Positions 1 to 64,000 of a DNA stretch of 64,000 nucleotides are shown here, in pieces. The notes under the pieces were generated by a model. It was not told the origin of the DNA, searched no databases, and saw only the letters and a program-made list of their open reading frames with translations. Position 1 is the stretch's first letter; each line of letters begins with the position of its first letter. The position numbers were made by a program, and so were the translations under genes. This DNA comes from Acetobacter sp. DsW_063. GTDB lineage: Bacteria; Pseudomonadota; Alphaproteobacteria; Acetobacterales; Acetobacteraceae. The stretch lies in assembly GCF_002153745.1 (NCBI RefSeq), contig NZ_JOPL01000014.1, positions 1 through 64,000 of the forward strand. Reading direction: 5' to 3'.

Positions 1-26
1 CTGCATTGCAGCAACGGCAGATCATC

Positions 27-488
27 TCAAGACCTAACAGGCCCTAGCCTGACCAGCCGACCAACTACGGTCCGCAGGTCGTACATGAAGCCCTGCCATC
101 CAGCGCGGCGCGCGGTCTCCGACAGCGGCTTTCGCGGTTGGAAGAGTTCGGGCGGCTGCAGGTCTGCTGACAGATAGTGGATTGAATATCGCTTCAGGTC
201 GGCAGTCGCCAAAACGAGATAGAGCGGGAAGTAGATTGCCGCATCCATCCGATCCTTTTGCGGCCCCCACGCTGCTCCCAATATCATGCGCGGGAGCGTT
301 TCTGCATCTGCCGATGTCATGGCCTTCACTTGCGCTAAGAAGCCACAGAAATCGCAAATCAGGTCCGCGCACTTGAAGTTCGGCGGAAGGCGTTTGAGTG
401 TTTTCGGCCGCTTGCAGCGCGGACAGTCGCATTTCTTCGCGACGATCATCTCGCCGAACGCGCCAAGGTCTTGTTTGGCGGTTGCCAC
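27..488 (-). CDS. DpnI-like (Dam-replacing family) endonuclease domain protein
   Basis: A 153-residue protein resembling the N-terminal catalytic half of DpnI, which cuts methylated GATC DNA. Cys22-x2-Cys25 and Cys45-x2-Cys48 form a probable zinc site. Asp42, then Gln53-Val-Lys55, have the same spacing as Asp53, Glu64 and Lys66 of DpnI as I remember that sequence, so this reads as a PD-(D/E)xK fold with Gln in place of the Glu (a variant known in Mrr-type enzymes). It starts with GTG two bases after the stop of the upstream wHTH fusion gene, so the two are co-transcribed. It is shorter than DpnI (about 254 aa) and lacks DpnI's C-terminal winged helix; a winged helix is instead found at the C-terminus of the upstream gene. 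The family call rests on motif spacing only, and activity is uncertain. Confidence 0.55.
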   Translation of the reverse strand: MATAKQDLGAFGEMIVAKKCDCPRCKRPKTLKRLPPNFKCADLICDFCGFLAQVKAMTSADAETLPRMILGAAWGPQKDRMDAAIYFPLYLVLATADLKRYSIHYLSADLQPPELFQPRKPLSETARRAGWQGFMYDLRTVVGRLVRLGPVRS

Positions 489-490
489 GA

Positions 491-1219
491 TCAGTTCTTG
501 AAATATTCGCGGACGAAATCGAGCCCTTTTCGGGTGATCTTGAATCCGCCGGGGACGTCTTGCGCATATCCCTGATAGATGAAATTGATTTTGACAGCCT
601 TGTGCGACTTTAGGTTGCGCACAATCTGGGAGAACTTCGAGTCCTTCCGGCTCGCATTTGCCGTCGAATGGTCGTCGGAAAGCTTCACGTAGCTTGGTAG
701 GGCCTCAATCAGATCGCTGGTGGAAATCTCGCCATTCGTCCGGACGGACATGATGAGTAACGCGTATTTCCAAAGGTCACCGCCAATGAACGTTTCGTCA
801 GCCTCGCCATCCAGCGGGCGATTGAAGGACTTTGTTTGCGCGGCATAGCGCAACCGGTGCAGCATGAACCACGCGGTTTTCTGCGTGACCCCAATATCCT
901 TGGCGAGCTGCGTGCTGGCGATGCCCTTCTTGTGGCTGGTGATAAGCCAAACGGCGAGCATCCATTCGCGCAAACCGATCTTGCTATCCTCAAAGATCGT
1001 GCCGACCTTAATCGAAAACCGCTTACGGCAGTCGCCGCACTTGTGGGTGCGGCGATCTGAAAAGTGATAAACCTTAGTGGAACCGCACTGAGGGCAGAAC
1101 GCGCCATGCTTCCAGCGGATCACTGTGAAATGGTCGATGGCGGCCTGCTCATCGGGGATGGCCTTCATCATCTGGATGAGGCTGTTGAAGTGCTGCTTTG
1201 TGGGGGCACTGCGCTCCAT
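491..1219 (-). CDS. Chimera: IS1595-type transposase N-terminus fused to winged-helix domain
   Basis: A 242-residue reading frame. Residues 1-147 look like the start of an IS1595-family transposase: zinc ribbon Cys42/Cys45/Cys61/Cys64, a helix-turn-helix around 98-125, and the first DDE catalytic block (Asp141-Glu142, then IGG). The rest of the DDE domain is missing. From about residue 148 (near base 778) the sequence changes to a winged-helix-like domain ending in a GFKITRKGLDF-type strand, a pattern I associate with restriction-linked DNA-binding domains. It lies two bases upstream of the DpnI-like gene. The likely history is IS insertion followed by deletion, leaving an in-frame fusion that may now supply the promoter and start. 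It cannot transpose. It may be a pseudogene or a functional DNA-binding partner. Confidence 0.6.
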   Translation of the reverse strand: MERSAPTKQHFNSLIQMMKAIPDEQAAIDHFTVIRWKHGAFCPQCGSTKVYHFSDRRTHKCGDCRKRFSIKVGTIFEDSKIGLREWMLAVWLITSHKKGIASTQLAKDIGVTQKTAWFMLHRLRYAAQTKSFNRPLDGEADETFIGGDLWKYALLIMSVRTNGEISTSDLIEALPSYVKLSDDHSTANASRKDSKFSQIVRNLKSHKAVKINFIYQGYAQDVPGGFKITRKGLDFVREYFKN

Positions 1220-1514
1220 TCGCCCTAGATGGCGGGGAAATCAGATTGGGTCAAGGAAGTATATAACCACCATAATTTATCCACAAACACATACAGAAAA
1301 TTCAGACCGTGACACGCCTGCGCAAAACACCTCCGATTCCTCCGGACGAAAAAGCCCAAAGCGAACGGCAACGCCGTCCCAGCGTTTGCACCCTGACGGC
1401 TGTCATGCCCGGCGGAGACGCTCATGATGCCGCGGCGGGTTTCGCTTCGAGTCTCTCAGGATCGGCGGCTGCAGCAACTCGCTTTCCCGATGTTCGACAA
1501 CAAAGGACTGAGCC

Positions 1515-3077
1515 ATGACAGCCAGTAAGCCACTTCCATTCGCGAGAAGTTTCGCCCGCCCCGTCAGCGCGACGCATCCAGATTGCGCACGCGTGGGGGA
1601 CGTGCCGCAGGATCGCACGATTCATCTGACCATCGTGCTCAAGCCTGCGACGCCGATCGACCCCACCGCCGCGCCGTTGAGTCGTGAGGAGTTTGCGACC
1701 CGACACGGAGCCAGCGCCGACGCCATCTCGCGCGTCGAAGCGTATGCCCGCGCGCACGGCATGACAGTCGATCTGGCGGACGCGGCCCAGCATGTTGTGC
1801 GGGTGTCTGGCACGGTGAAGCAGGCCTGCGCCGCTTTTCGGCCCGAGAAACTGGGACTGTACCGCTTCGCCGGGCGCGCCGAGCCCGCGATGGCGCGAGA
1901 AGGGTCTTTGACCCTCCCTCCGGAGCTAAGCGACGACGTGGTCGCCGTCATGGGCTTCGATGAACGCCCGGTCGCACGCGCGCATTTTCGGCGTCTGCTT
2001 GCATCGGGGGGCAACGCTACAACTCAGGGAGCCTCGGTGGTCAGCGCAGCGGCGCGATCCACATCGTCCTGGTCTCCCGTGGACGTTGCCAAGCATTATG
2101 GATTTCCGACAGACGTCACCGGCAGGGGGCAGACGATCGGCCTCATCGAACTGGGCGGCGGATATCAAGCCTCGCAGATGGCGGCCTATTTCAAAACTCT
2201 GGGCGTCAGTCGCACCGGAACGTTGACAGCAGTCAGCGTAGACCGCGCTTCCAACGCACCCGAAAATGACCCCAGCGGCGCGGACGGAGAAGTTCAGCTC
2301 GACATAGAAGTCGCGGGATCCGTCGCGCCCGGCGCCAACATCGCCGTCTATTTTGGCCCCAACCAGGGCAGCGGTTTCTTCGACGCACTGAACACCGCCG
2401 TGCATGACAAGGCCAACGCGCCAGGCGTCATTTCCATAAGTTGGGGCGGCCCGGAGAGCGGCTGGGAAGCTCAGGATATGGACGCGATGGACCAGACCAT
2501 GCAGGCGGCAGGCGCCATGGGCGTGACTGTAACAGTCGCATCGGGCGACAACGGCGCGTCGGACGGCACGGACCAGACCTATATGGTCGATTTTCCGGCG
2601 TCCAGTCCGCACGCTCTGGGCTGTGGCGGCACTCGCCTGCCACGTTCGGGCGGCGAGGTCGTCTGGAACGACGGCGCGTCAGGCGGCGCGACCGGCGGCG
2701 GTTACTCGACGCATTTCACAAAACCCGACTGGCAGAGCGGCAATGACGAGTCCTATCGCGGCGTGCCGGATGTCGCGGGAAACGCCGACCCGGAGACGGG
2801 TTATCAGGTAACGGTGGACGGAACCTCGACAGTCATCGGCGGCACCAGCGCTGTAGCGCCCCTCTGGGCCGCGCTGATCGCCCTGGCCAACGAGAAAAAT
2901 GGCCACCCCGCCGGTTTTGTGAACGCCCGACTTTACGCAACGCCCACAGCGTTCAATGACATCGTCTCCGGCGACAACAACGGCTATTCTGCGGCAAAAG
3001 GGTGGGACCCGGTCACTGGCCTTGGCAGCCCCAAGGGAGCGGCGATCATCGCAGCCGTGGCGCCAGCGACAACATAA
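1515..3077 (+). CDS. S53 family (sedolisin/kumamolisin-like) serine-carboxyl peptidase
   Basis: A 520-residue acid-acting endopeptidase precursor. Residues 1 to about 180 match the activation propeptide of pro-kumamolisins, and the catalytic domain follows. The catalytic residues are visible: Glu259 and Asp263 in a GEVQLD block, Asp345 in SGDNGA (oxyanion hole) and the nucleophile Ser445 in GGTSAVAP. A calcium-binding tail is present near the C-terminus (FNDIVSGDNNGY, then GWDPVTGLGSP). No classical signal peptide is visible at the N-terminus, although the family is usually secreted. An AAAGGA ribosome site lies about 10 bases upstream of the ATG. It appears to be a single-gene unit and a strong hairpin terminator follows. 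Confidence 0.93.
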   Translation: MTASKPLPFARSFARPVSATHPDCARVGDVPQDRTIHLTIVLKPATPIDPTAAPLSREEFATRHGASADAISRVEAYARAHGMTVDLADAAQHVVRVSGTVKQACAAFRPEKLGLYRFAGRAEPAMAREGSLTLPPELSDDVVAVMGFDERPVARAHFRRLLASGGNATTQGASVVSAAARSTSSWSPVDVAKHYGFPTDVTGRGQTIGLIELGGGYQASQMAAYFKTLGVSRTGTLTAVSVDRASNAPENDPSGADGEVQLDIEVAGSVAPGANIAVYFGPNQGSGFFDALNTAVHDKANAPGVISISWGGPESGWEAQDMDAMDQTMQAAGAMGVTVTVASGDNGASDGTDQTYMVDFPASSPHALGCGGTRLPRSGGEVVWNDGASGGATGGGYSTHFTKPDWQSGNDESYRGVPDVAGNADPETGYQVTVDGTSTVIGGTSAVAPLWAALIALANEKNGHPAGFVNARLYATPTAFNDIVSGDNNGYSAAKGWDPVTGLGSPKGAAIIAAVAPATT

Positions 3078-3205
3078 CGGTCCGCGCAGATGGCGTTCAC
3101 ACGTGTCATCACCAGTGGAGAGCGTTCGACGGCCATTCTCTACCGTCTTCGGCAATCGTGGCGCATAAAATCCGAACGACGCGCCCGTCTTGCTATGCCA
3201 CGATG

Positions 3206-3230
3206 AAAAAAAGCCCGCAGTTTTGCGGGC
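3206..3230 (-). terminator. Intrinsic terminator, minus strand
   Basis: GCCCGCA (3213-3219) pairs perfectly with TGCGGGC (3224-3230) across a 4-base loop. Read on the minus strand, it is followed by seven T (3212-3206). It probably ends the bacterioferritin transcript, about 220 bases after that gene's stop. Confidence 0.75.
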
Positions 3231-3289
3231 CATGATCACCCCTCAAGGCGCCTAACAGGTCGCGTCCAACACACACAGACGCTCCGATG

Positions 3290-3342
3290 CGCCAAAGGCG
3301 CAAGATACCGCGTAAGCAGCATCTTGCGCCCTTGGCGTTTTT
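3290..3342 (+). terminator. Long-stem intrinsic terminator, plus strand
   Basis: A 17-bp stem with one mismatch (3290-3306 with 3321-3337) encloses a 14-base loop and is followed by five T (3338-3342). It lies downstream of the S53 peptidase and fits termination of that transcript. It also sits in the bacterioferritin 3' region, where it would act as a stable RNA end. Confidence 0.7.
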
Positions 3343-3451
3343 CAGAAGCAAAGCCCCTCGCTACGTCTGGTAAGGACGGCGAACGACATTTGCGCCTTGG
3401 CCAGACGCACCCGCTCCTCACCGGGAGCCGGGCCGCCTGCCAACGCTAGCC

Positions 3452-3940
3452 TTACTCCTGATCGGGGGCCGGTGCGGAGTTGAGCTGAATGTAACGCTCG
3501 ATCCCGATCTGCTTGATCAGGTCGAACTGACGATCCAGATAGTCCTCGTGCTCTTCTTCGTTATCGAGAATCTTCAGCAACAGGTCACGAGAAACGTAAT
3601 CACGGACGCTCTCGCAATATGCGATTCCATCGCGAAGATCGGCGAGCGCCTTCTCTTCGAGCTTCAGATCGCATTCGAGGATTTCCTTGACGTCCTGACC
3701 GATCAGGATCGTGTTCAGGCGCTGTACGTTCGGGAGGCCGCCGAGGTAGAGGATGCGCTCGATCAGCCAATCGGCGTGACGCATTTCTTCGATGGATTCC
3801 TCGTATTCCTTCTTGCCAAGAAGCGTGACGCCCCAGTGACGCAGGGTCCGGGCATGGAGGAAGTACTGGTTGATCGCTGTCAGTTCGTTGGTGAGCTGCA
3901 GGTTGAGGTATTCGACAACCTTCGGGTCTTTGATGGCCAT
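3452..3940 (-). CDS. bfr: Bacterioferritin
   Basis: A 162-residue iron-storage subunit (24-mer with haem between subunits) that oxidises and stores Fe(II). Aligned by eye with E. coli Bfr, all ferroxidase ligands are present: Glu19, Glu52, His55, Glu95, Glu128 and His131. The haem ligand is Met53. Length is normal for the family. An AGGAAGAA ribosome site precedes the ATG. No bacterioferritin-associated ferredoxin gene is adjacent. The upstream region is AT-rich with promoter-like sequences (TTGCAA near 4055 on the minus strand); I could not recognise a firm Irr or Fur box. Confidence 0.97.
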   Translation of the reverse strand: MAIKDPKVVEYLNLQLTNELTAINQYFLHARTLRHWGVTLLGKKEYEESIEEMRHADWLIERILYLGGLPNVQRLNTILIGQDVKEILECDLKLEEKALADLRDGIAYCESVRDYVSRDLLLKILDNEEEHEDYLDRQFDLIKQIGIERYIQLNSAPAPDQE

Positions 3941-4290
3941 AACGCGCTTCTTCCTGGTCCGTTCGAGTAAATCTGCGGGTCTATGTATCGCATGATATGA
4001 TGACGCGCAATGAAAAAATCATGTTATATCAACGTGATAATGGATATAATAATCAGTTGCAAGCCAATTCGGACGCAATCGCAACATTGTCAGATCAGAA
4101 TTGGCCGCCATGAACGCCTCGCCGCCGATCACGGCGCCTGCATAGGTTTTTCCTTTCTCGCTTGAAGATTATTCAACGAGATGAAGAGAGGCCGCATCCC
4201 TTGTGGCAACGGCGCGCCGTGCATATCGTTCGCGCCTCAGAACAATGAGGGCGGCTTGTCGTCGCCATACGGTTGAGAGTGAGACGCCAC
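3941..4290. other. Divergent promoter region between bfr and the PQQ dehydrogenase
   Basis: A 350-base gap. The part near 3990-4065 is AT-rich and probably carries the bfr promoter. Closer to the dehydrogenase there is nothing distinctive. TTG (4273) and GTG (4279) codons lie in frame upstream of the chosen ATG. Confidence 0.5.
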
Positions 4291-6501
4291 ATGCCCCATC
4301 GCCCCCGCGCCCCGAGGCCCTTGACCCGCCGCGCCGGAGCCCTGCTCGGTCAGACGGCGCTCACCCTGTGTTTGCTTGTCTCCGCCGCGTTGACTGCCCG
4401 CGCGGAAACCGGCGCGGGCGCGTCCACCGGCGACGCCATAACGCATGCGGACGAGCATCCGGGCGAATGGCTGGGGCACGGACGAACGTGGTCTGAACAG
4501 CGTTACAGCCCACTCGATGCGATCAACGTCCACAATGTCGGCAGCTTGCATCTGGCGTGGCATCTCGATCTCGACACCAACCGGGGGCAGGAAGGGTCGC
4601 CGATCATCGAGGGCGGCGTGATGTACGAGACAACGGCCTGGAGCATGGTCAAGGCAGTCGACGCGGCGACGGGCAAACTGCTGTGGTCATACGATCCCAA
4701 GGTCGTACGCACGTTCGCCGACAAGGGATGTTGCGACGTGGTGAACCGCGGCCCCGCGCTCTGGAACGACAAGATTTATGTGGCGACGTACGACAACCGT
4801 CTTATCGCGCTGGACAAGCATGACGGACATGTCGTGTGGAGCGTCGATACGATCCCGCACGACGCCGACCTCGGCTCGCAACGCTCCTACACCATCACCG
4901 GCGCGCCGCTTGCCGCTAAAGGGCAGATCGTCATCGGCAATGGCGGAGCGGAACTGGGCGCGCGCGGATTTATCTCCGCCTTCAACGCCGAGACCGGCAA
5001 GCTGTCATGGCGTTTCTACACCGTGCCGAACGCACATAACGCACCGGACCACGCGGCCTCTGACGATGTATTGCGCAAGGTGGCGTATCCTACCTGGAGC
5101 AAGGGCGGCGCGTGGCTCACGCAGGGCGGCGGTGGCACCGCGTGGGACTCAATCGTCTATGACCCTGTCACGAATTTAATCTATATCGGCACCGGAAACG
5201 GCTCCCCATGGAGCTACCTCCTGCGATCGGAAGGCAAGGGCGACAACCTGTTTCTCTCCAGCATCATCGCCGTCAAACCCGATACAGGCGAATATGTGTG
5301 GCATTTTCAGGAAACGCCCAAAGATCAGTGGGACTATACCTCCGTCCAGCATATCATGACGCTGGACTTGCCGATCAACGGCGCCATGCGGCATGTGATC
5401 GCGCACGCGCCCAAAAACGGATTTTTCTATATTCTTGACGCCAAGACCGGCGAATTTCTGTCCGGAAAGAACTTTGTCTACGTCAACTGGGCAAAGGGGC
5501 TGGATCCCAAGACCGGGCGGCCTCTTTTTACCCCCGACGCGCTTTATTCCACGAAAGGGAACCTCTGGTACGGCTTCCCCGGCACAATGGGCGCACACGG
5601 CGTGCCGGAGATGGCGTACAGCCCGAGGACCGGATACGTCTATATCCCGGTTCAGCAGGCTCCAGATTTCTATCAGACAGCCCACACAATGGAAGTTCAT
5701 CCGGACGCGTGGAATCTGGGCGAGGAAACCGACGCAAGCGACGCACGGGATTCTTATCAGTCGCTAGCGAAAATCACCAAAGATTTGCGCGGCTGGCTGG
5801 TGGCTTGGGACCCCGTGCGTCAGCGCGCGGCCTGGCGCACGCCAGAGGGAACCGATCCGATCAACGGCGGCCTTCTCGCGACGGCAGGCGATGTCGTGTT
5901 TCAGGGTTTGGCGAATGGGCAATTTCACGCCTTCGACGCCCGCAGCGGAAAGGATCTGTTTTCCTTCGACGCGCAAAGCGGCATTCTCGCCCCCCCTGTC
6001 AGCTACCTTGCAAATGGCAAGCAATATGTCGCCGTGGAGGTAGGCTGGGGCGGCGGTTACGGACTTTACCCAAGCGGTCTTGAGCGACGGAAGCTTGGCT
6101 CCGCCAATCACTCCCGCATCCTTGCGTTTACTCTGGACGGCACGGACAGCCTGCCGCCTGCACAGATTGTGCCTTTGCCGCCCCTATCCCCGCCCCACGA
6201 CTATGACAGGAAGAGCGCACTCGCAGGCAGTCGACAGTTCGCGTTGTATTGCCAGTGGTGTCACGGAAATCTCGCCCAGTCGAACGGCGTTCTGCCGGAT
6301 CTGCGCTACTCGTCAGCGATCGCCGACAAAAGCGCATTCGAATCCATCGTCGGCAAGGGCGCGCTCGAGGCCTTCGGCATGGACCGTTTCGACAAATCGC
6401 TGTCGCCCGAGGAAATCGAGACGATCCGCCAGTATCTGATCTGGCGTGCGCACCAGACGCTGGAAGAACAGGCCGCCAAGAGCCAGAAACCTGCTCACTA
6501 A
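4291..6501 (+). CDS. Quinohaemoprotein (PQQ-haem c) alcohol dehydrogenase
   Basis: A periplasmic PQQ-dependent dehydrogenase of about 736 residues that oxidises an alcohol-type substrate and passes electrons to a C-terminal cytochrome c domain. The ATG at 4291 follows a GAGAGTGAG-like ribosome site and yields a signal peptide (Arg-rich start, hydrophobic stretch, ARAE cleavage). An in-frame TTG at 4273 would add six residues. The eight-bladed propeller shows the adjacent cysteine pair Cys147-Cys148 (disulphide over PQQ), GAELGARG and GTGNGSPW calcium/PQQ blocks, and Trp-Asp in QWDYTS (catalytic Asp). Haem c is bound at Cys654-x2-Cys657-His658. No cytochrome subunit or small subunit gene is adjacent, so it may be a soluble type II enzyme or use partners encoded elsewhere. 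The substrate is unknown. Confidence 0.9.
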   Translation: MPHRPRAPRPLTRRAGALLGQTALTLCLLVSAALTARAETGAGASTGDAITHADEHPGEWLGHGRTWSEQRYSPLDAINVHNVGSLHLAWHLDLDTNRGQEGSPIIEGGVMYETTAWSMVKAVDAATGKLLWSYDPKVVRTFADKGCCDVVNRGPALWNDKIYVATYDNRLIALDKHDGHVVWSVDTIPHDADLGSQRSYTITGAPLAAKGQIVIGNGGAELGARGFISAFNAETGKLSWRFYTVPNAHNAPDHAASDDVLRKVAYPTWSKGGAWLTQGGGGTAWDSIVYDPVTNLIYIGTGNGSPWSYLLRSEGKGDNLFLSSIIAVKPDTGEYVWHFQETPKDQWDYTSVQHIMTLDLPINGAMRHVIAHAPKNGFFYILDAKTGEFLSGKNFVYVNWAKGLDPKTGRPLFTPDALYSTKGNLWYGFPGTMGAHGVPEMAYSPRTGYVYIPVQQAPDFYQTAHTMEVHPDAWNLGEETDASDARDSYQSLAKITKDLRGWLVAWDPVRQRAAWRTPEGTDPINGGLLATAGDVVFQGLANGQFHAFDARSGKDLFSFDAQSGILAPPVSYLANGKQYVAVEVGWGGGYGLYPSGLERRKLGSANHSRILAFTLDGTDSLPPAQIVPLPPLSPPHDYDRKSALAGSRQFALYCQWCHGNLAQSNGVLPDLRYSSAIADKSAFESIVGKGALEAFGMDRFDKSLSPEEIETIRQYLIWRAHQTLEEQAAKSQKPAH

Positions 6502-6559
6502 CGCATACCATGCGGACGCCAGCATAAATCAGCCGAGATGGTGGGGGAGACCAGCAGCC

Positions 6560-9500
6560 TCACGGCGGCGCCGCTGGCTCAAACGGACTCTCCGGTTTGT
6601 CCGGAGCAGGCCCCCCTGACGGCTTTATGCGGTACCAGATTGCATAAAGCGCAGGCAGGAACATCAGGATCAGTCCGGTGCCTGCTGCGGTACCGCCGAT
6701 CAGAGTATAAGCCAACGATCCCCAGAATACGGATTCCGTCAACGGGATGAAGGCGAGCACGGCGGCCAATGCCGTCAGAATGACAGGACGCGCGCGCTGC
6801 ACAGTCGCCTCGACCACCGAGTGGAATGGATCGAGCCCCGCCGCTTGATTCACCTTGATCTGCCCGAGCAGGATCAACGTATTGCGCATCAGGATTCCCG
6901 ACAGACCGATCAGCCCGAGGATCGCGTTAAAACCGAAGGGCTGATGAAAGATCAGCAGAGTCGGCACTGTCCCGATCAAGCCCAGCGGCGCCGTGAGAAA
7001 CACCATGAGCATACCTGAGATCGAGCGTGTCTCGAACACCAGAACAATCAGGGTCAGCAAAATCATAACCGGGAAAATCGGCGCCAGCGCTGCTTTCGCC
7101 TTTCCGGATTCCTCCGCATTGCCGCCGACCTCGATGCGATAACCGGGCGGCAACACCGCCCGCACCGGGGCCAGCGCCTGATTAATCGCCGCAGCGACCT
7201 GCGGTGGTTGCATGCCCTCGTCGATGTCGCTTTGCACCGTGATCGTCGGAACCCGATCCCGTCGCCGCAGGACTGGATCTTCCGCGTCGATCTCCACATG
7301 CCCAATCTGGCTGAGCGGAATCAGCTGGCCTGTCCGGTTACTGATGCTCATATCGCCCAGTCGCGCAGGATCAAGACGATCGCGCCCCGCGCTGCGAACC
7401 ACAAGATCCACCGCCCGGATATCCTCACGCACCTGCGTCACAGGAGCGCCCAGCAACAGAAACTGGATTTGCTCCGACGCCTCCTGCGGCGACAGACCGA
7501 TCAGTTGCAGGCGCGCCTGATCCAGCACGAAATGCACGGTCTGCGCACGTTCGCCCCAGTCGGTGTTCACCTGTCGCGTGTCAGGGTTGTGTCGCATGAC
7601 GTCGCTCACCTGCGCAGCGATGCTACGCACTCGATCGGCGTCCGGCCCCATAACCCGGAACATGATCGGAAAATGCGTGTACGGACCGAAGACAAACTGC
7701 GTCACACGAATTCGCGCATCGGGAGCGATGCCCTGCGCCACCGCCTGTCTCATACGATCGCGCAGGTGATCGCGGGCCTCAGCGTTCGGCGTCAGGACCA
7801 CAATTTTCGCGAAGGCCGGGTCTGGCAACTCCGGGTTATAGGCCAGGAAAAAACGGGGAGCACCCGCTCCGACATAGCTGGTGACGATCTTCGCTTCCGG
7901 CTGTTTTTTCAGCCACGCCTCCACACGAGCGGTAACCCGTGTGGTCGTCTCGATGCTTGTTCCCTCCGACATCTGCACCTCAGCCAGCAATTCTGGACGG
8001 TCCGAACTGGGAAAGAATTGTTGACGAACAGCGCCCATACCCAAGACAGACAGCACGAACAACGACAAAACGGTTCCAGCCACCAGAAACTTGCGACGGA
8101 CGACCCACACCATAAGACGACGGAAGCGCTGATAATTCGGCGTGGCGTAGATATGTTCGTAAGCGCCGTCGATTTTTTTGATATCCGGCAACAGCTTCAC
8201 GCCAAGATAAGGCGTGAACACCACGGCCACGAACCAGGAAGTCAGCAGCGCGTAACCGACGATCCAGAAAATATTCCCTGCATATTCTCCCGCGGTCGAC
8301 CGGGCGAAGCCAACAGGCGTAAAACCGATGATCGTCACCAGAGTGCCCGCCAGCATCGGCGCCGCCGTATGACTCCATGCATAGGCGGCAGCTTTCGTTC
8401 GTTCGTAACCCTCCTCCAGCTTCACCACCATCATTTCAATCGCGATGATCGCGTCGTCGACAAGAAGCCCGAGTGAAATGATCAGCGCCCCTAGCGTAAT
8501 TCGATCGAGAGCCCGACCTGTCACCAGCATGATCACCATGACGATCGACAGCGTCAGCGGCACAGCCGCCGCAACGACAATACCGACGCGCCACCCGAGA
8601 CTGAGCAGACTCACGACCATCACCACAGCCAGCGCGACGAAGAATTTCAGCATGAACTCGCCGACTGCGGCGTGAATAATTCCGGCCTGATCGACAATCT
8701 TCGTCAAGGTGACTCCAGACGGCAGCCCTGCGCCAAGGGCCACTTCCGCGGCGGCCAGAGATTCGCCCAGCTTCAGCCCGTTCCAATGGTCTTGCATGAC
8801 GACGTTCAGGATCAGCGTCTGCTCCCCGTTATGCCGGACAAGATAGGTTGGCGGGTCCTCATATCCACGCTCAACTGTCGCGATATCGGACATCTTGAAT
8901 GTCCTGCCTTCTGCGGTAATCGGGATGTCTCGGATTTTCTGCAAATCGTCCAGCGCCCCGTCCAGACGCACGAAGACCTGCGGACCACGCGTATCGATCG
9001 AACCCGCAGGCGTCACAGCATTCTGGCGACGCAGCGCGGCGAATACATCCTGCGCGCCGATCCCCAGTGTCGTTAGTCTGGCGTTAGAGAAATTGACGAA
9101 TATCCTCTCCGGACGCTCCCCGACGATGTCGACCTTGCGCACGCCGGGGACATGCAGAAGACGCTGCCGCACGGTTTCCGCCTGCCGAACCAGGAGATGT
9201 TCAGGCAGTCCGTGCCCATCCAGCGCATAGACCGCAAAATCGACATCTGAATATTCGTCATTGACGAACGGCCCCTGCACGCCCTGAGGCAGAAGCGGCA
9301 TGGTGTCGTACAGCTTTTTGCGAATCTGATAGAATTGTTCCGGCACGGCGGCGGGCGGAATTTTATCCTTGAGCGTGACCATCATCAACGCCACGCCGGG
9401 ACGCGCCAACGTCTCCACACGATCGTACCATTGCAGTTCCTGCACGCGCTTTTCAAGAGGATCCGCCACAAGATCCTGCATCTCCTTCGCAGTAGCGCCG

Positions 9501-9664
9501 GGCCAGACAGCCGTCACAGTCAGAGTCTTGACTGTAAAAGCCGGATCCTCCGCGCGACCAAGGCTGAAAAAGGCGAAAGCTCCCGATAACGCCAGCGCTA
9601 CGATCAGGAACAGCGTGATTCCACGCTCGCGCACCGCGAGGGCGGAGAGGTTAAACCCGCTCAT
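6560..9664 (-). CDS. RND efflux pump, inner-membrane permease
   Basis: A 1034-residue proton-driven efflux transporter of the AcrB/HAE1-like group, exporting toxic compounds through a tripartite complex. It has the N-terminal membrane segment, two large periplasmic loops and the second half's membrane bundle (GILMRNTLILL near the end). The TM4 proton-relay pair is visible in LLVDDAIIAIE. Where AcrB has Lys-Asn in TM10, this protein has Arg-Asn. Its ATG overlaps the adaptor's stop by four bases (ATGA), so the two are translationally coupled. The matching outer-membrane factor is at 11596, on the other strand beyond the regulator. Confidence 0.95.
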   Translation of the reverse strand: MSGFNLSALAVRERGITLFLIVALALSGAFAFFSLGRAEDPAFTVKTLTVTAVWPGATAKEMQDLVADPLEKRVQELQWYDRVETLARPGVALMMVTLKDKIPPAAVPEQFYQIRKKLYDTMPLLPQGVQGPFVNDEYSDVDFAVYALDGHGLPEHLLVRQAETVRQRLLHVPGVRKVDIVGERPERIFVNFSNARLTTLGIGAQDVFAALRRQNAVTPAGSIDTRGPQVFVRLDGALDDLQKIRDIPITAEGRTFKMSDIATVERGYEDPPTYLVRHNGEQTLILNVVMQDHWNGLKLGESLAAAEVALGAGLPSGVTLTKIVDQAGIIHAAVGEFMLKFFVALAVVMVVSLLSLGWRVGIVVAAAVPLTLSIVMVIMLVTGRALDRITLGALIISLGLLVDDAIIAIEMMVVKLEEGYERTKAAAYAWSHTAAPMLAGTLVTIIGFTPVGFARSTAGEYAGNIFWIVGYALLTSWFVAVVFTPYLGVKLLPDIKKIDGAYEHIYATPNYQRFRRLMVWVVRRKFLVAGTVLSLFVLSVLGMGAVRQQFFPSSDRPELLAEVQMSEGTSIETTTRVTARVEAWLKKQPEAKIVTSYVGAGAPRFFLAYNPELPDPAFAKIVVLTPNAEARDHLRDRMRQAVAQGIAPDARIRVTQFVFGPYTHFPIMFRVMGPDADRVRSIAAQVSDVMRHNPDTRQVNTDWGERAQTVHFVLDQARLQLIGLSPQEASEQIQFLLLGAPVTQVREDIRAVDLVVRSAGRDRLDPARLGDMSISNRTGQLIPLSQIGHVEIDAEDPVLRRRDRVPTITVQSDIDEGMQPPQVAAAINQALAPVRAVLPPGYRIEVGGNAEESGKAKAALAPIFPVMILLTLIVLVFETRSISGMLMVFLTAPLGLIGTVPTLLIFHQPFGFNAILGLIGLSGILMRNTLILLGQIKVNQAAGLDPFHSVVEATVQRARPVILTALAAVLAFIPLTESVFWGSLAYTLIGGTAAGTGLILMFLPALYAIWYRIKPSGGPAPDKPESPFEPAAPP

Positions 9665-10761
9665 TGCATCGCGACTTTCGTCGAAGCGGTCTGAACATGT
9701 TCCCCAACATGCAGATAATGACCGCCTACAGCCACGATCAGCATACCCGGCCGAAGATCGGCCTCAGGAACGATCGTCGCCGTCTCATCCCCGATGCTGG
9801 CGAGTTTCACGGGATGAAAGCTGACCGTCGACGCGCCTCCGTCCACGCTCCAGACTCCGGGACCTTTCCCTTCGTCGTCAATCGCGCCTAGCGGCACGAC
9901 GAAGGTAGCCGGAACATCGTTCGCATCAGGCAGGCGAACGCGCACCGTCGTTCCGAGTGGCGCTTCTGCGCCCGCGCCCTCCATGACGTAACGGGCCTCG
10001 AACGTGCGGGTGCGCGGGTCCGCTGCGTCGGACAGTTGCCGCAGACGCGCAATTACGCTGAGCCTGTTCCCGTACAGCTCCGCCTGCGCCGTCGAATGCA
10101 GAGCGGGACGCACACCTTCTGGCAGTTCGACCGACGCTTCACGCGGACCCGCATGCGCCAGCACGATAACCGTCTGACCTGCTGCGACGACATGGCCCGG
10201 CTCCGCCAGCGTCTGAACGACTACGCCATCCGCATCCGCACGAAGGAAAGCGTAATCATCCTGATTTCGCGCTATTTTTTCCTGAGCGATCGCCGCATCA
10301 AGCTGAGCGCGGGCGCTGTCGGCAGCCGCCTTGATCTGATCGTAGACCGAAGCCGAGACAGCGCCGGTCGCCACCAGACCGCGATAGCGATGTTCGTCGG
10401 CTGCAGTCTGATTCCAGCGCGCCTGCAGCGAGGCCACGCCGCCAACCTGCGTCGTCACTGCATGGACATAATCCGTTGGATCAAGACGCATCAGCGCCTG
10501 TCCTTTGGAAACAGTCTGTCCAGCGTCGACCAGTCTCTCGACAATCTTGCCGGAAACCCGGAACCCGAGATCGCTTTGCACGTGCGCCGCTACAACCCCA
10601 GTGTAGACATGCCCGCCGGGCGCCGTCGGGTCGATCCGCACGACCTCGACGATGCGCTCGGCCGTGCGGGGATCTGGCTCGTTTTTTTGTTTACAGGCCG
10701 ACAGCCCGAATGCGGCGCAAAGACTGGCTGCAGCGAGAAGGGAAAGGCGTGTTCCAGCCAT
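9661..10761 (-). CDS. RND efflux periplasmic adaptor lipoprotein
   Basis: A 366-residue membrane-fusion protein that links the RND pump to the outer-membrane channel. The N-terminus is a lipoprotein signal with lipobox LSAC (Cys about residue 22). The biotinyl-lipoyl half-motifs (GFRVSGKI, then LVDAGQTVSKGQALMRLDP) flank an alpha-hairpin region at about 85-165. It is the first gene of the adaptor-pump operon. The promoter (TTGACA, then TACAAT on the minus strand) is overlapped by the operator at 10804-10827. Confidence 0.94.
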   Translation of the reverse strand: MAGTRLSLLAAASLCAAFGLSACKQKNEPDPRTAERIVEVVRIDPTAPGGHVYTGVVAAHVQSDLGFRVSGKIVERLVDAGQTVSKGQALMRLDPTDYVHAVTTQVGGVASLQARWNQTAADEHRYRGLVATGAVSASVYDQIKAAADSARAQLDAAIAQEKIARNQDDYAFLRADADGVVVQTLAEPGHVVAAGQTVIVLAHAGPREASVELPEGVRPALHSTAQAELYGNRLSVIARLRQLSDAADPRTRTFEARYVMEGAGAEAPLGTTVRVRLPDANDVPATFVVPLGAIDDEGKGPGVWSVDGGASTVSFHPVKLASIGDETATIVPEADLRPGMLIVAVGGHYLHVGEHVQTASTKVAMQ

Positions 10762-10803
10762 GATCTGGCTCCCACTGGGTTAGGGAGCCTAAATTGTACA
10801 CGA

Positions 10804-10827
10804 GTGACCATATTGTCAATTGGTCAC
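10804..10827. promoter_or_regulatory. Putative TetR operator upstream of the adaptor-pump operon
   Basis: GTGACC (10804-10809) and GGTCAC (10822-10827) form a perfect inverted repeat with a 12-base centre. The 24-base site overlaps the TTGACA -35 element of the minus-strand adaptor promoter. A near-identical site lies at 11520-11543 on the other side of the tetR gene. Confidence 0.75.
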
Positions 10828-10846
10828 AACTCGGTTTTCTACCGCC

Positions 10847-11455
10847 TCAGGGGGCGAGACTTCGCAGAACGAGATTCGCCAGCACCGCCGCATCGCCCTC
10901 CAGCGTGTCCATGTGCTGCTCAAGCAGAAGAGGATGATAGATGGATTGCAGAACGAGCATTATGGCGTTGCAGGTCTCGTCGACCGGCGTTTTGCGCTCG
11001 AACTCGCCGCCATCGCGCCCTTCGTGAATCAGACGCTCCACCATGGCGCGCAACGCTTCATGAAAGAACTTCGAAGATGGCCATTCTTCCTCCACGGCCG
11101 AATATACGATGTCGTGCAGCCTCCGTTCGTGTGAGAACAGAAGGAGGGTACTGCGTGCAAGCGCCAGAAAGACCCGGCGCATCCGGTCCGAAGCCGCCTT
11201 CCCGTCGTCAACGATCACCTGCACGTCTTCGCGCATCCGGTCGTGCTGAAGCGCGCATATCGCCTCTCCGATCGCGCGTTTCGATTCGAAGAATTTGTAA
11301 ATATACGCTTTCGAAAGACCGATTGCATCGGCCAGATCCGCGATCGTGGTCTTCTTGTACCCGTAATGCCCGAAGTGTTCGATGGCCGCCGCGATGATCT
11401 GATCCCGACGCTCGTGGTCCACCGGGCCGCGCTGTCCGTTTTGGGGCGTACGCAT
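10847..11455 (-). CDS. TetR/AcrR family repressor of the RND pump
   Basis: A 202-residue regulator. The DNA-binding helix-turn-helix occupies roughly residues 17-62 (IIAAAIEHFGHYGYKKTTIADL, then IGLSKAYIYKFFESK), and the remainder is an alpha-helical ligand domain. It lies between the pump operon and the outer-membrane factor gene and is transcribed away from the latter. Matching palindromes occur in both promoter regions, which fits repression of adaptor, pump and channel together plus self-repression. The inducer is unknown. Confidence 0.92.
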   Translation of the reverse strand: MRTPQNGQRGPVDHERRDQIIAAAIEHFGHYGYKKTTIADLADAIGLSKAYIYKFFESKRAIGEAICALQHDRMREDVQVIVDDGKAASDRMRRVFLALARSTLLLFSHERRLHDIVYSAVEEEWPSSKFFHEALRAMVERLIHEGRDGGEFERKTPVDETCNAIMLVLQSIYHPLLLEQHMDTLEGDAAVLANLVLRSLAP

Positions 11456-11519
11456 CCTGACTCCTGTGGCTGACGGTTCGCGCTTTGTAAGTAGGCCACG
11501 CGGGGCGAATTGACAACGA

Positions 11520-11543
11520 GTGACGATAATGTCTATTGGTCAC
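11520..11543. promoter_or_regulatory. Putative TetR operator in the tetR/outer-membrane-factor intergenic region
   Basis: GTGAC (11520-11524) and GTCAC (11539-11543) flank a 14-base centre; most bases match the site at 10804-10827 (shared GAGTGAC, ATA, TGTC, ATTGGTCAC). It sits over divergent promoter-like elements (TTGACA on plus near 11510; TAGACA on minus). Confidence 0.72.
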
Positions 11544-11595
11544 TCGACTACAGCCGGACAGTCCATGTCCGACTCCCCTCGAAAGTCGAGCATCC

Positions 11596-13086
11596 ATGAT
11601 GATCACCCATCGCCCGGCGGAACAGGACGTCATCTCTTCGCCTGTTCGCAAGACTGTCGGCTGGTTAAGGCCCGGCATCGCATTGTCTCTGGCGCTCACG
11701 TCATCCGCCTGCGCTGTCGGGCCGGATTACAAAACGCCGAACCCCCATCTCGATACATTTCATAGCGCCGCAGCCGTGAACGCGCGCCGTGCCGCGCCGT
11801 CGTCGGCTCCGTCTCTGGACGCATGGTGGAACGGGTTTCACGACCCGGAACTTGTTCGCATTGAGCAGCGTGTATTGAGTCAAAATCTCGACCTCGCAGC
11901 CGCACTCGCCCGCGTCCGTCAGGCAAGCGGCGCGGCCGAGGCGGCGACGGCGCGCCTGTTGCCGACACTGGATTTCGCTCCCGAAGCGTCTGCAAACAGG
12001 ATGTCGCATGAAAGCCTGATCGGACATGTGGTTCGAACAATTCCCGGTTCCCACCGCGACTATCGCACTTATGACGTCAGCGGCGCAGCAAGCTGGGAGA
12101 TCGACCTGTTCGGCGGTCTGCGACGCGGGCAGGAAGCCGCGCGGGATGAAGAGCAGGCTGCGCAGGCGGAGCGCGTGGGTGAACGCGTCACGGTAGCGGC
12201 CGACGCGGCCGACGCCTATTTCCAGATCAGGGGCGATCAGGCGCGACTCGCCGTCGTTGAAAAACAGATCGCAGTAGACAGCCACCTTCTGGATCTGGTT
12301 CGCCAAAGACGCGCGAGCGGCGTTTCAAATGAGCGCGAACTCGCGCAGGCCGAAGCTTTGCTGCAATCCGCGCGTCAGAGCGCGCCGCTGATCCGTATCG
12401 CACTGGAAGCGCAGCTCAATCGCCTGGACGTGCTGATGGGCGCGCAGCCCGGCGCTTACGCAGCTGAATTGGACGCACGCGCCGACATTCCCGACATCCC
12501 CGCAATTAACGGCGCCACGCCCGCTGAGATGCTGCGCCGCAGGCCGGACATCCTCGCCGCGGAACGCCGTCTGGCGGCGTCGAGCGCGCGCATCGGCCAG
12601 GCGCTCGGCGATTATTATCCCAAGCTATCTCTATCCGGCGCGCTCGGCTTTCAAAGCCTCAATCCGCAAAGACTCTTCACTGCTCCGGGCTTTCAGGCGG
12701 CCGGGTCGGGCGCCATTCGTTGGCGGATATTCGATTTCGGCAAGATCGACGCCGAAGTTCAGCAGGCTCGTGGCGCCAACGCCGAAGCTCTGGCGCGTTA
12801 CCGGTTGACGGTGCTTCACGCCGCCGAAGACGTAGAAAATGCCTTCACGACCCTCGTGCAGAGCGAGCAGCGGACAGAGGAGCTGCGCATCGAGGTTGTG
12901 TCCCTGACCCGCGCACGCGATCTTTCGGAGCAATCTTTTCAGGCGGGCGTCATTCCTTTGACCGATGTGCTCGACGCAGACCGGCAACTTCTTGATTCGC
13001 AGGATCAACTCGCCCTCAACCGAGCGAACGCTGCGCGCGCGGCGGTCAGTTCCTTCAGAGCGCTTGGCGGCGGGTGGCCTACGTAG
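11596..13086 (+). CDS. Outer-membrane efflux lipoprotein (NodT/OprM type)
   Basis: A protein of about 496 residues forming the TolC-like trimeric exit duct for the adjacent RND pump. The frame is open further upstream, but ATG at 11596 or 11599 is preferred because it places a lipoprotein signal correctly: hydrophobic stretch, then SSAC followed by AVGPDY, typical of NodT-family channels. Two outer-membrane-efflux repeats follow, with the usual RRPDILAAERRL block between them. Expression probably follows TetR through the operator at 11520-11543. Confidence 0.93.
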   Translation: MMITHRPAEQDVISSPVRKTVGWLRPGIALSLALTSSACAVGPDYKTPNPHLDTFHSAAAVNARRAAPSSAPSLDAWWNGFHDPELVRIEQRVLSQNLDLAAALARVRQASGAAEAATARLLPTLDFAPEASANRMSHESLIGHVVRTIPGSHRDYRTYDVSGAASWEIDLFGGLRRGQEAARDEEQAAQAERVGERVTVAADAADAYFQIRGDQARLAVVEKQIAVDSHLLDLVRQRRASGVSNERELAQAEALLQSARQSAPLIRIALEAQLNRLDVLMGAQPGAYAAELDARADIPDIPAINGATPAEMLRRRPDILAAERRLAASSARIGQALGDYYPKLSLSGALGFQSLNPQRLFTAPGFQAAGSGAIRWRIFDFGKIDAEVQQARGANAEALARYRLTVLHAAEDVENAFTTLVQSEQRTEELRIEVVSLTRARDLSEQSFQAGVIPLTDVLDADRQLLDSQDQLALNRANAARAAVSSFRALGGGWPT

Positions 13087-13610
13087 GGATTCTCTGATTG
13101 CGGGATGGATTTCGTTAATTTCGGCGCTTATCGAAACCCGCGAGACCACAGCCTGAGCAGAGTAGGCTCCCACAGTCAGCCCTCATAAACACGCGGCGTC
13201 GACGTGGCGTGTCGCGGTTGAGCTTTCGAGACCTCTCCAAGACCACCAACATTGGACCGGTTCAACCATCTGTGACAGCCGCGGCCAACGACGGGCATCG
13301 ACACCGACGATGCGCCATGCTTACTCTACGAAACAAACAATCGTTTGATTTTATCTCTCGAACGTCGGATACGAACATGGAACAGCAGGACAGGGACTCG
13401 ATCGCGCACAATGTCACCTTGGCCGAATCCGCGGCGTCGCGTGGCCTGAAGTCGCGCGGCGCATGACCAGACGCGTCGACGCCACGCAATGACGCCGCCA
13501 CATCGCCCCTGCTCCCTGACCGGCAGTGCAGCATCTCTCGCGAACTAACGCGACCTTTACTTCCAGCCTTACGAAACTGTTGCCCCTTACACGCCAAGGA
13601 TCAGCGGACC
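13087..13610. other. Intergenic region upstream of the acyl-CoA dehydrogenase
   Basis: A 524-base gap. The notable content is the PsrA-like box listed separately. An 85-codon plus-strand frame (13209-13466) lacks a ribosome site and any recognisable motif, so I do not call it a gene. AAGGA about 15 bases before the dehydrogenase ATG is its likely ribosome site. Confidence 0.5.
13334..13347. promoter_or_regulatory. PsrA-like (TetR-family) box before the beta-oxidation genes
   Basis: CAAAC-AATC-GTTTG exactly fits the PsrA consensus (G/C)AAAC-N2-4-GTTT(G/C) known from pseudomonads, where PsrA controls fatty-acid degradation genes. Here it lies about 265 bases before an acyl-CoA dehydrogenase and thiolase. 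The site is short, so chance occurrence is possible. Confidence 0.5.
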
Positions 13611-15374
13611 ATGCCCAGTTACACCGCCCCAGTCGCCGACATGATGTTTCTACTGCGCGACGTGCTCGATGCGCCCGGCGCGCTCGCCCAACTACCGGCG
13701 CATGCTGAGACGGACCTCGTCATGATCGAGAGTATTCTCGACGAAGCGGGCAAGTTCTGTGCGGAAAAGCTCCACCCACTCAACCGGAGCGGCGATGAGG
13801 AAGGGAGCCGTCTGGTCGACGGCGTCGTCCAGACGCCAAAGGGCTTCGCCGAGGCTTACGCGGCGTTTCGAGACGGCGGCTGGACCGGGCTCTCGGCGTC
13901 GCCGGAATTCGGCGGTCAGGGGCTGCCGCGCGCCGTGCAGATTCTGATCGATGAAATGCTGTCCGGAGCCAACCTCTCCTTCGGCCTGTTTCCCGGTCTG
14001 ACGCGCGGCGCCTGCGAGGCCATCGAGGCCCATGCGGACGAGCATCTCAAATCCACCTATCTCCCGCGCATGATTTCCGGTGAGTGGACGGGCGCCATGG
14101 CCCTCACCGAAGGCAACGCCGGGTCCGATCTCGGCCTTCTGAAGGCCACGGCCGCGCCACGCGAAGACGGCTCTTATTTCGTGACCGGCTCAAAGATCTT
14201 CATTTCCTCGGGCGAGCACGACATGGCGGAGAACATCATCCACCTTGTCCTCGCGCGGCTGCCCGACGCCCCTCCAGGCACCAAGGGCATCAGTCTTTTT
14301 CTCTGCCCCAAATTTCTGGTGAACGAAGACGGATCTCTTGGCGCGCGCAACACGCTCTCGGTCGGCGCGCTTGAGCACAAGATGGGCATACACGCGCAGC
14401 CGACCTGCGTGATGAACTACGACGGTTGCCAGGGCTGGCTCGTGGGCCAGCCACATCGGGGGCTCGCCGCCATGTTCACCATGATGAACGCTGAGCGTCT
14501 GTTCGTCGGCGTGCAAGGACTCGGCGTGGCTGACGCCTCGTACCAGACAGCAGCAGCCTATGCGAAAGAGCGTCTTCAGGGCCGCGCTTCGGGCGGAGTG
14601 GGGACCGCGCCGATCATCGCCCATCCGGATGTTCGCCGGATGCTCCTGATCATGCTTTCGACCATCGAAGCCGGGCGGGCGCTGGTGCTCTTCACTGCGC
14701 TGGAGATGGACAAGGAAACCTCTCACCCCGATGCGGCCGCACGGGCTGAAGCGGCAGGGCTTGTCGCCCTGCTCACCCCGGTCATCAAGGCGGCGCTGAC
14801 CGACTTCGGCTTCGAAGCCGCGGTTCTTGGGCAACAAGTGCTGGGCGGACACGGTTACATCCGCGAATGGGGGCAGGAGCAGCATGTCCGTGACGCCCGC
14901 ATCACTCAGATCTACGAAGGCACGAACGGCATACAGGCGCAGGACCTGGTGGTCCGCAAACTCGACCTCGACGACGGCGCGCCGCTGCGACGCTTTCTTG
15001 GCCTGATCCGCGAAACTCTGGCGGCCACGGCGGATCGCAGCGAACTGGCGACAGAACACGATGCGCTTTCCGAGGCTCTGGGACACCTCGATGACGTCAC
15101 CGCGCGTCTTGGCGGCGCGCTTTCGAAAGCCGACGAACGAAACGCGGCGGCCGTCGATTATCTGCGCCTTTTCTCGCTGGTGGCGTATGGCTGGCTTTGG
15201 CTGCGGATCGCAGACGCGGTGCTCCGGGTGGGCGACGTCACGACGACGGGTCGCCGGAAACTCGCCACCGCCCGTTTCTTTGCCACGCGTATGCTGCCGC
15301 AGAGCCAGTCGCTCGCCCGGCAGATCGCAGCGGGCGCCGCCCCGCTCATGGCGCCGGAGGCCGGTTGGTTCTGA
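13611..15374 (+). CDS. Acyl-CoA dehydrogenase (long, ~590-residue family)
   Basis: A 587-residue FAD enzyme performing the first alpha,beta-oxidation of an acyl-CoA. The length and C-terminal extension place it with the bacterial ~590-aa family that includes FadE-like and DmdC-like enzymes. The FAD/substrate block MALTEGNAGSDLG and the ARITQIYEGTNGIQ block are present; Glu436 is the expected catalytic base. The substrate chain cannot be told from sequence. A thiolase follows about 250 bases downstream in the same direction, suggesting a shared beta-oxidation role, and a PsrA-like box lies upstream. Confidence 0.94.
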   Translation: MPSYTAPVADMMFLLRDVLDAPGALAQLPAHAETDLVMIESILDEAGKFCAEKLHPLNRSGDEEGSRLVDGVVQTPKGFAEAYAAFRDGGWTGLSASPEFGGQGLPRAVQILIDEMLSGANLSFGLFPGLTRGACEAIEAHADEHLKSTYLPRMISGEWTGAMALTEGNAGSDLGLLKATAAPREDGSYFVTGSKIFISSGEHDMAENIIHLVLARLPDAPPGTKGISLFLCPKFLVNEDGSLGARNTLSVGALEHKMGIHAQPTCVMNYDGCQGWLVGQPHRGLAAMFTMMNAERLFVGVQGLGVADASYQTAAAYAKERLQGRASGGVGTAPIIAHPDVRRMLLIMLSTIEAGRALVLFTALEMDKETSHPDAAARAEAAGLVALLTPVIKAALTDFGFEAAVLGQQVLGGHGYIREWGQEQHVRDARITQIYEGTNGIQAQDLVVRKLDLDDGAPLRRFLGLIRETLAATADRSELATEHDALSEALGHLDDVTARLGGALSKADERNAAAVDYLRLFSLVAYGWLWLRIADAVLRVGDVTTTGRRKLATARFFATRMLPQSQSLARQIAAGAAPLMAPEAGWF

Positions 15375-15622
15375 CCCTCGTGCATCATACACAAAATCCC
15401 CAATAACGCTCTATACTTTCGAAAACATGACGCACGCACCCCCTCCCACGCGTGCGAACAACGCATACGGCAGGATCATGACGCAGAATCATCACGCGGG
15501 GAGCCGAGGGGCGTTTCACGCGCAGGGAAAGAATGCCGCTCTTCCAGGTCACGATCGCCAAGTCTTAGCCGCCGCCTGACCAACAGAAAACGTCCAGTCA
15601 CAGCCATTCAGGAAACCCCGTC

Positions 15623-16810
15623 ATGAGCACTGAAGATCCTATCGTCATCGTCAGCGCCGCCCGCACGCCCATCGGCTGGTTTCAGGGCCAATTCAACGGC
15701 GTGAAGGCGACCGAACTGGGCGCGGCCGCGATCAAGGCGGCGCTGGAGCGTGCGGGGTTGCAGCCCTCTCAAATCGGAACCGTCATCATGGGCAACGTCC
15801 TGCCCGCCGGCCTCGGACAAAATCCGGCTCGACAGGCCGCCCACGTCGCCGGCGCCCCGTTCAGCACGGGCGCAGTCACGATCAACAAGCTTTGCGGCTC
15901 CGGGATGATGGCGATCGGCTTCGGGCATGACTCGCTCGTCGCCGGAACAAACGAACTGGTCGTGGCGGGCGGTCTCGAGTCCATGACCAACGCCCCCTAC
16001 ATCCTCCCCAAGGCGCGCGGCGGCTATCGTCTCGGCCATGGCGAGATTTTCGACCATATGTTCCTCGACGGGCTGGAAGACGCCTATGAGCCCGGCCAGC
16101 TCATGGGGCATTTCGCGGAAAAGACTGCGGAAGAAAACGGCTTCACCCGAGCGGCGCAGGACGATTACGCGATTGAAACCCTACGGCGCGCCCGCCACGC
16201 GGTCGAAAGCGGCGCGTTCGCAGCCGAGATCGCGCCCGTTACGGTCGCTTCCCGCAAAGGCGAGGTCGTCATCGACGCCGATGAGAACCCCCTGAAGGCG
16301 CAACCAGAGAAAATTCCCGGACTGCGGCCAGCATTCGGGATGAACGGCTCCATCACCGCCGCCAGTTCGTCGGGCATCGCAGATGGCGGGGCCGCCGTCG
16401 TGCTCGCGCGACGCAGTTCAGCCGAACGCCTCGGCCTGCCTGTTCAGGCGCTGATCCGTGGCTTCGCCATTCATTCCATGGCGCCCCGTGACTTCACGGT
16501 AGCGCCCGTTCCGGCGATGCGCACTCTGCTGGAGCGCGTCGGCTGGAGCGTGGGCGACGTCGATCTTTGGGAGGTCAATGAAGCCTTCGCCGTCACCGCC
16601 ATGCTGGCTCGGCAGGAACTGGAGATTCCCGCAGAGCGTCTCAACGTGCACGGCGGAGCCTGCGCTCTGGGGCATCCGATCGGCGCCACGGGCGCACGCA
16701 TCGTCACTACGCTGCTCCATGCACTCGAAGCGCGCGGCGAACGACGCGGCGTCGCATCGGCCTGTATCGGCGGCGGAGAGGCTATCGCCATCGCGGTCGA
16801 ACTGCCCTGA
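15623..16810 (+). CDS. Acetyl-CoA C-acyltransferase (thiolase)
   Basis: A 395-residue thiolase that cleaves 3-ketoacyl-CoA or condenses acetyl-CoA. Catalytic residues are in place: Cys91 (INKLCGSG), NEAF near 320, His351 (CALGHPIGATGA) and Cys381 (SACIGGGEA). The sequence resembles the PhaA/AtoB group more than FadA, so acetoacetyl-CoA thiolase activity is as likely as long-chain use. The 248 bases between it and the dehydrogenase hold no visible terminator, so co-transcription is plausible. Confidence 0.95.
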   Translation: MSTEDPIVIVSAARTPIGWFQGQFNGVKATELGAAAIKAALERAGLQPSQIGTVIMGNVLPAGLGQNPARQAAHVAGAPFSTGAVTINKLCGSGMMAIGFGHDSLVAGTNELVVAGGLESMTNAPYILPKARGGYRLGHGEIFDHMFLDGLEDAYEPGQLMGHFAEKTAEENGFTRAAQDDYAIETLRRARHAVESGAFAAEIAPVTVASRKGEVVIDADENPLKAQPEKIPGLRPAFGMNGSITAASSSGIADGGAAVVLARRSSAERLGLPVQALIRGFAIHSMAPRDFTVAPVPAMRTLLERVGWSVGDVDLWEVNEAFAVTAMLARQELEIPAERLNVHGGACALGHPIGATGARIVTTLLHALEARGERRGVASACIGGGEAIAIAVELP

Positions 16811-17374
16811 ACGGCCATCCGGTTCGCTTTGTGTCGTCCCGAGCCATTCAGATCCTGCTTCCGTCTGTCGGCTTCATGCAGGGAAAGCGCAACCGTCTTT
16901 CAGAGTGCGCCAAGGTTATTGACGGTGGAAGATGCGGTTTTTCAGCAGAAGAACGCATCAATCGCCCCGTAAGATATCTCCCAAAACTACAATTTAGTTA
17001 GATACATTTTCACTTTTCTTCCAAAAGCTATTCAAAAAACTCCTAACCTTACGTCCCGAAAAGGACCATTCAGGCAGTTAGACGCCAACGATTATTCTGA
17101 TGATGCGAAGCCATAACGTCTTCTGCTGCTCGGCGGATCACTGAGTCTCCGGCGCCAGTGATTGAGAGCAAAGCGCAGCGCGGCGACCTGTCGGCATAAA
17201 GCAACGCCTCAACATGCCCTGCATGCCGGATCGGGAGAGAATGATAAATAAATGGAACCGATCAGTTTCTATTGTTTCCATTTATTTTGGGAAAACATGA
17301 TCGTATCGTGAGTGCAACAGCGGGGAAGAAAACAACTGCTCCCGCCGAACCTGACCTCGAAAAGAGACGCTCTC
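16811..17374. other. Long intergenic region before doxX
   Basis: 564 bases with no supported gene. The centre (about 16970-17100) is AT-rich. The right end carries a strong inverted repeat (listed separately) just upstream of doxX. Confidence 0.5.
17246..17287. promoter_or_regulatory. Inverted repeat in the doxX promoter region
   Basis: AAATAAATGGAA (17246-17257) is perfectly complementary to TTCCATTTATTT (17276-17287) across 18 bases. Inside it a second, imperfect dyad (GGAAC, CGATCA, GTTTC) is visible. The AT-rich arms and the position about 90 bases before doxX suggest an operator/promoter rather than a terminator. The regulator is not identified. Confidence 0.5.
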
Positions 17375-17800
17375 ATGAACGCAATCATCTCCCGCGACGC
17401 CCTTCTTCTCGCCGCTCGCCTCGCACTCTCTCTCCTGTTCATCATCATGGGCTGGGGCAAACTGTCGGACTACTCCGGCGCGGTCGCCTACATGGCGCAG
17501 ACCGGCGCGCCTGTTCCGGCGGTCGCGGCGATCGTCGCAATACTGGCCGAGCTTGGGATCGGGCTGGCGCTCGTTCTGGGCGTGCTGGTCAGCCCTCTCG
17601 CCATTGCGCTTGCCCTCTACACGGTGGTGACCGGCTTCATCGGCCATCATTTCTGGACCATGGACGGAGCGCTTCGCTACGACATGATGATCCACTTCTA
17701 CAAGAACATCAGCATCGCGGGCGGCCTTGTCGCTCTGGCTGTCGCGGGTCCGGGACGCTTCGCCCTCCGCCTGCCCACGCCCGCCGTGGCGGCGCGCTGA
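17375..17800 (+). CDS. DoxX family membrane protein
   Basis: A 141-residue inner-membrane protein with four predicted membrane helices and the family's typical LLFIIMGWGKLSDY opening and GHHFW block. The ATG at 17375 is preferred over an in-frame start 63 bases earlier because it begins right before the first helix. DoxX proteins are linked to thiol/redox or oxidative stress functions in some bacteria, but the role here is unknown. The gene stands alone, behind a palindromic promoter region. Confidence 0.88.
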   Translation: MNAIISRDALLLAARLALSLLFIIMGWGKLSDYSGAVAYMAQTGAPVPAVAAIVAILAELGIGLALVLGVLVSPLAIALALYTVVTGFIGHHFWTMDGALRYDMMIHFYKNISIAGGLVALAVAGPGRFALRLPTPAVAAR

Positions 17801-17992
17801 GCAACCGACATCCACCGAGGCGAGCCTGACCATGTGACGTCAGCTCGCCGCAGACCACCCTATCGTGGTTTGTGAGTAAACTGATCCGGCCTGATCGGAA
17901 CAGAACAAAGCGCGCCACAGGAGCGCTTGCAGCACGTCTTTGGAAATAGTTCTGGAGGCGCCGTCGTTTGACCGCACGACGCCCCGCGCATT

Positions 17993-19324
17993 TCAGCCAG
18001 CGCGCTTATTCTCTGCGACGTAGCGGTTGGACGGGAAAGGCAGCCCAAGATTCTCGCGAAACGTGTCATGCTCGTATTCGACGCGCAGCAGACCGCGTTG
18101 CTGAAGCACCGGGACCACGAGATCGACGAATCGCTCGAGCTGACCGGGCAACGCCTCGAAGATAACGAACCCGTCCGCCCCCTCGTTCTCGAACCAGCGC
18201 TGAAGCGCATCTGCAACTTTTTCCGGTGACCCGACAAAATCCCCGCGTGGCGTACTGAGCTCTCGCGCGATCTGACGGACCGTCAGATTTCCCGCGCGCA
18301 CCCGCTCCAGAATACGCTGCGACGCACTCTGGTTGCTGTCCTGACCAATATGCTCGACGTCGGGAAAGAGGCCATCGAGATCGTATTGACGGAAGTCATG
18401 ATCGTTGAATGCGCGGGAGAGAAAGCCAAGACCTGTGTCGATCGACGTCAGAGCAGACAATTCCTGATAAAACACCTCGGCTTCTTCATCGGTGCGCCCG
18501 ACGATCGGAGCGGCGCCCGGGAGGATGAAAGGAACGCCGTCGGGGCGGCTCAGGCGCTCGGCCCGCGCTTTCAGATCACGATAATAGGTCTGGGCCTCTT
18601 CAAGATTCTGCGGCCCACAGAAGACAACCTCCGCGTGGCGCGCCGCGAAATCTTTCCCATCCTCGGAAGCGCCTGCCTGAAAGATCACCGGCTGACCTTG
18701 CGGCGAACGTCCGATGTTCAGCGGCCCCCTCACCTGAAAGTAGGGACCGACGTGATCCAGGCGATGCAGCTTTGCCGCATCGACGAAGACGCCGCCCTGC
18801 TTGTCGCCAACCAGCGCGTCGTCCTCCCAGCTATCCCAAAGGCCCTGCACGACAGAAAGATGTTCGGCGGCGATGCGGTACCGTTCATGATGCGCCGGAT
18901 GAACCGCCTTGCCGAAGTTCGCCGCCGTATCGCTCAACCATGACGTCACGACGTTCCACCCTGCGCGACCGGCGCTGATATGATCCAGCGACGCGAACTG
19001 GCGCGCGACATTGAATGGCTCTGTGTAGCTGACGCTCAACGTGCCGACGAGGCCAATATGCTCTGTCACTGCAGCGAGCGCCGAAAGGATGGTCAGCGGC
19101 TCGAAACGGTACAGATAATGAGGGCTGGATTTCTCATTAATCGATAGGGAATCAGCGACGAACAGAAAGTCAAATCTCCCTCTTTCCGCCAGTTGCGCCT
19201 GCGTCCGATAGAATGAGAGGCTGGTGCTCGCGCGGACATCCCTGTCGGGATGTCGCCAATCATCCCATGTGCGCCCAACGCCATGAAGGATGAGACCCAG
19301 TTTAATCTTGCGTTCTTGCGGCAT
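17993..19324 (-). CDS. FMN-dependent luciferase-like monooxygenase (NtaA/SnaA/DszA type), copy 2
   Basis: A 443-residue bacterial-luciferase-fold flavin monooxygenase of the two-component type, which needs reduced FMN from a separate reductase. Family blocks are clear: RFEPLTILSALAAVTEHIGLVGTLS, GRAGWNVVTSW, WDSWEDDA and GRSPQGQPVIFQAG. Relatives oxidise nitrilotriacetate, dibenzothiophene sulphone or alkyl/aryl sulphides; the substrate here is not predictable. It lies 18 bases after the stop of a paralogue with the same blocks, so both form an operon. No flavin reductase gene is nearby. Confidence 0.92.
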   Translation of the reverse strand: MPQERKIKLGLILHGVGRTWDDWRHPDRDVRASTSLSFYRTQAQLAERGRFDFLFVADSLSINEKSSPHYLYRFEPLTILSALAAVTEHIGLVGTLSVSYTEPFNVARQFASLDHISAGRAGWNVVTSWLSDTAANFGKAVHPAHHERYRIAAEHLSVVQGLWDSWEDDALVGDKQGGVFVDAAKLHRLDHVGPYFQVRGPLNIGRSPQGQPVIFQAGASEDGKDFAARHAEVVFCGPQNLEEAQTYYRDLKARAERLSRPDGVPFILPGAAPIVGRTDEEAEVFYQELSALTSIDTGLGFLSRAFNDHDFRQYDLDGLFPDVEHIGQDSNQSASQRILERVRAGNLTVRQIARELSTPRGDFVGSPEKVADALQRWFENEGADGFVIFEALPGQLERFVDLVVPVLQQRGLLRVEYEHDTFRENLGLPFPSNRYVAENKRAG

Positions 19325-19342
19325 CTTAGTGGTTCCGTCCTG

Positions 19343-20698
19343 TCAAGCTGCGTCGAGAGCGCTGGAGGGAGCCTTGCGCTGCGTTGTCCACCGGTTCTCC
19401 GGGACCGGTAGCCCCAGATGGCCGCGCAGCGTGTCCGTCTCGTATTCGACTCGAAAGAGACCGCGCTGCTGGAGGATGGGAACTACCCGCGTGCGAAAAA
19501 GATGAAAATCACGCGGCGAAGTCACACGTATGTTGAAACCGTCCGCCGCTTCATTGAGGAACCAGTTCTCGATCTGTCGGGCGACGGTTTCCGGAGAGCC
19601 CACGAACCCAAAGCGGGAAGCGCCATAACGCTCTGCGGCTTCGCGCAAGGACAGGCCGCCAGCCTTCACCCCACGAAGGATTCGTTCCGCTCGTCCTTTA
19701 TAGCTGTTCAGCGTCAGGTTGCTGACGTCCGGGAATGGTCCGTCGAGCGGATATTGGCTGAAATCATGATAATTGAAGGCCCTGCCCAGCTCGACGAGTT
19801 TCTTTTCGATGCTCTGGTGTTCGTTGCGGCTCTCTCCGAGGGCGAGCGCTTCCTCATCCGTCTCGGCGAGGATCGGCGCTATGCCGGGCATTACGGTGAT
19901 CGACGCAGGGTCCCTGCCCAATGCGGCCGCCCGGGACTTCAGATCACGGTAATACGCCTGAGCAGTCTCCAGATCGTCCACCCCGGCGAACGTGGCGTCG
20001 GCTATCTCCGCCCCAAGCCGTCTCCCGGCGTCGCTGTCCCCTGCCTGAAAAATTACCGGCTGGCCCTGAGGCGAACGAGCGAGCGCCAGAGGCCCATCGA
20101 CGGAGAAGAATTCACCCCTGTGATTCAACGCATGCTGCTTCGATTTATCGAGAAATACGCCTGTGCTCTTGTCACGGGGAAAAGCGTCGTCCTCGTAGCT
20201 GTCCCACAATCCCTGCACGACATCGACGAATTCGCGCGCCCGCCGATAACGAACCGCATGATCCAGATGGGCCTGCTGGTTGTAATTGCGTGCGGCACCT
20301 TCCAGACCCGTCGTCACCACGTTCCAGCCTGCGCGCCCATGACTGATCTGATCGAGAGAGCCGAACAGGCGCGCTACGTTATACGGCTCCCAATACGTCG
20401 TGGTCAGCGTGCCGACCAGCCCGATCCGGGACGTCGACACCGCCAGCGCCGACAGCAGCGTCAACGGTTCAAGACGGTTCAGGAAATGCGGCGCAGTGTT
20501 CGGAGTAATGAACGGGCTGTCGACTATGAAAACCAGATCGAATTTCGCCGCCTCGGCCAGCCGGGCGTTTTCGATATACCAACCGATGTCTACGCTTGCA
20601 TCGCCCGGAAGATCCGGGTCACGCCATTGGGTAAAATCCGTTCCCGCCCCTGCAAGGATAGCTCCAAGCTTGAGCTGTCGCCGGGTTGTCGCGGCCAT
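19343..20698 (-). CDS. FMN-dependent luciferase-like monooxygenase (NtaA/SnaA/DszA type), copy 1
   Basis: A 451-residue paralogue of the downstream gene and the first gene of the pair. It shares the TLLSALAVSTSRIGLVGTL, GRAGWNVVTTG, WDSYEDDAF and ARSPQGQPVIFQAG blocks, with clear divergence elsewhere. That argues for an old duplication and different substrates rather than a recent copy. A GGGAGACGACG-type ribosome site precedes the ATG. The partner reductase must be encoded elsewhere. Confidence 0.92.
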   Translation of the reverse strand: MAATTRRQLKLGAILAGAGTDFTQWRDPDLPGDASVDIGWYIENARLAEAAKFDLVFIVDSPFITPNTAPHFLNRLEPLTLLSALAVSTSRIGLVGTLTTTYWEPYNVARLFGSLDQISHGRAGWNVVTTGLEGAARNYNQQAHLDHAVRYRRAREFVDVVQGLWDSYEDDAFPRDKSTGVFLDKSKQHALNHRGEFFSVDGPLALARSPQGQPVIFQAGDSDAGRRLGAEIADATFAGVDDLETAQAYYRDLKSRAAALGRDPASITVMPGIAPILAETDEEALALGESRNEHQSIEKKLVELGRAFNYHDFSQYPLDGPFPDVSNLTLNSYKGRAERILRGVKAGGLSLREAAERYGASRFGFVGSPETVARQIENWFLNEAADGFNIRVTSPRDFHLFRTRVVPILQQRGLFRVEYETDTLRGHLGLPVPENRWTTQRKAPSSALDAA

Positions 20699-21069
20699 CG
20701 TCGTCTCCCGTTTCTGGACAGAACCGGAGGGTGACGGGTTCGACGCTTTGGGAAAAACGAGAAATATTCAACGCAGCGATATGGCGACGCAAACCAGCCT
20801 CTCCTGCCGCCGCCGACGCTCTTAGTCGCGCAAGTGTCCCGTCGCAACCACACGCTATGCGTCCAGAGTTCCTTGAAAACGCGCCAAGGCAATCGCGCCG
20901 CGCCCGAAGCGCGTGCGGTAAACGCCGTCGCGGAGACGAGCGATCAGGGGGGCGACCCGATAAAAGGAAACCCTTCGCTCAGCTAAAAATACATGCAAGG
21001 AGACATGAGCGTGACTGCACACGGAGAGACCGTAATCGTGCAATAGCAGAAGGATTTTGAACGAAAGTT
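20699..21069. other. Intergenic region, nothing recognised
   Basis: 371 bases between the monooxygenase pair and the pirin-like gene, both on the minus strand. It probably holds the promoter of the monooxygenase operon. I see no gene, clear terminator or repeat. Confidence 0.4.
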
Positions 21070-21804
21070 TTATCCGTTAGCGGTATCCGCAAGCAGAATG
21101 ACAGCATCCTGCGTCGCAATGACAACCGCCTCATCCTGCCCGTCGATCCTTGCGGCGTCTCCAGCGGCAAAAAACTCCCGTCCCAGCGAAGCCGCGCCTT
21201 TCGCGACGATCATGTACAGCGTGCAGCTGGGGGCTGTCCGATAGAGAGCGCCCTCCCCGGCACGCAACGTCGCGCGCAGGAGACGAGACCTGGACCGCAA
21301 CGTCACAGGAGCGCCGTCGATGACAGCCTCCGTCCCCTCCGGATCATCTTCTGGAAAACCGGATGCGATAATACGAAAACTTCCGTCTTCGATCGCAGGA
21401 AAATCCGGTCGCGTCTCCTGCGCCGGTTCGCCGCCTTCGTTATCGGCCAGAAACCAGAATTGAAGGCAAGACGCTCCGGCCGGCCCGGCGCGCCAGCCGA
21501 AGGACTGACACCCGCTTGCGGCGCTGATCGCGTGGAGCCCCCCGGCCGTGATCGTCTCGGATGGAAACAGCTCAGACGTCGCGCTCAGCGCGCCGTCGGC
21601 CACCCATGTCACGATGTCTACATTCTGCTCCGCTCCGAGGCGGAACTGCGCTCCCGATGCGATACGCATGGCGTTGACGACGCGCAGGCGGCCGTCATGG
21701 ACATATGCGGCATCCTGAAAGGAGCCGAACGCAAAATGACAACGGAGATCGACTCCCGCTTCCTGGATTGTCCCAAGCATATCGACGCGGCGGATCGTGA
21801 TCAT
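21070..21804 (-). CDS. Pirin-like bicupin protein lacking metal ligands
   Basis: A 244-residue protein matching the pirin/YhhW family in order of blocks: FAFGSFQDAAY, LRVVNAMRIASG, then NVDIVTWVADGAL. In pirins a HPH pair plus a later H-x-E bind one iron, and some members oxidise quercetin. Aligned by eye, those four positions here are Gly57, Glu59, Ser101 and Gly103, so the usual metal site is absent. A dioxygenase role is therefore unlikely; a structural or regulatory role is possible. It lies 17 bases after the last gene of the emr-type operon and may be its last member. Confidence 0.72.
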   Translation of the reverse strand: MITIRRVDMLGTIQEAGVDLRCHFAFGSFQDAAYVHDGRLRVVNAMRIASGAQFRLGAEQNVDIVTWVADGALSATSELFPSETITAGGLHAISAASGCQSFGWRAGPAGASCLQFWFLADNEGGEPAQETRPDFPAIEDGSFRIIASGFPEDDPEGTEAVIDGAPVTLRSRSRLLRATLRAGEGALYRTAPSCTLYMIVAKGAASLGREFFAAGDAARIDGQDEAVVIATQDAVILLADTANG

Positions 21805-21821
21805 ATTTGTCGGATCTCCGC

Positions 21822-23396
21822 TCAGCCGTTAGACGTCGCGGGGCGCGACGCGACAGGGTAGGTCGTCTCCCAACCTCCGCCGAGAGCGCGGTAAAGCCGC
21901 GTCACGGAGCGGGACACCTCCGTGGTGGCGTCAACCAACTGTCCCTGAGAAGCAAGAAGCGCGTTTTGCATGGTCAGCACATTGAGAAAGTCGGACGAAC
22001 CCGATTTGTACTGAGCCTGCGCAGTCTCCACCGCGATCTGATTTTCGTGAACGGCCTCCTGCAACCGATCGCGTTCAGACTGCGAGGCTGACAGATCGGC
22101 CATCGCGTCGTCGACTTCCTGCCAAGCCTTGAGCACAGTCCGCTGCAGGAAGATCGCCGCCTCTTTCTGCTGCGCCTTGCGCAGATGCAATTGCCCGGTC
22201 AGACGCCCCCCCTCGAACAACGGCAAGGTCGCGGTAGGGCCGAAACCATACTGACGGGAAGCCCATGACCCAAGGCCGCTGAACTGCAGGGCCTGAATAT
22301 CGAGACTGCCTGACAGGGTGATGCGCGGGAAGAAATCCGCCACCGCGACGCCGACGGAAGCGGTCGCTGCGTGCAGACGATCCTCCGCCGCGCGGATATC
22401 TGGCCGCCGTTCGGCAAGCTGAGACGGCAGGCCGACCGGCACGCTCGCAGGCACAGGCGGAATCGCCGACGGCTTGCCCAGACGGGCGTTCAGAGCGCCC
22501 GGCGCCTGCGCGACGAGGAAACTCAGCGCATTCAGAAGATGCACCTCCTCCCTCTCCAGAGGGCCGCGCTGGGCTTCGAAGGTGTGAAGCTGCCCGGTCG
22601 AGTCCGCAATGTCGAGACGCGTGGCCGCGCCCTGCTGGAAGCGAAGCGTCGTCAGACGTACGCTGTCACGCGCAATCTGAATGTTGTGGTCGAGAATGCC
22701 GATGCGCGCCTGCACGCCCCGTAGGTCGATATAATCCTGCGCGGTCTCGGCCATCAGCGACACGAGCAGATCGCGGCGCATGTCTTCCGTCGCGTGCACC
22801 GCCGCCGTGGCTGCTTCGACCTGTCGGCGGACATGTCCCCAGAGATCGACCTCCCACGATGCGCTCATTCCATACTGCGGCAGGTTGAACGACGGGTTGC
22901 CGACGCTGCCCGGCAGCGCGGTCGGACCGAACCCCTGCTGGCCGCTGGCGATCGACCCCGCCTGCTCCCGCTCCATGGTCCCGAGCAAACCGAGGATGCC
23001 GTTTGTGCTGGCCCGCTCGCGGGCGTAGGAGGCGTTGGCCTCCATATGAGGCATCTGCGCAGCACTGGCGATCTTGCGTTCAGCGTTGCTCTCCATCAGG
23101 CGCAGGGACGCAGCCTGAAGATCGAGATTCGAGGCCGTAACGTCGTTCTCCAGAGCCGTCAGCGTCGGATCGTTGAACAGACGCCACCATTGCGGGTCGG
23201 CCATTGTCTCGACAGGACGACTTTCCGAAGGCGGCAGACTCTGGCGCCAGTTCGCAGCGCTCCTGATCGCTGGCTTGTGGTAATCCGGCCCCACCGTGCA
23301 GGCGGTCAACGCCGCAAGACAGAGCGTCGCCGCCAGCGCCAAGCGGGGTTGGCGCTGGCGCCCCTCGGCGGCGACCGACATGTTTGCATTGAGCAT
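21822..23396 (-). CDS. Outer-membrane efflux lipoprotein (NodT type) of the Emr-like operon
   Basis: A TolC-like channel of about 524 residues partnering the EmrA/EmrB-like proteins. I place the start at the ATG at 23396, one base after the adaptor's stop, rather than at an in-frame start 33 bases upstream that overlaps the adaptor gene. The lipobox is TAC followed by TVGPDY. Two efflux repeats with the typical ERRPDIRAAEDRL block follow. It is not closely similar to the RND channel at 11596. Confidence 0.93.
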   Translation of the reverse strand: MLNANMSVAAEGRQRQPRLALAATLCLAALTACTVGPDYHKPAIRSAANWRQSLPPSESRPVETMADPQWWRLFNDPTLTALENDVTASNLDLQAASLRLMESNAERKIASAAQMPHMEANASYARERASTNGILGLLGTMEREQAGSIASGQQGFGPTALPGSVGNPSFNLPQYGMSASWEVDLWGHVRRQVEAATAAVHATEDMRRDLLVSLMAETAQDYIDLRGVQARIGILDHNIQIARDSVRLTTLRFQQGAATRLDIADSTGQLHTFEAQRGPLEREEVHLLNALSFLVAQAPGALNARLGKPSAIPPVPASVPVGLPSQLAERRPDIRAAEDRLHAATASVGVAVADFFPRITLSGSLDIQALQFSGLGSWASRQYGFGPTATLPLFEGGRLTGQLHLRKAQQKEAAIFLQRTVLKAWQEVDDAMADLSASQSERDRLQEAVHENQIAVETAQAQYKSGSSDFLNVLTMQNALLASQGQLVDATTEVSRSVTRLYRALGGGWETTYPVASRPATSNG

Positions 23397-23397
23397 G

Positions 23398-24483
23398 TCA
23401 GCGCCAGACATAGCGGGCGTCATCAGCATGAGGACCGGATAGGCGCGAGCCCGTGTCGATGCTGACCTCCACCGACATGCCCACCCTGACTTTGGAAGCG
23501 AGAGGCTGTCCCGGATCGAAGGTCAGCTTCACCGGGACACGCTGCACCACCTTGGTAAAGTTGCCGGTTGCGTTGTCCGGCTGAATCGGCGCGAACGCGA
23601 CGCCGGTCGCAGGCGCTACCGAGTCCACATGCGCTTTCAGCGATCGCCCCGGAAACGTGTCCACACGGATAGTGGCGGCCTGCCCGGTCTGCACTTTGGT
23701 GAGTTGCGTTTCCTGGAAATTGGCGAGCACGTAGGCGGCCTGCGTCGGCACGATAGCGAGGATCGCTGTGCCGGGATGCACATAAGCGCCCACACGCACG
23801 CCGCGTTCGCCAACGACGCCGGAGACTGGCGCCGGGATTGTACAGTAGGACAGGTTCAGTTCGGCCTGTTTTTCGTCGGCCTGCGCCTGCATGACCTGCC
23901 CCTGCGCCTCAACCAGCCGCGCTTTAAGGACATCGACCTGGCGGATAGCGGCGTCCGTCGCGGCCTGATCCCGCGCAATGGCGGCCTCCGCTTCCTTGTC
24001 TTTCGCCTCGCTGGACTGCTTCTGCTCGATGGTGCCTGCTCCACCAGAAGACAGGGTGCGATACCGCTGCATGTTTTGCTGAGCGAACAGTTGGTCGGCC
24101 CGGTCCGCCTCTACGGCCGCACGAGTTCCGGCGATGACAGAATCCTGCCGCGTCAGCTCCGCCTCCAGATTTCGCGCAGCGCCCTGTGCAGCAAGAAGAC
24201 GGCCCTTTGCGGCGTCGAGAGCGGCGCGGTAATCGTCGTCTTCGATATGGGCGAGTTCTTCGCCAGCGCGTACGGCTTCGTTATCTTCGGCCAGAACGCG
24301 GTCGATACGCCCCGACACTTTGGGCGCGACCGCCGTGAAATCGGCAGTGACATACGCGTCGTTCGTGTATTGACTCACGCCGTCGCCCAAAACAAGTCGG
24401 CTGCCGCCCCAGGCCGCGATCGCGAGCACGGCTGCGGCGCAGCCAGCGTATAGCAGTGGTTTTCTGTAAATCATTATATTCAC
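23398..24483 (-). CDS. emrA: EmrA-like membrane-fusion protein (HlyD family)
   Basis: A 361-residue adaptor with one N-terminal membrane anchor (about residues 8-28). The first lipoyl half is at TADFTAVAPKVSGRI and the second at YCTIPAPVSGVVGERGV. A coiled-coil hairpin occupies about 75-200. The late block VGMSVEVSIDTGSR is typical of EmrA/FusE adaptors. It lies 11 bases after emrB and one base before the outer-membrane factor, giving a complete MFS tripartite exporter. The gene symbol is by family resemblance only. Confidence 0.92.
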   Translation of the reverse strand: MNIMIYRKPLLYAGCAAAVLAIAAWGGSRLVLGDGVSQYTNDAYVTADFTAVAPKVSGRIDRVLAEDNEAVRAGEELAHIEDDDYRAALDAAKGRLLAAQGAARNLEAELTRQDSVIAGTRAAVEADRADQLFAQQNMQRYRTLSSGGAGTIEQKQSSEAKDKEAEAAIARDQAATDAAIRQVDVLKARLVEAQGQVMQAQADEKQAELNLSYCTIPAPVSGVVGERGVRVGAYVHPGTAILAIVPTQAAYVLANFQETQLTKVQTGQAATIRVDTFPGRSLKAHVDSVAPATGVAFAPIQPDNATGNFTKVVQRVPVKLTFDPGQPLASKVRVGMSVEVSIDTGSRLSGPHADDARYVWR

Positions 24484-24494
24484 ATCCGCGAAAT

Positions 24495-26240
24495 TCAGTG
24501 GGCGGGAGCCGTCGCCGCCGGAGCGCGAGGCGGATAGACACGACGAGGCAGGAGAACGTTCAGGACCGCGTAGCCGAGACAGACCCAGATCAGACCAAAA
24601 TAGATATCGGCAAGCCCGAGAACGACAGATTGCTCGTGGACGTATGTGTGGAAGACTTCGAGTGCGTTGTGCGCGACATGGCCCGCGTCGGGCGACGTGC
24701 CGGCCAACTGTTGCTGGATCGGGTCGCCCAGCCCCTGAAGTGTTGTTCCGTTCGCGCCGTGGCGATCGAGCAACATCACGGAGTGATACTGCTCGCGACG
24801 GCGGGTCACGGCGGCGAAGATGGCGAAAGCCACAGCGTTCGCCAGCCCTTTAAGCATGTTGACCATGCCGGAGATGAACGGACCGTCCGCGGGGCCTAGC
24901 GCAAGCGTCGCCAGCATCAGCGTCGGGATGACCGTCATCGGCTGTCCGAATACCTGCAGGATCTGGATGACGTAGAAATTGTCGCGAACCCAGTCAGGCG
25001 TCAGCCATGTGCCGAACCACGCTGCCGCCGCCAGACACGCCATTCCCCCTGCCAGCACGTAGCGGCAGTCGACACGGCGGCTGTTGCAGATGGCGGCGAT
25101 CAACGGAAGCATGATCAGTTGCGGCAACGCCACCACGAGAGCGACCGGAGCCGTCTGGATCGGACGGTAACCGCGAATCTCTTCCAGATATGTTGCCGGG
25201 AGCTCAGACAGCAACCCGCAGATTGCCAGAATACCGACCAGAGAAATCAACGACGCCTGAATGTTGCGTGAGCGCCAGTATTGAATCTTGAAATACGGGC
25301 TCGGGTGGAACGCCTCGTTGATAAGGAAGACGACGAACGCCGCTCCTCCCCAGAACGCAAGATGCGTAATGGTCGTCGAACGGAACCAGTCCAGGCGGTC
25401 CCCCTGATAAAGGACAATCACCAGCGAACAGATAGCGGGCAAACCGACCATCAGACCAAACCAGTTGAATTTCTCGAACCGCTCCATATGCAATGGATCG
25501 CGCGGAAGGCCGTACGCAATCATTGCGACCGCCAACGCCGCAAGCGGGATGATCTCCCAGTAAAGCCAATGCCATCCGGCATGCTCAAACCAGAACGCTT
25601 CCAGCGGCAGACCGAGATTGGGGCCGAAGGTCGCGCTCATCGCGTACCCGCCAATGCCGAAAACACGAATTTCTGGCGGTAGATATTTGAGCATGACGGT
25701 CATCAGCACAGGCGGCAGACACCCTGCGGCCATGCCCTGAAACGCGCGCAGCACACACAGCGACGTCACATCCGGCATGAATGGCGCCGGGATGGCGAGC
25801 AGCGCCATCATCGCCGTCATGAAAATCGAGAAACGGTAGATCGAGAACGTCATGTAGAACCACGGCGTGAACGCCATGGCCGCGATATTGAACGCCTCGT
25901 AGATCGTGATCAGCCAGGTGCCGTCGTCGTGACTGATGTGCATCGCCCCGAGAATGTCGGCAAGACCATTCTCCGTCACATGTTCGTTGAAGCCCGCGAC
26001 ATGCACAGCCAGCAGCATCCCGACGCATCCAATGATCGTCCGGACGCCGAAAGGCGGAATATACGATGGCATGGGCGGCGACGCATGAATGACCGGCGCC
26101 GCCGATGGGACGACAGACGGCTGGGATGCCGACGCCCCATCGGGCGAGGCTGGGTGGCTGGCTTCGCCGCCATGTGTGTCGCGAGCTTCCGAAATCATGG
26201 CCCGCATCATCAACGCAATCGAATGCAGAAAAACCTCCAT
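24495..26240 (-). CDS. emrB: EmrB/QacA-like DHA2 MFS exporter
   Basis: A transporter of up to 581 residues with about 14 predicted membrane helices, the DHA2 drug:proton antiporter type that works with EmrA and a TolC-like channel. The first 56 residues are hydrophilic and Pro/Ser-rich; Met11, Met12, Met15 and Met57 are alternative starts. The longest start overlaps the palindrome at 26237-26274 and lacks a spaced ribosome site, so a downstream start is likely. It is the first gene of the emrB-emrA-channel operon and is divergent from a LysR regulator. Confidence 0.9.
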   Translation of the reverse strand: MEVFLHSIALMMRAMISEARDTHGGEASHPASPDGASASQPSVVPSAAPVIHASPPMPSYIPPFGVRTIIGCVGMLLAVHVAGFNEHVTENGLADILGAMHISHDDGTWLITIYEAFNIAAMAFTPWFYMTFSIYRFSIFMTAMMALLAIPAPFMPDVTSLCVLRAFQGMAAGCLPPVLMTVMLKYLPPEIRVFGIGGYAMSATFGPNLGLPLEAFWFEHAGWHWLYWEIIPLAALAVAMIAYGLPRDPLHMERFEKFNWFGLMVGLPAICSLVIVLYQGDRLDWFRSTTITHLAFWGGAAFVVFLINEAFHPSPYFKIQYWRSRNIQASLISLVGILAICGLLSELPATYLEEIRGYRPIQTAPVALVVALPQLIMLPLIAAICNSRRVDCRYVLAGGMACLAAAAWFGTWLTPDWVRDNFYVIQILQVFGQPMTVIPTLMLATLALGPADGPFISGMVNMLKGLANAVAFAIFAAVTRRREQYHSVMLLDRHGANGTTLQGLGDPIQQQLAGTSPDAGHVAHNALEVFHTYVHEQSVVLGLADIYFGLIWVCLGYAVLNVLLPRRVYPPRAPAATAPAH

Positions 26241-26274
26241 TCCGATTAAGTCTGGATTTCATTTTTCGGAATGG
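26237..26274. promoter_or_regulatory. Dyad between emrB and its divergent LysR regulator
   Basis: CCATTCCG (26237-26244) and CGGAATGG (26267-26274) are perfectly complementary across 22 bases of AT-rich sequence. The spacing and divergent setting fit a LysR-type control region for both genes. Confidence 0.5.
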
Positions 26275-26317
26275 TTTTCGGTGGCCTGTGACTCATCTGG
26301 AAGAGTAGTATGGGCGG

Positions 26318-27238
26318 ATGCGAGGATATGACCTTGATCTGCTGCGTTTTCTGCAAATTCTGATCGAAGAGGAAAGCGTCTCCGGCGCAGCCCGAAGAAT
26401 GCATGTGAGCGAGCCGGCGATGAGCCGCCACCTGTCCAAGCTTCGCAGAGTGTTCGGCGACCCGATCCTTGTTCCGTCCGGGCGCCAGTTGACCGCATCC
26501 GCCTTCGCCCTGGGCATTCTCGACCGTGTTCAGGAGGTGGTGCGAGCGGCGGACGGTCTGATCGAGACGCGCGCCCTGTCCAACCTGCGCAACATGACGC
26601 CGAAATTCACCATCCGCGCCAATGACGTCGTCACTGCGGCGGTGGCGCTGCCCTTGCTGCGCAAACTTCGGGAAGAATGTCCGAATTGCGAACTGGTCTT
26701 CGCGCCGGAAATTGACGAACCGCCCAGCGATGCGCTGCGTAACGAAGGCATTGACCTCTACCTTGGCGCCACCGACATGCTGAGTCCGGAAATCAGGCGG
26801 CAGACCATCTTTTATGACCGGATGCGCGCGCTGGTTCGACAGGACCACCCTATTTTCGACGAGGGCATAACGCCGCAGAGCCTGACTCATTACGACCACA
26901 TCAGCGTATCGCGGCGAGGCCGGGCTCACGGGCCTCTCGACTGGGCGCTACGCGATCATTTCGGCCTGACCCGACGCGTCGTTTTGGTTGTCCCAAACTA
27001 CAAGGCGATGATCGACAGCATGTGCGACACGGATTTCATCCTGCTGCTTCCGGGCATGGCGCTGGATCGCGTTCCGCTTACTGCGCTGGGCCTTCGAGTC
27101 TTCGACTTTCCCTTTGTTCTGTCGAAGGTGGAGGCGTTTCAGGCGTGGCACCCCCGGCGCGACAATGATCCGGTGCATCAGTGGCTCAGGGAGAGCCTGT
27201 TCGGCGTATGTCGCAAGCTGGTTATCGGAAGGACCTGA
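26318..27238 (+). CDS. LysR-family regulator of the Emr-like efflux operon
   Basis: A 306-residue regulator with N-terminal winged HTH (LLRFLQILIEEESVSGAARR, then MSRHLSKLRRVFGDPILV) and a C-terminal ligand-binding domain. The HTH resembles the NodD/NahR/LinR subgroup (SGAARRMHVSEPAMSRHLSK). It is divergent from emrB with a short shared control region carrying an 8+8 dyad, so it is probably the local activator or repressor. Confidence 0.92.
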   Translation: MRGYDLDLLRFLQILIEEESVSGAARRMHVSEPAMSRHLSKLRRVFGDPILVPSGRQLTASAFALGILDRVQEVVRAADGLIETRALSNLRNMTPKFTIRANDVVTAAVALPLLRKLREECPNCELVFAPEIDEPPSDALRNEGIDLYLGATDMLSPEIRRQTIFYDRMRALVRQDHPIFDEGITPQSLTHYDHISVSRRGRAHGPLDWALRDHFGLTRRVVLVVPNYKAMIDSMCDTDFILLLPGMALDRVPLTALGLRVFDFPFVLSKVEAFQAWHPRRDNDPVHQWLRESLFGVCRKLVIGRT

Positions 27239-27675
27239 ACAAGGGGTAGGGGTAGCGGTTCTTGTCTGTGCTCTTTTAGAAATCTTTACGACGAGAGCGG
27301 GTAGTCTCAGGTAGGTGATTCAAACGGAACCGGCTCCTGCGCGCTCACATTGCTGCGCAACCATTTGAATGCAGTTCCAAACGCAACGTGCGTCCAATAC
27401 ATCTCATGCTGGCCCCGGACATAGTCCCTCGCGCCACATTTGATCGCGCCTGGAACATTTCTATCTCGAATTCTCTGTCAAGGCCCGGATCGCGTCTGGC
27501 CGGGTGCAACCGGCGACGCCTTCCCTACCGTCCCGAGTTCGTTACCACAGCATATCTCCCGGCAAGGATAGATCTCCGTCGTGAGGTCTCCTTGCAACGA
27601 AAGAGAGCGCCGCCATCGACTTTCATAGTTGCCCTCGCTCAGACCGGAGGTCCGATTCAGATGGCGCCGATCTAC
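27239..27675. other. Intergenic region, nothing recognised
   Basis: 437 bases at the junction of two converging genes (LysR on plus, hydrolase on minus). No supported gene, clear hairpin terminator or repeat was seen. It marks the boundary between the efflux block and the catabolic region. Confidence 0.4.
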
Positions 27676-28548
27676 TCAGGACGCCGCCAGAGAACGGCGA
27701 CGAAGTGGCATGGTCATGCAATGCACGCTGCCTCCGCCTTGCGAGAACTGGTTCAACTCCGGATCGACCACCGTTAACCCTTCCGCACGCAGCATCTCGT
27801 TCACGCGCTTTGAATGACGCGGACTTACGACGCGTTCGCGCCCCAAGGCCAGCACATTGCAGCCCATGTCACGCATGACTTCCTTGTACGTGACTGGCAG
27901 AAGCCGTATCCCTTGCGCACGGAGCCAGTCCAGGTCCTCGTCGGCCAGAACATCGACTGCGCACAGGGCCAGATTTTCCGCCACCATGGCGAAAATCACG
28001 TCGAGATGCAGGAAGTGCTTTGGAAAACGTATGACGCGGGTCGTCCACCCGGCTTCCTCGAACCACCCGAGGAATTCGGCCGCTCCTGCTTCGTCGGTAC
28101 GGCATCCGGTGACGCCGACAACAACAAGACCCGGACGAATGATATGGATGTCGCCGCCTTCAATGTGCCCTTTGGCGCATGAGCGCCAGACCGCGTCGTC
28201 ACCATAGAAGCTGCGGATCTCCGCCTCCTCGCCGACACGCTCATCACGCATCAGCTTCGTGACGACAGTGCCAAATGGCGTGGTCTGTGAACTGTCTCGT
28301 GTATAGACCTGATAAGGCATGCCCTGCTGCGGCGTAAGAAAATGGCAGGTGACGTCATTCGCGCCCAACGCATGCACCAGTTCGTCGAACTGCCCTTGCA
28401 ACGCCTGCCGATCAAGGCGACCGTTCCGCTCCAGCGTCTCGATCGCAATGTCGTTGCTCGGAATCCAGGAGTAATAATCAGGCCGACAGAGCAGCACGTC
28501 CGACAGATCGCCTGTCTCGCTGTCGATGAACCATTTGTTCGCCGTCAC
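27676..28548 (-). CDS. Dimethylargininase/amidinotransferase-family hydrolase
   Basis: A 290-residue enzyme of the guanidine-group-modifying superfamily (pentein fold). The catalytic set is visible: Asp85 in TRDSS, Glu130 in IEGGD, His181 in FLHLD and the nucleophile Cys277 in SVHCMTMPLRR. The size and motifs fit DDAH-type enzymes, which release citrulline from methylated arginine, or a related arginine/agmatine-like deiminase; the substrate is not proven. The start is GTG with an AGGA upstream. It is divergent from a LysR gene followed by a polar amino acid ABC importer, suggesting uptake and breakdown of an arginine-like compound. The promoter carries a motif repeated before the TonB receptor at 32436. 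Confidence 0.85.
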   Translation of the reverse strand: MTANKWFIDSETGDLSDVLLCRPDYYSWIPSNDIAIETLERNGRLDRQALQGQFDELVHALGANDVTCHFLTPQQGMPYQVYTRDSSQTTPFGTVVTKLMRDERVGEEAEIRSFYGDDAVWRSCAKGHIEGGDIHIIRPGLVVVGVTGCRTDEAGAAEFLGWFEEAGWTTRVIRFPKHFLHLDVIFAMVAENLALCAVDVLADEDLDWLRAQGIRLLPVTYKEVMRDMGCNVLALGRERVVSPRHSKRVNEMLRAEGLTVVDPELNQFSQGGGSVHCMTMPLRRRSLAAS

Positions 28549-28870
28549 CCGGTTCGTCCTCCCGTAAGGTCTGTGGAATCACTTGTGTCTCGTTGGTCGA
28601 CGCTATCACGGATCGCCGGGGCGTCTCGCCTTCTTTCTGCTCAATTTCACTTTTGCAAATACAAAACCATTCGGCAAAATATCCAATTCCAAATACAATT
28701 TTGGAAATAAAATACTTTTCTCTTGACGGAACGTCTTGCAATTTGATTGGATTGTGAAACGATCAACCAACGCAACAACGGACAGGTTATTGCCCCGCAG
28801 TCAGGCCGTCAGATCCCGTCGACCGACGCCCCGCCACCCCTCAAGCGGTTTTGCTGGCCGGGTCGCCGAA
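28549..28870. promoter_or_regulatory. Divergent control region of the hydrolase and LysR genes
   Basis: Contains TTTTG-CAAATA-CAAAA (28651-28666) and a second dyad, TTCCAAA (28687-28693) with TTTGGAA (28700-28706); both share the core CAAATACAA. A plus-strand promoter candidate has TTGACG at about 28723. If transcription starts near 28760, the LysR start is downstream, supporting the GTG at 28871. Confidence 0.6.
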
Positions 28871-29755
28871 GTGGATCTACGGCTCCTGCGCGTATTCGCG
28901 AGCGTCGCCGCGCATGGAGGCTTCGCCGCAGCCGAAGTGGCGCTGGGTAAAAGTAAATCGGCAGTCAGCATTGACATCTCCTCTTTGGAAAAGCGGTTGA
29001 ATCTGGTGCTGTGCCAGCGCGGTCGCAGCGGTTTCGCACTCACCCCCGCCGGGGCCATCGTGCTGGACGCAACACAGAAGCTATTCGCCGATCTGGACGC
29101 ATTTCAGAAACGCGTGAATGACGCCAGCGGAACACTCACCGGTCGTTTCAGTCTTTATTTACCCGACACCATCCAGATTCACAGTGACACGGCGTTGCTC
29201 CCCGCCATCGAACGTTTCGCGACGCGCTACGCCGCCGTCCATCTGGACGTGCATTCCGCCTCGCCCCGTGAGGTCGAATTCGCCGTACGCAGCGGCGCCG
29301 CGACGGCGGGTATCACACTCTACCCGCAACAGCGTCCCGAAATGCAGACGACCGCGCTCTTCCAGGAGGCCTCGTTCCTTTACTGCGGACGAGGTCATCC
29401 GTTCTTTTCCGCTACCGATGGCGCAATTACCCGAGCAATGCTGGCTTCCGCACGCATGATCGCTGTGTCTGAAGCGGCCTCGTCCCCGCGCTGGGACGAT
29501 CTGCGCGATGAAATGAATTACTCCGCCACGGCGGAAAATATCGATTCCCGCGCGCTTCTTATTCTCTCGGGCGTTTATATCGGCTTCCTCCCCGAACTTT
29601 TCGCAGCCCCTATGGAAGCTGAAGGACGCCTGCGGCGGATCCCGTTCGACGGCCTCTCGGTGACCCACGGGTTTTATCTTCTGACCCGGCCGTCTCCGGA
29701 GACACAGGTCATGATCGACGCATTCCGCGCGATTCTCGACGAGGTACGCCCTTGA
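28871..29755 (+). CDS. LysR-family regulator of the amino acid uptake cluster
   Basis: The frame opens at TTG 28736, but GTG 28871 gives a standard 294-residue LysR protein starting right at the HTH (VDLRLLRVFASVAAHGGFAAAE, then KSAVSIDISSLEKRL), so I use it. The effector domain follows. It is divergent from the DDAH-type gene, and its stop overlaps the TTG start of the ABC transporter gene (TTGA). It therefore probably controls both units and itself through the CAAATACAA-containing sites. Confidence 0.88.
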   Translation: MDLRLLRVFASVAAHGGFAAAEVALGKSKSAVSIDISSLEKRLNLVLCQRGRSGFALTPAGAIVLDATQKLFADLDAFQKRVNDASGTLTGRFSLYLPDTIQIHSDTALLPAIERFATRYAAVHLDVHSASPREVEFAVRSGAATAGITLYPQQRPEMQTTALFQEASFLYCGRGHPFFSATDGAITRAMLASARMIAVSEAASSPRWDDLRDEMNYSATAENIDSRALLILSGVYIGFLPELFAAPMEAEGRLRRIPFDGLSVTHGFYLLTRPSPETQVMIDAFRAILDEVRP

Positions 29756-31290
29756 GACGCACAGGCCTGCCGGGCGTCCTCATCGCCGGGCTCGTAACAA
29801 TGTTCGCCACGATCTCCGCCCGAGCCGAGGCGCCTCCTTCGTTCGCCGCCAATGGAACGCTGACGGCCTGCACCAACCCGACCCTGCCGCCGATGACCTT
29901 CGTGAACGGCGCGGAGGCCAGTGCGCTGGCTGGCTTCGACATCGACCTGGTCCGTGAGATCGCTGGCGTCTGGAATCTGCGGCCGGACATCGTGCAGATG
30001 GATTTCGAAGGGATGTTTCCCAGTCTCTCCGCCGGACGCTGCGGCATGGTCATAAGCGGCGTCATGCGACAGGCGACGCGGGAGCGGAATTTCGACGCGA
30101 TCCCTTATTACGAGTCCGCGATGGTCGTCATCGCCCGCGCGGGAACGCCGAAGATATCGTCCTTCTCCGAGCTTTCCGGACAGACAGTCGCCATTGAAAC
30201 CGGGACAAGCTACGGCCGACTGATCGAAATCGAGAACGCCGCTCTGGCGGCGCAGGGAAAGCCGCCCGTCCGGGTGCAGCTTTATCCGAGCGAGGATCAG
30301 GTCATCCAGCAGGTCCTGCTCGGCCGCGCGCACGCCGCGCTGAGTCAGGACGTGGAGGTGCTTTACCGCAGGCGGCAACTCGGCGGGAAAGTGACCACGA
30401 TTTTCAAGCCGGATATTCCTGACTTCCATGATTTCGCGATCTATATTCGCAAGGATTCCGTGGATAAGGCGCGTCTGGAGCAAGCCGTAGACGAGCTGCG
30501 TCGGCGCGGGACGCTGACTGCGCTCGCGCACAAATGGAATATCGACGACACGTTGGAGGAGGCCGCTGCGACGCGCGGAGCTCCGTCCCGCTTCGACGTT
30601 CAGACGTTCCTTTCGGCCCTTGTCTCCCGCGCTTTTTTCAAGGGCGCAGCGATGACGCTGATCATGGCGCTGCTGTCGCACGTGACGGCGATCGCGATCT
30701 CTATTCCCATCGCTCTGGCGCTCAACGGGCGCCGCTCGCTGATCCAACCAGTACTGAGCGCCTATGTCGCAGTCTTCCGGGGGGCGCCGACGCTGCTCCA
30801 GCTCCTCTTCATCTGGAACGCATTGCCGCAGTTCCTTCCGATCTTCAGGGAGAGCTGGTTCACGCCGTTCCTCGCCGCGTGGATTTCGCTTTCGATCAAC
30901 GAATCCGCCTATCAGGTTGAGATCAATCGCGCCGCTCTGCGCGCCGTCGATCGTGGGCAGTCGCTCGCCGCCGAAGCACTGGGCATGAAGAAATCCCATG
31001 TCTACTGGCACATCGTCTTTCCGCAGGCGCTACGGATCGCGCTGCCGCCGACCATCAATGATTTCATCAGCCTCTTGAAGACGACCTCCCTCGCCTCCGT
31101 CATATCGCTGCAGGAACTTCTTGCGGTGACGCAGATTCAGGTGGCACGCACGTTTCAGTTCACGGAGTATTACTCCGCAGCTCTCGTGTGGTACCTCGGG
31201 ATCGTTTTTTTCTTCCTTTATGTGCAAAAGCGAATTGAACGCCGCTTCACATGGGCCGATCGGGACAAGGCTGCGGCCCATGACGCTTAA
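29752..31290 (+). CDS. Polar amino acid ABC transporter: binding protein fused to permease
   Basis: A 512-residue fusion. A signal peptide (residues 1-25, ARAEA cleavage) is followed by a family 3 solute-binding domain at about 30-260 (PPMTFVNG, then GFDIDLVREIA). A His/Glu/Gln/Arg-type permease domain lies at about 285-500, with several membrane helices and the EAA-like loop (AAEALGMKKSHVYWHIVFPQALRIALPP). It imports a polar amino acid-like solute with the ATPase encoded next. The TTG start overlaps the LysR stop. Fusion of the two subunits exists in this family but is the less common arrangement. Confidence 0.93.
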   Translation: MRRTGLPGVLIAGLVTMFATISARAEAPPSFAANGTLTACTNPTLPPMTFVNGAEASALAGFDIDLVREIAGVWNLRPDIVQMDFEGMFPSLSAGRCGMVISGVMRQATRERNFDAIPYYESAMVVIARAGTPKISSFSELSGQTVAIETGTSYGRLIEIENAALAAQGKPPVRVQLYPSEDQVIQQVLLGRAHAALSQDVEVLYRRRQLGGKVTTIFKPDIPDFHDFAIYIRKDSVDKARLEQAVDELRRRGTLTALAHKWNIDDTLEEAAATRGAPSRFDVQTFLSALVSRAFFKGAAMTLIMALLSHVTAIAISIPIALALNGRRSLIQPVLSAYVAVFRGAPTLLQLLFIWNALPQFLPIFRESWFTPFLAAWISLSINESAYQVEINRAALRAVDRGQSLAAEALGMKKSHVYWHIVFPQALRIALPPTINDFISLLKTTSLASVISLQELLAVTQIQVARTFQFTEYYSAALVWYLGIVFFFLYVQKRIERRFTWADRDKAAAHDA

Positions 31291-32038
31291 TCGCCTTCCT
31301 GACCCGGAAAAGCGGCTCTCAATCCGCGATCTCAGCAAGCTTTACAAGGAATTTGTGGCGCTTGATCACATCAGCCTTGACATCGAGCGGGGTGAGAAGA
31401 TCGTGGTTTTGGGTCCGTCGGGCTCAGGAAAGTCCACTTTCATCCGCTGCCTCAACAGAATCGAACCGCATGACAGCGGCGTGCTGATGATCGATGGAAA
31501 AATCATCGACCAAAAAACAGACCTGACCGAACTTCGCGGAAGGGTCGGTATGGTTTTTCAAAACTACAACCTTTTTCCTCATCTTACCGTGCTGGAGAAC
31601 TGCGCCGTCGCCCCGCGCCTGGTCCGTAGAATTCCACGCGGAAAGGCTGAGGACACGGCCCGACGCGTTCTTGCGCAGGTCGGGATCGCGGAACAGGCGT
31701 CGAAATACCCAATTCAGTTGTCCGGCGGACAGCAGCAGCGCGTGGCGATCGCACGCGCGCTGTGCATGGACCCCGAGATCATTCTGTTCGACGAACCCAC
31801 GGCGGCGCTCGACCCGGAAGCGATCTCCGGCGTGGTGTTGATCATCAACGATCTTGCCGCGCAGGGAATCACAACCGTCTGCGTTACGCACGAGATGGGG
31901 TTCGCACGTCGGATCTCTGACCGGATCGTCTTCATGGACAAGGGACGCGTGCAGGAGATCACCCCGCCAGAAGAATTCTTCACCGCGCCCCGCAGCGCCC
32001 GCGCCCGCGCCTTTCTGAACGAGATGATCCGCTTCTGA
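31280..32038 (+). CDS. Polar amino acid ABC transporter ATPase (GlnQ/HisP type)
   Basis: A 252-residue ATPase with Walker A GPSGSGKST (45-53), Q-loop near 94, signature LSGGQ (147-151), Walker B ILFDEP (168-173) and the H-loop His in THEMGFA. I chose the ATG at 31280, which overlaps the end of the permease gene, over an in-frame start 60 bases upstream. It energises the fused binding-protein/permease. Confidence 0.95.
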   Translation: MTLNRLPDPEKRLSIRDLSKLYKEFVALDHISLDIERGEKIVVLGPSGSGKSTFIRCLNRIEPHDSGVLMIDGKIIDQKTDLTELRGRVGMVFQNYNLFPHLTVLENCAVAPRLVRRIPRGKAEDTARRVLAQVGIAEQASKYPIQLSGGQQQRVAIARALCMDPEIILFDEPTAALDPEAISGVVLIINDLAAQGITTVCVTHEMGFARRISDRIVFMDKGRVQEITPPEEFFTAPRSARARAFLNEMIRF

Positions 32039-32435
32039 AGTCCTTCGAGCGTCGCCTCTCCGAGCTGTCCTGATCATGCGGACGGAAGGCGATAGCATTT
32101 TTTGATCGTCCGTCACAAACCACCATGACGGGCGGCAATGATCTCCGAACAGACGCACCAAACCGCGAGCCCAGAACGCAGAATCATGGGAAAATGTCGC
32201 CGCCGCGGGCTGCGTGCGTCGCTGATGTCCCGTTGCGTCCTGGCGTGGCCGTCGTCCACCGGAGAGTGCAGGACACATGGGGTCCTCCGCTCGTGACAGC
32301 CAACCAGAACGAAGAAAGTTATACGCTATCAAAAGTGACCTTTCGAATATTGATAACGAATACGAAAGATACTTGTTTTGTATTTGCAACATAACATGAG
32401 CCCGAAAAATCGGGAACCATAACAAGGAGCGCGCA
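32039..32435. other. Promoter region of the TonB receptor
   Basis: 397 bases without a gene. The right end is AT-rich and carries the 15-nt motif at 32375-32389. An AAGGAGC ribosome site precedes the GTG start of the receptor. A 6-bp dyad with a T-rich loop around 32076-32112 is not a convincing terminator. Confidence 0.5.
32375..32389 (+). promoter_or_regulatory. 15-nt motif shared with the hydrolase promoter
   Basis: GTTTTGTATTTGCAA here is identical to the minus-strand sequence at 28653-28667. In both places it reads in the direction of the downstream gene (start 47 bases away here, about 105 bases away there). A shared LysR binding site is the simplest reading. Confidence 0.6.
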
Positions 32436-34697
32436 GTGGCGGTTTACTCTGTTTCTCGCGGAAACACGCGTCCGGTTTCGCTTCGCCCGATGGCTCTGGC
32501 CGCGCTCTTCCTGTCGGGCGTCAGCCCCGCTGCCGTCGCCGCCACGGTTCCCAAGAAATCCGTTGCTAGCGCTACGAAAACCCATGCCTCGTCTCACAGC
32601 GATCCGGAGGCGATCACCGTAACCAGCTCGCTGGCGCGTCGCTTTCGCACCGCAGCCAACACCGTCAACGTGCTGAGCGGGCGGCAGATCGAACAGCTCC
32701 ACATCGTCAGTCCCAAGGAAATAGCCGCGTTTGTTCCGGGCGTCACCGCCGTCAACGCCACGTCCGGCACGACGCCGATCTTTTCAATCCGGGGTATCGG
32801 GCTTGACGATTATATCGGCACGAACATGGGAGGAATCGGCATTTATCAGGACGGCGTGTTCGCGCCCTATCCTGTTTTTTACAATGGCCAGATGTTCGAC
32901 GTGCAGAACGTGAGCGTAGAGAAAGGCCCGCAGGGATTCGAATACGGACGCAGCACGACCGGTGGATCCATCAATGTGGAATCCATCAAGCCATCCGACC
33001 ATTTCGGTGGATATCTGGAATGGGGCTACAGCAGCTACAATACGAACACCGCACGCGGCGCCATTAACACGCCGATCACCGACCGCATCTTCAACCGGTT
33101 CTCGTTCAGCTACATCAAGGGCGACGGATGGCAGCATGACATCAAGACCGGCGCCCTATACGGCGGGCAGGATATTCTCGGCCTGCGCAATTTGACGCGG
33201 TTCGATATCGATGACCGCTCGTCGCTCATGCTGAACATCCACTATACGCGCGACAAGGGCACGCCGACCTCGCCGCAGAACGTGACTGGCGATGCAGTCA
33301 ACGGCCTGCCCAACGGAACGATCGGCCTTGGACCCAACCCCGCCGCCAACGCCGTCAACGTGGGCGACACTCCTGTGCGGCGTAATGAAAATGGCGGTGG
33401 CGTCGGCCTCAACTATACGCGGCAGTTCGACTTCGGCACATTCACTTCCGCGACCGGAATCGATTTCTATCGCCGCGACGATTACGACAACTATGACGGC
33501 GAGGCCGTCCATATAGGCGACTACCGCTGGAACGACACGTACATCGCACAGTCGCACGACATGCACATGCGTATGAATCTGGCCCACAGGCTCGACCTGA
33601 CTGTCGGCGTGTATGAATCCTTCGACAAGATTAATGGAGCCTATACCAGCTTCCGTTCGTTCCTGCTCGACACCCCAAACGGCAATCTTACCGATCACTT
33701 TGTGCAGCAGAATCTGTCCACCGGGCTTTACGTCAACACCGTCACCCATATCGTCAAGGGGCTGGATTTTATCGCAGCGGGCCGTGTGTCTTATGATGAA
33801 CGCGGCTTCCACGGCGGCACAGTGGACGATGGCGGCGCATTGACAGGGACGCCCGGCGCGAGCCTGACCCACCGTAACTCCACGTATGACTACGAGCGTC
33901 TGACCGGAAAGGTGGGGCTGCGCTACACGATTGTGCCGGGAACGATCGTCTATGGCTCGATTTCCAACGGTTACAAGCCCGGCGCATATTTCGCGGCGCC
34001 TGTCAGCGCAGCCAGCGCTCTGGACTATGTGCGTCCCGAAAATCTGATCGCCTATGAGATCGGCGCCAAGACCAGCCTGCTTCACGACAAGATTCAACTG
34101 GAAGGGGCGTTGTTCGATTACGAGTATCACAACCGGCAGACCCTGTTCGTGGCCGAGATGCCAGGAGGGATCACGTCACTGAGTCTTGGACCTATCTCAC
34201 GCTCCCGCACCCGTGGCGGCGAGTTGTCCGGGACGCTGCACAACGTCGTACCCAATCTCGATCTGCACGGCTCTTTCGCCTATCTTGATGGTCAGGTTAC
34301 CTCTCCAGTCACCAACATCTCCGGCCTCCCTCTGCTAACCAACGTCTCCGCACACTCTTCCCTGCCATTCGCCCCTCGTTTCTCATGGAGCGCCTATGCT
34401 CGTTACGGCATCGACGTGTCGGCGAAATATCGCGTGACGTTGCAGGTCAGCTACACGTGGAAAGACAAGATGCTGGTGGCGCTGGGCGACCCTAACGGCG
34501 TCACCGACAAGATCAGCTCCATGGGAATGCGCATGGAAGTCGGTCCGAAAACCGGCAAATGGACCGCCGCAGTCTATGTCGACAACATGCTCAACAAGCA
34601 TGGCGTCAACTACGATTTCACCGGCAGCGACAACAGCCGGGCTCAGTATATCCAGACGCCCCGCTGGGTCGGTTTCGATCTGCGTTACAATTTCTAA
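32436..34697 (+). CDS. TonB-dependent outer-membrane receptor
   Basis: A 753-residue receptor. A signal peptide is followed by a TonB box-like EAITVTS (about 51-57), the plug domain (VSPKEIAAFVPGV, then SIRGIGL and GPQGFEYGRSTTGGSINV) and a beta-barrel ending in the C-terminal Phe (DLRYNF). GTG start with an AAGGAGC site. The sequence resembles the large FecA/sucrose-type group, but the substrate is unknown. Given the neighbours and the shared promoter motif, I infer an organic nitrogen compound rather than iron. Confidence 0.93.
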   Translation: MAVYSVSRGNTRPVSLRPMALAALFLSGVSPAAVAATVPKKSVASATKTHASSHSDPEAITVTSSLARRFRTAANTVNVLSGRQIEQLHIVSPKEIAAFVPGVTAVNATSGTTPIFSIRGIGLDDYIGTNMGGIGIYQDGVFAPYPVFYNGQMFDVQNVSVEKGPQGFEYGRSTTGGSINVESIKPSDHFGGYLEWGYSSYNTNTARGAINTPITDRIFNRFSFSYIKGDGWQHDIKTGALYGGQDILGLRNLTRFDIDDRSSLMLNIHYTRDKGTPTSPQNVTGDAVNGLPNGTIGLGPNPAANAVNVGDTPVRRNENGGGVGLNYTRQFDFGTFTSATGIDFYRRDDYDNYDGEAVHIGDYRWNDTYIAQSHDMHMRMNLAHRLDLTVGVYESFDKINGAYTSFRSFLLDTPNGNLTDHFVQQNLSTGLYVNTVTHIVKGLDFIAAGRVSYDERGFHGGTVDDGGALTGTPGASLTHRNSTYDYERLTGKVGLRYTIVPGTIVYGSISNGYKPGAYFAAPVSAASALDYVRPENLIAYEIGAKTSLLHDKIQLEGALFDYEYHNRQTLFVAEMPGGITSLSLGPISRSRTRGGELSGTLHNVVPNLDLHGSFAYLDGQVTSPVTNISGLPLLTNVSAHSSLPFAPRFSWSAYARYGIDVSAKYRVTLQVSYTWKDKMLVALGDPNGVTDKISSMGMRMEVGPKTGKWTAAVYVDNMLNKHGVNYDFTGSDNSRAQYIQTPRWVGFDLRYNF

Positions 34698-34917
34698 AAT
34701 CGCATCTCTGTGCTTCCTTTACTGATACGGACTCACCCCCCTGTCGGTCACGAACGTCATTCTCCAATTGGACGCGGCAGTCCGACCAGACGAAGGCGTC
34801 AAGGCGTCTTCATCCGGCGCCAGTCGACGGGAAACGTGAGACGCCGTTTTCTTGTAAATTTTCATTTTCCAGGCACTGTCGCTTCGCTATTTTGAACTCT
34901 AATCCCGTAAGGACATC

Positions 34918-35766
34918 ATGCGACTTGACCTGTTTCGGACGCTCTGGGGAGACTGGCGTGGATGGCGCGACATCCTTCCCGAAACTCATTCTGCAGGTTT
35001 TACGGGCGTAGAGGCGCGAACTCCGGAAACGCTTCCCGAAGCAAGCGAGAAAGCGCGGATTCTTGCAGACAACGGAATGCAGTATATTGCCATCGCCTTG
35101 ACCGGCGGCGGCGTGATTCCTCGGCAGTCCGCGACATTCAACGATCATCTTGACGATCTGCGCGCCGCTCTGGACCGCGTCGCTCCAATGCGTCCGCTGT
35201 TCGTCAACGTGCTGGGCGGCAATGATCGGTGGAATGCCGGGCTTCAGGCGGATTTTATCAACAAGGCCCACGAAATTGGTATCGAGCGAGGCGTTCGGTG
35301 CGTTTTCGAAACGCATCGCTCGCGCATTCTTGCCTCGCCGTGGATCACGCTGGACGTCCTGCCGCATTGTCCCGACGCGTTATTCACCGTTGACATCAGT
35401 CATTGGGTCGTCGTCTGCGAACGGCTTCTTGACGACCCGACAGACGATCTTTCCCTGTTCGTGGAACGCGTGCACCATATTCAGGCCCGGATCGGTTACG
35501 CACAGGGGCCTCAAGTCCCGCACCCCGCCGCCCCGGAGTATGGGAAAGAACGGAGATTTCATCAGGATTTCTGGGAGTCTGTATGGCTTTCCCAGAATCG
35601 ACGAGGTTATGAGACCACGACGATGACGCCTGAGTTCGGGCCGGACGGGTATCTGCACACCCTTCCCTTCACGGACGCGCCAGTCGCAAACCTGTGGGAA
35701 CTCAATCGCTGGATGGCGGACGAGGAGCGTCGCCATTTCAACCACTGGAGTATGGAAAGGCGCTGA
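34918..35766 (+). CDS. Xylose-isomerase-like TIM barrel (sugar phosphate isomerase/epimerase family)
   Basis: A 282-residue protein of the AP2Ec/xylose-isomerase superfamily. Likely metal ligands are Glu131 (FETH), Asp159 (DISHW), His187 (VHHIQARIG) and Glu239 (TPEFGP), typical of epimerase/isomerase members acting on hydroxy-carbonyl substrates. The late AQGPQVPHP loop is common in this subgroup. It lies 2 bases before the exported amidohydrolase. The function is not predictable beyond isomerase/epimerase or lyase. Confidence 0.82.
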   Translation: MRLDLFRTLWGDWRGWRDILPETHSAGFTGVEARTPETLPEASEKARILADNGMQYIAIALTGGGVIPRQSATFNDHLDDLRAALDRVAPMRPLFVNVLGGNDRWNAGLQADFINKAHEIGIERGVRCVFETHRSRILASPWITLDVLPHCPDALFTVDISHWVVVCERLLDDPTDDLSLFVERVHHIQARIGYAQGPQVPHPAAPEYGKERRFHQDFWESVWLSQNRRGYETTTMTPEFGPDGYLHTLPFTDAPVANLWELNRWMADEERRHFNHWSMERR

Positions 35767-35768
35767 TC

Positions 35769-37634
35769 ATGAAGAAGACAAACGTCCGGGCTGCGATCCG
35801 GAGCGTCACCGTGCCGCCCCTTCTCGCAGCTCTTGTCGCGAGCGCCCACGCCGCAGCGGCGCCCTCTCCCGAAACAGCTTTCGTCAACGGCTATGTCTAC
35901 ACAGTGGACGCAAAAAATAGCGTCGCCGAAGGCGTCTCGGTTCGGGACGGAAAGATCATTACTGTCGGAAACAACGCGACGGTTCGCGCCAGCGTAGGTC
36001 CGCATGCCAAAGTCATAGACCTGCATGGTCGGATGCTTATGCCGGGGCTGGTGGACGGGCATATGCACCCGCTCGACGGCGGACTTCTGCTGCTCTTCTG
36101 CTCCCTGCAATATCGTGCGCTGACGGAGGCTGAACTGGTCACGCGCGTCACGGCCTGTCGCAACGATCCATCGATACCGCGGCCCGGCGGATGGCTCATC
36201 GTCAACGCGTGGTTTCAGGAAGCCATGCTACCCAAGGGAACGGTCCTGACCCGCGCGACGCTCGACAGGATCGACCCGGTGCATCCGATCGTCCTCCATT
36301 CTTCCTTCGGCCATTCCGCGCTCCTGAACACCGCCGCGCTGAAAGCGGCCGGGATCGACGCCACGACCAAGGCTCCGGAAGGCGGGGAGATCCATCATGA
36401 CGCCTCCGGCCAACCGACCGGCCTGCTCGAAGACAGCGCCATGGACTATGTGGTCAAGGCCGAACCGCCGCCAGACGAAGCCGCCTATCTTCAAGCCGCG
36501 CAGGCGGCGCTTGCCGCCCTGCGAGCGCAGGGCGTCACAAGCTTTCTCGACGCAATGGCTCGGGAACAGGATTTCCACGCATTTACGGCCGCTCAGAAGA
36601 AGGGCGTCCTCACTGCACGCGCGCATCTCGCACCCCTGATCACTCCCACTATGGGGTCAGACGCAAAAGGGGCGACCGATTACGCGATCCGCATGCGGCA
36701 ATTGTACGATCAGGGACCGATCGTACAATCGCCGAGCGTCACCATCCGAAACGTCAAGCTGTTCATGGACGGAGTGATTTCCGCGCCGGCGCTGACCGGA
36801 ATCGTCTCGGAGCCCTACCGCGTCAACAAGGGCACGGCGGCGCGACCGGACTGGGAGCCCGGAACGTCGTTCGGTCCAACCCCTTATTTTCCGCACGCAG
36901 TGCTGACACCACTGCTTGAGGAACTGGTTAAGGCTGGCTTCGATCCGCATATGCACGCGGATGGCGACGGAGCAGTCCATATCGCGCTCCACGCCGTCGA
37001 GCAGGTCCGATCTGCATTGCCGGGCTCTGATTTCCGGCCGGCTCTGGCGCATGACGAAATGGTCATCGCATCGGACCTCCCCCGTTTCGCGCAGCTTGAG
37101 GCGATTCCGGTCCTGTCCTTCCAGTGGGAGAAGCGCGCTCCCGATACGACCGGCGCCACAGAAGACGCGCTTGGCCCGATCCGCGTCGCCGCGATGGAGC
37201 CTGCGTACGCGCTGGAGAAAGCCGGCGCCCGCATCGCGTATGGCTCCGATTGGCCGGTTGATCTGCTCAATGAGTGGTTTGCTTTGAAAGTTGGCGTCAC
37301 TCGCGAAAACGATCCGGAAGCCGGGGCGCAATATCGTGGCCCGCTTGGCTCGCAGCCGCCTCTTTCTCGCGCGTCCGCACTGCGCGCGATCACGATGAAT
37401 TCTTCCTACGAGCTGCGGCAAGAGAATACGACTGGTTCGATCGAACCAGGAAAACTCGCCGACCTGATCGTCCTTGATCGTAACGTGATGACGATCCCCG
37501 CTCAGGAGATCTCCCATACGAAAGTGCTGCTGACGATGGTCGGAGGCGATATCGTCTGGAGCACCGGGGAAGTCGCACCGGTCACGCACGGCCCGGGACT
37601 GCGCACGAGTGGAGCAGGCTCCGGAGCGCTATAA
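35769..37634 (+). CDS. Exported YtcJ-like amidohydrolase (amidohydrolase family 3)
   Basis: A metal-dependent hydrolase of 621 residues. The ATG at 35769, two bases after the previous stop, gives a signal peptide (Lys-rich start, hydrophobic core, AHAAAA), so it acts in the periplasm. His98-x-His100 in DGHMH, further His residues in FDPHMHADGD and Asp in YGSDWPVD are the expected metal and catalytic positions. Relatives hydrolyse amide or imide bonds, such as N-substituted formamides. A periplasmic hydrolase next to an outer-membrane receptor suggests the imported compound is cut before inner-membrane uptake. Confidence 0.88.
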   Translation: MKKTNVRAAIRSVTVPPLLAALVASAHAAAAPSPETAFVNGYVYTVDAKNSVAEGVSVRDGKIITVGNNATVRASVGPHAKVIDLHGRMLMPGLVDGHMHPLDGGLLLLFCSLQYRALTEAELVTRVTACRNDPSIPRPGGWLIVNAWFQEAMLPKGTVLTRATLDRIDPVHPIVLHSSFGHSALLNTAALKAAGIDATTKAPEGGEIHHDASGQPTGLLEDSAMDYVVKAEPPPDEAAYLQAAQAALAALRAQGVTSFLDAMAREQDFHAFTAAQKKGVLTARAHLAPLITPTMGSDAKGATDYAIRMRQLYDQGPIVQSPSVTIRNVKLFMDGVISAPALTGIVSEPYRVNKGTAARPDWEPGTSFGPTPYFPHAVLTPLLEELVKAGFDPHMHADGDGAVHIALHAVEQVRSALPGSDFRPALAHDEMVIASDLPRFAQLEAIPVLSFQWEKRAPDTTGATEDALGPIRVAAMEPAYALEKAGARIAYGSDWPVDLLNEWFALKVGVTRENDPEAGAQYRGPLGSQPPLSRASALRAITMNSSYELRQENTTGSIEPGKLADLIVLDRNVMTIPAQEISHTKVLLTMVGGDIVWSTGEVAPVTHGPGLRTSGAGSGAL

Positions 37635-37786
37635 ATTTTCGTACGATGGTCCGCGTCAAATCTGTTTTTCGATCCCTTGGCCTCATCCCATCGTCGCTCC
37701 TGCGTTCGGAACGCCTGTAGCTCACGCTAAACGCCCCCGACAAAGACAGTCCGACTTTTGCTACAAAAACAAGAAAGATTCAGACC

Positions 37787-38809
37787 ATGACGGATACGAA
37801 GTCGTTTACATCAATCCCTGAGGTCGACATTGCTGGCCTCTACTCCCCCGATCTCGAAAAGCGTAAGGCCGTGGCCCGCGAGTTGGGCGACGCTGCACGC
37901 GATATCGGCTTCCTTTATATCTCCGGGCACCGGATCGACCCCACGCTCATCGACGGCGTAAGGGCTGCTGCGCGGGATCTCTTCGCCCTGCCGATGGAAC
38001 GCAAGATGGCGTATTACATCGGGCGCTCAGCCACCCACAAAGGCTATGTCCCCGAAGGCGAAGAAGTATACGGAACAGGCCGCCCGGATCATAAGGAAGC
38101 CTTCGATATCGGCTACGAGGTTCCTGCTGACAACCCGCTGGTGCTGGCCGGGACCCCTCTACTTGGCCCCAACGACTGGCCGGACGTTCCCGGCTTCAGG
38201 GAGCGCGCCGAAACCTATTACCGAGCGGTGTTCGAGCTTGGACGGACTTTGTTTCAGGGATTCGCTCTGGCCCTGGGGCTCCCTGAAAACACGTTTGATG
38301 ACATGGCCAAATATCCACCGTCCAAACTGCGCATGATCCATTACCCATTCGACGCGGAAGCCCAGGACGCGCCAGGCATCGGCGCCCATACGGATTACGA
38401 ATGCTTCACCATCCTCCTTGCGGACGCACCGGGACTGGAGGTCATGAACGAGCGGGGCGAATGGATCGACGCGCCGCCGCGACCCGGAACATTCGTCGTC
38501 AATATCGGTGACATGCTTGAAGTGATGACAGCGGGCGCGTTCGTCGCCACGGCGCATCGCGTCCGCAAGGTCGGAGAGGAACGCTATTCTTTTCCGCTTT
38601 TCTACGCGTGCGATTACCACACTGCAATCAAACCGCTTCCCGCGTTCGCAGAGGAAGACAGTGGTTATGAGGCCTTGAAGATCGGCGATCACATGTGGTC
38701 GCAGGCGCTGCAGACCTACCAGTATCTTGTAAGGAAAGTTGAACGTGGCGAACTGGCTCTTCCTTCGGGCTCAAGGGGAACCGCGACATTCGGCCGATTA
38801 AAAAAGTGA
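37787..38809 (+). CDS. Fe(II)/2-oxoglutarate-type oxygenase (isopenicillin N synthase-like)
   Basis: A 340-residue non-haem iron oxygenase. An N-terminal DIOX_N region (IPEVDIAGL, then GFLYISGH) precedes the core with the facial triad His201-x-Asp203 and His257, and the 2-oxoglutarate-binding pair Arg266-x-Ser268 (RYS). The family includes hydroxylases, desaturases and ethylene-forming enzymes. It lies 152 bases after the amidohydrolase in the same direction and probably belongs to the same catabolic unit, oxidising the released product. The substrate is unknown. Confidence 0.92.
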   Translation: MTDTKSFTSIPEVDIAGLYSPDLEKRKAVARELGDAARDIGFLYISGHRIDPTLIDGVRAAARDLFALPMERKMAYYIGRSATHKGYVPEGEEVYGTGRPDHKEAFDIGYEVPADNPLVLAGTPLLGPNDWPDVPGFRERAETYYRAVFELGRTLFQGFALALGLPENTFDDMAKYPPSKLRMIHYPFDAEAQDAPGIGAHTDYECFTILLADAPGLEVMNERGEWIDAPPRPGTFVVNIGDMLEVMTAGAFVATAHRVRKVGEERYSFPLFYACDYHTAIKPLPAFAEEDSGYEALKIGDHMWSQALQTYQYLVRKVERGELALPSGSRGTATFGRLKK

Positions 38810-39350
38810 TATACTTGTAGAAATGTCCAATATTTGTCTTGAGCAGGGAAATTGGCCGAAATTTTGGCCGATGGAAATATGAGACTTGTAGCCAAAGAAC
38901 GCGATGACAGGGGCTGTTATGGGCGTGATTCCGTCCCACCGCCGCTCCGCCTTCGTGAACTTCAGCGTCCAGCGCGTATGCCAAGCCTGATGTGACGGTT
39001 GTTCTGCCTTCTCAGGGGGATACGATCTGCGCAGAGACCCGCTTTTCACCGTTGGTATCACGGCGCCTTGGAACCACCATCGATGTGGCATCCGGGTCTT
39101 GCGCCGATCTCGAGAGACAGCCCGCTTTCCGCAGGCTCGCATCGAAGCGATCAAATAAACGCCCGGTCGCACCGGCCTATGCCGCGCGCCCGAAGCCGCC
39201 GGATCGTTTCCTCATCTGGAGCAAAGCCCGCAAGTCGGCGGCGTTCTGGATTCAGAAACGTCTCTGATGTTCAGTTTCGTATAGAGGCCGACGGGCCACT
39301 GTTCACTGACCGGGCACACTCCCGAAGCAAAACGTGCTATCCGAACCCGC
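38810..39350. other. Intergenic region with an IS remnant
   Basis: 541 bases. The left part holds a scrap of transposase on the minus strand (listed separately). The rest (38990-39350) has only short overlapping frames without ribosome sites, consistent with decayed IS DNA. Confidence 0.5.
38858..38989 (-). pseudogene. IS5-type DDE transposase fragment
   Basis: About 44 codons on the minus strand read ...ARWT-like RWTLKFTKA, then APVIAFFGYKSHISI, which match the central region of IS5-family transposases (typically RWTVKFSKA... FGYKxHVSID). The frame breaks soon after, and no terminal repeats or complete gene are visible, so it is a relic of an insertion sequence at the end of the 27-38.8 kb cluster. 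Confidence 0.6.
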
Positions 39351-39773
39351 ATGGCGATCATGATCCTTCCCGGACTGTCCCTGGCCGAGTCCGAGCTGGA
39401 GGTCAGCTACATCCTTGCATCAGGCCCCGGCGGGCAGAACGTCAACAAGGTGGCGACGGCGGCTCAGTTGCGCTTTGACGCCGCCCTCTCTCCGTCCCTG
39501 CCGGAACGAGTGCGCGTCCGTCTGCTGGAAATTGCAGGAAGTCGCGTCACGCGTAACGGCGTGATCGTCATCACTGCGCGGCGCTTTCGCACACAGCAAC
39601 GCAACCGCGAGGACGCGATCGAACGATTGGCCGAGATGATCCGTGAGGCCGCGCACAGGCCCACGTTCCGCGTGGCCACCAGACCGGGTCGCGCCGCCCG
39701 GCAGCGCAGACTGGACGGCAAGGCTCATCGGGCTGGCATCAAACGCAACCGGAGCGTGCGTAGCGACGATTAG
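39351..39773 (+). CDS. arfB: Alternative ribosome-rescue factor ArfB (YaeJ-like)
   Basis: A 140-residue codon-independent peptidyl-tRNA hydrolase that frees ribosomes stalled on non-stop mRNAs. The GGQ motif is at 27-29 within SGPGGQNVNK. The basic C-terminal tail (RPGRAARQRRLDGKAHRAGIKRNR) fits the part that enters the empty mRNA channel. The length is typical. It appears to be a stand-alone housekeeping gene between accessory clusters. Confidence 0.95.
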   Translation: MAIMILPGLSLAESELEVSYILASGPGGQNVNKVATAAQLRFDAALSPSLPERVRVRLLEIAGSRVTRNGVIVITARRFRTQQRNREDAIERLAEMIREAAHRPTFRVATRPGRAARQRRLDGKAHRAGIKRNRSVRSDD

Positions 39774-40245
39774 CCGTCAGGGCGTGAGACGCTCTTTGCG
39801 TGCATCACGATACGTTCGACTTCATCCCGGCGTCTGTTTTTATGGTTTATGCGACTGTGCTGCGTCGGCAGACGATTAAGCCATCATGGTCACGTCCGCG
39901 ATCGTAACGTTGGACCAGTTGCCACCCTCAAGCAGAGGTCCCTTCCATTCGCACTACCGATGGTCGGACCGTTCTCAAACATGCATGCAGATCAAATATT
40001 CAGGGTGTTATAGCTCCCGATCTATCTGGTGATTATTTTTCTCTGATTCTTCAAACGGATATAGCTCACAAACGCACCTAACCTAGCGTAACGAAGCAAT
40101 CATACGCAAAATTCTCTGACATTTTATGGTTCGATCTCGAGACATTTTATGTTGCGAATCCGCATCGTGTATGATTTACATATATTATGAACACGTAATC
40201 ACATGAGATGCCGCGCTACAGGCCTCCAGAGCACAAGGTCGATAG
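39774..40245. other. AT-rich intergenic region before the second TonB receptor
   Basis: 472 bases without a supported gene, noticeably AT-rich from about 40000 onward. It contains an 11-bp direct repeat (GACATTTTATG at 40118-40128 and 40141-40151) and probably the promoter of the long operon that follows. Confidence 0.5.
40118..40151 (+). repeat. 11-bp tandem-spaced direct repeat in promoter region
   Basis: GACATTTTATG occurs at 40118-40128 and again at 40141-40151, 23 bases apart start to start (about two helical turns), roughly 95-130 bases before the TonB receptor start. It could be a paired activator site. Confidence 0.45.
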
Positions 40246-42747
40246 ATGACTCGTCTCATCGGTTTAAAATCAGTCCTCCTTTGCGGTATCGCCCTCGTCA
40301 CCCCTACATTTACCTATGCTGCCTCAAGCGCCACGGCGACGAAGCATATCGCACACAAACACATCTCGCCCGTTCCGCCCGCATCGACCTCCATTCCTGC
40401 AGCTGGAGGTCGCCCGCACATCGTCGCCCGCTCGCAGCGAAGCGCCGTCCGCGCCAACGCGTCTCCTGAACAAATCGACGTCGCAGGGCGTACTATCGGC
40501 ACTTCGGTCCTGTCCCCGTCTACGCCAGTACACAGCACCACTCAGGTGACGGTGGTCTCTGGCGCGCAATTGCTCAGCACCGGTCAGACCAACGTGATGA
40601 GCGCTCTGGCGCAGGCCTCGGCTGCAATCACGGCTCCGCCACAACCGGGCGTCGGCAACAACGCCTTCGTACAGACCATGCAGCTTCGCGGTCAGTCCGC
40701 TGACGACACGTTGATTCTGGTCAACGGGCACCGTCGGCACCTCGGCGCCAACTTCAACGCGAACGCCGGCCCCAACTGGGGCACCGAACCCGCCGACATA
40801 TCGCTGATTCCCATTTCCGCGATCGATCATATCGAAGTCATAACCGAGGGCGCATCCGCCTTGTACGGCGCAGAGGCGATCGCTGGCGCAGTCAATATCG
40901 TCCTGAAGAACCGAGATCATGGTGGATCGGTCAACTTCCAGAATAGCGGCTTCTACGCTGGCGACGGGCAGGCCGTGAACGGATACGCCGACTACGGCAT
41001 GAAGCTGGGAAGACAGGGCGGGTATCTCGATCTTGCCGCCCAGGTGACGCATCAACAACCCAGCAACCGAAGCGGGGATTTCGTCGGGCAACTTTACCCC
41101 GCAGGCGATTCACGCAACGAGACGGCAAGTCGTGACGTCAATCGCATGCTCGGCGTTCCAAAGTCTACGATGGAAACGCTTAGCGAAAACATGGAAATCC
41201 CTCTCGCGCACAACGTGAATCTCTACAGTACCAGTACGTTCGGCCACCGTCGCGTCAATGTCGCAGAGACCTACCGCAGCGCCGCCAACAGCCTGACCAA
41301 CAGCACGCTCTGGCCAAATGGCGCCATCCCCTACATCGCGATGGACCAGTACGACTTTGAGACCGACAATGGAATCAAGGCTCATGCGCTGGGTTTTTCA
41401 TGGGACGCCTACGTCAATTATGGACGTGACGATCAGGCATATTCCACGATTCACAGCAATAACGTCTCCCTCGGCGACAGCAGCCCGCGAAATTTTTACG
41501 ACGGAAAGGCCATTACGTCCGAATTATCAGCCGGTGTACGCGGCTCCCGCGAATTCCGGACGTCATGGTTGCCGAAGCCGATCGGTTTGCGGTTCGGCGG
41601 CGAATACCGTCGCGATACATTCCAGATGACCGAGGGCGAGCGGGACTCCTGGTACGGCCTTGGCGCGACCGATCATGGCGGAAACATACCCGCAGCGGCG
41701 ACAAACCGCAGTCGTGACATTTACGAAGGCAACGTCAATCTCGATTTTTTTGTCACGAAGAACTGGGAATGGACAATTGGCGGTCGAGCCACCAGCTACT
41801 CCCATCTGGCGACAGTCGAAACCGGCAGTATCGGCACACGCTATAATTTCAATCGCAACTGGGCGATCCGCGCCAGCGTCAACACTGGATATCGTCCGCC
41901 AACTCTCGGCCAGACCTATTATTTCTACAACGCGCCCTTCGCCACCTACTCCGTAGATCAGTTACCGAACAGCAGCGCAGCAGCGCAAGCTCTTGGCGCT
42001 GGCAAGATCAAAGGCGAGTACTCCCGCAGCTACAGCGTTGGCCTGGATGCAACGCCGTTGGAGAACTGGCATTTCACGGGGAACCTTTACTACATCGCGA
42101 TCAATGATCGCCTCGCCAGCACGACCACGCTCGGCGGAACTGAAGTTGCGGATATCCTCGCATCTTCCGGACTGCAGAACGTCACATACGCCTCATACTA
42201 CACAAACCCGCTAAACACGCAGACTTACGGTGGGGACATCAGCACCGATTATACCTTGCACACGCAGCGGGCGGGCACGTTCAAATTCGCCTTCACTTTC
42301 AATTATTCTGACAACGAGGTTAGAAGCTACAACAAGACCCCGGCGGTGCTCGCGCAGTACGGTCTCAGCAGCTACAATAAATACGCCGAACAAATGCTGT
42401 TGCATTCGGCCCCGAAAAACCGGGAAAGCCTGTCGCTGAACTGGAATCGCGGGCGATGGGGCGTCTTCGTGCAGGAGCAGCGTTATGGTTCGACGCTGTT
42501 TTTGGCGAGCCCGACAGCAGCCGGCGTCACGCAACGCCCGGCTTTCCTGACCAACCTTGAGGTGTCCTACAAGATTCTACCGCAGTGGAGCCTGGCGATC
42601 GGCGCCAACAATCTTGGGAACAAATATCCGACCCGCATCCCGAAATCCATCTCGGGACCGTTGTTCGGCGCTTACAAGTACTCTTATTACTCGCCTTATG
42701 GTTTCAATGGCGGCATGTATTACGTCAGGACGAATTTCTCGTTCTGA
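40246..42747 (+). CDS. TonB-dependent outer-membrane receptor (second)
   Basis: An 833-residue receptor: signal peptide (to about TYAASS), a long hydrophilic linker, a plug with VMSALAQASAAI, QLRGQSADDTLILVNGHRRH and YGAEAIAGAVNIVL, and a barrel ending in Phe. The NGxRRH and ADISLIPISAID blocks are typical of the large peptide/oligomer-type TonB receptors often seen in Sphingomonads and Acetobacteraceae. It begins the run TonB receptor-MFS-pxp-acc, with only 29 bases to the MFS gene. I infer it imports the substrate of that pathway. Confidence 0.93.
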   Translation: MTRLIGLKSVLLCGIALVTPTFTYAASSATATKHIAHKHISPVPPASTSIPAAGGRPHIVARSQRSAVRANASPEQIDVAGRTIGTSVLSPSTPVHSTTQVTVVSGAQLLSTGQTNVMSALAQASAAITAPPQPGVGNNAFVQTMQLRGQSADDTLILVNGHRRHLGANFNANAGPNWGTEPADISLIPISAIDHIEVITEGASALYGAEAIAGAVNIVLKNRDHGGSVNFQNSGFYAGDGQAVNGYADYGMKLGRQGGYLDLAAQVTHQQPSNRSGDFVGQLYPAGDSRNETASRDVNRMLGVPKSTMETLSENMEIPLAHNVNLYSTSTFGHRRVNVAETYRSAANSLTNSTLWPNGAIPYIAMDQYDFETDNGIKAHALGFSWDAYVNYGRDDQAYSTIHSNNVSLGDSSPRNFYDGKAITSELSAGVRGSREFRTSWLPKPIGLRFGGEYRRDTFQMTEGERDSWYGLGATDHGGNIPAAATNRSRDIYEGNVNLDFFVTKNWEWTIGGRATSYSHLATVETGSIGTRYNFNRNWAIRASVNTGYRPPTLGQTYYFYNAPFATYSVDQLPNSSAAAQALGAGKIKGEYSRSYSVGLDATPLENWHFTGNLYYIAINDRLASTTTLGGTEVADILASSGLQNVTYASYYTNPLNTQTYGGDISTDYTLHTQRAGTFKFAFTFNYSDNEVRSYNKTPAVLAQYGLSSYNKYAEQMLLHSAPKNRESLSLNWNRGRWGVFVQEQRYGSTLFLASPTAAGVTQRPAFLTNLEVSYKILPQWSLAIGANNLGNKYPTRIPKSISGPLFGAYKYSYYSPYGFNGGMYYVRTNFSF

Positions 42748-42776
42748 CCGTCCTCACATATCGCGAGGTGCCTGCA

Positions 42777-44033
42777 TTGCCGTCTTCATTCACGTCCGGA
42801 GCGGACGCATCACGTCGGCTCCGTTTCACGATCTACGCATTGACGATCATCATGTGCGTCATATGCTATGGGGATCGCGCGGCCCTTTCGGTCGCCATGC
42901 CTCGCGTCGCGAAGGAATTCGGCCTTTCCCCCAGCGAAACTGGCTGGGTGCTATCGAGTTTTTTATGGTCGTATTTCTTTCTGAACTTACCCAGCGCCAT
43001 AACGCTTGATCGGATCGGCACGCGTCTTGTAGGCGCCGCCGCCGTGACATTGTGGTCTCTCGCCATGATTTTCGGCAGCGTGGCGACAACGGTTCCCGCC
43101 TTTATCGCGACACGCATTTTGCTTGGGGTCGGGGAATCTCCGACTTTCGCCCTTGGCAATAAGGTCATGCGGTATTGGGCGCGTCCCGGCGAACGGGGGC
43201 TGATGATGACGGCCTTCATCTGCGGCATTCCTATTGGCCTCGCGACCGGAGCAATCGCCAGCGCGTGGTTGGTGGAAACATTCGGTTGGCGGTCAACATT
43301 TTCAATCCTTGGCGCACTCGGCCTTATGTGGTCATTGGCATGGCTCTGGATATATCCCTCCAAATCCGCATTGCAGATGAGTGATGCGCGAGATGCGTTC
43401 GCGTTAATTTCAATTCCTACCCTGTTTCGATCTCGCGATTTCTGGGGCATAGTAATTCCGCAATGTTGCGGAAATTACGCCAATTTTCTTCTAATGTCAT
43501 GGCTACCGACAATTCTGCGCGACACGTTCCATCTGTCTCTCATGCAGTCGGGATTATACACGGCCTACAGTTACCTCGGCGCCACCATGCTGTCTCTGGC
43601 GCTTGGCAAGCTCGGCGAACGTTCGGTCCGGAATGCCGAAACGACAGCCGGAACTCGGCGCCATGCCGTAAGTTTTTTTCTGGCCATGGCCTCCATGCTG
43701 GGTGCATTCCCGCTCTGTCACTCTCCTTTTGCGGCCATCGCTTTGCTGATTGTCGCCATCGCCTGTGTGACAGCGGGCACCGGGGCCAACATGGCGCTTT
43801 TGGCCGATCTCCTCGTGGAACGCGGCAGTCTTGGTTCGGTGACCGGTCTGACCTTGACATTCAGCAATGGACTTGGGATCGCAGCGCCAGTCCTCACGGG
43901 TTATCTTCTTCAGGCCACAGGTAACTTTCATGCCGTTTTCTATATTGCTGCTTTCATCATTCTTGTCGGTTCAGTTGCGGTGTTTCTGATGCCGCGTCGC
44001 CATATTCACGCGCACCGGACCATTACGTCATGA
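42777..44033 (+). CDS. MFS transporter (anion:cation symporter-like)
   Basis: A transporter of about 418 residues with 12 predicted helices, the ACS-type opening (FTIYALTIIMCVICYGDRAALS) and the GxLxDRxGTR-like loop. I choose the TTG at 42777, six bases after a GAGGTG ribosome site, rather than GTG 42768 or more distant starts; the frame is open far upstream inside the TonB gene. Relatives carry organic anions such as tartrate, hexuronates or phthalate. Its stop overlaps pxpB (ATGA), coupling it to the pathway below. Confidence 0.88.
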   Translation: MPSSFTSGADASRRLRFTIYALTIIMCVICYGDRAALSVAMPRVAKEFGLSPSETGWVLSSFLWSYFFLNLPSAITLDRIGTRLVGAAAVTLWSLAMIFGSVATTVPAFIATRILLGVGESPTFALGNKVMRYWARPGERGLMMTAFICGIPIGLATGAIASAWLVETFGWRSTFSILGALGLMWSLAWLWIYPSKSALQMSDARDAFALISIPTLFRSRDFWGIVIPQCCGNYANFLLMSWLPTILRDTFHLSLMQSGLYTAYSYLGATMLSLALGKLGERSVRNAETTAGTRRHAVSFFLAMASMLGAFPLCHSPFAAIALLIVAIACVTAGTGANMALLADLLVERGSLGSVTGLTLTFSNGLGIAAPVLTGYLLQATGNFHAVFYIAAFIILVGSVAVFLMPRRHIHAHRTITS

Positions 44034-44671
44034 TCCGCATCAGCTGTGCGGGAGCAGGCGCCCTGTTACTCGACGCCGCGCACGGCGCATTCAACGATAG
44101 CGTGCAGGAACGAATCTGGGCGGTCGCACGACGCATGGCCGCTCTGCCGGAAATTCTTCAGGCCGTGCCGGGCGTGAATAACCTCCTTATCGTCTTCGAC
44201 GCTGTTCAATATGATCCGGCTACACTCGAACATAGCCTGCGAGCGGTTTGGAAAGACACGTTGGTCGACGCCTCACCGGCTCGCGAAATCGTGCTGCCCG
44301 TGACCTACGGTGGAACGTTCGGAGAGGATATACCGGTCGTAGCGCGTTTTGCAGGCTTGACTGAGGAAGAAGTCATTGCGGCTCACGTCTCGGGCGAATA
44401 CCGCGTAGCCGCGATCGGAGCGATGCCGGGCTTTGCATACCTGACGGGTCTCGACCCACGCCTCGCAATACCCAGACGAGCGTCGCCGCGCGTCAGTGTC
44501 GAGCAAGGCGCGGTTTCCATCGGCGGCGGGCAGGCTGGCGTCATGCCATGCACGTCGCCGACAGGGTGGCATATTCTCGGCAAAACCGAGGAAATTCTCT
44601 TCGACGCGCATCGTCCCGAACCCTGCCTGTTTCGACTGGGTGATCGCGTAAAGTTCAGGAGAGTCGGATGA
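44030..44671 (+). CDS. pxpB: 5-oxoprolinase subunit B (KipI/AHS1 family)
   Basis: A 213-residue protein of the KipI/PxpB family, with the VPGVNNLLIVFD, VTYGGTFGEDI, AIGAMPGFAYLTGLD and SIGGGQAGVMPC blocks. With PxpA and PxpC it makes the ATP-dependent 5-oxoprolinase of many bacteria. The same fold (AHS1) is half of the carboxyltransferase domain of urea carboxylase. It overlaps the MFS gene by 4 bases and pxpC by 4 bases. The biotin proteins encoded downstream make the carboxyltransferase reading attractive (see findings). Confidence 0.93.
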   Translation: MIRISCAGAGALLLDAAHGAFNDSVQERIWAVARRMAALPEILQAVPGVNNLLIVFDAVQYDPATLEHSLRAVWKDTLVDASPAREIVLPVTYGGTFGEDIPVVARFAGLTEEEVIAAHVSGEYRVAAIGAMPGFAYLTGLDPRLAIPRRASPRVSVEQGAVSIGGGQAGVMPCTSPTGWHILGKTEEILFDAHRPEPCLFRLGDRVKFRRVG

Positions 44672-45639
44672 TCGAAGTCCTGACGGGCTCTCCGCTCAAC
44701 GCCATCCAGGATCTCGGCCGCCCCCGAACGATGACGCTCGGCGTGTCCCGGGGAGGCGCCATGGACTCCGCAGCCTTGAAGCTGGGCAATCTGCTGCTCG
44801 GCAACGATATCGATGCAGCAGGAATCGAAATCGTCTTCTTTCCGTTCAAAATTCGCTTTCATGCCGATCAGGCATTCGCGGTAACAGGCGCCCGCGGGGT
44901 CGCTCGTCTCGATGACGAGCCTTTGCCTCCCGATTGGGCTGCAAAGGCTCGGGCGGGGCAGATCCTGACTCTGCACGCTCCGGCCAACGGCGCGCGAAGT
45001 TATGTGACATTTGCCGGGGGGCTTGATGTTCCGGTTGTTCTGGGATCCCGATCGACGGACATGAAGGGGGGGTTTGGAGGATATCAGGGGCGAGCGTTGG
45101 AAGCCGGGACACGGCTGGCCGCGTTTCCCTCTGACGCAAAGGACATGCCATCCAGTGGGTATGGGCTGGCGCATCCGTGCGACCTCCCTGAGAACGTGGC
45201 TGAGGTTCGCTGCCTGCCTGCCGCCGAATTCGATGCGTTCACTGATGATTCACGGGCGCTGTTCTTTGAACAACTATGGACGGTCACACGGACAGCAAAC
45301 CGCCTTGGCTATCGGCTGGAGAGCGAGACGCCATTGAGCCTGCGCTCCCCGCTGGAGTTGTTGTCGCACGGAATCGTCCCCGGAACGGTTCAGGTCCCGT
45401 CCGCCGGAATGCCCATTGTCCAGATGGCTGACGCCAACACCTGCGGCGGTTACCCCAAGATCGCAAATGTGATCGAACCCGACCTGCGCCTTCTGGCCCA
45501 GACCCAGACTGGTCGGCAGATACGTTTTATCCGCGTCGAACTGGATGAAGCCGTTGCAGCCGTTCGGGCGGACGCCATCCGAATGCATGAACTTGGTCTC
45601 GCGTTGCAATCTGCACGCGCGACGCTCCTCGCCCGATAA
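44668..45639 (+). CDS. pxpC: 5-oxoprolinase subunit C (KipA/AHS2, biotin-dependent carboxyltransferase-like)
   Basis: A 323-residue KipA/PxpC protein, with IQDLGRPRTMTLGVSRGGAMD at the start and LLSHGIVPGTVQVPSAGMPIV later, both signature blocks. It is homologous to the second half (AHS2) of the urea-carboxylase carboxyltransferase domain, which is why the family is often labelled biotin-dependent carboxyltransferase. It overlaps pxpB by 4 bases and is followed closely by pxpA. Confidence 0.94.
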   Translation: MIEVLTGSPLNAIQDLGRPRTMTLGVSRGGAMDSAALKLGNLLLGNDIDAAGIEIVFFPFKIRFHADQAFAVTGARGVARLDDEPLPPDWAAKARAGQILTLHAPANGARSYVTFAGGLDVPVVLGSRSTDMKGGFGGYQGRALEAGTRLAAFPSDAKDMPSSGYGLAHPCDLPENVAEVRCLPAAEFDAFTDDSRALFFEQLWTVTRTANRLGYRLESETPLSLRSPLELLSHGIVPGTVQVPSAGMPIVQMADANTCGGYPKIANVIEPDLRLLAQTQTGRQIRFIRVELDEAVAAVRADAIRMHELGLALQSARATLLAR

Positions 45640-45664
45640 CGCGTTTCACGAAGGACTTTGCGGG

Positions 45665-46429
45665 ATGCCCGATCTGACTGTCGACCTGAACGCCGATCTT
45701 GGTGAAAGCTTCGGCCACTACACAATCGGAAGCGATTCCGACATGCTGGACATCGTAACGTCCGCCAACGTCGCCTGTGGGTTCCACGGCGGCGACCCCG
45801 AAGTGATGGCCGCCACGTTCGCCATGGCGCGCGAAAAGGGCGTCGCGGTCGGCGCCCACCCCGGTTTTCCAGATCTGTGGGGCTTCGGACGACGTGTCAT
45901 GCCGTTCAGCCCGAGCGAAATTGAACGCATCATCGCCTATCAACTTGGCGCCGCTCAGGCTCTGGCGACTTATGCCGGACACAAAATTACCTATCTGAAA
46001 ACGCATGGGGCCCTCGGTAATTTGACCGAACGGGACGAATCCGTCGCAACAGCAGTCGCCAACGCAGTTCGTAGCGTGGATCCGACGTTGCCGATCATGG
46101 CCATCGCGCTGAGCCATCTGGAGCGGATCGGGCGAGAACGCGGTATGACCGTATTCTCGGAAATTTTTGCGGACCGCGCGTACACGGAAGATGGCCATCT
46201 GGTTTCACGCAAGGAAGCTGACGCTGTTCTTCACGATGCTGATTTCGCTGCGGAGCGCGCGGTCCGCATGATTTCCAGCGGCGCCATCGAAACCCGCTCC
46301 GGCGCGATGCTGTCAGCGCAGATCGACACGATTTGCGTGCATGGCGATAACGCTCATTCTGTCGATGTGGCCCGAAAAGTGCGCGCCCACCTTGAAGAGG
46401 CGGGAATATCCGTAAAAGCAAGAACATAA
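45665..46429 (+). CDS. pxpA: 5-oxoprolinase subunit A (LamB/YcsF family)
   Basis: A 254-residue protein with the conserved opening VDLNADLGESFG, SANVACGFHGGDP, GAHPGFPDLWGFGRR and THGALGN blocks of the YcsF/PxpA family, thought to supply the hydrolase part of 5-oxoprolinase. The ATG at 45665 follows a GGACTTTGCGGG segment and matches the family's N-terminus; a start 120 bases earlier would overlap pxpC. The carrier protein gene follows almost directly. Confidence 0.94.
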   Translation: MPDLTVDLNADLGESFGHYTIGSDSDMLDIVTSANVACGFHGGDPEVMAATFAMAREKGVAVGAHPGFPDLWGFGRRVMPFSPSEIERIIAYQLGAAQALATYAGHKITYLKTHGALGNLTERDESVATAVANAVRSVDPTLPIMAIALSHLERIGRERGMTVFSEIFADRAYTEDGHLVSRKEADAVLHDADFAAERAVRMISSGAIETRSGAMLSAQIDTICVHGDNAHSVDVARKVRAHLEEAGISVKART

Positions 46430-46447
46430 GTGGAAGATACGACGTCG

Positions 46448-46894
46448 ATGACGATCGATTTAAATCGCGCCGAAGCCCTGATGGAGCGCATGCAAAAGCT
46501 TGGAGTGGCGGAACTGGAAGTCGGACACGCCGGAGAGCGTTACCGCATCGTTCGTCAGGCGGTCGCATCAGGCGTTGCTCCCGTCGCCTCCCAGACTGGA
46601 CACATGTCTTCGCCTGTTTCTACAAAAACGTCAGCGGGCGGACCCTCGACCCATATCGTGTCATCGTCCATGCATGGCGTCTTCTACCGGGCCGCAGGAC
46701 CAGGGCAGCCCCCTTTCGTTGACGTTGGCGCAGCAGTGCAAGAAGGGCAGACGCTCTACATTCTCGAAGTCATGAAAACTCTTTCTCGGGTCGGGGCCGA
46801 GTTCCCGTGCAAGATCGTCGAAATTATAGCCGAAGACGGACAGGCCGTAGAACCCGGCGCCCCACTGTTTGCAGTGGAGACCGTTGATGCCTGA
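46448..46894 (+). CDS. accB: Biotin carboxyl carrier protein (AccB-like) in the pxp operon
   Basis: A carrier protein of about 148 residues. Residues 1-40 match the AccB N-terminal region (AEALMERMQKLGVAELEVG), followed by a Ser/Thr-rich linker and the biotinyl domain with Lys110 in EVMKT as the biotin attachment site. I prefer the ATG at 46448 (GGAAGA ten bases upstream) over the GTG at 46430, which abuts the pxpA stop. No carboxyltransferase accA/accD genes are adjacent, so it is unlikely to be the housekeeping acetyl-CoA carboxylase subunit. It overlaps the biotin carboxylase gene. Confidence 0.9.
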   Translation: MTIDLNRAEALMERMQKLGVAELEVGHAGERYRIVRQAVASGVAPVASQTGHMSSPVSTKTSAGGPSTHIVSSSMHGVFYRAAGPGQPPFVDVGAAVQEGQTLYILEVMKTLSRVGAEFPCKIVEIIAEDGQAVEPGAPLFAVETVDA

Positions 46895-48242
46895 TATCAG
46901 GACGGTCCTCATCGCCAACCGGGGCGAGATCGCGTTGCGTATCGTGCGCGCATGCAAGCTTCTTGGACTGCGCACAGTGGGCGTCTATTCCGAGGCCGAC
47001 GCCGGATTGGCGCATTTGAGACTGGTTGATCACGCCATCTGCATCGGCCCGGCGGCAGCTACGCATAGTTATCTCGACGGCGAGCGCATACTTCGCGCAG
47101 CGACCTTGACGGGAGCGGACGCCATTCATCCTGGTTATGGCTTCCTTTCGGAAAATCCGGATTTTGCCGAAGCCGTCGAACGGGCAGGACTGATCCTGAT
47201 TGGTCCGGCCTCATCCGTCATGCGCCTTATGGGCGACAAGATCAGCGCCCGGCGCGCCATGAAGGCCAACGGCGTGCCTTGTCTGCCCGGCTCGGATGCA
47301 GCGCTACCCCTCGATCCCGACGAGATCCGAACCATATGCGATACGATCGGATATCCGCTCATCGTGAAGGCGGCTGGCGGCGGTGGCGGAAGGGGCATGC
47401 GCGTCGTCATGAAAGCTGATGAATTACTCGACGCCGTTGAGAGCGCTCGCAAAGAAGCCGGCTTCGCATTTGGAAATGCTGACGTTTATGTAGAGCGGTT
47501 TTTGCGCGAACCGCGTCATGTGGAAATCCAGATTCTCGCGGACGCTCACGGAAATGCTGTATGGCTGGGCGCCCGTGACTGCTCGGTGCAGAGGCGTCAT
47601 CAGAAGTTGATTGAAGAAGCGCCTCCGCCCGGCATTCCTGAGTATCGGATTTCAGATCTTGGCTTGGCGTGCGCGGACGCTGCCGCCCGCATCGGATACA
47701 CGGGCGCGGGCACGTTCGAATTTCTTTATGAAGATGGGAATTTCAACTTTATCGAAATGAATACGCGTCTACAGGTCGAACATCCTGTGACGGAGATGAC
47801 GTCCGGCGTAGACATCGTGCGTGAGCAAATCATGATCGCGACCGGCGCGCCCCTGTCGTTCACACAGGCCGTCGTCAGAACAAACGGCCACGCGCTAGAG
47901 TGTCGTATCAACGCGGAAGATCCGGAAAGTTTCGCGCCTGCGCCGGGGACCATAAAAAAATGGCGTGCACCAGGCGGCCCCGGCGTCCGGGTGGATACCC
48001 ACATTTACGACGGATACGCCATCCCGCCGCATTATGATTCTCTTATCGCGAAGCTCATAGTCCATGGTTCCGACCGGAACGATGCGATCCGCCGAATGTC
48101 GACGGCGCTTGAAGAGTTGCAAATCGACGGCGTCCCGACGACTGCATCGCGGCAGGTGCGTCTTCTGGATGATCCGGATTTTCGGGCTGGCATTTTCACC
48201 GTTCACACCCTCGACCGACGTCGCACGGGGAAGCTGTCATGA
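46887..48242 (+). CDS. accC: Biotin carboxylase (AccC-like) in the pxp operon
   Basis: A 452-residue ATP-grasp biotin carboxylase: it carboxylates the biotin on a carrier using ATP and bicarbonate. The ATG at 46887 overlaps the end of the carrier gene. Lys161 in VKAAGGGGGRGM (ATP), HPGYGFLSEN, RDCSVQRRHQK, and Glu290-Met-Asn-Thr-Arg in EMNTRLQVEHPVTE are all intact, matching E. coli AccC positions closely. It looks catalytically complete. Its stop overlaps the next gene (ATGA). Confidence 0.95.
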   Translation: MPDIRTVLIANRGEIALRIVRACKLLGLRTVGVYSEADAGLAHLRLVDHAICIGPAAATHSYLDGERILRAATLTGADAIHPGYGFLSENPDFAEAVERAGLILIGPASSVMRLMGDKISARRAMKANGVPCLPGSDAALPLDPDEIRTICDTIGYPLIVKAAGGGGGRGMRVVMKADELLDAVESARKEAGFAFGNADVYVERFLREPRHVEIQILADAHGNAVWLGARDCSVQRRHQKLIEEAPPPGIPEYRISDLGLACADAAARIGYTGAGTFEFLYEDGNFNFIEMNTRLQVEHPVTEMTSGVDIVREQIMIATGAPLSFTQAVVRTNGHALECRINAEDPESFAPAPGTIKKWRAPGGPGVRVDTHIYDGYAIPPHYDSLIAKLIVHGSDRNDAIRRMSTALEELQIDGVPTTASRQVRLLDDPDFRAGIFTVHTLDRRRTGKLS

Positions 48243-48673
48243 GGCAACAGGAAGACAAGACCGGGGATCCGATCGCAGGTGATTTTCTTGAAAACCTCGT
48301 CGCAGCCATGCGCCGTCATGGCGCAGGCGTGTTCGAATTTGAAAACGAAGACACGTTCCTGTCTGTCGTGCTGGAGGCCAAAAGCCCTGATATTTCGTTG
48401 AATACGTCGCCTGACACGGACGATGCTCGTTCAGAGGCCGAATCCGATATTTTTGTAAAAAGTCCGGAGCTTGGACTCTTCGCAAGCGCAGGAAAGAGTA
48501 TCGGGGATTCCGTCATTCGAAACGATGTGATCGGCTTCGTGTGTGTCGGACCATTGCGGCTTGCGATCCGGGCGCCGACGGATGGACTCATCACCGAGGA
48601 GCTTGCGCGCGACAGTACGCCAATAGGGTATCAGGAAGCAGTTTTCCGCATCCGACCTGTGATCACATCATGA
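48239..48673 (+). CDS. Biotinyl/lipoyl-domain-like protein without the biotin lysine
   Basis: A 144-residue protein. Residues 70-140 follow the biotinyl-domain pattern (FVKSPELGLF, then SIGDSVIRNDVIGFV and APTDGLITEEL). However, where a carrier has E-x-M-K the sequence reads VGPLR, so no lysine is available for biotin. The N-terminal 60 residues are acidic and unlike AccB. It is translationally coupled to accC (ATGA) and ends the pxp-acc operon. It could be an assembly or regulatory subunit of the enzyme, or a decayed carrier copy; an intact reading frame in a tight operon favours a function. Confidence 0.72.
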   Translation: MRQQEDKTGDPIAGDFLENLVAAMRRHGAGVFEFENEDTFLSVVLEAKSPDISLNTSPDTDDARSEAESDIFVKSPELGLFASAGKSIGDSVIRNDVIGFVCVGPLRLAIRAPTDGLITEELARDSTPIGYQEAVFRIRPVITS

Positions 48674-48690
48674 CAGGTCGGACATCAAGA

Positions 48691-49269
48691 TTAGAGAGAC
48701 GACACGGATCTCGACGCCTGTTCATAAAACCCATTGAGAATACGCAACGCTTTCGCCACTTCTGCGATGACCGTACCGCCGACCCGACGATCATCCGGGA
48801 TCAGTTCCAGCAGGCAAACGTTTCTAAGACGGGCGTACTCTGCACAGTACCCGGCGCCCGCAGCCGACGTCCGAACAAAAACCTCCTTGCCCTGCTTACG
48901 TCGTTCGATCAGCCCGCGCGCGTCGAGCTTTTTCATGGCGTAATTCAGATAATGTCGTTCGGAAATATTCAGCGCGAACATCAGGTCTGGAATACTCTTC
49001 TCCTTCGCACGATGGTTGACGTGATGCAGGATCAGCGTCTCGATCGCCGACAGTTCCGGCAAACCCGCCGCCGCCATGCAGCGGACGATCCAATGCTGAA
49101 AAGCATTATTGGCGACCGTCAGAGAAAATTCGAATTCGCTCAGGTCCTCGCTCCCAGGCGTCGCAAGATGCGAGGACGAGACAATGAACGGCCGCCTCTC
49201 CGGCTCTCGGGCGTCCGCGCCTCCGTCCATTTCGGCAGGCTCCCTTTTTCCTCGCCCCCGTAAAGCCAT
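48691..49269 (-). CDS. MarR-like winged-helix regulator (HTH_27 type)
   Basis: A 192-residue regulator. The central block (LSEFEFSLTVANNAFQHWIVRCMAAAGLPELS, here only cited in part) and the helix-wing region (LNISERHYLNYAMKKLDARGLI, then GKEVFV) match predicted MarR-family regulators with an HTH_27 domain. It lies between the convergent pxp-acc operon and the divergent hyuA gene; 82 bases separate it from the hyuA start. It is likely to control hyuAB and perhaps itself. Met14 is an alternative start. Confidence 0.82.
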   Translation of the reverse strand: MALRGRGKREPAEMDGGADAREPERRPFIVSSSHLATPGSEDLSEFEFSLTVANNAFQHWIVRCMAAAGLPELSAIETLILHHVNHRAKEKSIPDLMFALNISERHYLNYAMKKLDARGLIERRKQGKEVFVRTSAAGAGYCAEYARLRNVCLLELIPDDRRVGGTVIAEVAKALRILNGFYEQASRSVSSL

Positions 49270-49351
49270 CGCTTACCCCCCTCCAGCTTCCTGTGCGCCG
49301 TAGCACGTGCCCCGAGCGAGCTTAACATCTTTCAGGACATCGACGAACATC

Positions 49352-51445
49352 ATGACCGACAGGACCGCCATTCGCCTCGCCGTCGATATCGGCGGCACAT
49401 TCACTGACGTAGTGCTCGACACTCCAGAAGGGCGCTATACGCGCAAGGTGCTGACGACGCCGTCCGCTCCGGAGGAAGGCGTGATGAACGGCGCCGCGTT
49501 GGCGTTGCAAGACGCCCGAACCAATCTGTCGGACGTCGACGAATTCGTTCACGGCACAACCCTTGCGACAAACGCGATCATCGAAAGACGTGGCGCCAAA
49601 ACAGCTCTCATCGGCACGGAGGGATTTCGTGACGTAATCGAAATCGGCACGGAGAGTCGCTTTAACCAATATGATCTGATGCTTCGAAAGCCTGCGCCGC
49701 TCGTACCCCGCGCCCTGCGCTTCACCGCGCCGGAGCGCATGGACGCCCGCGGACAGATCAGAAAACCTCTTGATGAGAGGGAATTGCTAAAAATCGCTGA
49801 CGAGCTTCGAAAGGTCGGGATCGAAAGCGTGGCCGTCGCTTTTCTCCACTCTTACGCCAACCACTCGCACGAAACACGTGCACGCGATATCCTCTCGACA
49901 GCTCTTCCTCATGTCACCATATCGATTTCCAGCGAAGTTTGCCCGGAAGTTCGTGAGTACGAGCGCACCTCCACCACGGTCGCCAATGCTTATGTGCAAC
50001 CTTTGATGGCGGGCTATCTGGGCCGTCTGCGCAACGGCTTGTCCCGCGACGGTTTTAAAGGCGCGCTCTATCTCGTCACGTCGAGCGGGGCGCTGACCTC
50101 CCTTGAGACCGCCAGCCAGTTTCCCGTGCGTCTGGTCGAGTCCGGCCCGGCAGGCGGCGCGATCTTTGCCGCGCAATGCGCGCAGAAGATGAACGACACT
50201 CACGTGCTGTCCTTCGATATGGGCGGCACGACGGCCAAGGTCTGCCTTGTCGAACATTTTCGCCCCACCTCGTCGCGCACCTTTGAGGTTGATCGCACGA
50301 CGCGCTTTATGAAGGGGTCTGGCCTGCCGTTGCGTATTCCCGTCATTGAAATGGTTGAAATCGGGGCGGGCGGCGGCTCCATCGCGCATCTCGACGCGAT
50401 GAAGCGGGTGACGGTCGGACCGGAAAGCGCATCTTCAGTTCCCGGACCCGCCTGCTATGGCCTCGGCGGCACGCGGCCCGCCGTCACAGACGCCGATATC
50501 GCGCTTGGCCTGCTGCGCCCGGAAGGCTTCGCGGGAGGCAGCATGACGTTGCGCCCCGAACTCGCGAAGCAGGCGCTGCTCTCGGATATTGGCGAGCCGC
50601 TTGGCCTGACGGCGGAAATGGCGGCCCACGCGGTTTACGAGATGGTGTGCGAAAACATGGCCAGCGCCGCGCGCGTTCACGCCGTGGAGCGAGGCGTCGC
50701 CATCGCGGAACACACGATGATCGCCTTCGGCGGCGCAGCCCCCCTCCACGCCGCTCGGGTGGCGGAGAAGCTGGGCGTGCGTCGCCTCGTGATCCCGTCC
50801 AACGCAGGCGTTGGTTCAGCTGTCGGCTTTCTCGCCGCGCCTCTGGCCTTTGAGATCGTCCGCTCGTACCCGATGCGCATTGACGATAACTTCGATGTTG
50901 CGGCCATTTCCGCATTGCTTGGCGACATGGCGAACTCCATCATGGCTGTGTTGGCGCAGGACTCTCGCCGGGACGTCCTTCGCGTCGAACGTAACGCCTT
51001 CATGCGCTACGTCGGACAGGGTCATGAGATCACTGTGCGCCTGCCGGACGGTGACGATGGATTGTCCGATGTCGCAGCCCTCCGCGCAGCCTTCGAACAG
51101 GATTATGCGCGCCAGTTCTCTCGCGCCATTCCGGGGGCCGCAGTCGAAGTTATGAACTGGTCCGTCACGATTTCCGCGCCTGTGGCGACGCCGGAGCCTT
51201 ACGCGTCCACACCGCCACTTCGACAGACGCAACCCGACGAACGCCGCGACTTCTTCTCCGGCGACATCGACGCGGTCGTCGATCTGCCGGTCCATTATCG
51301 CAAGACCATGCGCCCCGGCGACGCCCTGAGCGGCCCTGCATTGATCCGCGAGGACGAAACAACAACCTACGTGTCCGCCCGATATGACGCGCATATCGAC
51401 GGCAGCGGCAACATTGTCCTGACCATGAAAGAATCTGCGGCATGA
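49352..51445 (+). CDS. hyuA: Hydantoinase/oxoprolinase subunit A (ATP-dependent)
   Basis: A 697-residue HyuA-family subunit with ASKHA-type phosphate-binding blocks DIGGTFTD near the start and SFDMGGTTAKV in the middle, plus EIGAGGGSIA. With HyuB it hydrolyses a cyclic amide (5-oxoproline, N-methylhydantoin, caprolactam, or acetone-like carboxylation in relatives) at the cost of ATP. The ATG at 49352 matches the family start; in-frame ATG 49307 lies further upstream. Its stop overlaps hyuB. Whether it handles the same compound as PxpABC is unknown. Confidence 0.94.
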   Translation: MTDRTAIRLAVDIGGTFTDVVLDTPEGRYTRKVLTTPSAPEEGVMNGAALALQDARTNLSDVDEFVHGTTLATNAIIERRGAKTALIGTEGFRDVIEIGTESRFNQYDLMLRKPAPLVPRALRFTAPERMDARGQIRKPLDERELLKIADELRKVGIESVAVAFLHSYANHSHETRARDILSTALPHVTISISSEVCPEVREYERTSTTVANAYVQPLMAGYLGRLRNGLSRDGFKGALYLVTSSGALTSLETASQFPVRLVESGPAGGAIFAAQCAQKMNDTHVLSFDMGGTTAKVCLVEHFRPTSSRTFEVDRTTRFMKGSGLPLRIPVIEMVEIGAGGGSIAHLDAMKRVTVGPESASSVPGPACYGLGGTRPAVTDADIALGLLRPEGFAGGSMTLRPELAKQALLSDIGEPLGLTAEMAAHAVYEMVCENMASAARVHAVERGVAIAEHTMIAFGGAAPLHAARVAEKLGVRRLVIPSNAGVGSAVGFLAAPLAFEIVRSYPMRIDDNFDVAAISALLGDMANSIMAVLAQDSRRDVLRVERNAFMRYVGQGHEITVRLPDGDDGLSDVAALRAAFEQDYARQFSRAIPGAAVEVMNWSVTISAPVATPEPYASTPPLRQTQPDERRDFFSGDIDAVVDLPVHYRKTMRPGDALSGPALIREDETTTYVSARYDAHIDGSGNIVLTMKESAA

Positions 51446-53037
51446 CGACGAACGCCTCCCACACCGGCGCGCCGGCAGATGCGCAACAGGAGATCCGGTT
51501 CCAGATCATGTGGAATCGCCTGATTTCCGTCGTAGGGGAACAGGCGCGCATCCTGATCCGCACCGCCTTCAGCCCGATCGTGCGCGAGTGCGAGGACATT
51601 TCCGCCGGTGTCTTCGATACGCAGGGCCGCATGGTGGCGCAGGCCGTCACCGGCACGCCGGGCCATGTGAATTCCATGGCGGAATCAGTCAGCCATTTTC
51701 TGCGTCACTTTCCTGTTGAGACGATGAAGGAAGGCGACGCGTACATCACCAACGATCCGTGGATGGGCACCGGGCATCTGAACGACTTCGTCATCACCAC
51801 GCCCACCTTTTATCGCGGAAAGTTGGTGGCGCTGTTTTCCTGCACTGGTCATTTGATGGACATTGGCGGTCTGGGCAATGGCCCCGACGCCACCGACGTG
51901 TTCATGGAAGGTCTGTCGATCCCCATGCTCAAGCTGGTCGATCAGGGCACGGTGAACGAGACGTTGATGGCCATGATCCGCGCCAACACACGCCTGCCAG
52001 TGGACACGGAAGGCGACACCTATTCTCTGGTCGCCTGCAACGAAGCTGGCTCCGTCGCCCTGCGCGACATGATGGATGAGTTCGGCATCGACACGATTGA
52101 ACCTCTGGCGAACTACATCATCGATCGGTCCCGTCAGGCCGTCCTCGAAAAAATCGCCTCGCTTCCGAAAGGGTGCTGGTCATACGCCATGACGGTGGAT
52201 GGGTACGACGCCCCGCTCGAACTGAAGGCGACACTGACCGTCGCCAACGACGGAGTAACTGTCTCCTACGACGGTTCTCCCCCGGCCGTCACACGCGGGA
52301 TCAACGTGCCGCTGGCCTACACGAAGGCGTACACGGTGTTTGGCCTCGCCTGCGCCATCTCGCCGGACGTACCGAACAACGCCGGTTCGCTCGCGCCCTA
52401 TCACGTGGACGCGCCTTCGGGGTCAGTTCTGAACGCGCTCCGTCCCGCCCCGGTCTCATCCCGGCACATCATCGGGCAGATGCTGCCCGACATGGTGTTT
52501 GGCTGCCTGCGCACGCCCTTGCCGGATCGCGTCCCCGCCGAAGGCACCTCCTGTCTGTGGAACATCGCCGTGCGAGGCGTCTGGTCTCCTGATGGCTATG
52601 CGAAACCCAGAGCCTTCGCTCTGGCGATCACCACCAATGGCGGCACCGGCGCGCGGCCCGGTCTGGACGGCTTATCAGCTACGGCGTTTCCGTCCGGCGT
52701 CCACGGCACTCCGGTGGAGATCGCCGAAAACCAGTGCCCTCTCATTTTCTGGAAGAAGGAGCTGCGTGAAGGGAGCGGCGGCGCGGGCCAAACCCGTGGA
52801 GGTGACGGGCAGATTATGGAGATCGGCACGACGAATGACGCATCGTTCGAACTGCTGGCGGCGTTTGATCGCGTAAAGCACCCGCCGCGCGGCGCGCTGG
52901 GCGGAAGCGACGGCGCCGCCGGTATCGTACAAACATCAAAGGGGCGATCACTGGCGTCGAAGGGGCTACATGTCATCGCATCGGATGAGCGGCTGCATTT
53001 GCTGACGCCCGGCGGCGGCGGCCTCGGCGCGCCCTGA
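51442..53037 (+). CDS. hyuB: Hydantoinase/oxoprolinase subunit B
   Basis: A 531-residue HyuB-family subunit, partner of HyuA. Typical blocks are FSPIVRECEDISAGVFD, GTPGHVNSM, DAYITNDPWMGTGHLND and RGGDGQIMEIG with the C-terminal TPGGGGLGAP. The ATGA overlap with hyuA indicates coupled translation. A D-2-hydroxyacid dehydrogenase gene follows 42 bases later. Confidence 0.95.
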   Translation: MTTNASHTGAPADAQQEIRFQIMWNRLISVVGEQARILIRTAFSPIVRECEDISAGVFDTQGRMVAQAVTGTPGHVNSMAESVSHFLRHFPVETMKEGDAYITNDPWMGTGHLNDFVITTPTFYRGKLVALFSCTGHLMDIGGLGNGPDATDVFMEGLSIPMLKLVDQGTVNETLMAMIRANTRLPVDTEGDTYSLVACNEAGSVALRDMMDEFGIDTIEPLANYIIDRSRQAVLEKIASLPKGCWSYAMTVDGYDAPLELKATLTVANDGVTVSYDGSPPAVTRGINVPLAYTKAYTVFGLACAISPDVPNNAGSLAPYHVDAPSGSVLNALRPAPVSSRHIIGQMLPDMVFGCLRTPLPDRVPAEGTSCLWNIAVRGVWSPDGYAKPRAFALAITTNGGTGARPGLDGLSATAFPSGVHGTPVEIAENQCPLIFWKKELREGSGGAGQTRGGDGQIMEIGTTNDASFELLAAFDRVKHPPRGALGGSDGAAGIVQTSKGRSLASKGLHVIASDERLHLLTPGGGGLGAP

Positions 53038-53079
53038 ACGCAACACCCTGTAGTTCTGTAGATCTGGACACCAATTTAT

Positions 53080-54030
53080 ATGCCGACGTGTTTCATCACC
53101 CAGCCCATCGCTGAAAAGGCGGTAGATTTTCTGCGCAATCAGGGAGTCGAGATTCGCTTCGCCTCCAGCATGACGATGGACGCCGTCATAGCGGAAGTCG
53201 GCTCGTCCGAAGCCGTCATCACGCGCGATCTGGGATTCAGCGCGGAAGCTCTGTCCGCAGCTCCGGCGTTACGCGTCGTCGCCTGTCATGGCTCCGGCAC
53301 CAACCGGATCGCCGTAGACGCCGCCAAGGCCCGCAACGTAACGGTCACGCGCGCGCCCGGCACCAACAGCCGGTCAGTCGCGGAACTGACAATCGGGCTC
53401 ATGCTCGCCGTGGCCCGCCGTGTCGGCGAGGCTGACCGAGCCGTACGCGCAAACGACTGGGCGTTTCGCTACCGCGCTGGCGGCATAGAGCTGTATGGGA
53501 AGACTCTGGGTCTGGTCGGGTTCGGCGCCATCGCCCGTGAAGTCGCACGGATCGCCGCCAACGGCTTCGGCATGAAAGTGCTGGCATGGTCGCCGAGTGT
53601 GCCTGCGGGGGTCTTCGCGGAGCATGTCGTGACGCCCGTGTCGGACATTCCCACCCTGCTGGGCGCGTCAGACGTCATCTCCCTGCATCGTCCCGCCGAA
53701 CGGCCGGGCGATGCCTCCCCGGTCATCACGGAAGAGACGATCGGCTCCCTGCGTCCCGGATCGATCCTGCTGAACAGCAGCCGTGGCGCAGCGGTGGACC
53801 ATCAGGCTTTGCTGTCAGCGATCACATCGGGGCGGTTGGCCGGAGCCGGGCTTGACGTCTTGCAGCAGGAGCCGCCAAGGTCTGACGACCCTCTTCTTCA
53901 GTGCGAGCGGATCGTGTTCTCCCCGCATATCGGCGCGGCGACGGAGGAAGCCCTTCTGCGGACCGCCATGATGTGCGCCCATCAGGTTATCGACGTGTTC
54001 TCCGGGCGCATCCCGCCGCACGCGTTGTGA
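53080..54030 (+). CDS. NAD(P)-dependent D-2-hydroxyacid dehydrogenase
   Basis: A 316-residue dehydrogenase of the phosphoglycerate/hydroxypyruvate type. The Rossmann motif is GLVGFGAIA (144-152). The catalytic set is Arg235 (SSRGA), Glu264 (QQEPP) and His283 (SPHIGAAT). It has no ACT or regulatory extension, so it is a short form. Its place in the hyuAB unit suggests it reduces or oxidises a 2-oxo/2-hydroxy acid arising from the opened ring, but this is inference. Confidence 0.92.
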   Translation: MPTCFITQPIAEKAVDFLRNQGVEIRFASSMTMDAVIAEVGSSEAVITRDLGFSAEALSAAPALRVVACHGSGTNRIAVDAAKARNVTVTRAPGTNSRSVAELTIGLMLAVARRVGEADRAVRANDWAFRYRAGGIELYGKTLGLVGFGAIAREVARIAANGFGMKVLAWSPSVPAGVFAEHVVTPVSDIPTLLGASDVISLHRPAERPGDASPVITEETIGSLRPGSILLNSSRGAAVDHQALLSAITSGRLAGAGLDVLQQEPPRSDDPLLQCERIVFSPHIGAATEEALLRTAMMCAHQVIDVFSGRIPPHAL

Positions 54031-54139
54031 TGGCGCTTTTTGGACTTAGCCTTCCCGTCATGTCAGCCCCTCTCCTTCTGCAGATATCTCTTTCCTCACA
54101 CAGGAGCATGAGCCCCGCAGGTCCTCGGGAACTATCGTC

Positions 54140-55522
54140 ATGACGAGCCCCACTGTTCCCGGGCCGGGCCTTTACGGTCTCGCTCGGGTCTCGGCCATGA
54201 CAGCCGTCGCGCTCGGCCTGCTTCTCGCAGTTCTCGATTACTCGGTGGCGAACGTGGCGTTGCCCACGATCGGTCACGATCTGCATGTCGCGCCATCCGA
54301 CTCAATCTGGGTGGTCAATGCTTACCAGTTCGCATCCCTCGTCGCGCTGCTGCCATTCGCCGCCCTCGGGTCACGTGTGGGATTCGCACGCATGTGTCGC
54401 ATCGGCACCGCCATCTTTATTGTCGCGTCGGTTCTGTGCGCGCTGTCGCACACTCTCGTTGAAATTTCCCTAGCGCGCGTTCTGCAGGGACTGGGCAGCG
54501 CCTGCATTCTAAGCGTCAATCTGGCGCTTGTCCGGTTCATTTACCCACCGGCGGAGTTGGGCAAGGGCATCGGCCTCAACGGTCTGGTGATCGGAGTGGG
54601 CGTGGCGCTCGGTCCAAGCATCGGCGCCGCAGTTTTGAGCGTAACGAGCTGGCCCTGGATATTCTGGTTGAACGTGCCCCTTGGAGGCGCGGCATTGGCT
54701 CTGGCGTCCTTCACTCTTCCCCAAACCCCGCGTTCCTCTGCACCCTATGATGCGCCGCACGCTCTGCTGTCTGTTCTCGCCCTTGGGGGCATCGCGTTGG
54801 GGCTGGACGAATTCGCCCATGGCCATCTGGGCCTTACGGGATTCGGACCGCTCCTGCTCGGGGCGCTTGCGATCGGCGTATTGTGGAGCAGACAGCATGA
54901 CCGCCCGGACCCAATCTTTCCGGCTGATCTCCTAAAGCATGGCCCATTTCGCACGGCCTTTCTGGTCGGCGTGATGGGGTTTCTGACCTCCAACCTGTTC
55001 ATGATTTCGATCCCGTTCACTCTGGAGGCCGTTTTTGCAAAGAGTGCGTCTCTGACAGGCCTGCTGATCACCGCATGGCCGATCGGCGTCACGATCGCTT
55101 CGCCCGTCTCGGGCAGGTTGGCGGACAGACTGCCCGTGGGACTTGTCTCCTCTCTCGGCCTATTGCTGACGGGCGTCGGATTCTTTGCTCTGTGCTGCCT
55201 GCCGCCGACGGCTCCGAATCTGGTGATCGCCGCCGCGATTCTGATCGCAGGAATAGGCTTCGGGGTATTCCAGCCGCCCAACAATCGCGCGATGATGGCC
55301 TCCGCAAGGGCGGGCCGCGAAGGCGGGGCCAGCGGGATGGTCTCTCTTTCACGTCTGAGCGGGCAAACACTGGGAGCTACATCCGTCGCCTGCCTGTTCA
55401 TGTATCTACCGTCACGGGCGTCGATGCTCTGCCTGGCGTTGGCTTCATCGTGCGCCCTGATCACAGCGACGGTCAGTGGCAGCCGCCTGCTGAAGCGTGA
55501 CCCGAAGAGGTCGCTTCCCTGA
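54140..55522 (+). CDS. DHA2-type MFS exporter
   Basis: A 460-residue transporter with the DHA2 opening (LLLAVLDYSVANVALPTIGHDL), motif LGSRVGFARM and about 14 predicted helices. The family exports drugs or metabolites by proton exchange. It lies 109 bases after the dehydrogenase in the same direction and may close the hyu unit. No adaptor or channel gene is adjacent. Confidence 0.92.
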   Translation: MTSPTVPGPGLYGLARVSAMTAVALGLLLAVLDYSVANVALPTIGHDLHVAPSDSIWVVNAYQFASLVALLPFAALGSRVGFARMCRIGTAIFIVASVLCALSHTLVEISLARVLQGLGSACILSVNLALVRFIYPPAELGKGIGLNGLVIGVGVALGPSIGAAVLSVTSWPWIFWLNVPLGGAALALASFTLPQTPRSSAPYDAPHALLSVLALGGIALGLDEFAHGHLGLTGFGPLLLGALAIGVLWSRQHDRPDPIFPADLLKHGPFRTAFLVGVMGFLTSNLFMISIPFTLEAVFAKSASLTGLLITAWPIGVTIASPVSGRLADRLPVGLVSSLGLLLTGVGFFALCCLPPTAPNLVIAAAILIAGIGFGVFQPPNNRAMMASARAGREGGASGMVSLSRLSGQTLGATSVACLFMYLPSRASMLCLALASSCALITATVSGSRLLKRDPKRSLP

Positions 55523-55924
55523 GCATTGCCTCGTTGGGACGCTTGCACAACGAACCGGGCGGACAGTTTCGATGCTGAAGCCAAAGCCGTTTTCGGTAGG
55601 TATCTGCTAAATGCAGTCTTCTATATTTAAGCTTGCCTAAGTAAATGTTGCGTCACAGCAGAGTGGCGTGACAGCGCTAGCGTCAGTTACGGCATATCGC
55701 ACCGCAGACGCTTAACCGGCTACATAGTTACGAAACTGGAACCATCCATATTCATTGACGAGAAATGGCGGTAATCAGCGTGCCGGAGATTTTCTCGCCC
55801 AAAGGACGTCCCCGATGCCCGGACAGGGAACGAGGACTGGAAAGTTTCTTCTAGAGCTAATTCGCCTCCCCAAGGCCCACCAAACCTGGTGAGCTTTGCA
55901 ATAGACCGGTAAATCAGACCGACA
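55523..55924. other. Intergenic region, nothing recognised
   Basis: 402 bases between converging genes. A short GTCAC/GTGAC dyad near 55650-55670 is the only structure noticed and is too weak to name. No gene or clear terminator is seen. Confidence 0.4.
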
Positions 55925-56527
55925 TCATTGCGTGCGCGGGATGATGACAGAATCCGATGACTTCTTGTCCGTATTGAGAATCGTCCCCCCAGACTGCGTC
56001 GAATATGTGCCTGCCGCCGACTGGTTTGGTGTCTTTGGTGGGTGGAACGCAGAAACCGGCCCAAATATCCCACCAGCAGAACTCTTCATAGTCCCTTCAG
56101 GCTGGCGTGCGCATCCGCGCGTTATAATCGAACAGACGCCGTCCGTGCCGATCACTTCATCGTCGTCTCCAGTATAGTGCACGTCCGACACCCGATCATG
56201 GTCCAGGCGAATGACTGCGGAACACGTGGTGCCGCCGCCGCCGCCCAGTTGCGCGATGGTCGTAGCAATATCGCCAATGGGAATCAGGGTCGAACCGCCG
56301 TAACTCGCTTGTGCGTGCGTTCCTGTATAAACATAAATTTGAGTCGTATCGTTGAGTTGCTTCGTGGAGGCCGGGATTCCCGCACAAGCCTGAAGATCGT
56401 AGGATGTCATCCCGATCATTGTGATCTGCGCCTTGTGCGCGGCCCGTGAATCGAAGTACCCACATCCCCCCAGACCAAGGGACAAAGAAGACATCGCAAG
56501 AAGGTTGAGAAGGCTTTGACGATTCAT
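55925..56527 (-). CDS. Putative lipoprotein of unknown function
   Basis: A protein of about 200 residues. Taking the Met at 56527 gives a compact signal with lipobox LGGC (Cys about residue 22). The mature part has a segment around 40-70 (QITMIGMTSYDLQACAG) resembling small outer-membrane lipoproteins that sense or modify the envelope, then Gly-rich and Ser/Thr-rich regions ending in a low-complexity tail. An in-frame start 21 bases upstream exists. I do not recognise a family or function. Single gene. Confidence 0.7.
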   Translation of the reverse strand: MNRQSLLNLLAMSSLSLGLGGCGYFDSRAAHKAQITMIGMTSYDLQACAGIPASTKQLNDTTQIYVYTGTHAQASYGGSTLIPIGDIATTIAQLGGGGGTTCSAVIRLDHDRVSDVHYTGDDDEVIGTDGVCSIITRGCARQPEGTMKSSAGGIFGPVSAFHPPKTPNQSAAGTYSTQSGGTILNTDKKSSDSVIIPRTQ

Positions 56528-56936
56528 TGGTTCGGTCAGTCTCCGCATGACGATTCAGCACGCACGCGTCAAAGCGCGCTTTCGCGTCAACCGTAGTTCG
56601 CTCTTTCACGTTTGCGCAAGTCGCAAAAGGCTATTGCCTTTGCTGTACCGGAAAAAGAAACGCCTCAAATTCAAGTCGAAAAATTTCGTAAAGATTTTTA
56701 TAATATCATATTGTATCTTCCGACTACACTCCCGCTCTGGCAAGACAAGAGACACTCTACTTCGCCATTGCCATTCCAATGCGCAGTCTGCATTATAAAA
56801 ATATGCGCACTGTGCGCGTAGACCTTGAATTCAGATATGCAAAGATCAGAGTTCTGTACACAAACGCCCCTCTTTTCTTCGTCTCCAAACTCACTCGGCT
56901 GGATGGCGATGCGGGCTCACGGAGAACCCATTACTC
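56528..56936. other. AT-rich divergent promoter region between two lipoprotein genes
   Basis: About 410 bases. The centre (56640-56800) is strongly AT-rich for this genome and probably carries promoters for both lipoproteins. Short frames here have no ribosome site. Confidence 0.45.
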
Positions 56937-57473
56937 ATGCCTCAGCAGTTAAACCGTCTGGCGCTGTTCAGTTCCGCCATGATCATCTTCGCGCTCGGAG
57001 GCTGTGGAGGGCCAGGACAACCGCCCGCGCCGCCTCTGCCCGCGCTGGAAAAAGTGACGGCCCTGGCAAGCGCCGACGCCGATTTTGTGCAGAAGCTGAA
57101 CGATATGGATCTCACAGAGATCGCGTTGGCCAAAATTGCAGCGACTCATGCCGCCCGTAACGACATCGCGGCGTTGAGCGTCACTCTTCTGAAAGATCAC
57201 ACCGCGAATCAGGCGGCGCTAGCGAAAATAGCCACCCAACACGGCCTTACGCTGGCCACGGCCCCTTCGAACGAGGGACAGCGAATCATCCTCCAGATGA
57301 GTGGTGTGCATGGCGCGGCGTTCGATCGCGACTACGTCAATTACATCAAGAAAAGCTACAGAACACTCAAGCCTGCGCTTCAGGAGAGAGTCAAAAACTC
57401 ACAAGATGCAGACGTCGTTGGCCTCGCCAAAGATACCGAGAGCATGTTCTACGAACATGAGTCTTCGCTCTGA
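56937..57473 (+). CDS. DUF4142-type periplasmic lipoprotein
   Basis: A 178-residue protein: signal with lipobox ALGGC (Cys about 23), Pro-rich spacer, then an all-alpha ferritin-like DUF4142 domain (ADFVQKLNDMDLTEIALAKIAATHA, quoted in part; LLKDHTANQAALAKIA). Family members are exported and often envelope-stress related, but no activity is established. It is a single gene followed by a region with a perfect hairpin. Confidence 0.85.
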   Translation: MPQQLNRLALFSSAMIIFALGGCGGPGQPPAPPLPALEKVTALASADADFVQKLNDMDLTEIALAKIAATHAARNDIAALSVTLLKDHTANQAALAKIATQHGLTLATAPSNEGQRIILQMSGVHGAAFDRDYVNYIKKSYRTLKPALQERVKNSQDADVVGLAKDTESMFYEHESSL

Positions 57474-57960
57474 CGTAATTTTTCCTGTAAATGACGCGGA
57501 AAACATTTGAATTTAACATATGTTTTCCGCTGCGTATTGTTCGTTATTGAAAAGATGGCTTTGGAGGTTTCCCTTAGTTCCGCAGCGGAAAGGCGTGACG
57601 GGCGCCTCGCCCCAGACCGCCGTGTGTCTACCTTGATCCGTATTTGAAAGAAATACGGATCAAGGTAGACGATTATTACCCCGGCGAATTTTCTTGGCGG
57701 TCCGTTCGATCTATGAAATGTAGAGAAAGGCTCGTTCCAAGCGTCGCAAATATTAGTGTCCAAAATCGAATAACTGATTTTCGATCCGTGACATCACGCA
57801 GCTCCGGCATTGCACAAAATATGATTCACAAGCGTTCGTACGACATCTGAAGACGGCCTACGTCTCTCAAATTGGCGCTAAGAAAGCCTAACGGAGCCCT
57901 GATTACGGCGAAGTTCGTCAAATATCCGCAAAGTCATCAGAATCGTGTATTACCAGCTTC
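57474..57960. other. Intergenic region with a perfect long hairpin
   Basis: 487 bases between a lipoprotein gene and the end of a LysR gene on the other strand. The hairpin at 57626-57670 (listed separately) is the only clear structure; no supported gene is present. Confidence 0.5.
57626..57670. repeat. Perfect 20-bp inverted repeat with 5-base loop
   Basis: 57626-57645 (GTCTACCTTGATCCGTATTT) is exactly complementary to 57651-57670, with loop GAAAG. There is no T-run after either arm, so it is not a standard terminator. It lies between the DUF4142 gene and the LysR gene. Confidence 0.8.
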
Positions 57961-58875
57961 TCATGCAGGTAAATCATTTCGCTCTATTGCTTCCAACGCA
58001 GCCTTGATTTCCTGGATAACGGGCTCCAATCCGGGCCGTAATATATTGGTGCTCGATACTATTAACGATAGATTTTGCGGCGCCGTTTTTACGCCGGGCA
58101 ACGGAAGAAAATTACAATCCGTCAGGTGACCCACTGCGTCGAAATCGCGCATGATCGCGATCCCCAAGCCGCGTTTGACCATATCGCATAACAGCGCGAC
58201 GTTATTTGACGTAAACACGACATTGAACGCCAGAGACGCTTCCGCGAAGAGATTTTCCACCGTCGACCACAAAGCCGTAGATGAGTCCGGGGCTATAATT
58301 TGGTAGTCTAGACAATCAGCCAGACGAATACGAGATTTTTTCGTTAACGGGTGTCCGAGGCGTACGAGCGCTCCGATCCGCGACACCACCTGCGCCTCCA
58401 CACGCAGGCCCGTGAACGACGGCGGATCGAACGTCACGGCAATGTCGCACTCATTGGCGCGAATGAGGTTTGCTGAGGTCGCTGCATTGGCGACGGTGAT
58501 CTTGAAGCGAAGTTTCGGCGAGACTTCATGAAGACGCGTGACAAGCGCAGGAATGAAGCTCACCGCCAATCCATCGGCGACAGCTATTCGCACCTCCCCG
58601 CCCCTGCCGCTACGCAACTCCTCTATGTGCTGAAGCAGTGTGATTTCGTCATTCGACCAACGCGCGATCTGTTGCGCAACAGCACTCCCCGCCGGCGTCA
58701 GCCGTAAGCCAGACGGAAGCCGATCAAATAATTTCACCCCCAGAGTCTGCTCCGCATTCAGCACCTGCCTGTCCACGGCGGACGCCGCCACGTTAAGCAC
58801 GTCCGCTGCCTTTCTCATTGATCCTTGCGAAACGATCTCTTCGAAATACCTGGAGAATTTCGAATGGAAGACCAT
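57961..58875 (-). CDS. LysR-family regulator divergent from the carbamoylase-like gene
   Basis: A 304-residue regulator with an N-terminal HTH (FEEIVSQGSMRKAADVLNVA, then ASAVDRQVLNAEQTLGVKLF) and an effector domain (RIAVADGLAVSFIPALV). It is divergent from the amidase gene at 59079 across about 200 bases and is likely to control it. The effector is unknown; by neighbourhood, a ureido or carbamoyl compound is a candidate. Confidence 0.92.
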   Translation of the reverse strand: MVFHSKFSRYFEEIVSQGSMRKAADVLNVAASAVDRQVLNAEQTLGVKLFDRLPSGLRLTPAGSAVAQQIARWSNDEITLLQHIEELRSGRGGEVRIAVADGLAVSFIPALVTRLHEVSPKLRFKITVANAATSANLIRANECDIAVTFDPPSFTGLRVEAQVVSRIGALVRLGHPLTKKSRIRLADCLDYQIIAPDSSTALWSTVENLFAEASLAFNVVFTSNNVALLCDMVKRGLGIAIMRDFDAVGHLTDCNFLPLPGVKTAPQNLSLIVSSTNILRPGLEPVIQEIKAALEAIERNDLPA

Positions 58876-59078
58876 CGCTCGCCCTTTATCTGAAAACTGT
58901 GTTCCCCGGCGCGACCGAGATCATCGTATAGCTCTTAAATCACGCGTTCTAAAAAAGGCAACATTCCGTGCGAAATTCCAACCTTTCTCGCGGGCGGCTG
59001 CACTCCCTATAGTGCCGCCGCCCGCGCTGAAGCGACGTCAAGTCCTGCGCCCCGTTCACTCATTTTCGGCGAACCTAA

Positions 59079-60335
59079 ATGGATCGATTCACCGCGCATC
59101 ACTCACGATCATCCGCACAGCGGGCGATGAACCGATGCCGGGAATTGAGTGAGACGCCCTACAGCGACATCCCTGACGGTCTCTTTCGCCCCTTTCTGGG
59201 ATCAGCGCACACAATCACATCAGAACGCGTAACATCATGGATGCAGAATGCGGGCCTGTCGGTCCGACGCGACGCGATAGGCACCCTTATTGGCCGATAT
59301 GAAGGAGCGCAGCCCGACGCCCCGGCCTTGCTGATCGGTTCGCATATAGACAGCGTTCTAAACGGCGGTGCTTTTGACGGCATGCTTGGGGTCTTGTTGG
59401 CAATTGAATGCGTGTCTGCGCTGCAGTCAAACAACCAGCGCCTGCCTTACGCCATCGAGGTCGCTGCATTCGGTGACGAGGAGGGCTCTCGCTTCCCTCA
59501 ATCCATGCTCGGCTCACGCGCGCTCAGTGGCAAATCCGTCGGCTCAGTCGCCGAGATACAGGATCAGGACGGCATCACCTTACAAGAGGCACTGAAAGGC
59601 GTCGGCCTCGACATTGCCTACCTTGAGAGGGCGCGTCGTTCGCCACATGAGTTTTTGGGATACTTGGAACTCCATATAGAGCAAGGGCCGATTCTGGATA
59701 AGGAGGGGCTGTCGGTTGCAGCAGTTGAGGCCATTGTCGGCATCAGGCGCTTTCACGTCATTCTGAAAGGCGAAGCTGGCCATGCGGGCACCGTCCCGAT
59801 GGAAATGCGTCGCGACGCCCTCGCCGCCGCGAGCGAAATCGTTCTGGGAATAGAGGCCTACGCCAATCAGAGCGAAGGGCAGCTGCGCGCGACCGTAGGG
59901 AAGTCCGAAGCCTTTCCCGGGGCCATAAATATCATACCTAGCCGGGTCGCCTTTACCATCGAACTGCGATCCGCCGATCATTCTGGTCTGGATTGCAGCG
60001 TTCTGAAAGTAACCTCGCTTATCGAGGCCATCTGCGCGAAGCGGAACATTTCAGCGACGATTTTCGATAGGCAGGATTTCGAGCCAGCCCTGTGCGACAC
60101 ACGCCTCACCACACTGCTTGAAGACTGTATCGAGACAGCCGGGCACCCACGCAAACGCCTTGTAAGCGGGGCCGGACATGACGCGATGATGATGTGCGAC
60201 TGGATTCCCACGACCATGCTCTTTATCCGTAGTCCGGGGGGAATCAGCCACCACCCCGCAGAAACCGTCGAATTGAAAGATGTCGCCGCTGCGTTCGACG
60301 TCATGATGACATTTGTCTCATCGCTCGACGCGTGA
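59079..60335 (+). CDS. Zn-dependent carbamoylase/allantoate amidohydrolase-type enzyme
   Basis: A 418-residue M20-family amidohydrolase of the hydantoinase/carbamoylase (AllC/HyuC) group, which removes carbamoyl or ureido groups from N-carbamoyl amino acids or allantoate. Metal positions are visible: His89 (GSHIDSV), Asp100 (GGAFDGMLG), Glu134-Glu135 (GDEEGSRF), His199 (LHIEQGP) and His391 (GISHHPAE). The dimerisation insert at about 215-330 is present. The substrate is not decided by sequence. It sits opposite a LysR gene and next to a TatD gene; the hyuAB genes 6 kb away encode a plausible upstream ring-opening step. Confidence 0.92.
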   Translation: MDRFTAHHSRSSAQRAMNRCRELSETPYSDIPDGLFRPFLGSAHTITSERVTSWMQNAGLSVRRDAIGTLIGRYEGAQPDAPALLIGSHIDSVLNGGAFDGMLGVLLAIECVSALQSNNQRLPYAIEVAAFGDEEGSRFPQSMLGSRALSGKSVGSVAEIQDQDGITLQEALKGVGLDIAYLERARRSPHEFLGYLELHIEQGPILDKEGLSVAAVEAIVGIRRFHVILKGEAGHAGTVPMEMRRDALAAASEIVLGIEAYANQSEGQLRATVGKSEAFPGAINIIPSRVAFTIELRSADHSGLDCSVLKVTSLIEAICAKRNISATIFDRQDFEPALCDTRLTTLLEDCIETAGHPRKRLVSGAGHDAMMMCDWIPTTMLFIRSPGGISHHPAETVELKDVAAAFDVMMTFVSSLDA

Positions 60336-60361
60336 CGCGGGCGTTCCGGAGGAGAAGTGCA

Positions 60362-61171
60362 ATGAGCGCCAACAACGGGCTTGTGCTGGTCGACAGTCAT
60401 TGCCACCTCGATTTCGACGAGCTGGAGCCCGATTTCGAGGACGTTCTGAGTCGAGCAAGAGCTGCGGGCGTGTGTCGTTTCGTAAACATCGGCATTCAGG
60501 TCAGCCGCCATCAATACGCGCTACAACGCACACAGAACCACGACGACATTTTTCATTCCGTAGGCACGCACCCGCATTGGGCCGCCGAAGAAAATGACGT
60601 GACTGCGGAGCAACTCGTTGCGCTGACGGCTCACCCCAAAGTCATCGGTATTGGCGAAGTCGGCCTGGACCGCATCCTGACCGATGCGCCATGGGACGCG
60701 CAGATGCGTAATCTTCTGGTCCATATCGATGCGGCAAGACGCACGCAGCTGCCGCTGATCATTCATTCCGTGGGCGAAGACCGAGAAATGGAGGCGACGC
60801 TGCGTCGAGCAGACGCCGAAGGACGTTTCCCCGTTGTCATGCACTGTTTTTCTGGTGGCTGGGATCTGGCGCGCGCCAATCTTGAACTTGGGCATTATAT
60901 ATCGTTTTCCGGCCTCCTGACCCATGATGGCCGCGAAGCCCTGCACGAAATAGCCGCCCAACTGCCGGCTGATCGTATCCTTCTCGAAACCGACGCCCCG
61001 TCGCTTGCGCCAAAACCCTTCGAGAATCAGCGGAACGAACCCGCCCACATTGTCCACACGCTCGACTTTCTTGCCCAACTGCGAGGAATTTCGCGAAACG
61101 CACTGGCGGCGCAGACCACGGAAAACTTCTTTCGAGTCTTCAAAAAAACGCCTCGCCCGCACGCATCTTGA
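60362..61171 (+). CDS. TatD-family metal-dependent hydrolase
   Basis: A 269-residue TatD DNase-like hydrolase. The ATG at 60362 is chosen for the perfect GGAGGAG ribosome site upstream; a GTG at 60332 overlaps the previous gene. Metal ligands are His13-x-His15 (DSHCHLD), Glu99 (GIGEVGLD), His134 (IIHS), His160 (MHCFSGG) and Asp210 (LETDAP). TatD proteins act as 3'-5' exonucleases in DNA repair or apoptosis-like degradation. Close spacing with the amidase (26 bases) suggests co-transcription, possibly without shared function. Confidence 0.93.
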   Translation: MSANNGLVLVDSHCHLDFDELEPDFEDVLSRARAAGVCRFVNIGIQVSRHQYALQRTQNHDDIFHSVGTHPHWAAEENDVTAEQLVALTAHPKVIGIGEVGLDRILTDAPWDAQMRNLLVHIDAARRTQLPLIIHSVGEDREMEATLRRADAEGRFPVVMHCFSGGWDLARANLELGHYISFSGLLTHDGREALHEIAAQLPADRILLETDAPSLAPKPFENQRNEPAHIVHTLDFLAQLRGISRNALAAQTTENFFRVFKKTPRPHAS

Positions 61172-61314
61172 CAGCCTAGCTGGCGTTCTGTTTTTTAGAA
61201 CGGGTGGCCACAAAAATTGCACTTGCGTGCACAAGATACGATAACGCAACATTGTGCGGTAATGGCTGTGCTTCGGCACAAAAGAAAACTCAACCCTCAG
61301 CGCCGCGGTGGTAA

Positions 61315-63633
61315 ATGACGCCTGTTAAGTTCTGCTCTGCTCGTTCCGTGCTTCTCATGACCGGATCGATAGGCGCACTTGTCATCGCGGGCAGCTCGAC
61401 AGCAGTCTCGGCGACTACCCACCATCCCCAAAAACGTGCTGTAGCAGCGCACAGCGTCAGCCCGGCGGCACCTGTCGCCGTTGCCTCCAGACCGGCGGCG
61501 AAAGTGCGCCCTGCAGCGCGGCGACTGCCCCGCGGCGAAGAAGCCGTAACCGTCACTGCGCGGCGTCGCAATGAACGCGCCACCGACGTGCCTGAAGCCG
61601 TGTACACGATAAAGCCGTCGCAGATTTCCACGCTGACCGTCGCCGGCGACGATATCCGTTCTCTGGCCGGTCGCACGCCAAGCCTCAATATCGAGTCATC
61701 TTTTGGCCGCACCTTCCCGCGCATCTATATCCGCGGCCTGGGCAACGCGAACTTCGACACCAACTCGGCCCAGCCTGTCGCTATGTACTATGACGACGTG
61801 GTGCTGGATAACCCGGTCCTGCGCTCCTTTCCGCTGTTCGACCTCGCAGACACCGAAGTGCTCGCCGGACCGCAAGGGACGTTGTTCGGTCGCAATACGC
61901 CTGCTGGCGTCATCAACATCCACTCAAAGGGGCCGGAAGACAAGACGACCGGCTATATCAGCCAGAGTTATGGCACGTTCAATTCCGCAGTTACGCAGGG
62001 CGCTGTGAATATCGCCGTCGTGCCGCACAAGTTCTCGATGCGGCTTTCGATCATCAACCAGCGCCGCGATAACTGGGTTCATAACGTCTATGACGGACCA
62101 CGCTGGAAGAAGAGCCTGGAGGGTTACGAAGATATCGCAGGGCGCCTGCAGGGCCTGTACACCATTGATGATTCGGCCAATATCCTTTTTGAGGTCAACG
62201 CCCGTCATGTCGAGGGCACAGCCACCCTGTTCCGCGCCAATTTGTACGAGCATGGTTATCAGGGCATTCGTCCCGGCTACGATATCTACAACGTCTCGCA
62301 GAACGGCGATAACGCCCAAAATCTGACGACTGCGGGCGGACATATCAAAGCCACGAAAAACTTCGCTCATTTCGGCGTTCAGCTGATCAGTTCCTGGACC
62401 GAGGGCTCCCTGGGCTCGATCGGCTCGATCGACGGCGGAAATCCTTCAACAGTTCCGTTCAGTGTTCAAACCGGAACGTCGGCGCCGAAAATCAGCCAGA
62501 CGACGCAGGAACTCCGCGTCTACACCGTCAAAACCGGAAAGTTTTTTGATCAGGCTGGCGTCTACTACTTCAACGAATTTCTCGACGACTACGATTACAA
62601 CTATAATTCAACGAGCATGAAGACGACGGAACTCGCCAACCAGCGTCAGAACGAGAATTCAGTCGGCGTATTCGATTCCATGACTTATGATATTTTGCAT
62701 AATCTGAGCATCACCGGTGGAATTCGTTACACATACGACTTCAAAAACTTCAGCGCGACACGCATTTTTGGCGGCGATGGCCCGTTGGCTCTGTCCCAGG
62801 CTTCGCACTCGAACAACATCAGCTGGGACGCAAGCGTAAACTACAAGATTACGCCGAACATGAGCGTCTATTTCCGCGCCGCGACGGGCTTTCTCGCCCC
62901 CAGCTTCCAGGGCCGCCTGACAAGCAACAGCTACATTTCCAAGGCGTCGGCAGAACGCAACACGTCGTTTGAGCTGGGCTACAAGGCGAACCTCGCCCAG
63001 GGGCGCGTTCAGCTGACCGGCGCAGCCTATATGTGGAACACCAAGAACATGCAGCTGACGGCGTCGGGGGGAACGTCAAACCAGATCCAGCTGCTGAACG
63101 CTGATCATGTCGTCGGGCGCGGGTTCGAATTCAGCGCACAGACTTATCCGATCGAGAATCTCTCGATCAGCGCCAACATGAGCTACAATTTCACCCAGAT
63201 CCATTCTCCCGGTCTGGAGTCTGGCGCATGCGGCGTAGGCTGCACGATGCTCAACCCGATCGACGCGACGACCGGACTTGCGAAAATCAACGGCAACGGT
63301 CTGCCTTATGCGCCCCGCTGGATCGCGAACCTGAACGCGTCTTACAGAATTCCGCTCACCAACACGAAACGGCTCGTTCTTTCCACGGACTGGTCATGGC
63401 GTAGTCAGGAATTCTTCACGCTCTACCGGTCCGTAGAGTTTGAAGGCAAGGCCCTGCTCCTCGGCGGCGCAAGCCTCGCTTATGAGGACACGAAGCATCA
63501 CTACTCCGCCAGCGTCTACGTTCGAAACATCACAAACAAGGTCGTCGGCATCGGCGCGCTCGATTTCGACAACTATACCGGTTACATCAACGACCCACGT
63601 ATCATCGGAGGTTCGTTACGATATGATTTCTGA
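61315..63633 (+). CDS. TonB-dependent outer-membrane receptor (third)
   Basis: A 772-residue receptor: signal peptide, an Ala/Arg-rich linker, TonB box-like EEAVTVTARR at about 75-84, plug (IRSLAGRTPSLNI, RIYIRGLG, VLAGPQGTLFGRNTPAGVINIHS) and barrel ending in Phe (SLRYDF). A TGTGC-TTCG-GCACA hairpin lies about 45 bases before the start and could influence expression. The nucleoside hydrolase gene starts inside its last codons, so the pair is coupled; uptake of a nucleoside or nucleoside-like compound is the natural inference. Confidence 0.93.
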   Translation: MTPVKFCSARSVLLMTGSIGALVIAGSSTAVSATTHHPQKRAVAAHSVSPAAPVAVASRPAAKVRPAARRLPRGEEAVTVTARRRNERATDVPEAVYTIKPSQISTLTVAGDDIRSLAGRTPSLNIESSFGRTFPRIYIRGLGNANFDTNSAQPVAMYYDDVVLDNPVLRSFPLFDLADTEVLAGPQGTLFGRNTPAGVINIHSKGPEDKTTGYISQSYGTFNSAVTQGAVNIAVVPHKFSMRLSIINQRRDNWVHNVYDGPRWKKSLEGYEDIAGRLQGLYTIDDSANILFEVNARHVEGTATLFRANLYEHGYQGIRPGYDIYNVSQNGDNAQNLTTAGGHIKATKNFAHFGVQLISSWTEGSLGSIGSIDGGNPSTVPFSVQTGTSAPKISQTTQELRVYTVKTGKFFDQAGVYYFNEFLDDYDYNYNSTSMKTTELANQRQNENSVGVFDSMTYDILHNLSITGGIRYTYDFKNFSATRIFGGDGPLALSQASHSNNISWDASVNYKITPNMSVYFRAATGFLAPSFQGRLTSNSYISKASAERNTSFELGYKANLAQGRVQLTGAAYMWNTKNMQLTASGGTSNQIQLLNADHVVGRGFEFSAQTYPIENLSISANMSYNFTQIHSPGLESGACGVGCTMLNPIDATTGLAKINGNGLPYAPRWIANLNASYRIPLTNTKRLVLSTDWSWRSQEFFTLYRSVEFEGKALLLGGASLAYEDTKHHYSASVYVRNITNKVVGIGALDFDNYTGYINDPRIIGGSLRYDF

Positions 63634-64000
63634 TCGGATGACAGGCGCTTTCCTTCGCCGCGTCTCACTCGCCGCAGCCCTGATGCTGTCGACCGTCGCG
63701 ACGACCAAAGCAGCCTCGCCGATTGACGCCGATCAGAATCTCGTTTTTATCGACAACGATTTTTCAGGACCAGGAGAGACCAATATCGAGTCTCTCTATC
63801 CTGCGCTGTCCGATCCGCACACCAAACTTCTAGGCGTCGGAGCCGTAACGGGCGACGCGTGGCGTGACGAGGGCGCCGCCCATCTCCTCGCGTTCCTCAA
63901 ACAGGTTGGATGCCCTTCACTCCCGCTCTATATGGGCGCGGAAATGCCCCTGGTCCGTACTGCAAACGAGATGTACGCCTGGGAGGCCCAATACGGCCGT
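63623..64000 (+). CDS. Exported nucleoside hydrolase-like protein, 5' part
   Basis: Open to the window edge (126 codons visible). The ATG at 63623 overlaps the end of the TonB receptor gene by 11 bases. A signal peptide (to about TKAAS) is followed by an inosine-uridine hydrolase-like N-terminus: VFIDNDFSGPGETN, LLGVGAVTGDAWRDEGAAHL and LPLYMGAEMPLV. The usual DxDxGxDDA calcium motif is changed to DNDFSGPGE, as in the divergent exported subgroup. It would split or bind a ribosidic compound in the periplasm. The rest lies outside the window. Confidence 0.8.
   Translation, partial: MISDRMTGAFLRRVSLAAALMLSTVATTKAASPIDADQNLVFIDNDFSGPGETNIESLYPALSDPHTKLLGVGAVTGDAWRDEGAAHLLAFLKQVGCPSLPLYMGAEMPLVRTANEMYAWEAQYGR

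Follow-up and report, generated by a model that had tools for sequence, protein, structure and literature searches.

A pxpBCA operon with genes for biotin carboxylase, biotin carrier and pseudo-carrier in an Acetobacter-like genome, a candidate biotin-dependent variant of PxpABC

Gene content of the operon

In the window, the whole stretch of 64,000 nucleotides from an Acetobacter-like genome that was analysed here, pxpB, pxpC, pxpA and the genes for a biotin carrier protein (BCCP) and a biotin carboxylase (BC) form a single tight operon on the + strand (Table 1). Adjacent genes abut or overlap by 4-8 nt, and a single gap, of 25 nt, separates pxpC from pxpA. The presence of separate genes for BC, BCCP, AHS1 and AHS2 in one operon with pxpA, as claimed in a sequence-only reading of this DNA, is borne out by the Pfam matches and the gene coordinates, and the claimed absence of accA and accD also holds, in that a Pfam scan of 20 window proteins turned up no member of that family type. 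Absent from that reading were orf7, which lies within the interval 44030..48673, and hyuA and hyuB downstream.

Table 1. Position and supporting evidence of the genes of the operon and of its neighbours
Feature	Position	Strand	Evidence
MFS transporter	42585-44033	+	MFS_1 2.2e-52; 4-nt overlap with pxpB
pxpB (AHS1, CT_C_D)	44030-44671	+	Pfam CT_C_D 2.4e-65; TIGR00370 175.8 bits vs cut-off 145.55
pxpC (AHS2, CT_A_B), T2 type, QMADAN motif	44668-45639	+	Pfam CT_A_B 3.9e-84
pxpA (LamB/YcsF)	45665-46429	+	Pfam LamB_YcsF 1e-93
BCCP, biotinyl Lys present	46430-46894	+	Pfam Biotin_lipoyl 6.2e-12; motif EVMKT
BC	46887-48242	+	three Pfam biotin carboxylase domains; PRK08591 660.9 bits vs cut-off 597
orf7, AccB paralogue without biotinyl Lys (pseudo-BCCP)	48239-48673	+	predicted structure, profile homology
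MarR-type regulator, divergent from hyuA	48691-49269	-	HTH_27 5.9e-15
hyuA, CapA-like hydantoinase/oxoprolinase-family subunit	49307-51445	+	Hydantoinase_A 2.5e-77; CapA model 482.4 bits, below cut-off 1000
hyuB, CapB-like subunit	51442-53037	+	Hydantoinase_B 5.8e-146; CapB model 172.1 bits, below cut-off 1000

The three Pxp families are present together, as in the PxpABC 5-oxoprolinase. PxpB passes its NCBIfam equivalog cut-off; PxpC lies below that of PxpC_5OPro (NF045499, 283.3 vs 500 bits) and above that of the broader TIGR00724 (281.8 vs 230.2 bits), and PxpA scores above the cut-offs of two subfamily models (NF003814, 358.5 vs 226 bits; NF003816, 254.7 vs 213 bits) and below those of three equivalog models (NF003812, NF003813 and NF003815). 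PxpA keeps K112, H114, E166 and C224, with KTHGALGN replacing the commonest motif, KPHGALYN. The predicted structure of PxpC is nearest to E. coli YbgK (5dud, TM 0.85) and would share its fold with the urea carboxylase structures 3va7 and 5i8i.

The biotinyl lysine of BCCP is K116 if translation starts at the GTG at 46430, or K110 if it starts at the ATG at 46448, so that the residue named previously, Lys110, is correct when counted from the second start. That BC is intact also stands, the expected letter being found at 15 of the 16 catalytic positions checked, with R for K at the remaining one; the positions follow those of E. coli BC, with some uncertainty about three of the letters expected there. 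In the genome itself (69% complete), a further BC and a further AccB-type BCCP are seen, and contig C161 carries the two of them. The copy in the operon is therefore an extra set, and the pair on C161 would be the housekeeping one.

An extra set of this kind could be a spare half of acetyl-CoA carboxylase that shares AccA and AccD, its location next to pxpABC being incidental or due to co-regulation. NCBIfam indeed names the carboxylase AccC, which reaches that cut-off closely (TIGR00514, 628.9 vs 626.5 bits), and no acyl-CoA carboxyltransferase of its own is encoded among the 20 window proteins scanned. On the other hand, the carrier stays below the cut-off of the corresponding model (TIGR00531, 93.8 vs 115.2 bits), the positions of the carriers around the BC gene next to pxpBC are constant across genera, and BC is linked to pxpBC in three clades and at just one of the ordinary loci (see below). 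We therefore consider this explanation quite improbable.

A carrier paralogue without the biotinyl lysine

The product of orf7 has no Pfam or NCBIfam match at E <= 0.001. Its predicted structure contains a biotinyl barrel, with 1bdo as the best Foldseek match (E 1.5e-5), and the orf7 profile A2 matches the other AccB of the genome (1.2e-17) over positions 5-136 of 138, so that, judging by the structure model and the profile together, orf7 is BCCP-like across both domains. Because the matches of A2, which occur in at least 284 of 289 genomes, are AccB-like, the profile is unusable for counting orf7, its homology to the carriers still being shown.

Carriers encoded separately beside BC were counted by their position and motif. 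Of the ORFs that bear the biotinylation motif, 99 of 99 lie upstream of BC, and of those devoid of it, 90 of 92 lie downstream; at the column of the biotinyl lysine, K is found in all 99 BCCPs versus none of the 90 downstream relatives. Six loci are doubled in this count (L032/L186, L033/L262, L034/L246, L036/L219, L047/L207 and L050/L204) and L041/L245 and L048/L215 look like further duplicate pairs; it covers carrier-like ORFs of up to 260 aa located within 5 kb of BC, and excludes L143, whose BC ORF exceeds 700 aa. Counted as distinct sequences, there are 91 upstream carriers with the lysine and 83 downstream without it, and taking one locus per distinct BC (111 loci), a carrier with the lysine lies upstream in 93 and one lacking it downstream in 84. 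Some long ORFs, namely PxpA ORFs of 300-390 aa from Mesorhizobium and other genera and the 389-aa PxpB ORF of L238, had the look of fusions with orf7. This was discarded, as no orf7 domain turned up there in the domain search; the extra N-terminal letters of these long ORFs look like another reading frame across orf7.

By its description, orf7 resembles the plant BADC proteins, which are likewise BCCP-like and devoid of the biotinylation motif and which partner BC and BCCP in plants, according to the portion of PMC11926652 that deals with them. The same source presents their role in plant fatty-acid synthesis as debated between assembly factor and inhibitor. The likeness is one of description, and orf7 differs in being bacterial and encoded beside pxpBC.

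Clade-bound linkage of biotin carboxylase to pxpBC

The comparison across genomes of the biotin genes flanking pxpBC, put forward in the sequence-only reading as a check, showed that the linkage of BC is strongly clade-bound. In stretches of 9-16.5 kb fetched around each PxpB locus, BC was found at 23 of 99 loci of the window's phylum other than those of urea carboxylase, distributed as 12/12 in clade T1, 4/5 in T2 (the clade of the window), 6/7 in T3, 1/74 in T0 (the ordinary type) and 0/1 unplaced. On the PxpB+PxpC tree, for which the PxpB alignment profile was built from unfused ORFs and which leaves out L134, with its PxpC cut at the stretch end, the linkage requires 7 changes versus 36.2 in shuffles, a figure that is helped by near-copies. 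In addition, a search with T2 PxpC patterns led to 80 loci, of which 74 carry BC at a distance of up to about 8 kb. These loci lie outside the tree, and one of the search patterns includes QMADAN, so that their motif letters are there by construction and only their BC linkage is informative; QMADAN in them was thus rejected as proof of linkage, the fair count being that of the 26 T2 rows of the tree. BC is missing nearby at 6 of the 80 loci and at two of the 26 (L048 and L141). In the genome of L141, two of the BCs seen are part of urea carboxylase and a single one is not, so that there is no dedicated BC.

The clades also differ in gene structure. In T1, PxpB and PxpC are fused in one ORF at 11 of 12 loci according to the domain search, L146 having two ORFs, and these 11 ORFs, all of T1, are the confirmed PxpB-PxpC fusions; the BC ORF of T1 matches a carrier profile as well (12/12 loci). 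T3 keeps the residues of urea carboxylase with a similar gene set.

The suggestion that the operon encodes the same machine as urea carboxylase in separate subunits stands in part. The BC, AHS2/AHS1 and BCCP modules are all present, in separate genes and with PxpA added, versus the single BC-CT-BCCP chain of urea carboxylase; the clade linkage also supports it, as does the T1 AHS1/AHS2 pair discussed below. What is not supported is its closeness to urea carboxylase proper, since in the tree T2 adjoins the E. coli-type PxpBC and not urea carboxylase, and at three columns that distinguish the two the window has the letters of PxpBC, with Arg149, Trp180 and Ser233 in place of the general-base Lys, a Tyr and an Asp. 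The general base is K1605 in Kluyveromyces lactis urea carboxylase, as given in the relevant part of PMC5770610; its column was located through the chain numbering, the match line reading K there and the chain's own letters being cut off. It holds K in 5 of 7 urea carboxylase rows, with gaps in the other two, Lys in T3, and Arg in all T0, T1 and T2 rows. If the operon encoded urea carboxylase in split form, producing allophanate or a similar ureide with PxpA as a passenger, the presence of every domain of that enzyme would be accounted for. This reading is opposed by these replacements, by the position of T2 in the tree (T3 would fit better) and by the Pfam scan of 20 window proteins, which yielded no amidase-family allophanate hydrolase, and it appears highly improbable.

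Since the replacement of the general-base Lys by Arg is alike in T0, T1 and T2, none of the residues tested proves carboxyl transfer by T2. PxpC Q252 and N257 occur in 26/26 T2 rows and N257 in 0/76 T0 rows, column 257 not being decisive given that 11 of the 76 T0 rows have a letter other than Q. R128, considered as a mark of urea carboxylase (T2 26/26, T3 8/8), was rejected because just 2 of the 7 urea carboxylase rows have it, and G134 (urea carboxylase 7/7, T2 25/26, T3 7/8, not T1) was not leaned on as evidence.

MSMEG_0435-MSMEG_0436, an AHS1/AHS2 pair, is placed in T1 with a support of 100. It appears in PDB entry 9yx5, whose title reads 'long chain acyl-CoA carboxylase complex from Mycobacterium smegmatis with MSMEG_0435-MSMEG_0436 bound' and whose chain names include the biotin-bearing AccA3. 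Judging by that title, the carboxylase differs from the window's; the clade of the pair differs too (T1, not T2), and, the entry being a long-chain acyl-CoA carboxylase, the contact might regulate that enzyme and not feed PxpBC.

A regulatory link of this sort, in which PxpBC would bind the BC complex and sense the carboxylation or nitrogen state while ring opening is driven by phosphorylation, has to be weighed for the window as well. The title of 9yx5 has just 'bound', Arg149, Trp180 and Ser233 are common to T0, T1 and T2, and BADC, which orf7 resembles, is an inhibitor to some of the authors cited in the part of PMC11926652 mentioned above. Moreover, in the passages of PMC13274462 concerned, PxpB and PxpC are assumed to phosphorylate 5-oxoproline in an ATP-dependent manner, and ATP hydrolysis by co-purified PxpB and PxpC is reported in the corresponding part of PMC8453981; no biotin genes figure in these descriptions of ordinary PxpABC. 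However, a second set of BC and BCCP would be costly as a sensor, the BC retains its catalytic letters, and T3 combines the residues of urea carboxylase with a similar gene set; we regard this alternative as unlikely.

Proposed reaction and implications

We favour, with modest confidence, the reading that the operon encodes a biotin-dependent, lactam-activating variant of PxpABC with a BADC-like subunit, its chemistry being inferred. Against this reading count the descriptions of ordinary PxpABC, whose group T2 adjoins in the tree and in which biotin genes do not figure, the Arg that T2 shares with T0, the T2 loci devoid of a nearby BC, and the possibly regulatory nature of the contact in 9yx5. 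The operon shares the PxpA, PxpB and PxpC families with the prokaryotic ATP-dependent 5-oxoprolinase PxpABC of E. coli (YbgJKL), from which it differs in having its own BC, BCCP and pseudo-BCCP, PxpC Q252/N257 as a T2 trait and, in the window, the PxpA motif described above. BC would carboxylate the biotin borne by BCCP, using ATP and bicarbonate, so that the ATP cost would be paid by BC. The carboxybiotin would be carried by BCCP to PxpB-PxpC, with its urea carboxylase carboxyltransferase fold, which might move the carboxyl group onto the N or the O of a cyclic amide, and PxpA would hydrolyse the activated ring, CO2 being lost. By analogy with BADC, the orf7 pseudo-carrier may hold BC, BCCP and perhaps PxpBC together; alternatively, it could limit the enzyme by occupying the place of BCCP.

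The substrates would belong to the cyclic amides (lactams). The MFS transporter, whose gene is present in the stretch at 17 of 20 T2 loci of the window's genus, is likely to take up the substrate. The neighbouring hyuA and hyuB, a pair found at 19 of the 80 pattern-found loci, are of the same hydantoinase/oxoprolinase family as the caprolactamase CapAB, for which the pertinent part of PMC8453981 describes lactam opening that requires ATP and bicarbonate; on the same source, CapAB has no sequence relation to PxpABC. CapAB is, moreover, a system without biotin.

The search of the open-licence literature rendered no paper in which BC and BCCP are joined to pxpBC. An extra BC/BCCP pair and pxpB/pxpC are reported for L. 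pentosus, and left unjoined in the section of PMC12427679 concerned, and the two split transferase genes were unstudied as of 2011 according to section 8 of PMC3199775. The related gene sets in other bacteria suggest a helper role for carboxybiotin in the opening of some cyclic amides. More tentatively, they could represent a class of bacterial lactamases, comprising three PxpBC clades, in which carboxybiotin and not phosphate is the activator and in which a pseudo-BCCP added in T2, the bacterial counterpart of plant BADC, has a fixed place in the order BCCP-BC-pseudo-BCCP and is required for assembling or gating the complex.

If this is so, biotin takes part in lactam opening, and the phosphorylation assumed for PxpABC would be one of two routes of activation. 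orf7 would also offer a bacterial system in which the function of a carrier protein without biotin can be asked. In a number of bacteria, genes annotated as a spare half of acetyl-CoA carboxylase and as 5-oxoprolinase would then encode a single enzyme, and annotations would change for acetic-acid bacterial, rhizobial and pseudomonad genomes.

Distribution of biotin carboxylase genes beside pxpBC

The operon consists of six tightly packed forward-strand genes, pxpB, pxpC, pxpA and those for the biotin carrier (BCCP), the biotin carboxylase (BC) and orf7, and is preceded by an MFS transporter gene whose stop overlaps pxpB. The BCCP carries the EVMKT motif, with the biotinyl Lys at 116 or 110 depending on the start codon chosen. 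Of 16 positions of E. coli BC that were checked (three of the expected letters being unsure), 15 are conserved in the operon's BC and one has R instead of K; the check assumes an ungapped shift of two, compatible with the alignment ranges. One other BC and one other AccB-type carrier, both on contig C161, were seen in the strain's own genome (3.03 Mb, 69% complete), where the operon is on contig C101. The four genes listed below from the region beyond hyuAB may form part of one catabolic island with the operon.

Coordinates of the operon and of further features of the window
Feature	Coordinates	Strand	Remark
TonB-dependent receptor	40246-42747		just upstream of the operon's transporter
Six-gene operon	44030-48673	+	pxpB to orf7
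orf7	48239-48673	+	AccB paralogue, Lys-less
2-hydroxyacid dehydrogenase	53080-54030		downstream of hyuAB
Second MFS transporter	54140-55522		downstream of hyuAB
LysR regulator	57961-58875		downstream of hyuAB
M20 peptidase	59079-60335		downstream of hyuAB
TonB-dependent receptor	61315-63633		

The PxpB family was searched in 299 genomes of the phylum, of which 103 matched. Leaving out fused urea carboxylases (judged by open frame) and one sub-threshold match, 99 loci were fetched, as stretches of 16-16.5 kb (93/99) or 9-12.5 kb (6/99), one urea carboxylase locus was added as a control, and annotation relied on profiles seeded with the proteins of the window. The presence of BC and BCCP beside pxpBC, pointed out in the sequence-only reading, proved to be real and broader than first thought. 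Of the 99 loci, 23 have a BC gene within the stretch, and these sort by clade. A joined PxpB+PxpC tree (123 rows, or 125 with two reference pairs added) was built by a quick method and has several long branches, so that single placements are unsure; in the 125-row tree each of the clades T1, T2 (that of the window) and T3 is split off from all other rows by a single branch (support 99-100). BC was found in 12/12 T1 loci, in 4/5 T2 loci of the phylum sample (24/26 once 20 genus loci and the window are included, the rows without it being L048 and L141), in 6/7 T3 loci (7/8 with L053) and in 1/74 loci of T0, the ordinary E. coli-type PxpBC, with L134 unplaced. BC linkage changes 7 times on the tree, a number lowered by near-copies, versus 36.2 in shuffles. 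In T1, PxpB and PxpC form a single ORF in 11 of 12 loci, L146 having them as two, and in all 12 a carrier profile matches the BC ORF as well. The T0 locus L095, with an E. coli-type PxpBC, is apparently a separate case: besides BC and BCCP it has a carrier-like ORF lacking the Lys, ca. 4 kb from BC.

A scan of named relatives, seeded with the T2 PxpC alignment, rendered 216 loci, of which the best 80 were taken. These include acetic-acid bacteria (Gluconobacter, Gluconacetobacter, Acetobacter, Komagataeibacter), Mesorhizobium, Agrobacterium, Rhizobium, Bradyrhizobium, Rhodobacter, Chelatococcus and Shinella, as well as Pseudomonas, Bordetella, Paraburkholderia and Rahnella, the closest named records being Acetobacter sacchari and A. 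nitrogenifigens (PxpC 98%). Among these 80, BC lies within ca. 8 kb in 74 and was not found within that distance in six (L212, L215, L242, L249, L261 and L264), and hyuA/hyuB are in the stretch of 18 Acetobacteraceae loci and one Paraburkholderia locus. Two of the six, Rahnella L242 and L249, have T2-type pxpBC and orf7, and L141 has an orf7-like ORF (labelled bccp by the first profiles) and no BC nearby; three BCs were seen in its genome, two of them within urea carboxylase. BC can therefore be missing or supplied from elsewhere while an orf7-like gene remains. In L242, orf7 is directly 5' of pxpA.

Active-site residues and substrate

It had been proposed that the operon encodes a urea-carboxylase-like machine in separate subunits joined to PxpA. 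The split modules are indeed present, but the likeness does not extend to the active site, where Lys, Tyr and Asp are replaced by R149, W180 and S233. PMC5770610 considers Lys1605 of Kluyveromyces lactis urea amidolyase to be the likely general base; by chain numbering, this residue corresponds to the Lys in the motif tKynp. Its column has Lys in 8/8 T3 and 5/7 urea carboxylase rows (two gaps), and Arg in 76/76 T0, 12/12 T1 and 26/26 T2 rows. The W180 column of PxpB has Tyr in the same T3 and urea carboxylase rows (8/8 and 5/7, two gaps) and Trp throughout T0, T1 and T2; the S233 column of PxpC has Asp in 8/8 and 7/7, and Ser throughout T0, T1 and T2. By these letters T3 resembles a urea-type carboxylase in split form, whereas T1 and T2 retain an oxoprolinase-type site. 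Compared with the operon of the window, T3 is the better candidate for a split carboxylase acting on urea or a ureide. At PxpC column 257 the usual T0 letter is Q (65/76, so that 11 T0 rows differ from it), and every BC-linked clade has something else, with N in 26/26 T2, P in 12/12 T1, and V in seven and P in one of T3, which amounts to three clades rather than 46 cases.

The T3 members (L053, L175, L177, L179, L180, L181, L182 and L183) have AHS1 and AHS2 as separate genes, BC in the stretch in 7/8 (a contig end cuts L181), PxpA in 7/8 and a short BCCP (77-93 aa) in six. Several genomes of the genus (e.g. G002, G006, G007, G013 and G033) encode a fused urea carboxylase, its ORF being ca. 1185 aa long, and some of these genomes, such as G013 and G033, carry a T2 locus too.

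In PxpA, K112, E166 and C224 are invariant in the 66 of 76 T0 rows with PxpA in the stretch, and KPHGALYN is found in 12/12 T1. The window's T2 subgroup (10 rows) has KTHGALGN or near forms and retains the three residues, while in the second T2 subgroup (16 rows) K112 is S and E166 is L in 16/16, and C224 is L in 15, with one gap. These changes indicate that T2 has probably shifted to other substrates. The second subgroup comprises L033-L046 and relatives, in which the altered pxpA is still beside pxpBC. Ten neighbour ORFs, hand-picked from five T2 loci, were assigned to class I/II aminotransferases, short-chain dehydrogenases, regulators of the LysR and GntR types, an EamA transporter and an RraA-like protein, families that would suit an amino-acid-like product.

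orf7, a carrier without the biotinyl lysine

Separate carrier-like ORFs on the BC's strand and within 5 kb were surveyed in 204 loci, 117 of them with a BC ORF <700 aa (six BC-bearing loci are counted twice). MK-bearing carriers are upstream of BC in 99/99 cases; those without MK are downstream in 90/92, and the two upstream ones (L045 and L046), 52 and 66 aa long, match the BCCP profile only. As distinct sequences these are 91 upstream with MK and 83 downstream without. The aligned biotinyl column is K in 99/99 upstream and 0/90 downstream carriers, 14/90 of the latter having a K within three columns. Pfam Biotin_lipoyl at E <= 1 matched 40/46 orf7-type members (best 2.8e-9) and gave no match in the window's own orf7. 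The model of the latter begins with a helix and two strands and ends in a C-terminal barrel (pLDDT 95-98 over residues 71-130), with the E. coli biotinyl domain 1bdo as its best PDB match (E 1.5e-5, TM 0.82 by target). With the orf7 profile, the genome's other AccB is matched at 1.2e-17 across positions 5-136 of 138. On this basis orf7 is a full-length AccB paralogue minus the biotinyl Lys. It is a T2 trait within the sample, found in 23/26 T2 rows (the exceptions by this test being L048, L133 and L141) and in none of the 18 T1 and T3 loci covered by the carrier test.

Gene content, linkage, active-site letters and the missing Lys are shown by the sequences; from there on we infer a scheme in which BC would charge biotin on BCCP, PxpBC, with its urea-carboxylase transferase fold, would transfer the carboxyl onto a cyclic amide, and PxpA would then open the ring. 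That the operon is one functional unit is very probable, and that BC and BCCP physically contact PxpBC is likely. The window's PxpB and PxpC match chains W and V ('Allophanate hydrolase subunit 1/2') of PDB entry 9yx5, which also contains AccA3. By its title and chain names, this entry, released 2025-11-26, shows the long chain acyl-CoA carboxylase complex of Mycobacterium smegmatis bound to MSMEG_0435-MSMEG_0436; this pair joins T1 (support 100, 125-row tree). For carboxybiotin chemistry on a lactam the chances are about even. Against it count the site letters that T2 shares with ordinary PxpBC, together with the report that PxpBC alone hydrolyses ATP (PMC8453981) and the assumption, made in PMC13274462, that it phosphorylates 5-oxoproline. 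A caprolactamase of the hyuA/hyuB family is described in PMC8453981 as requiring bicarbonate and ATP. As to orf7, it would likely cap or organise the BC-BCCP assembly, by analogy with the plant BADC subunits, which PMC11926652 describes as having no biotinylation motif and terms unique to the plant enzyme. orf7 is an unusual subunit of the operon that had been overlooked.
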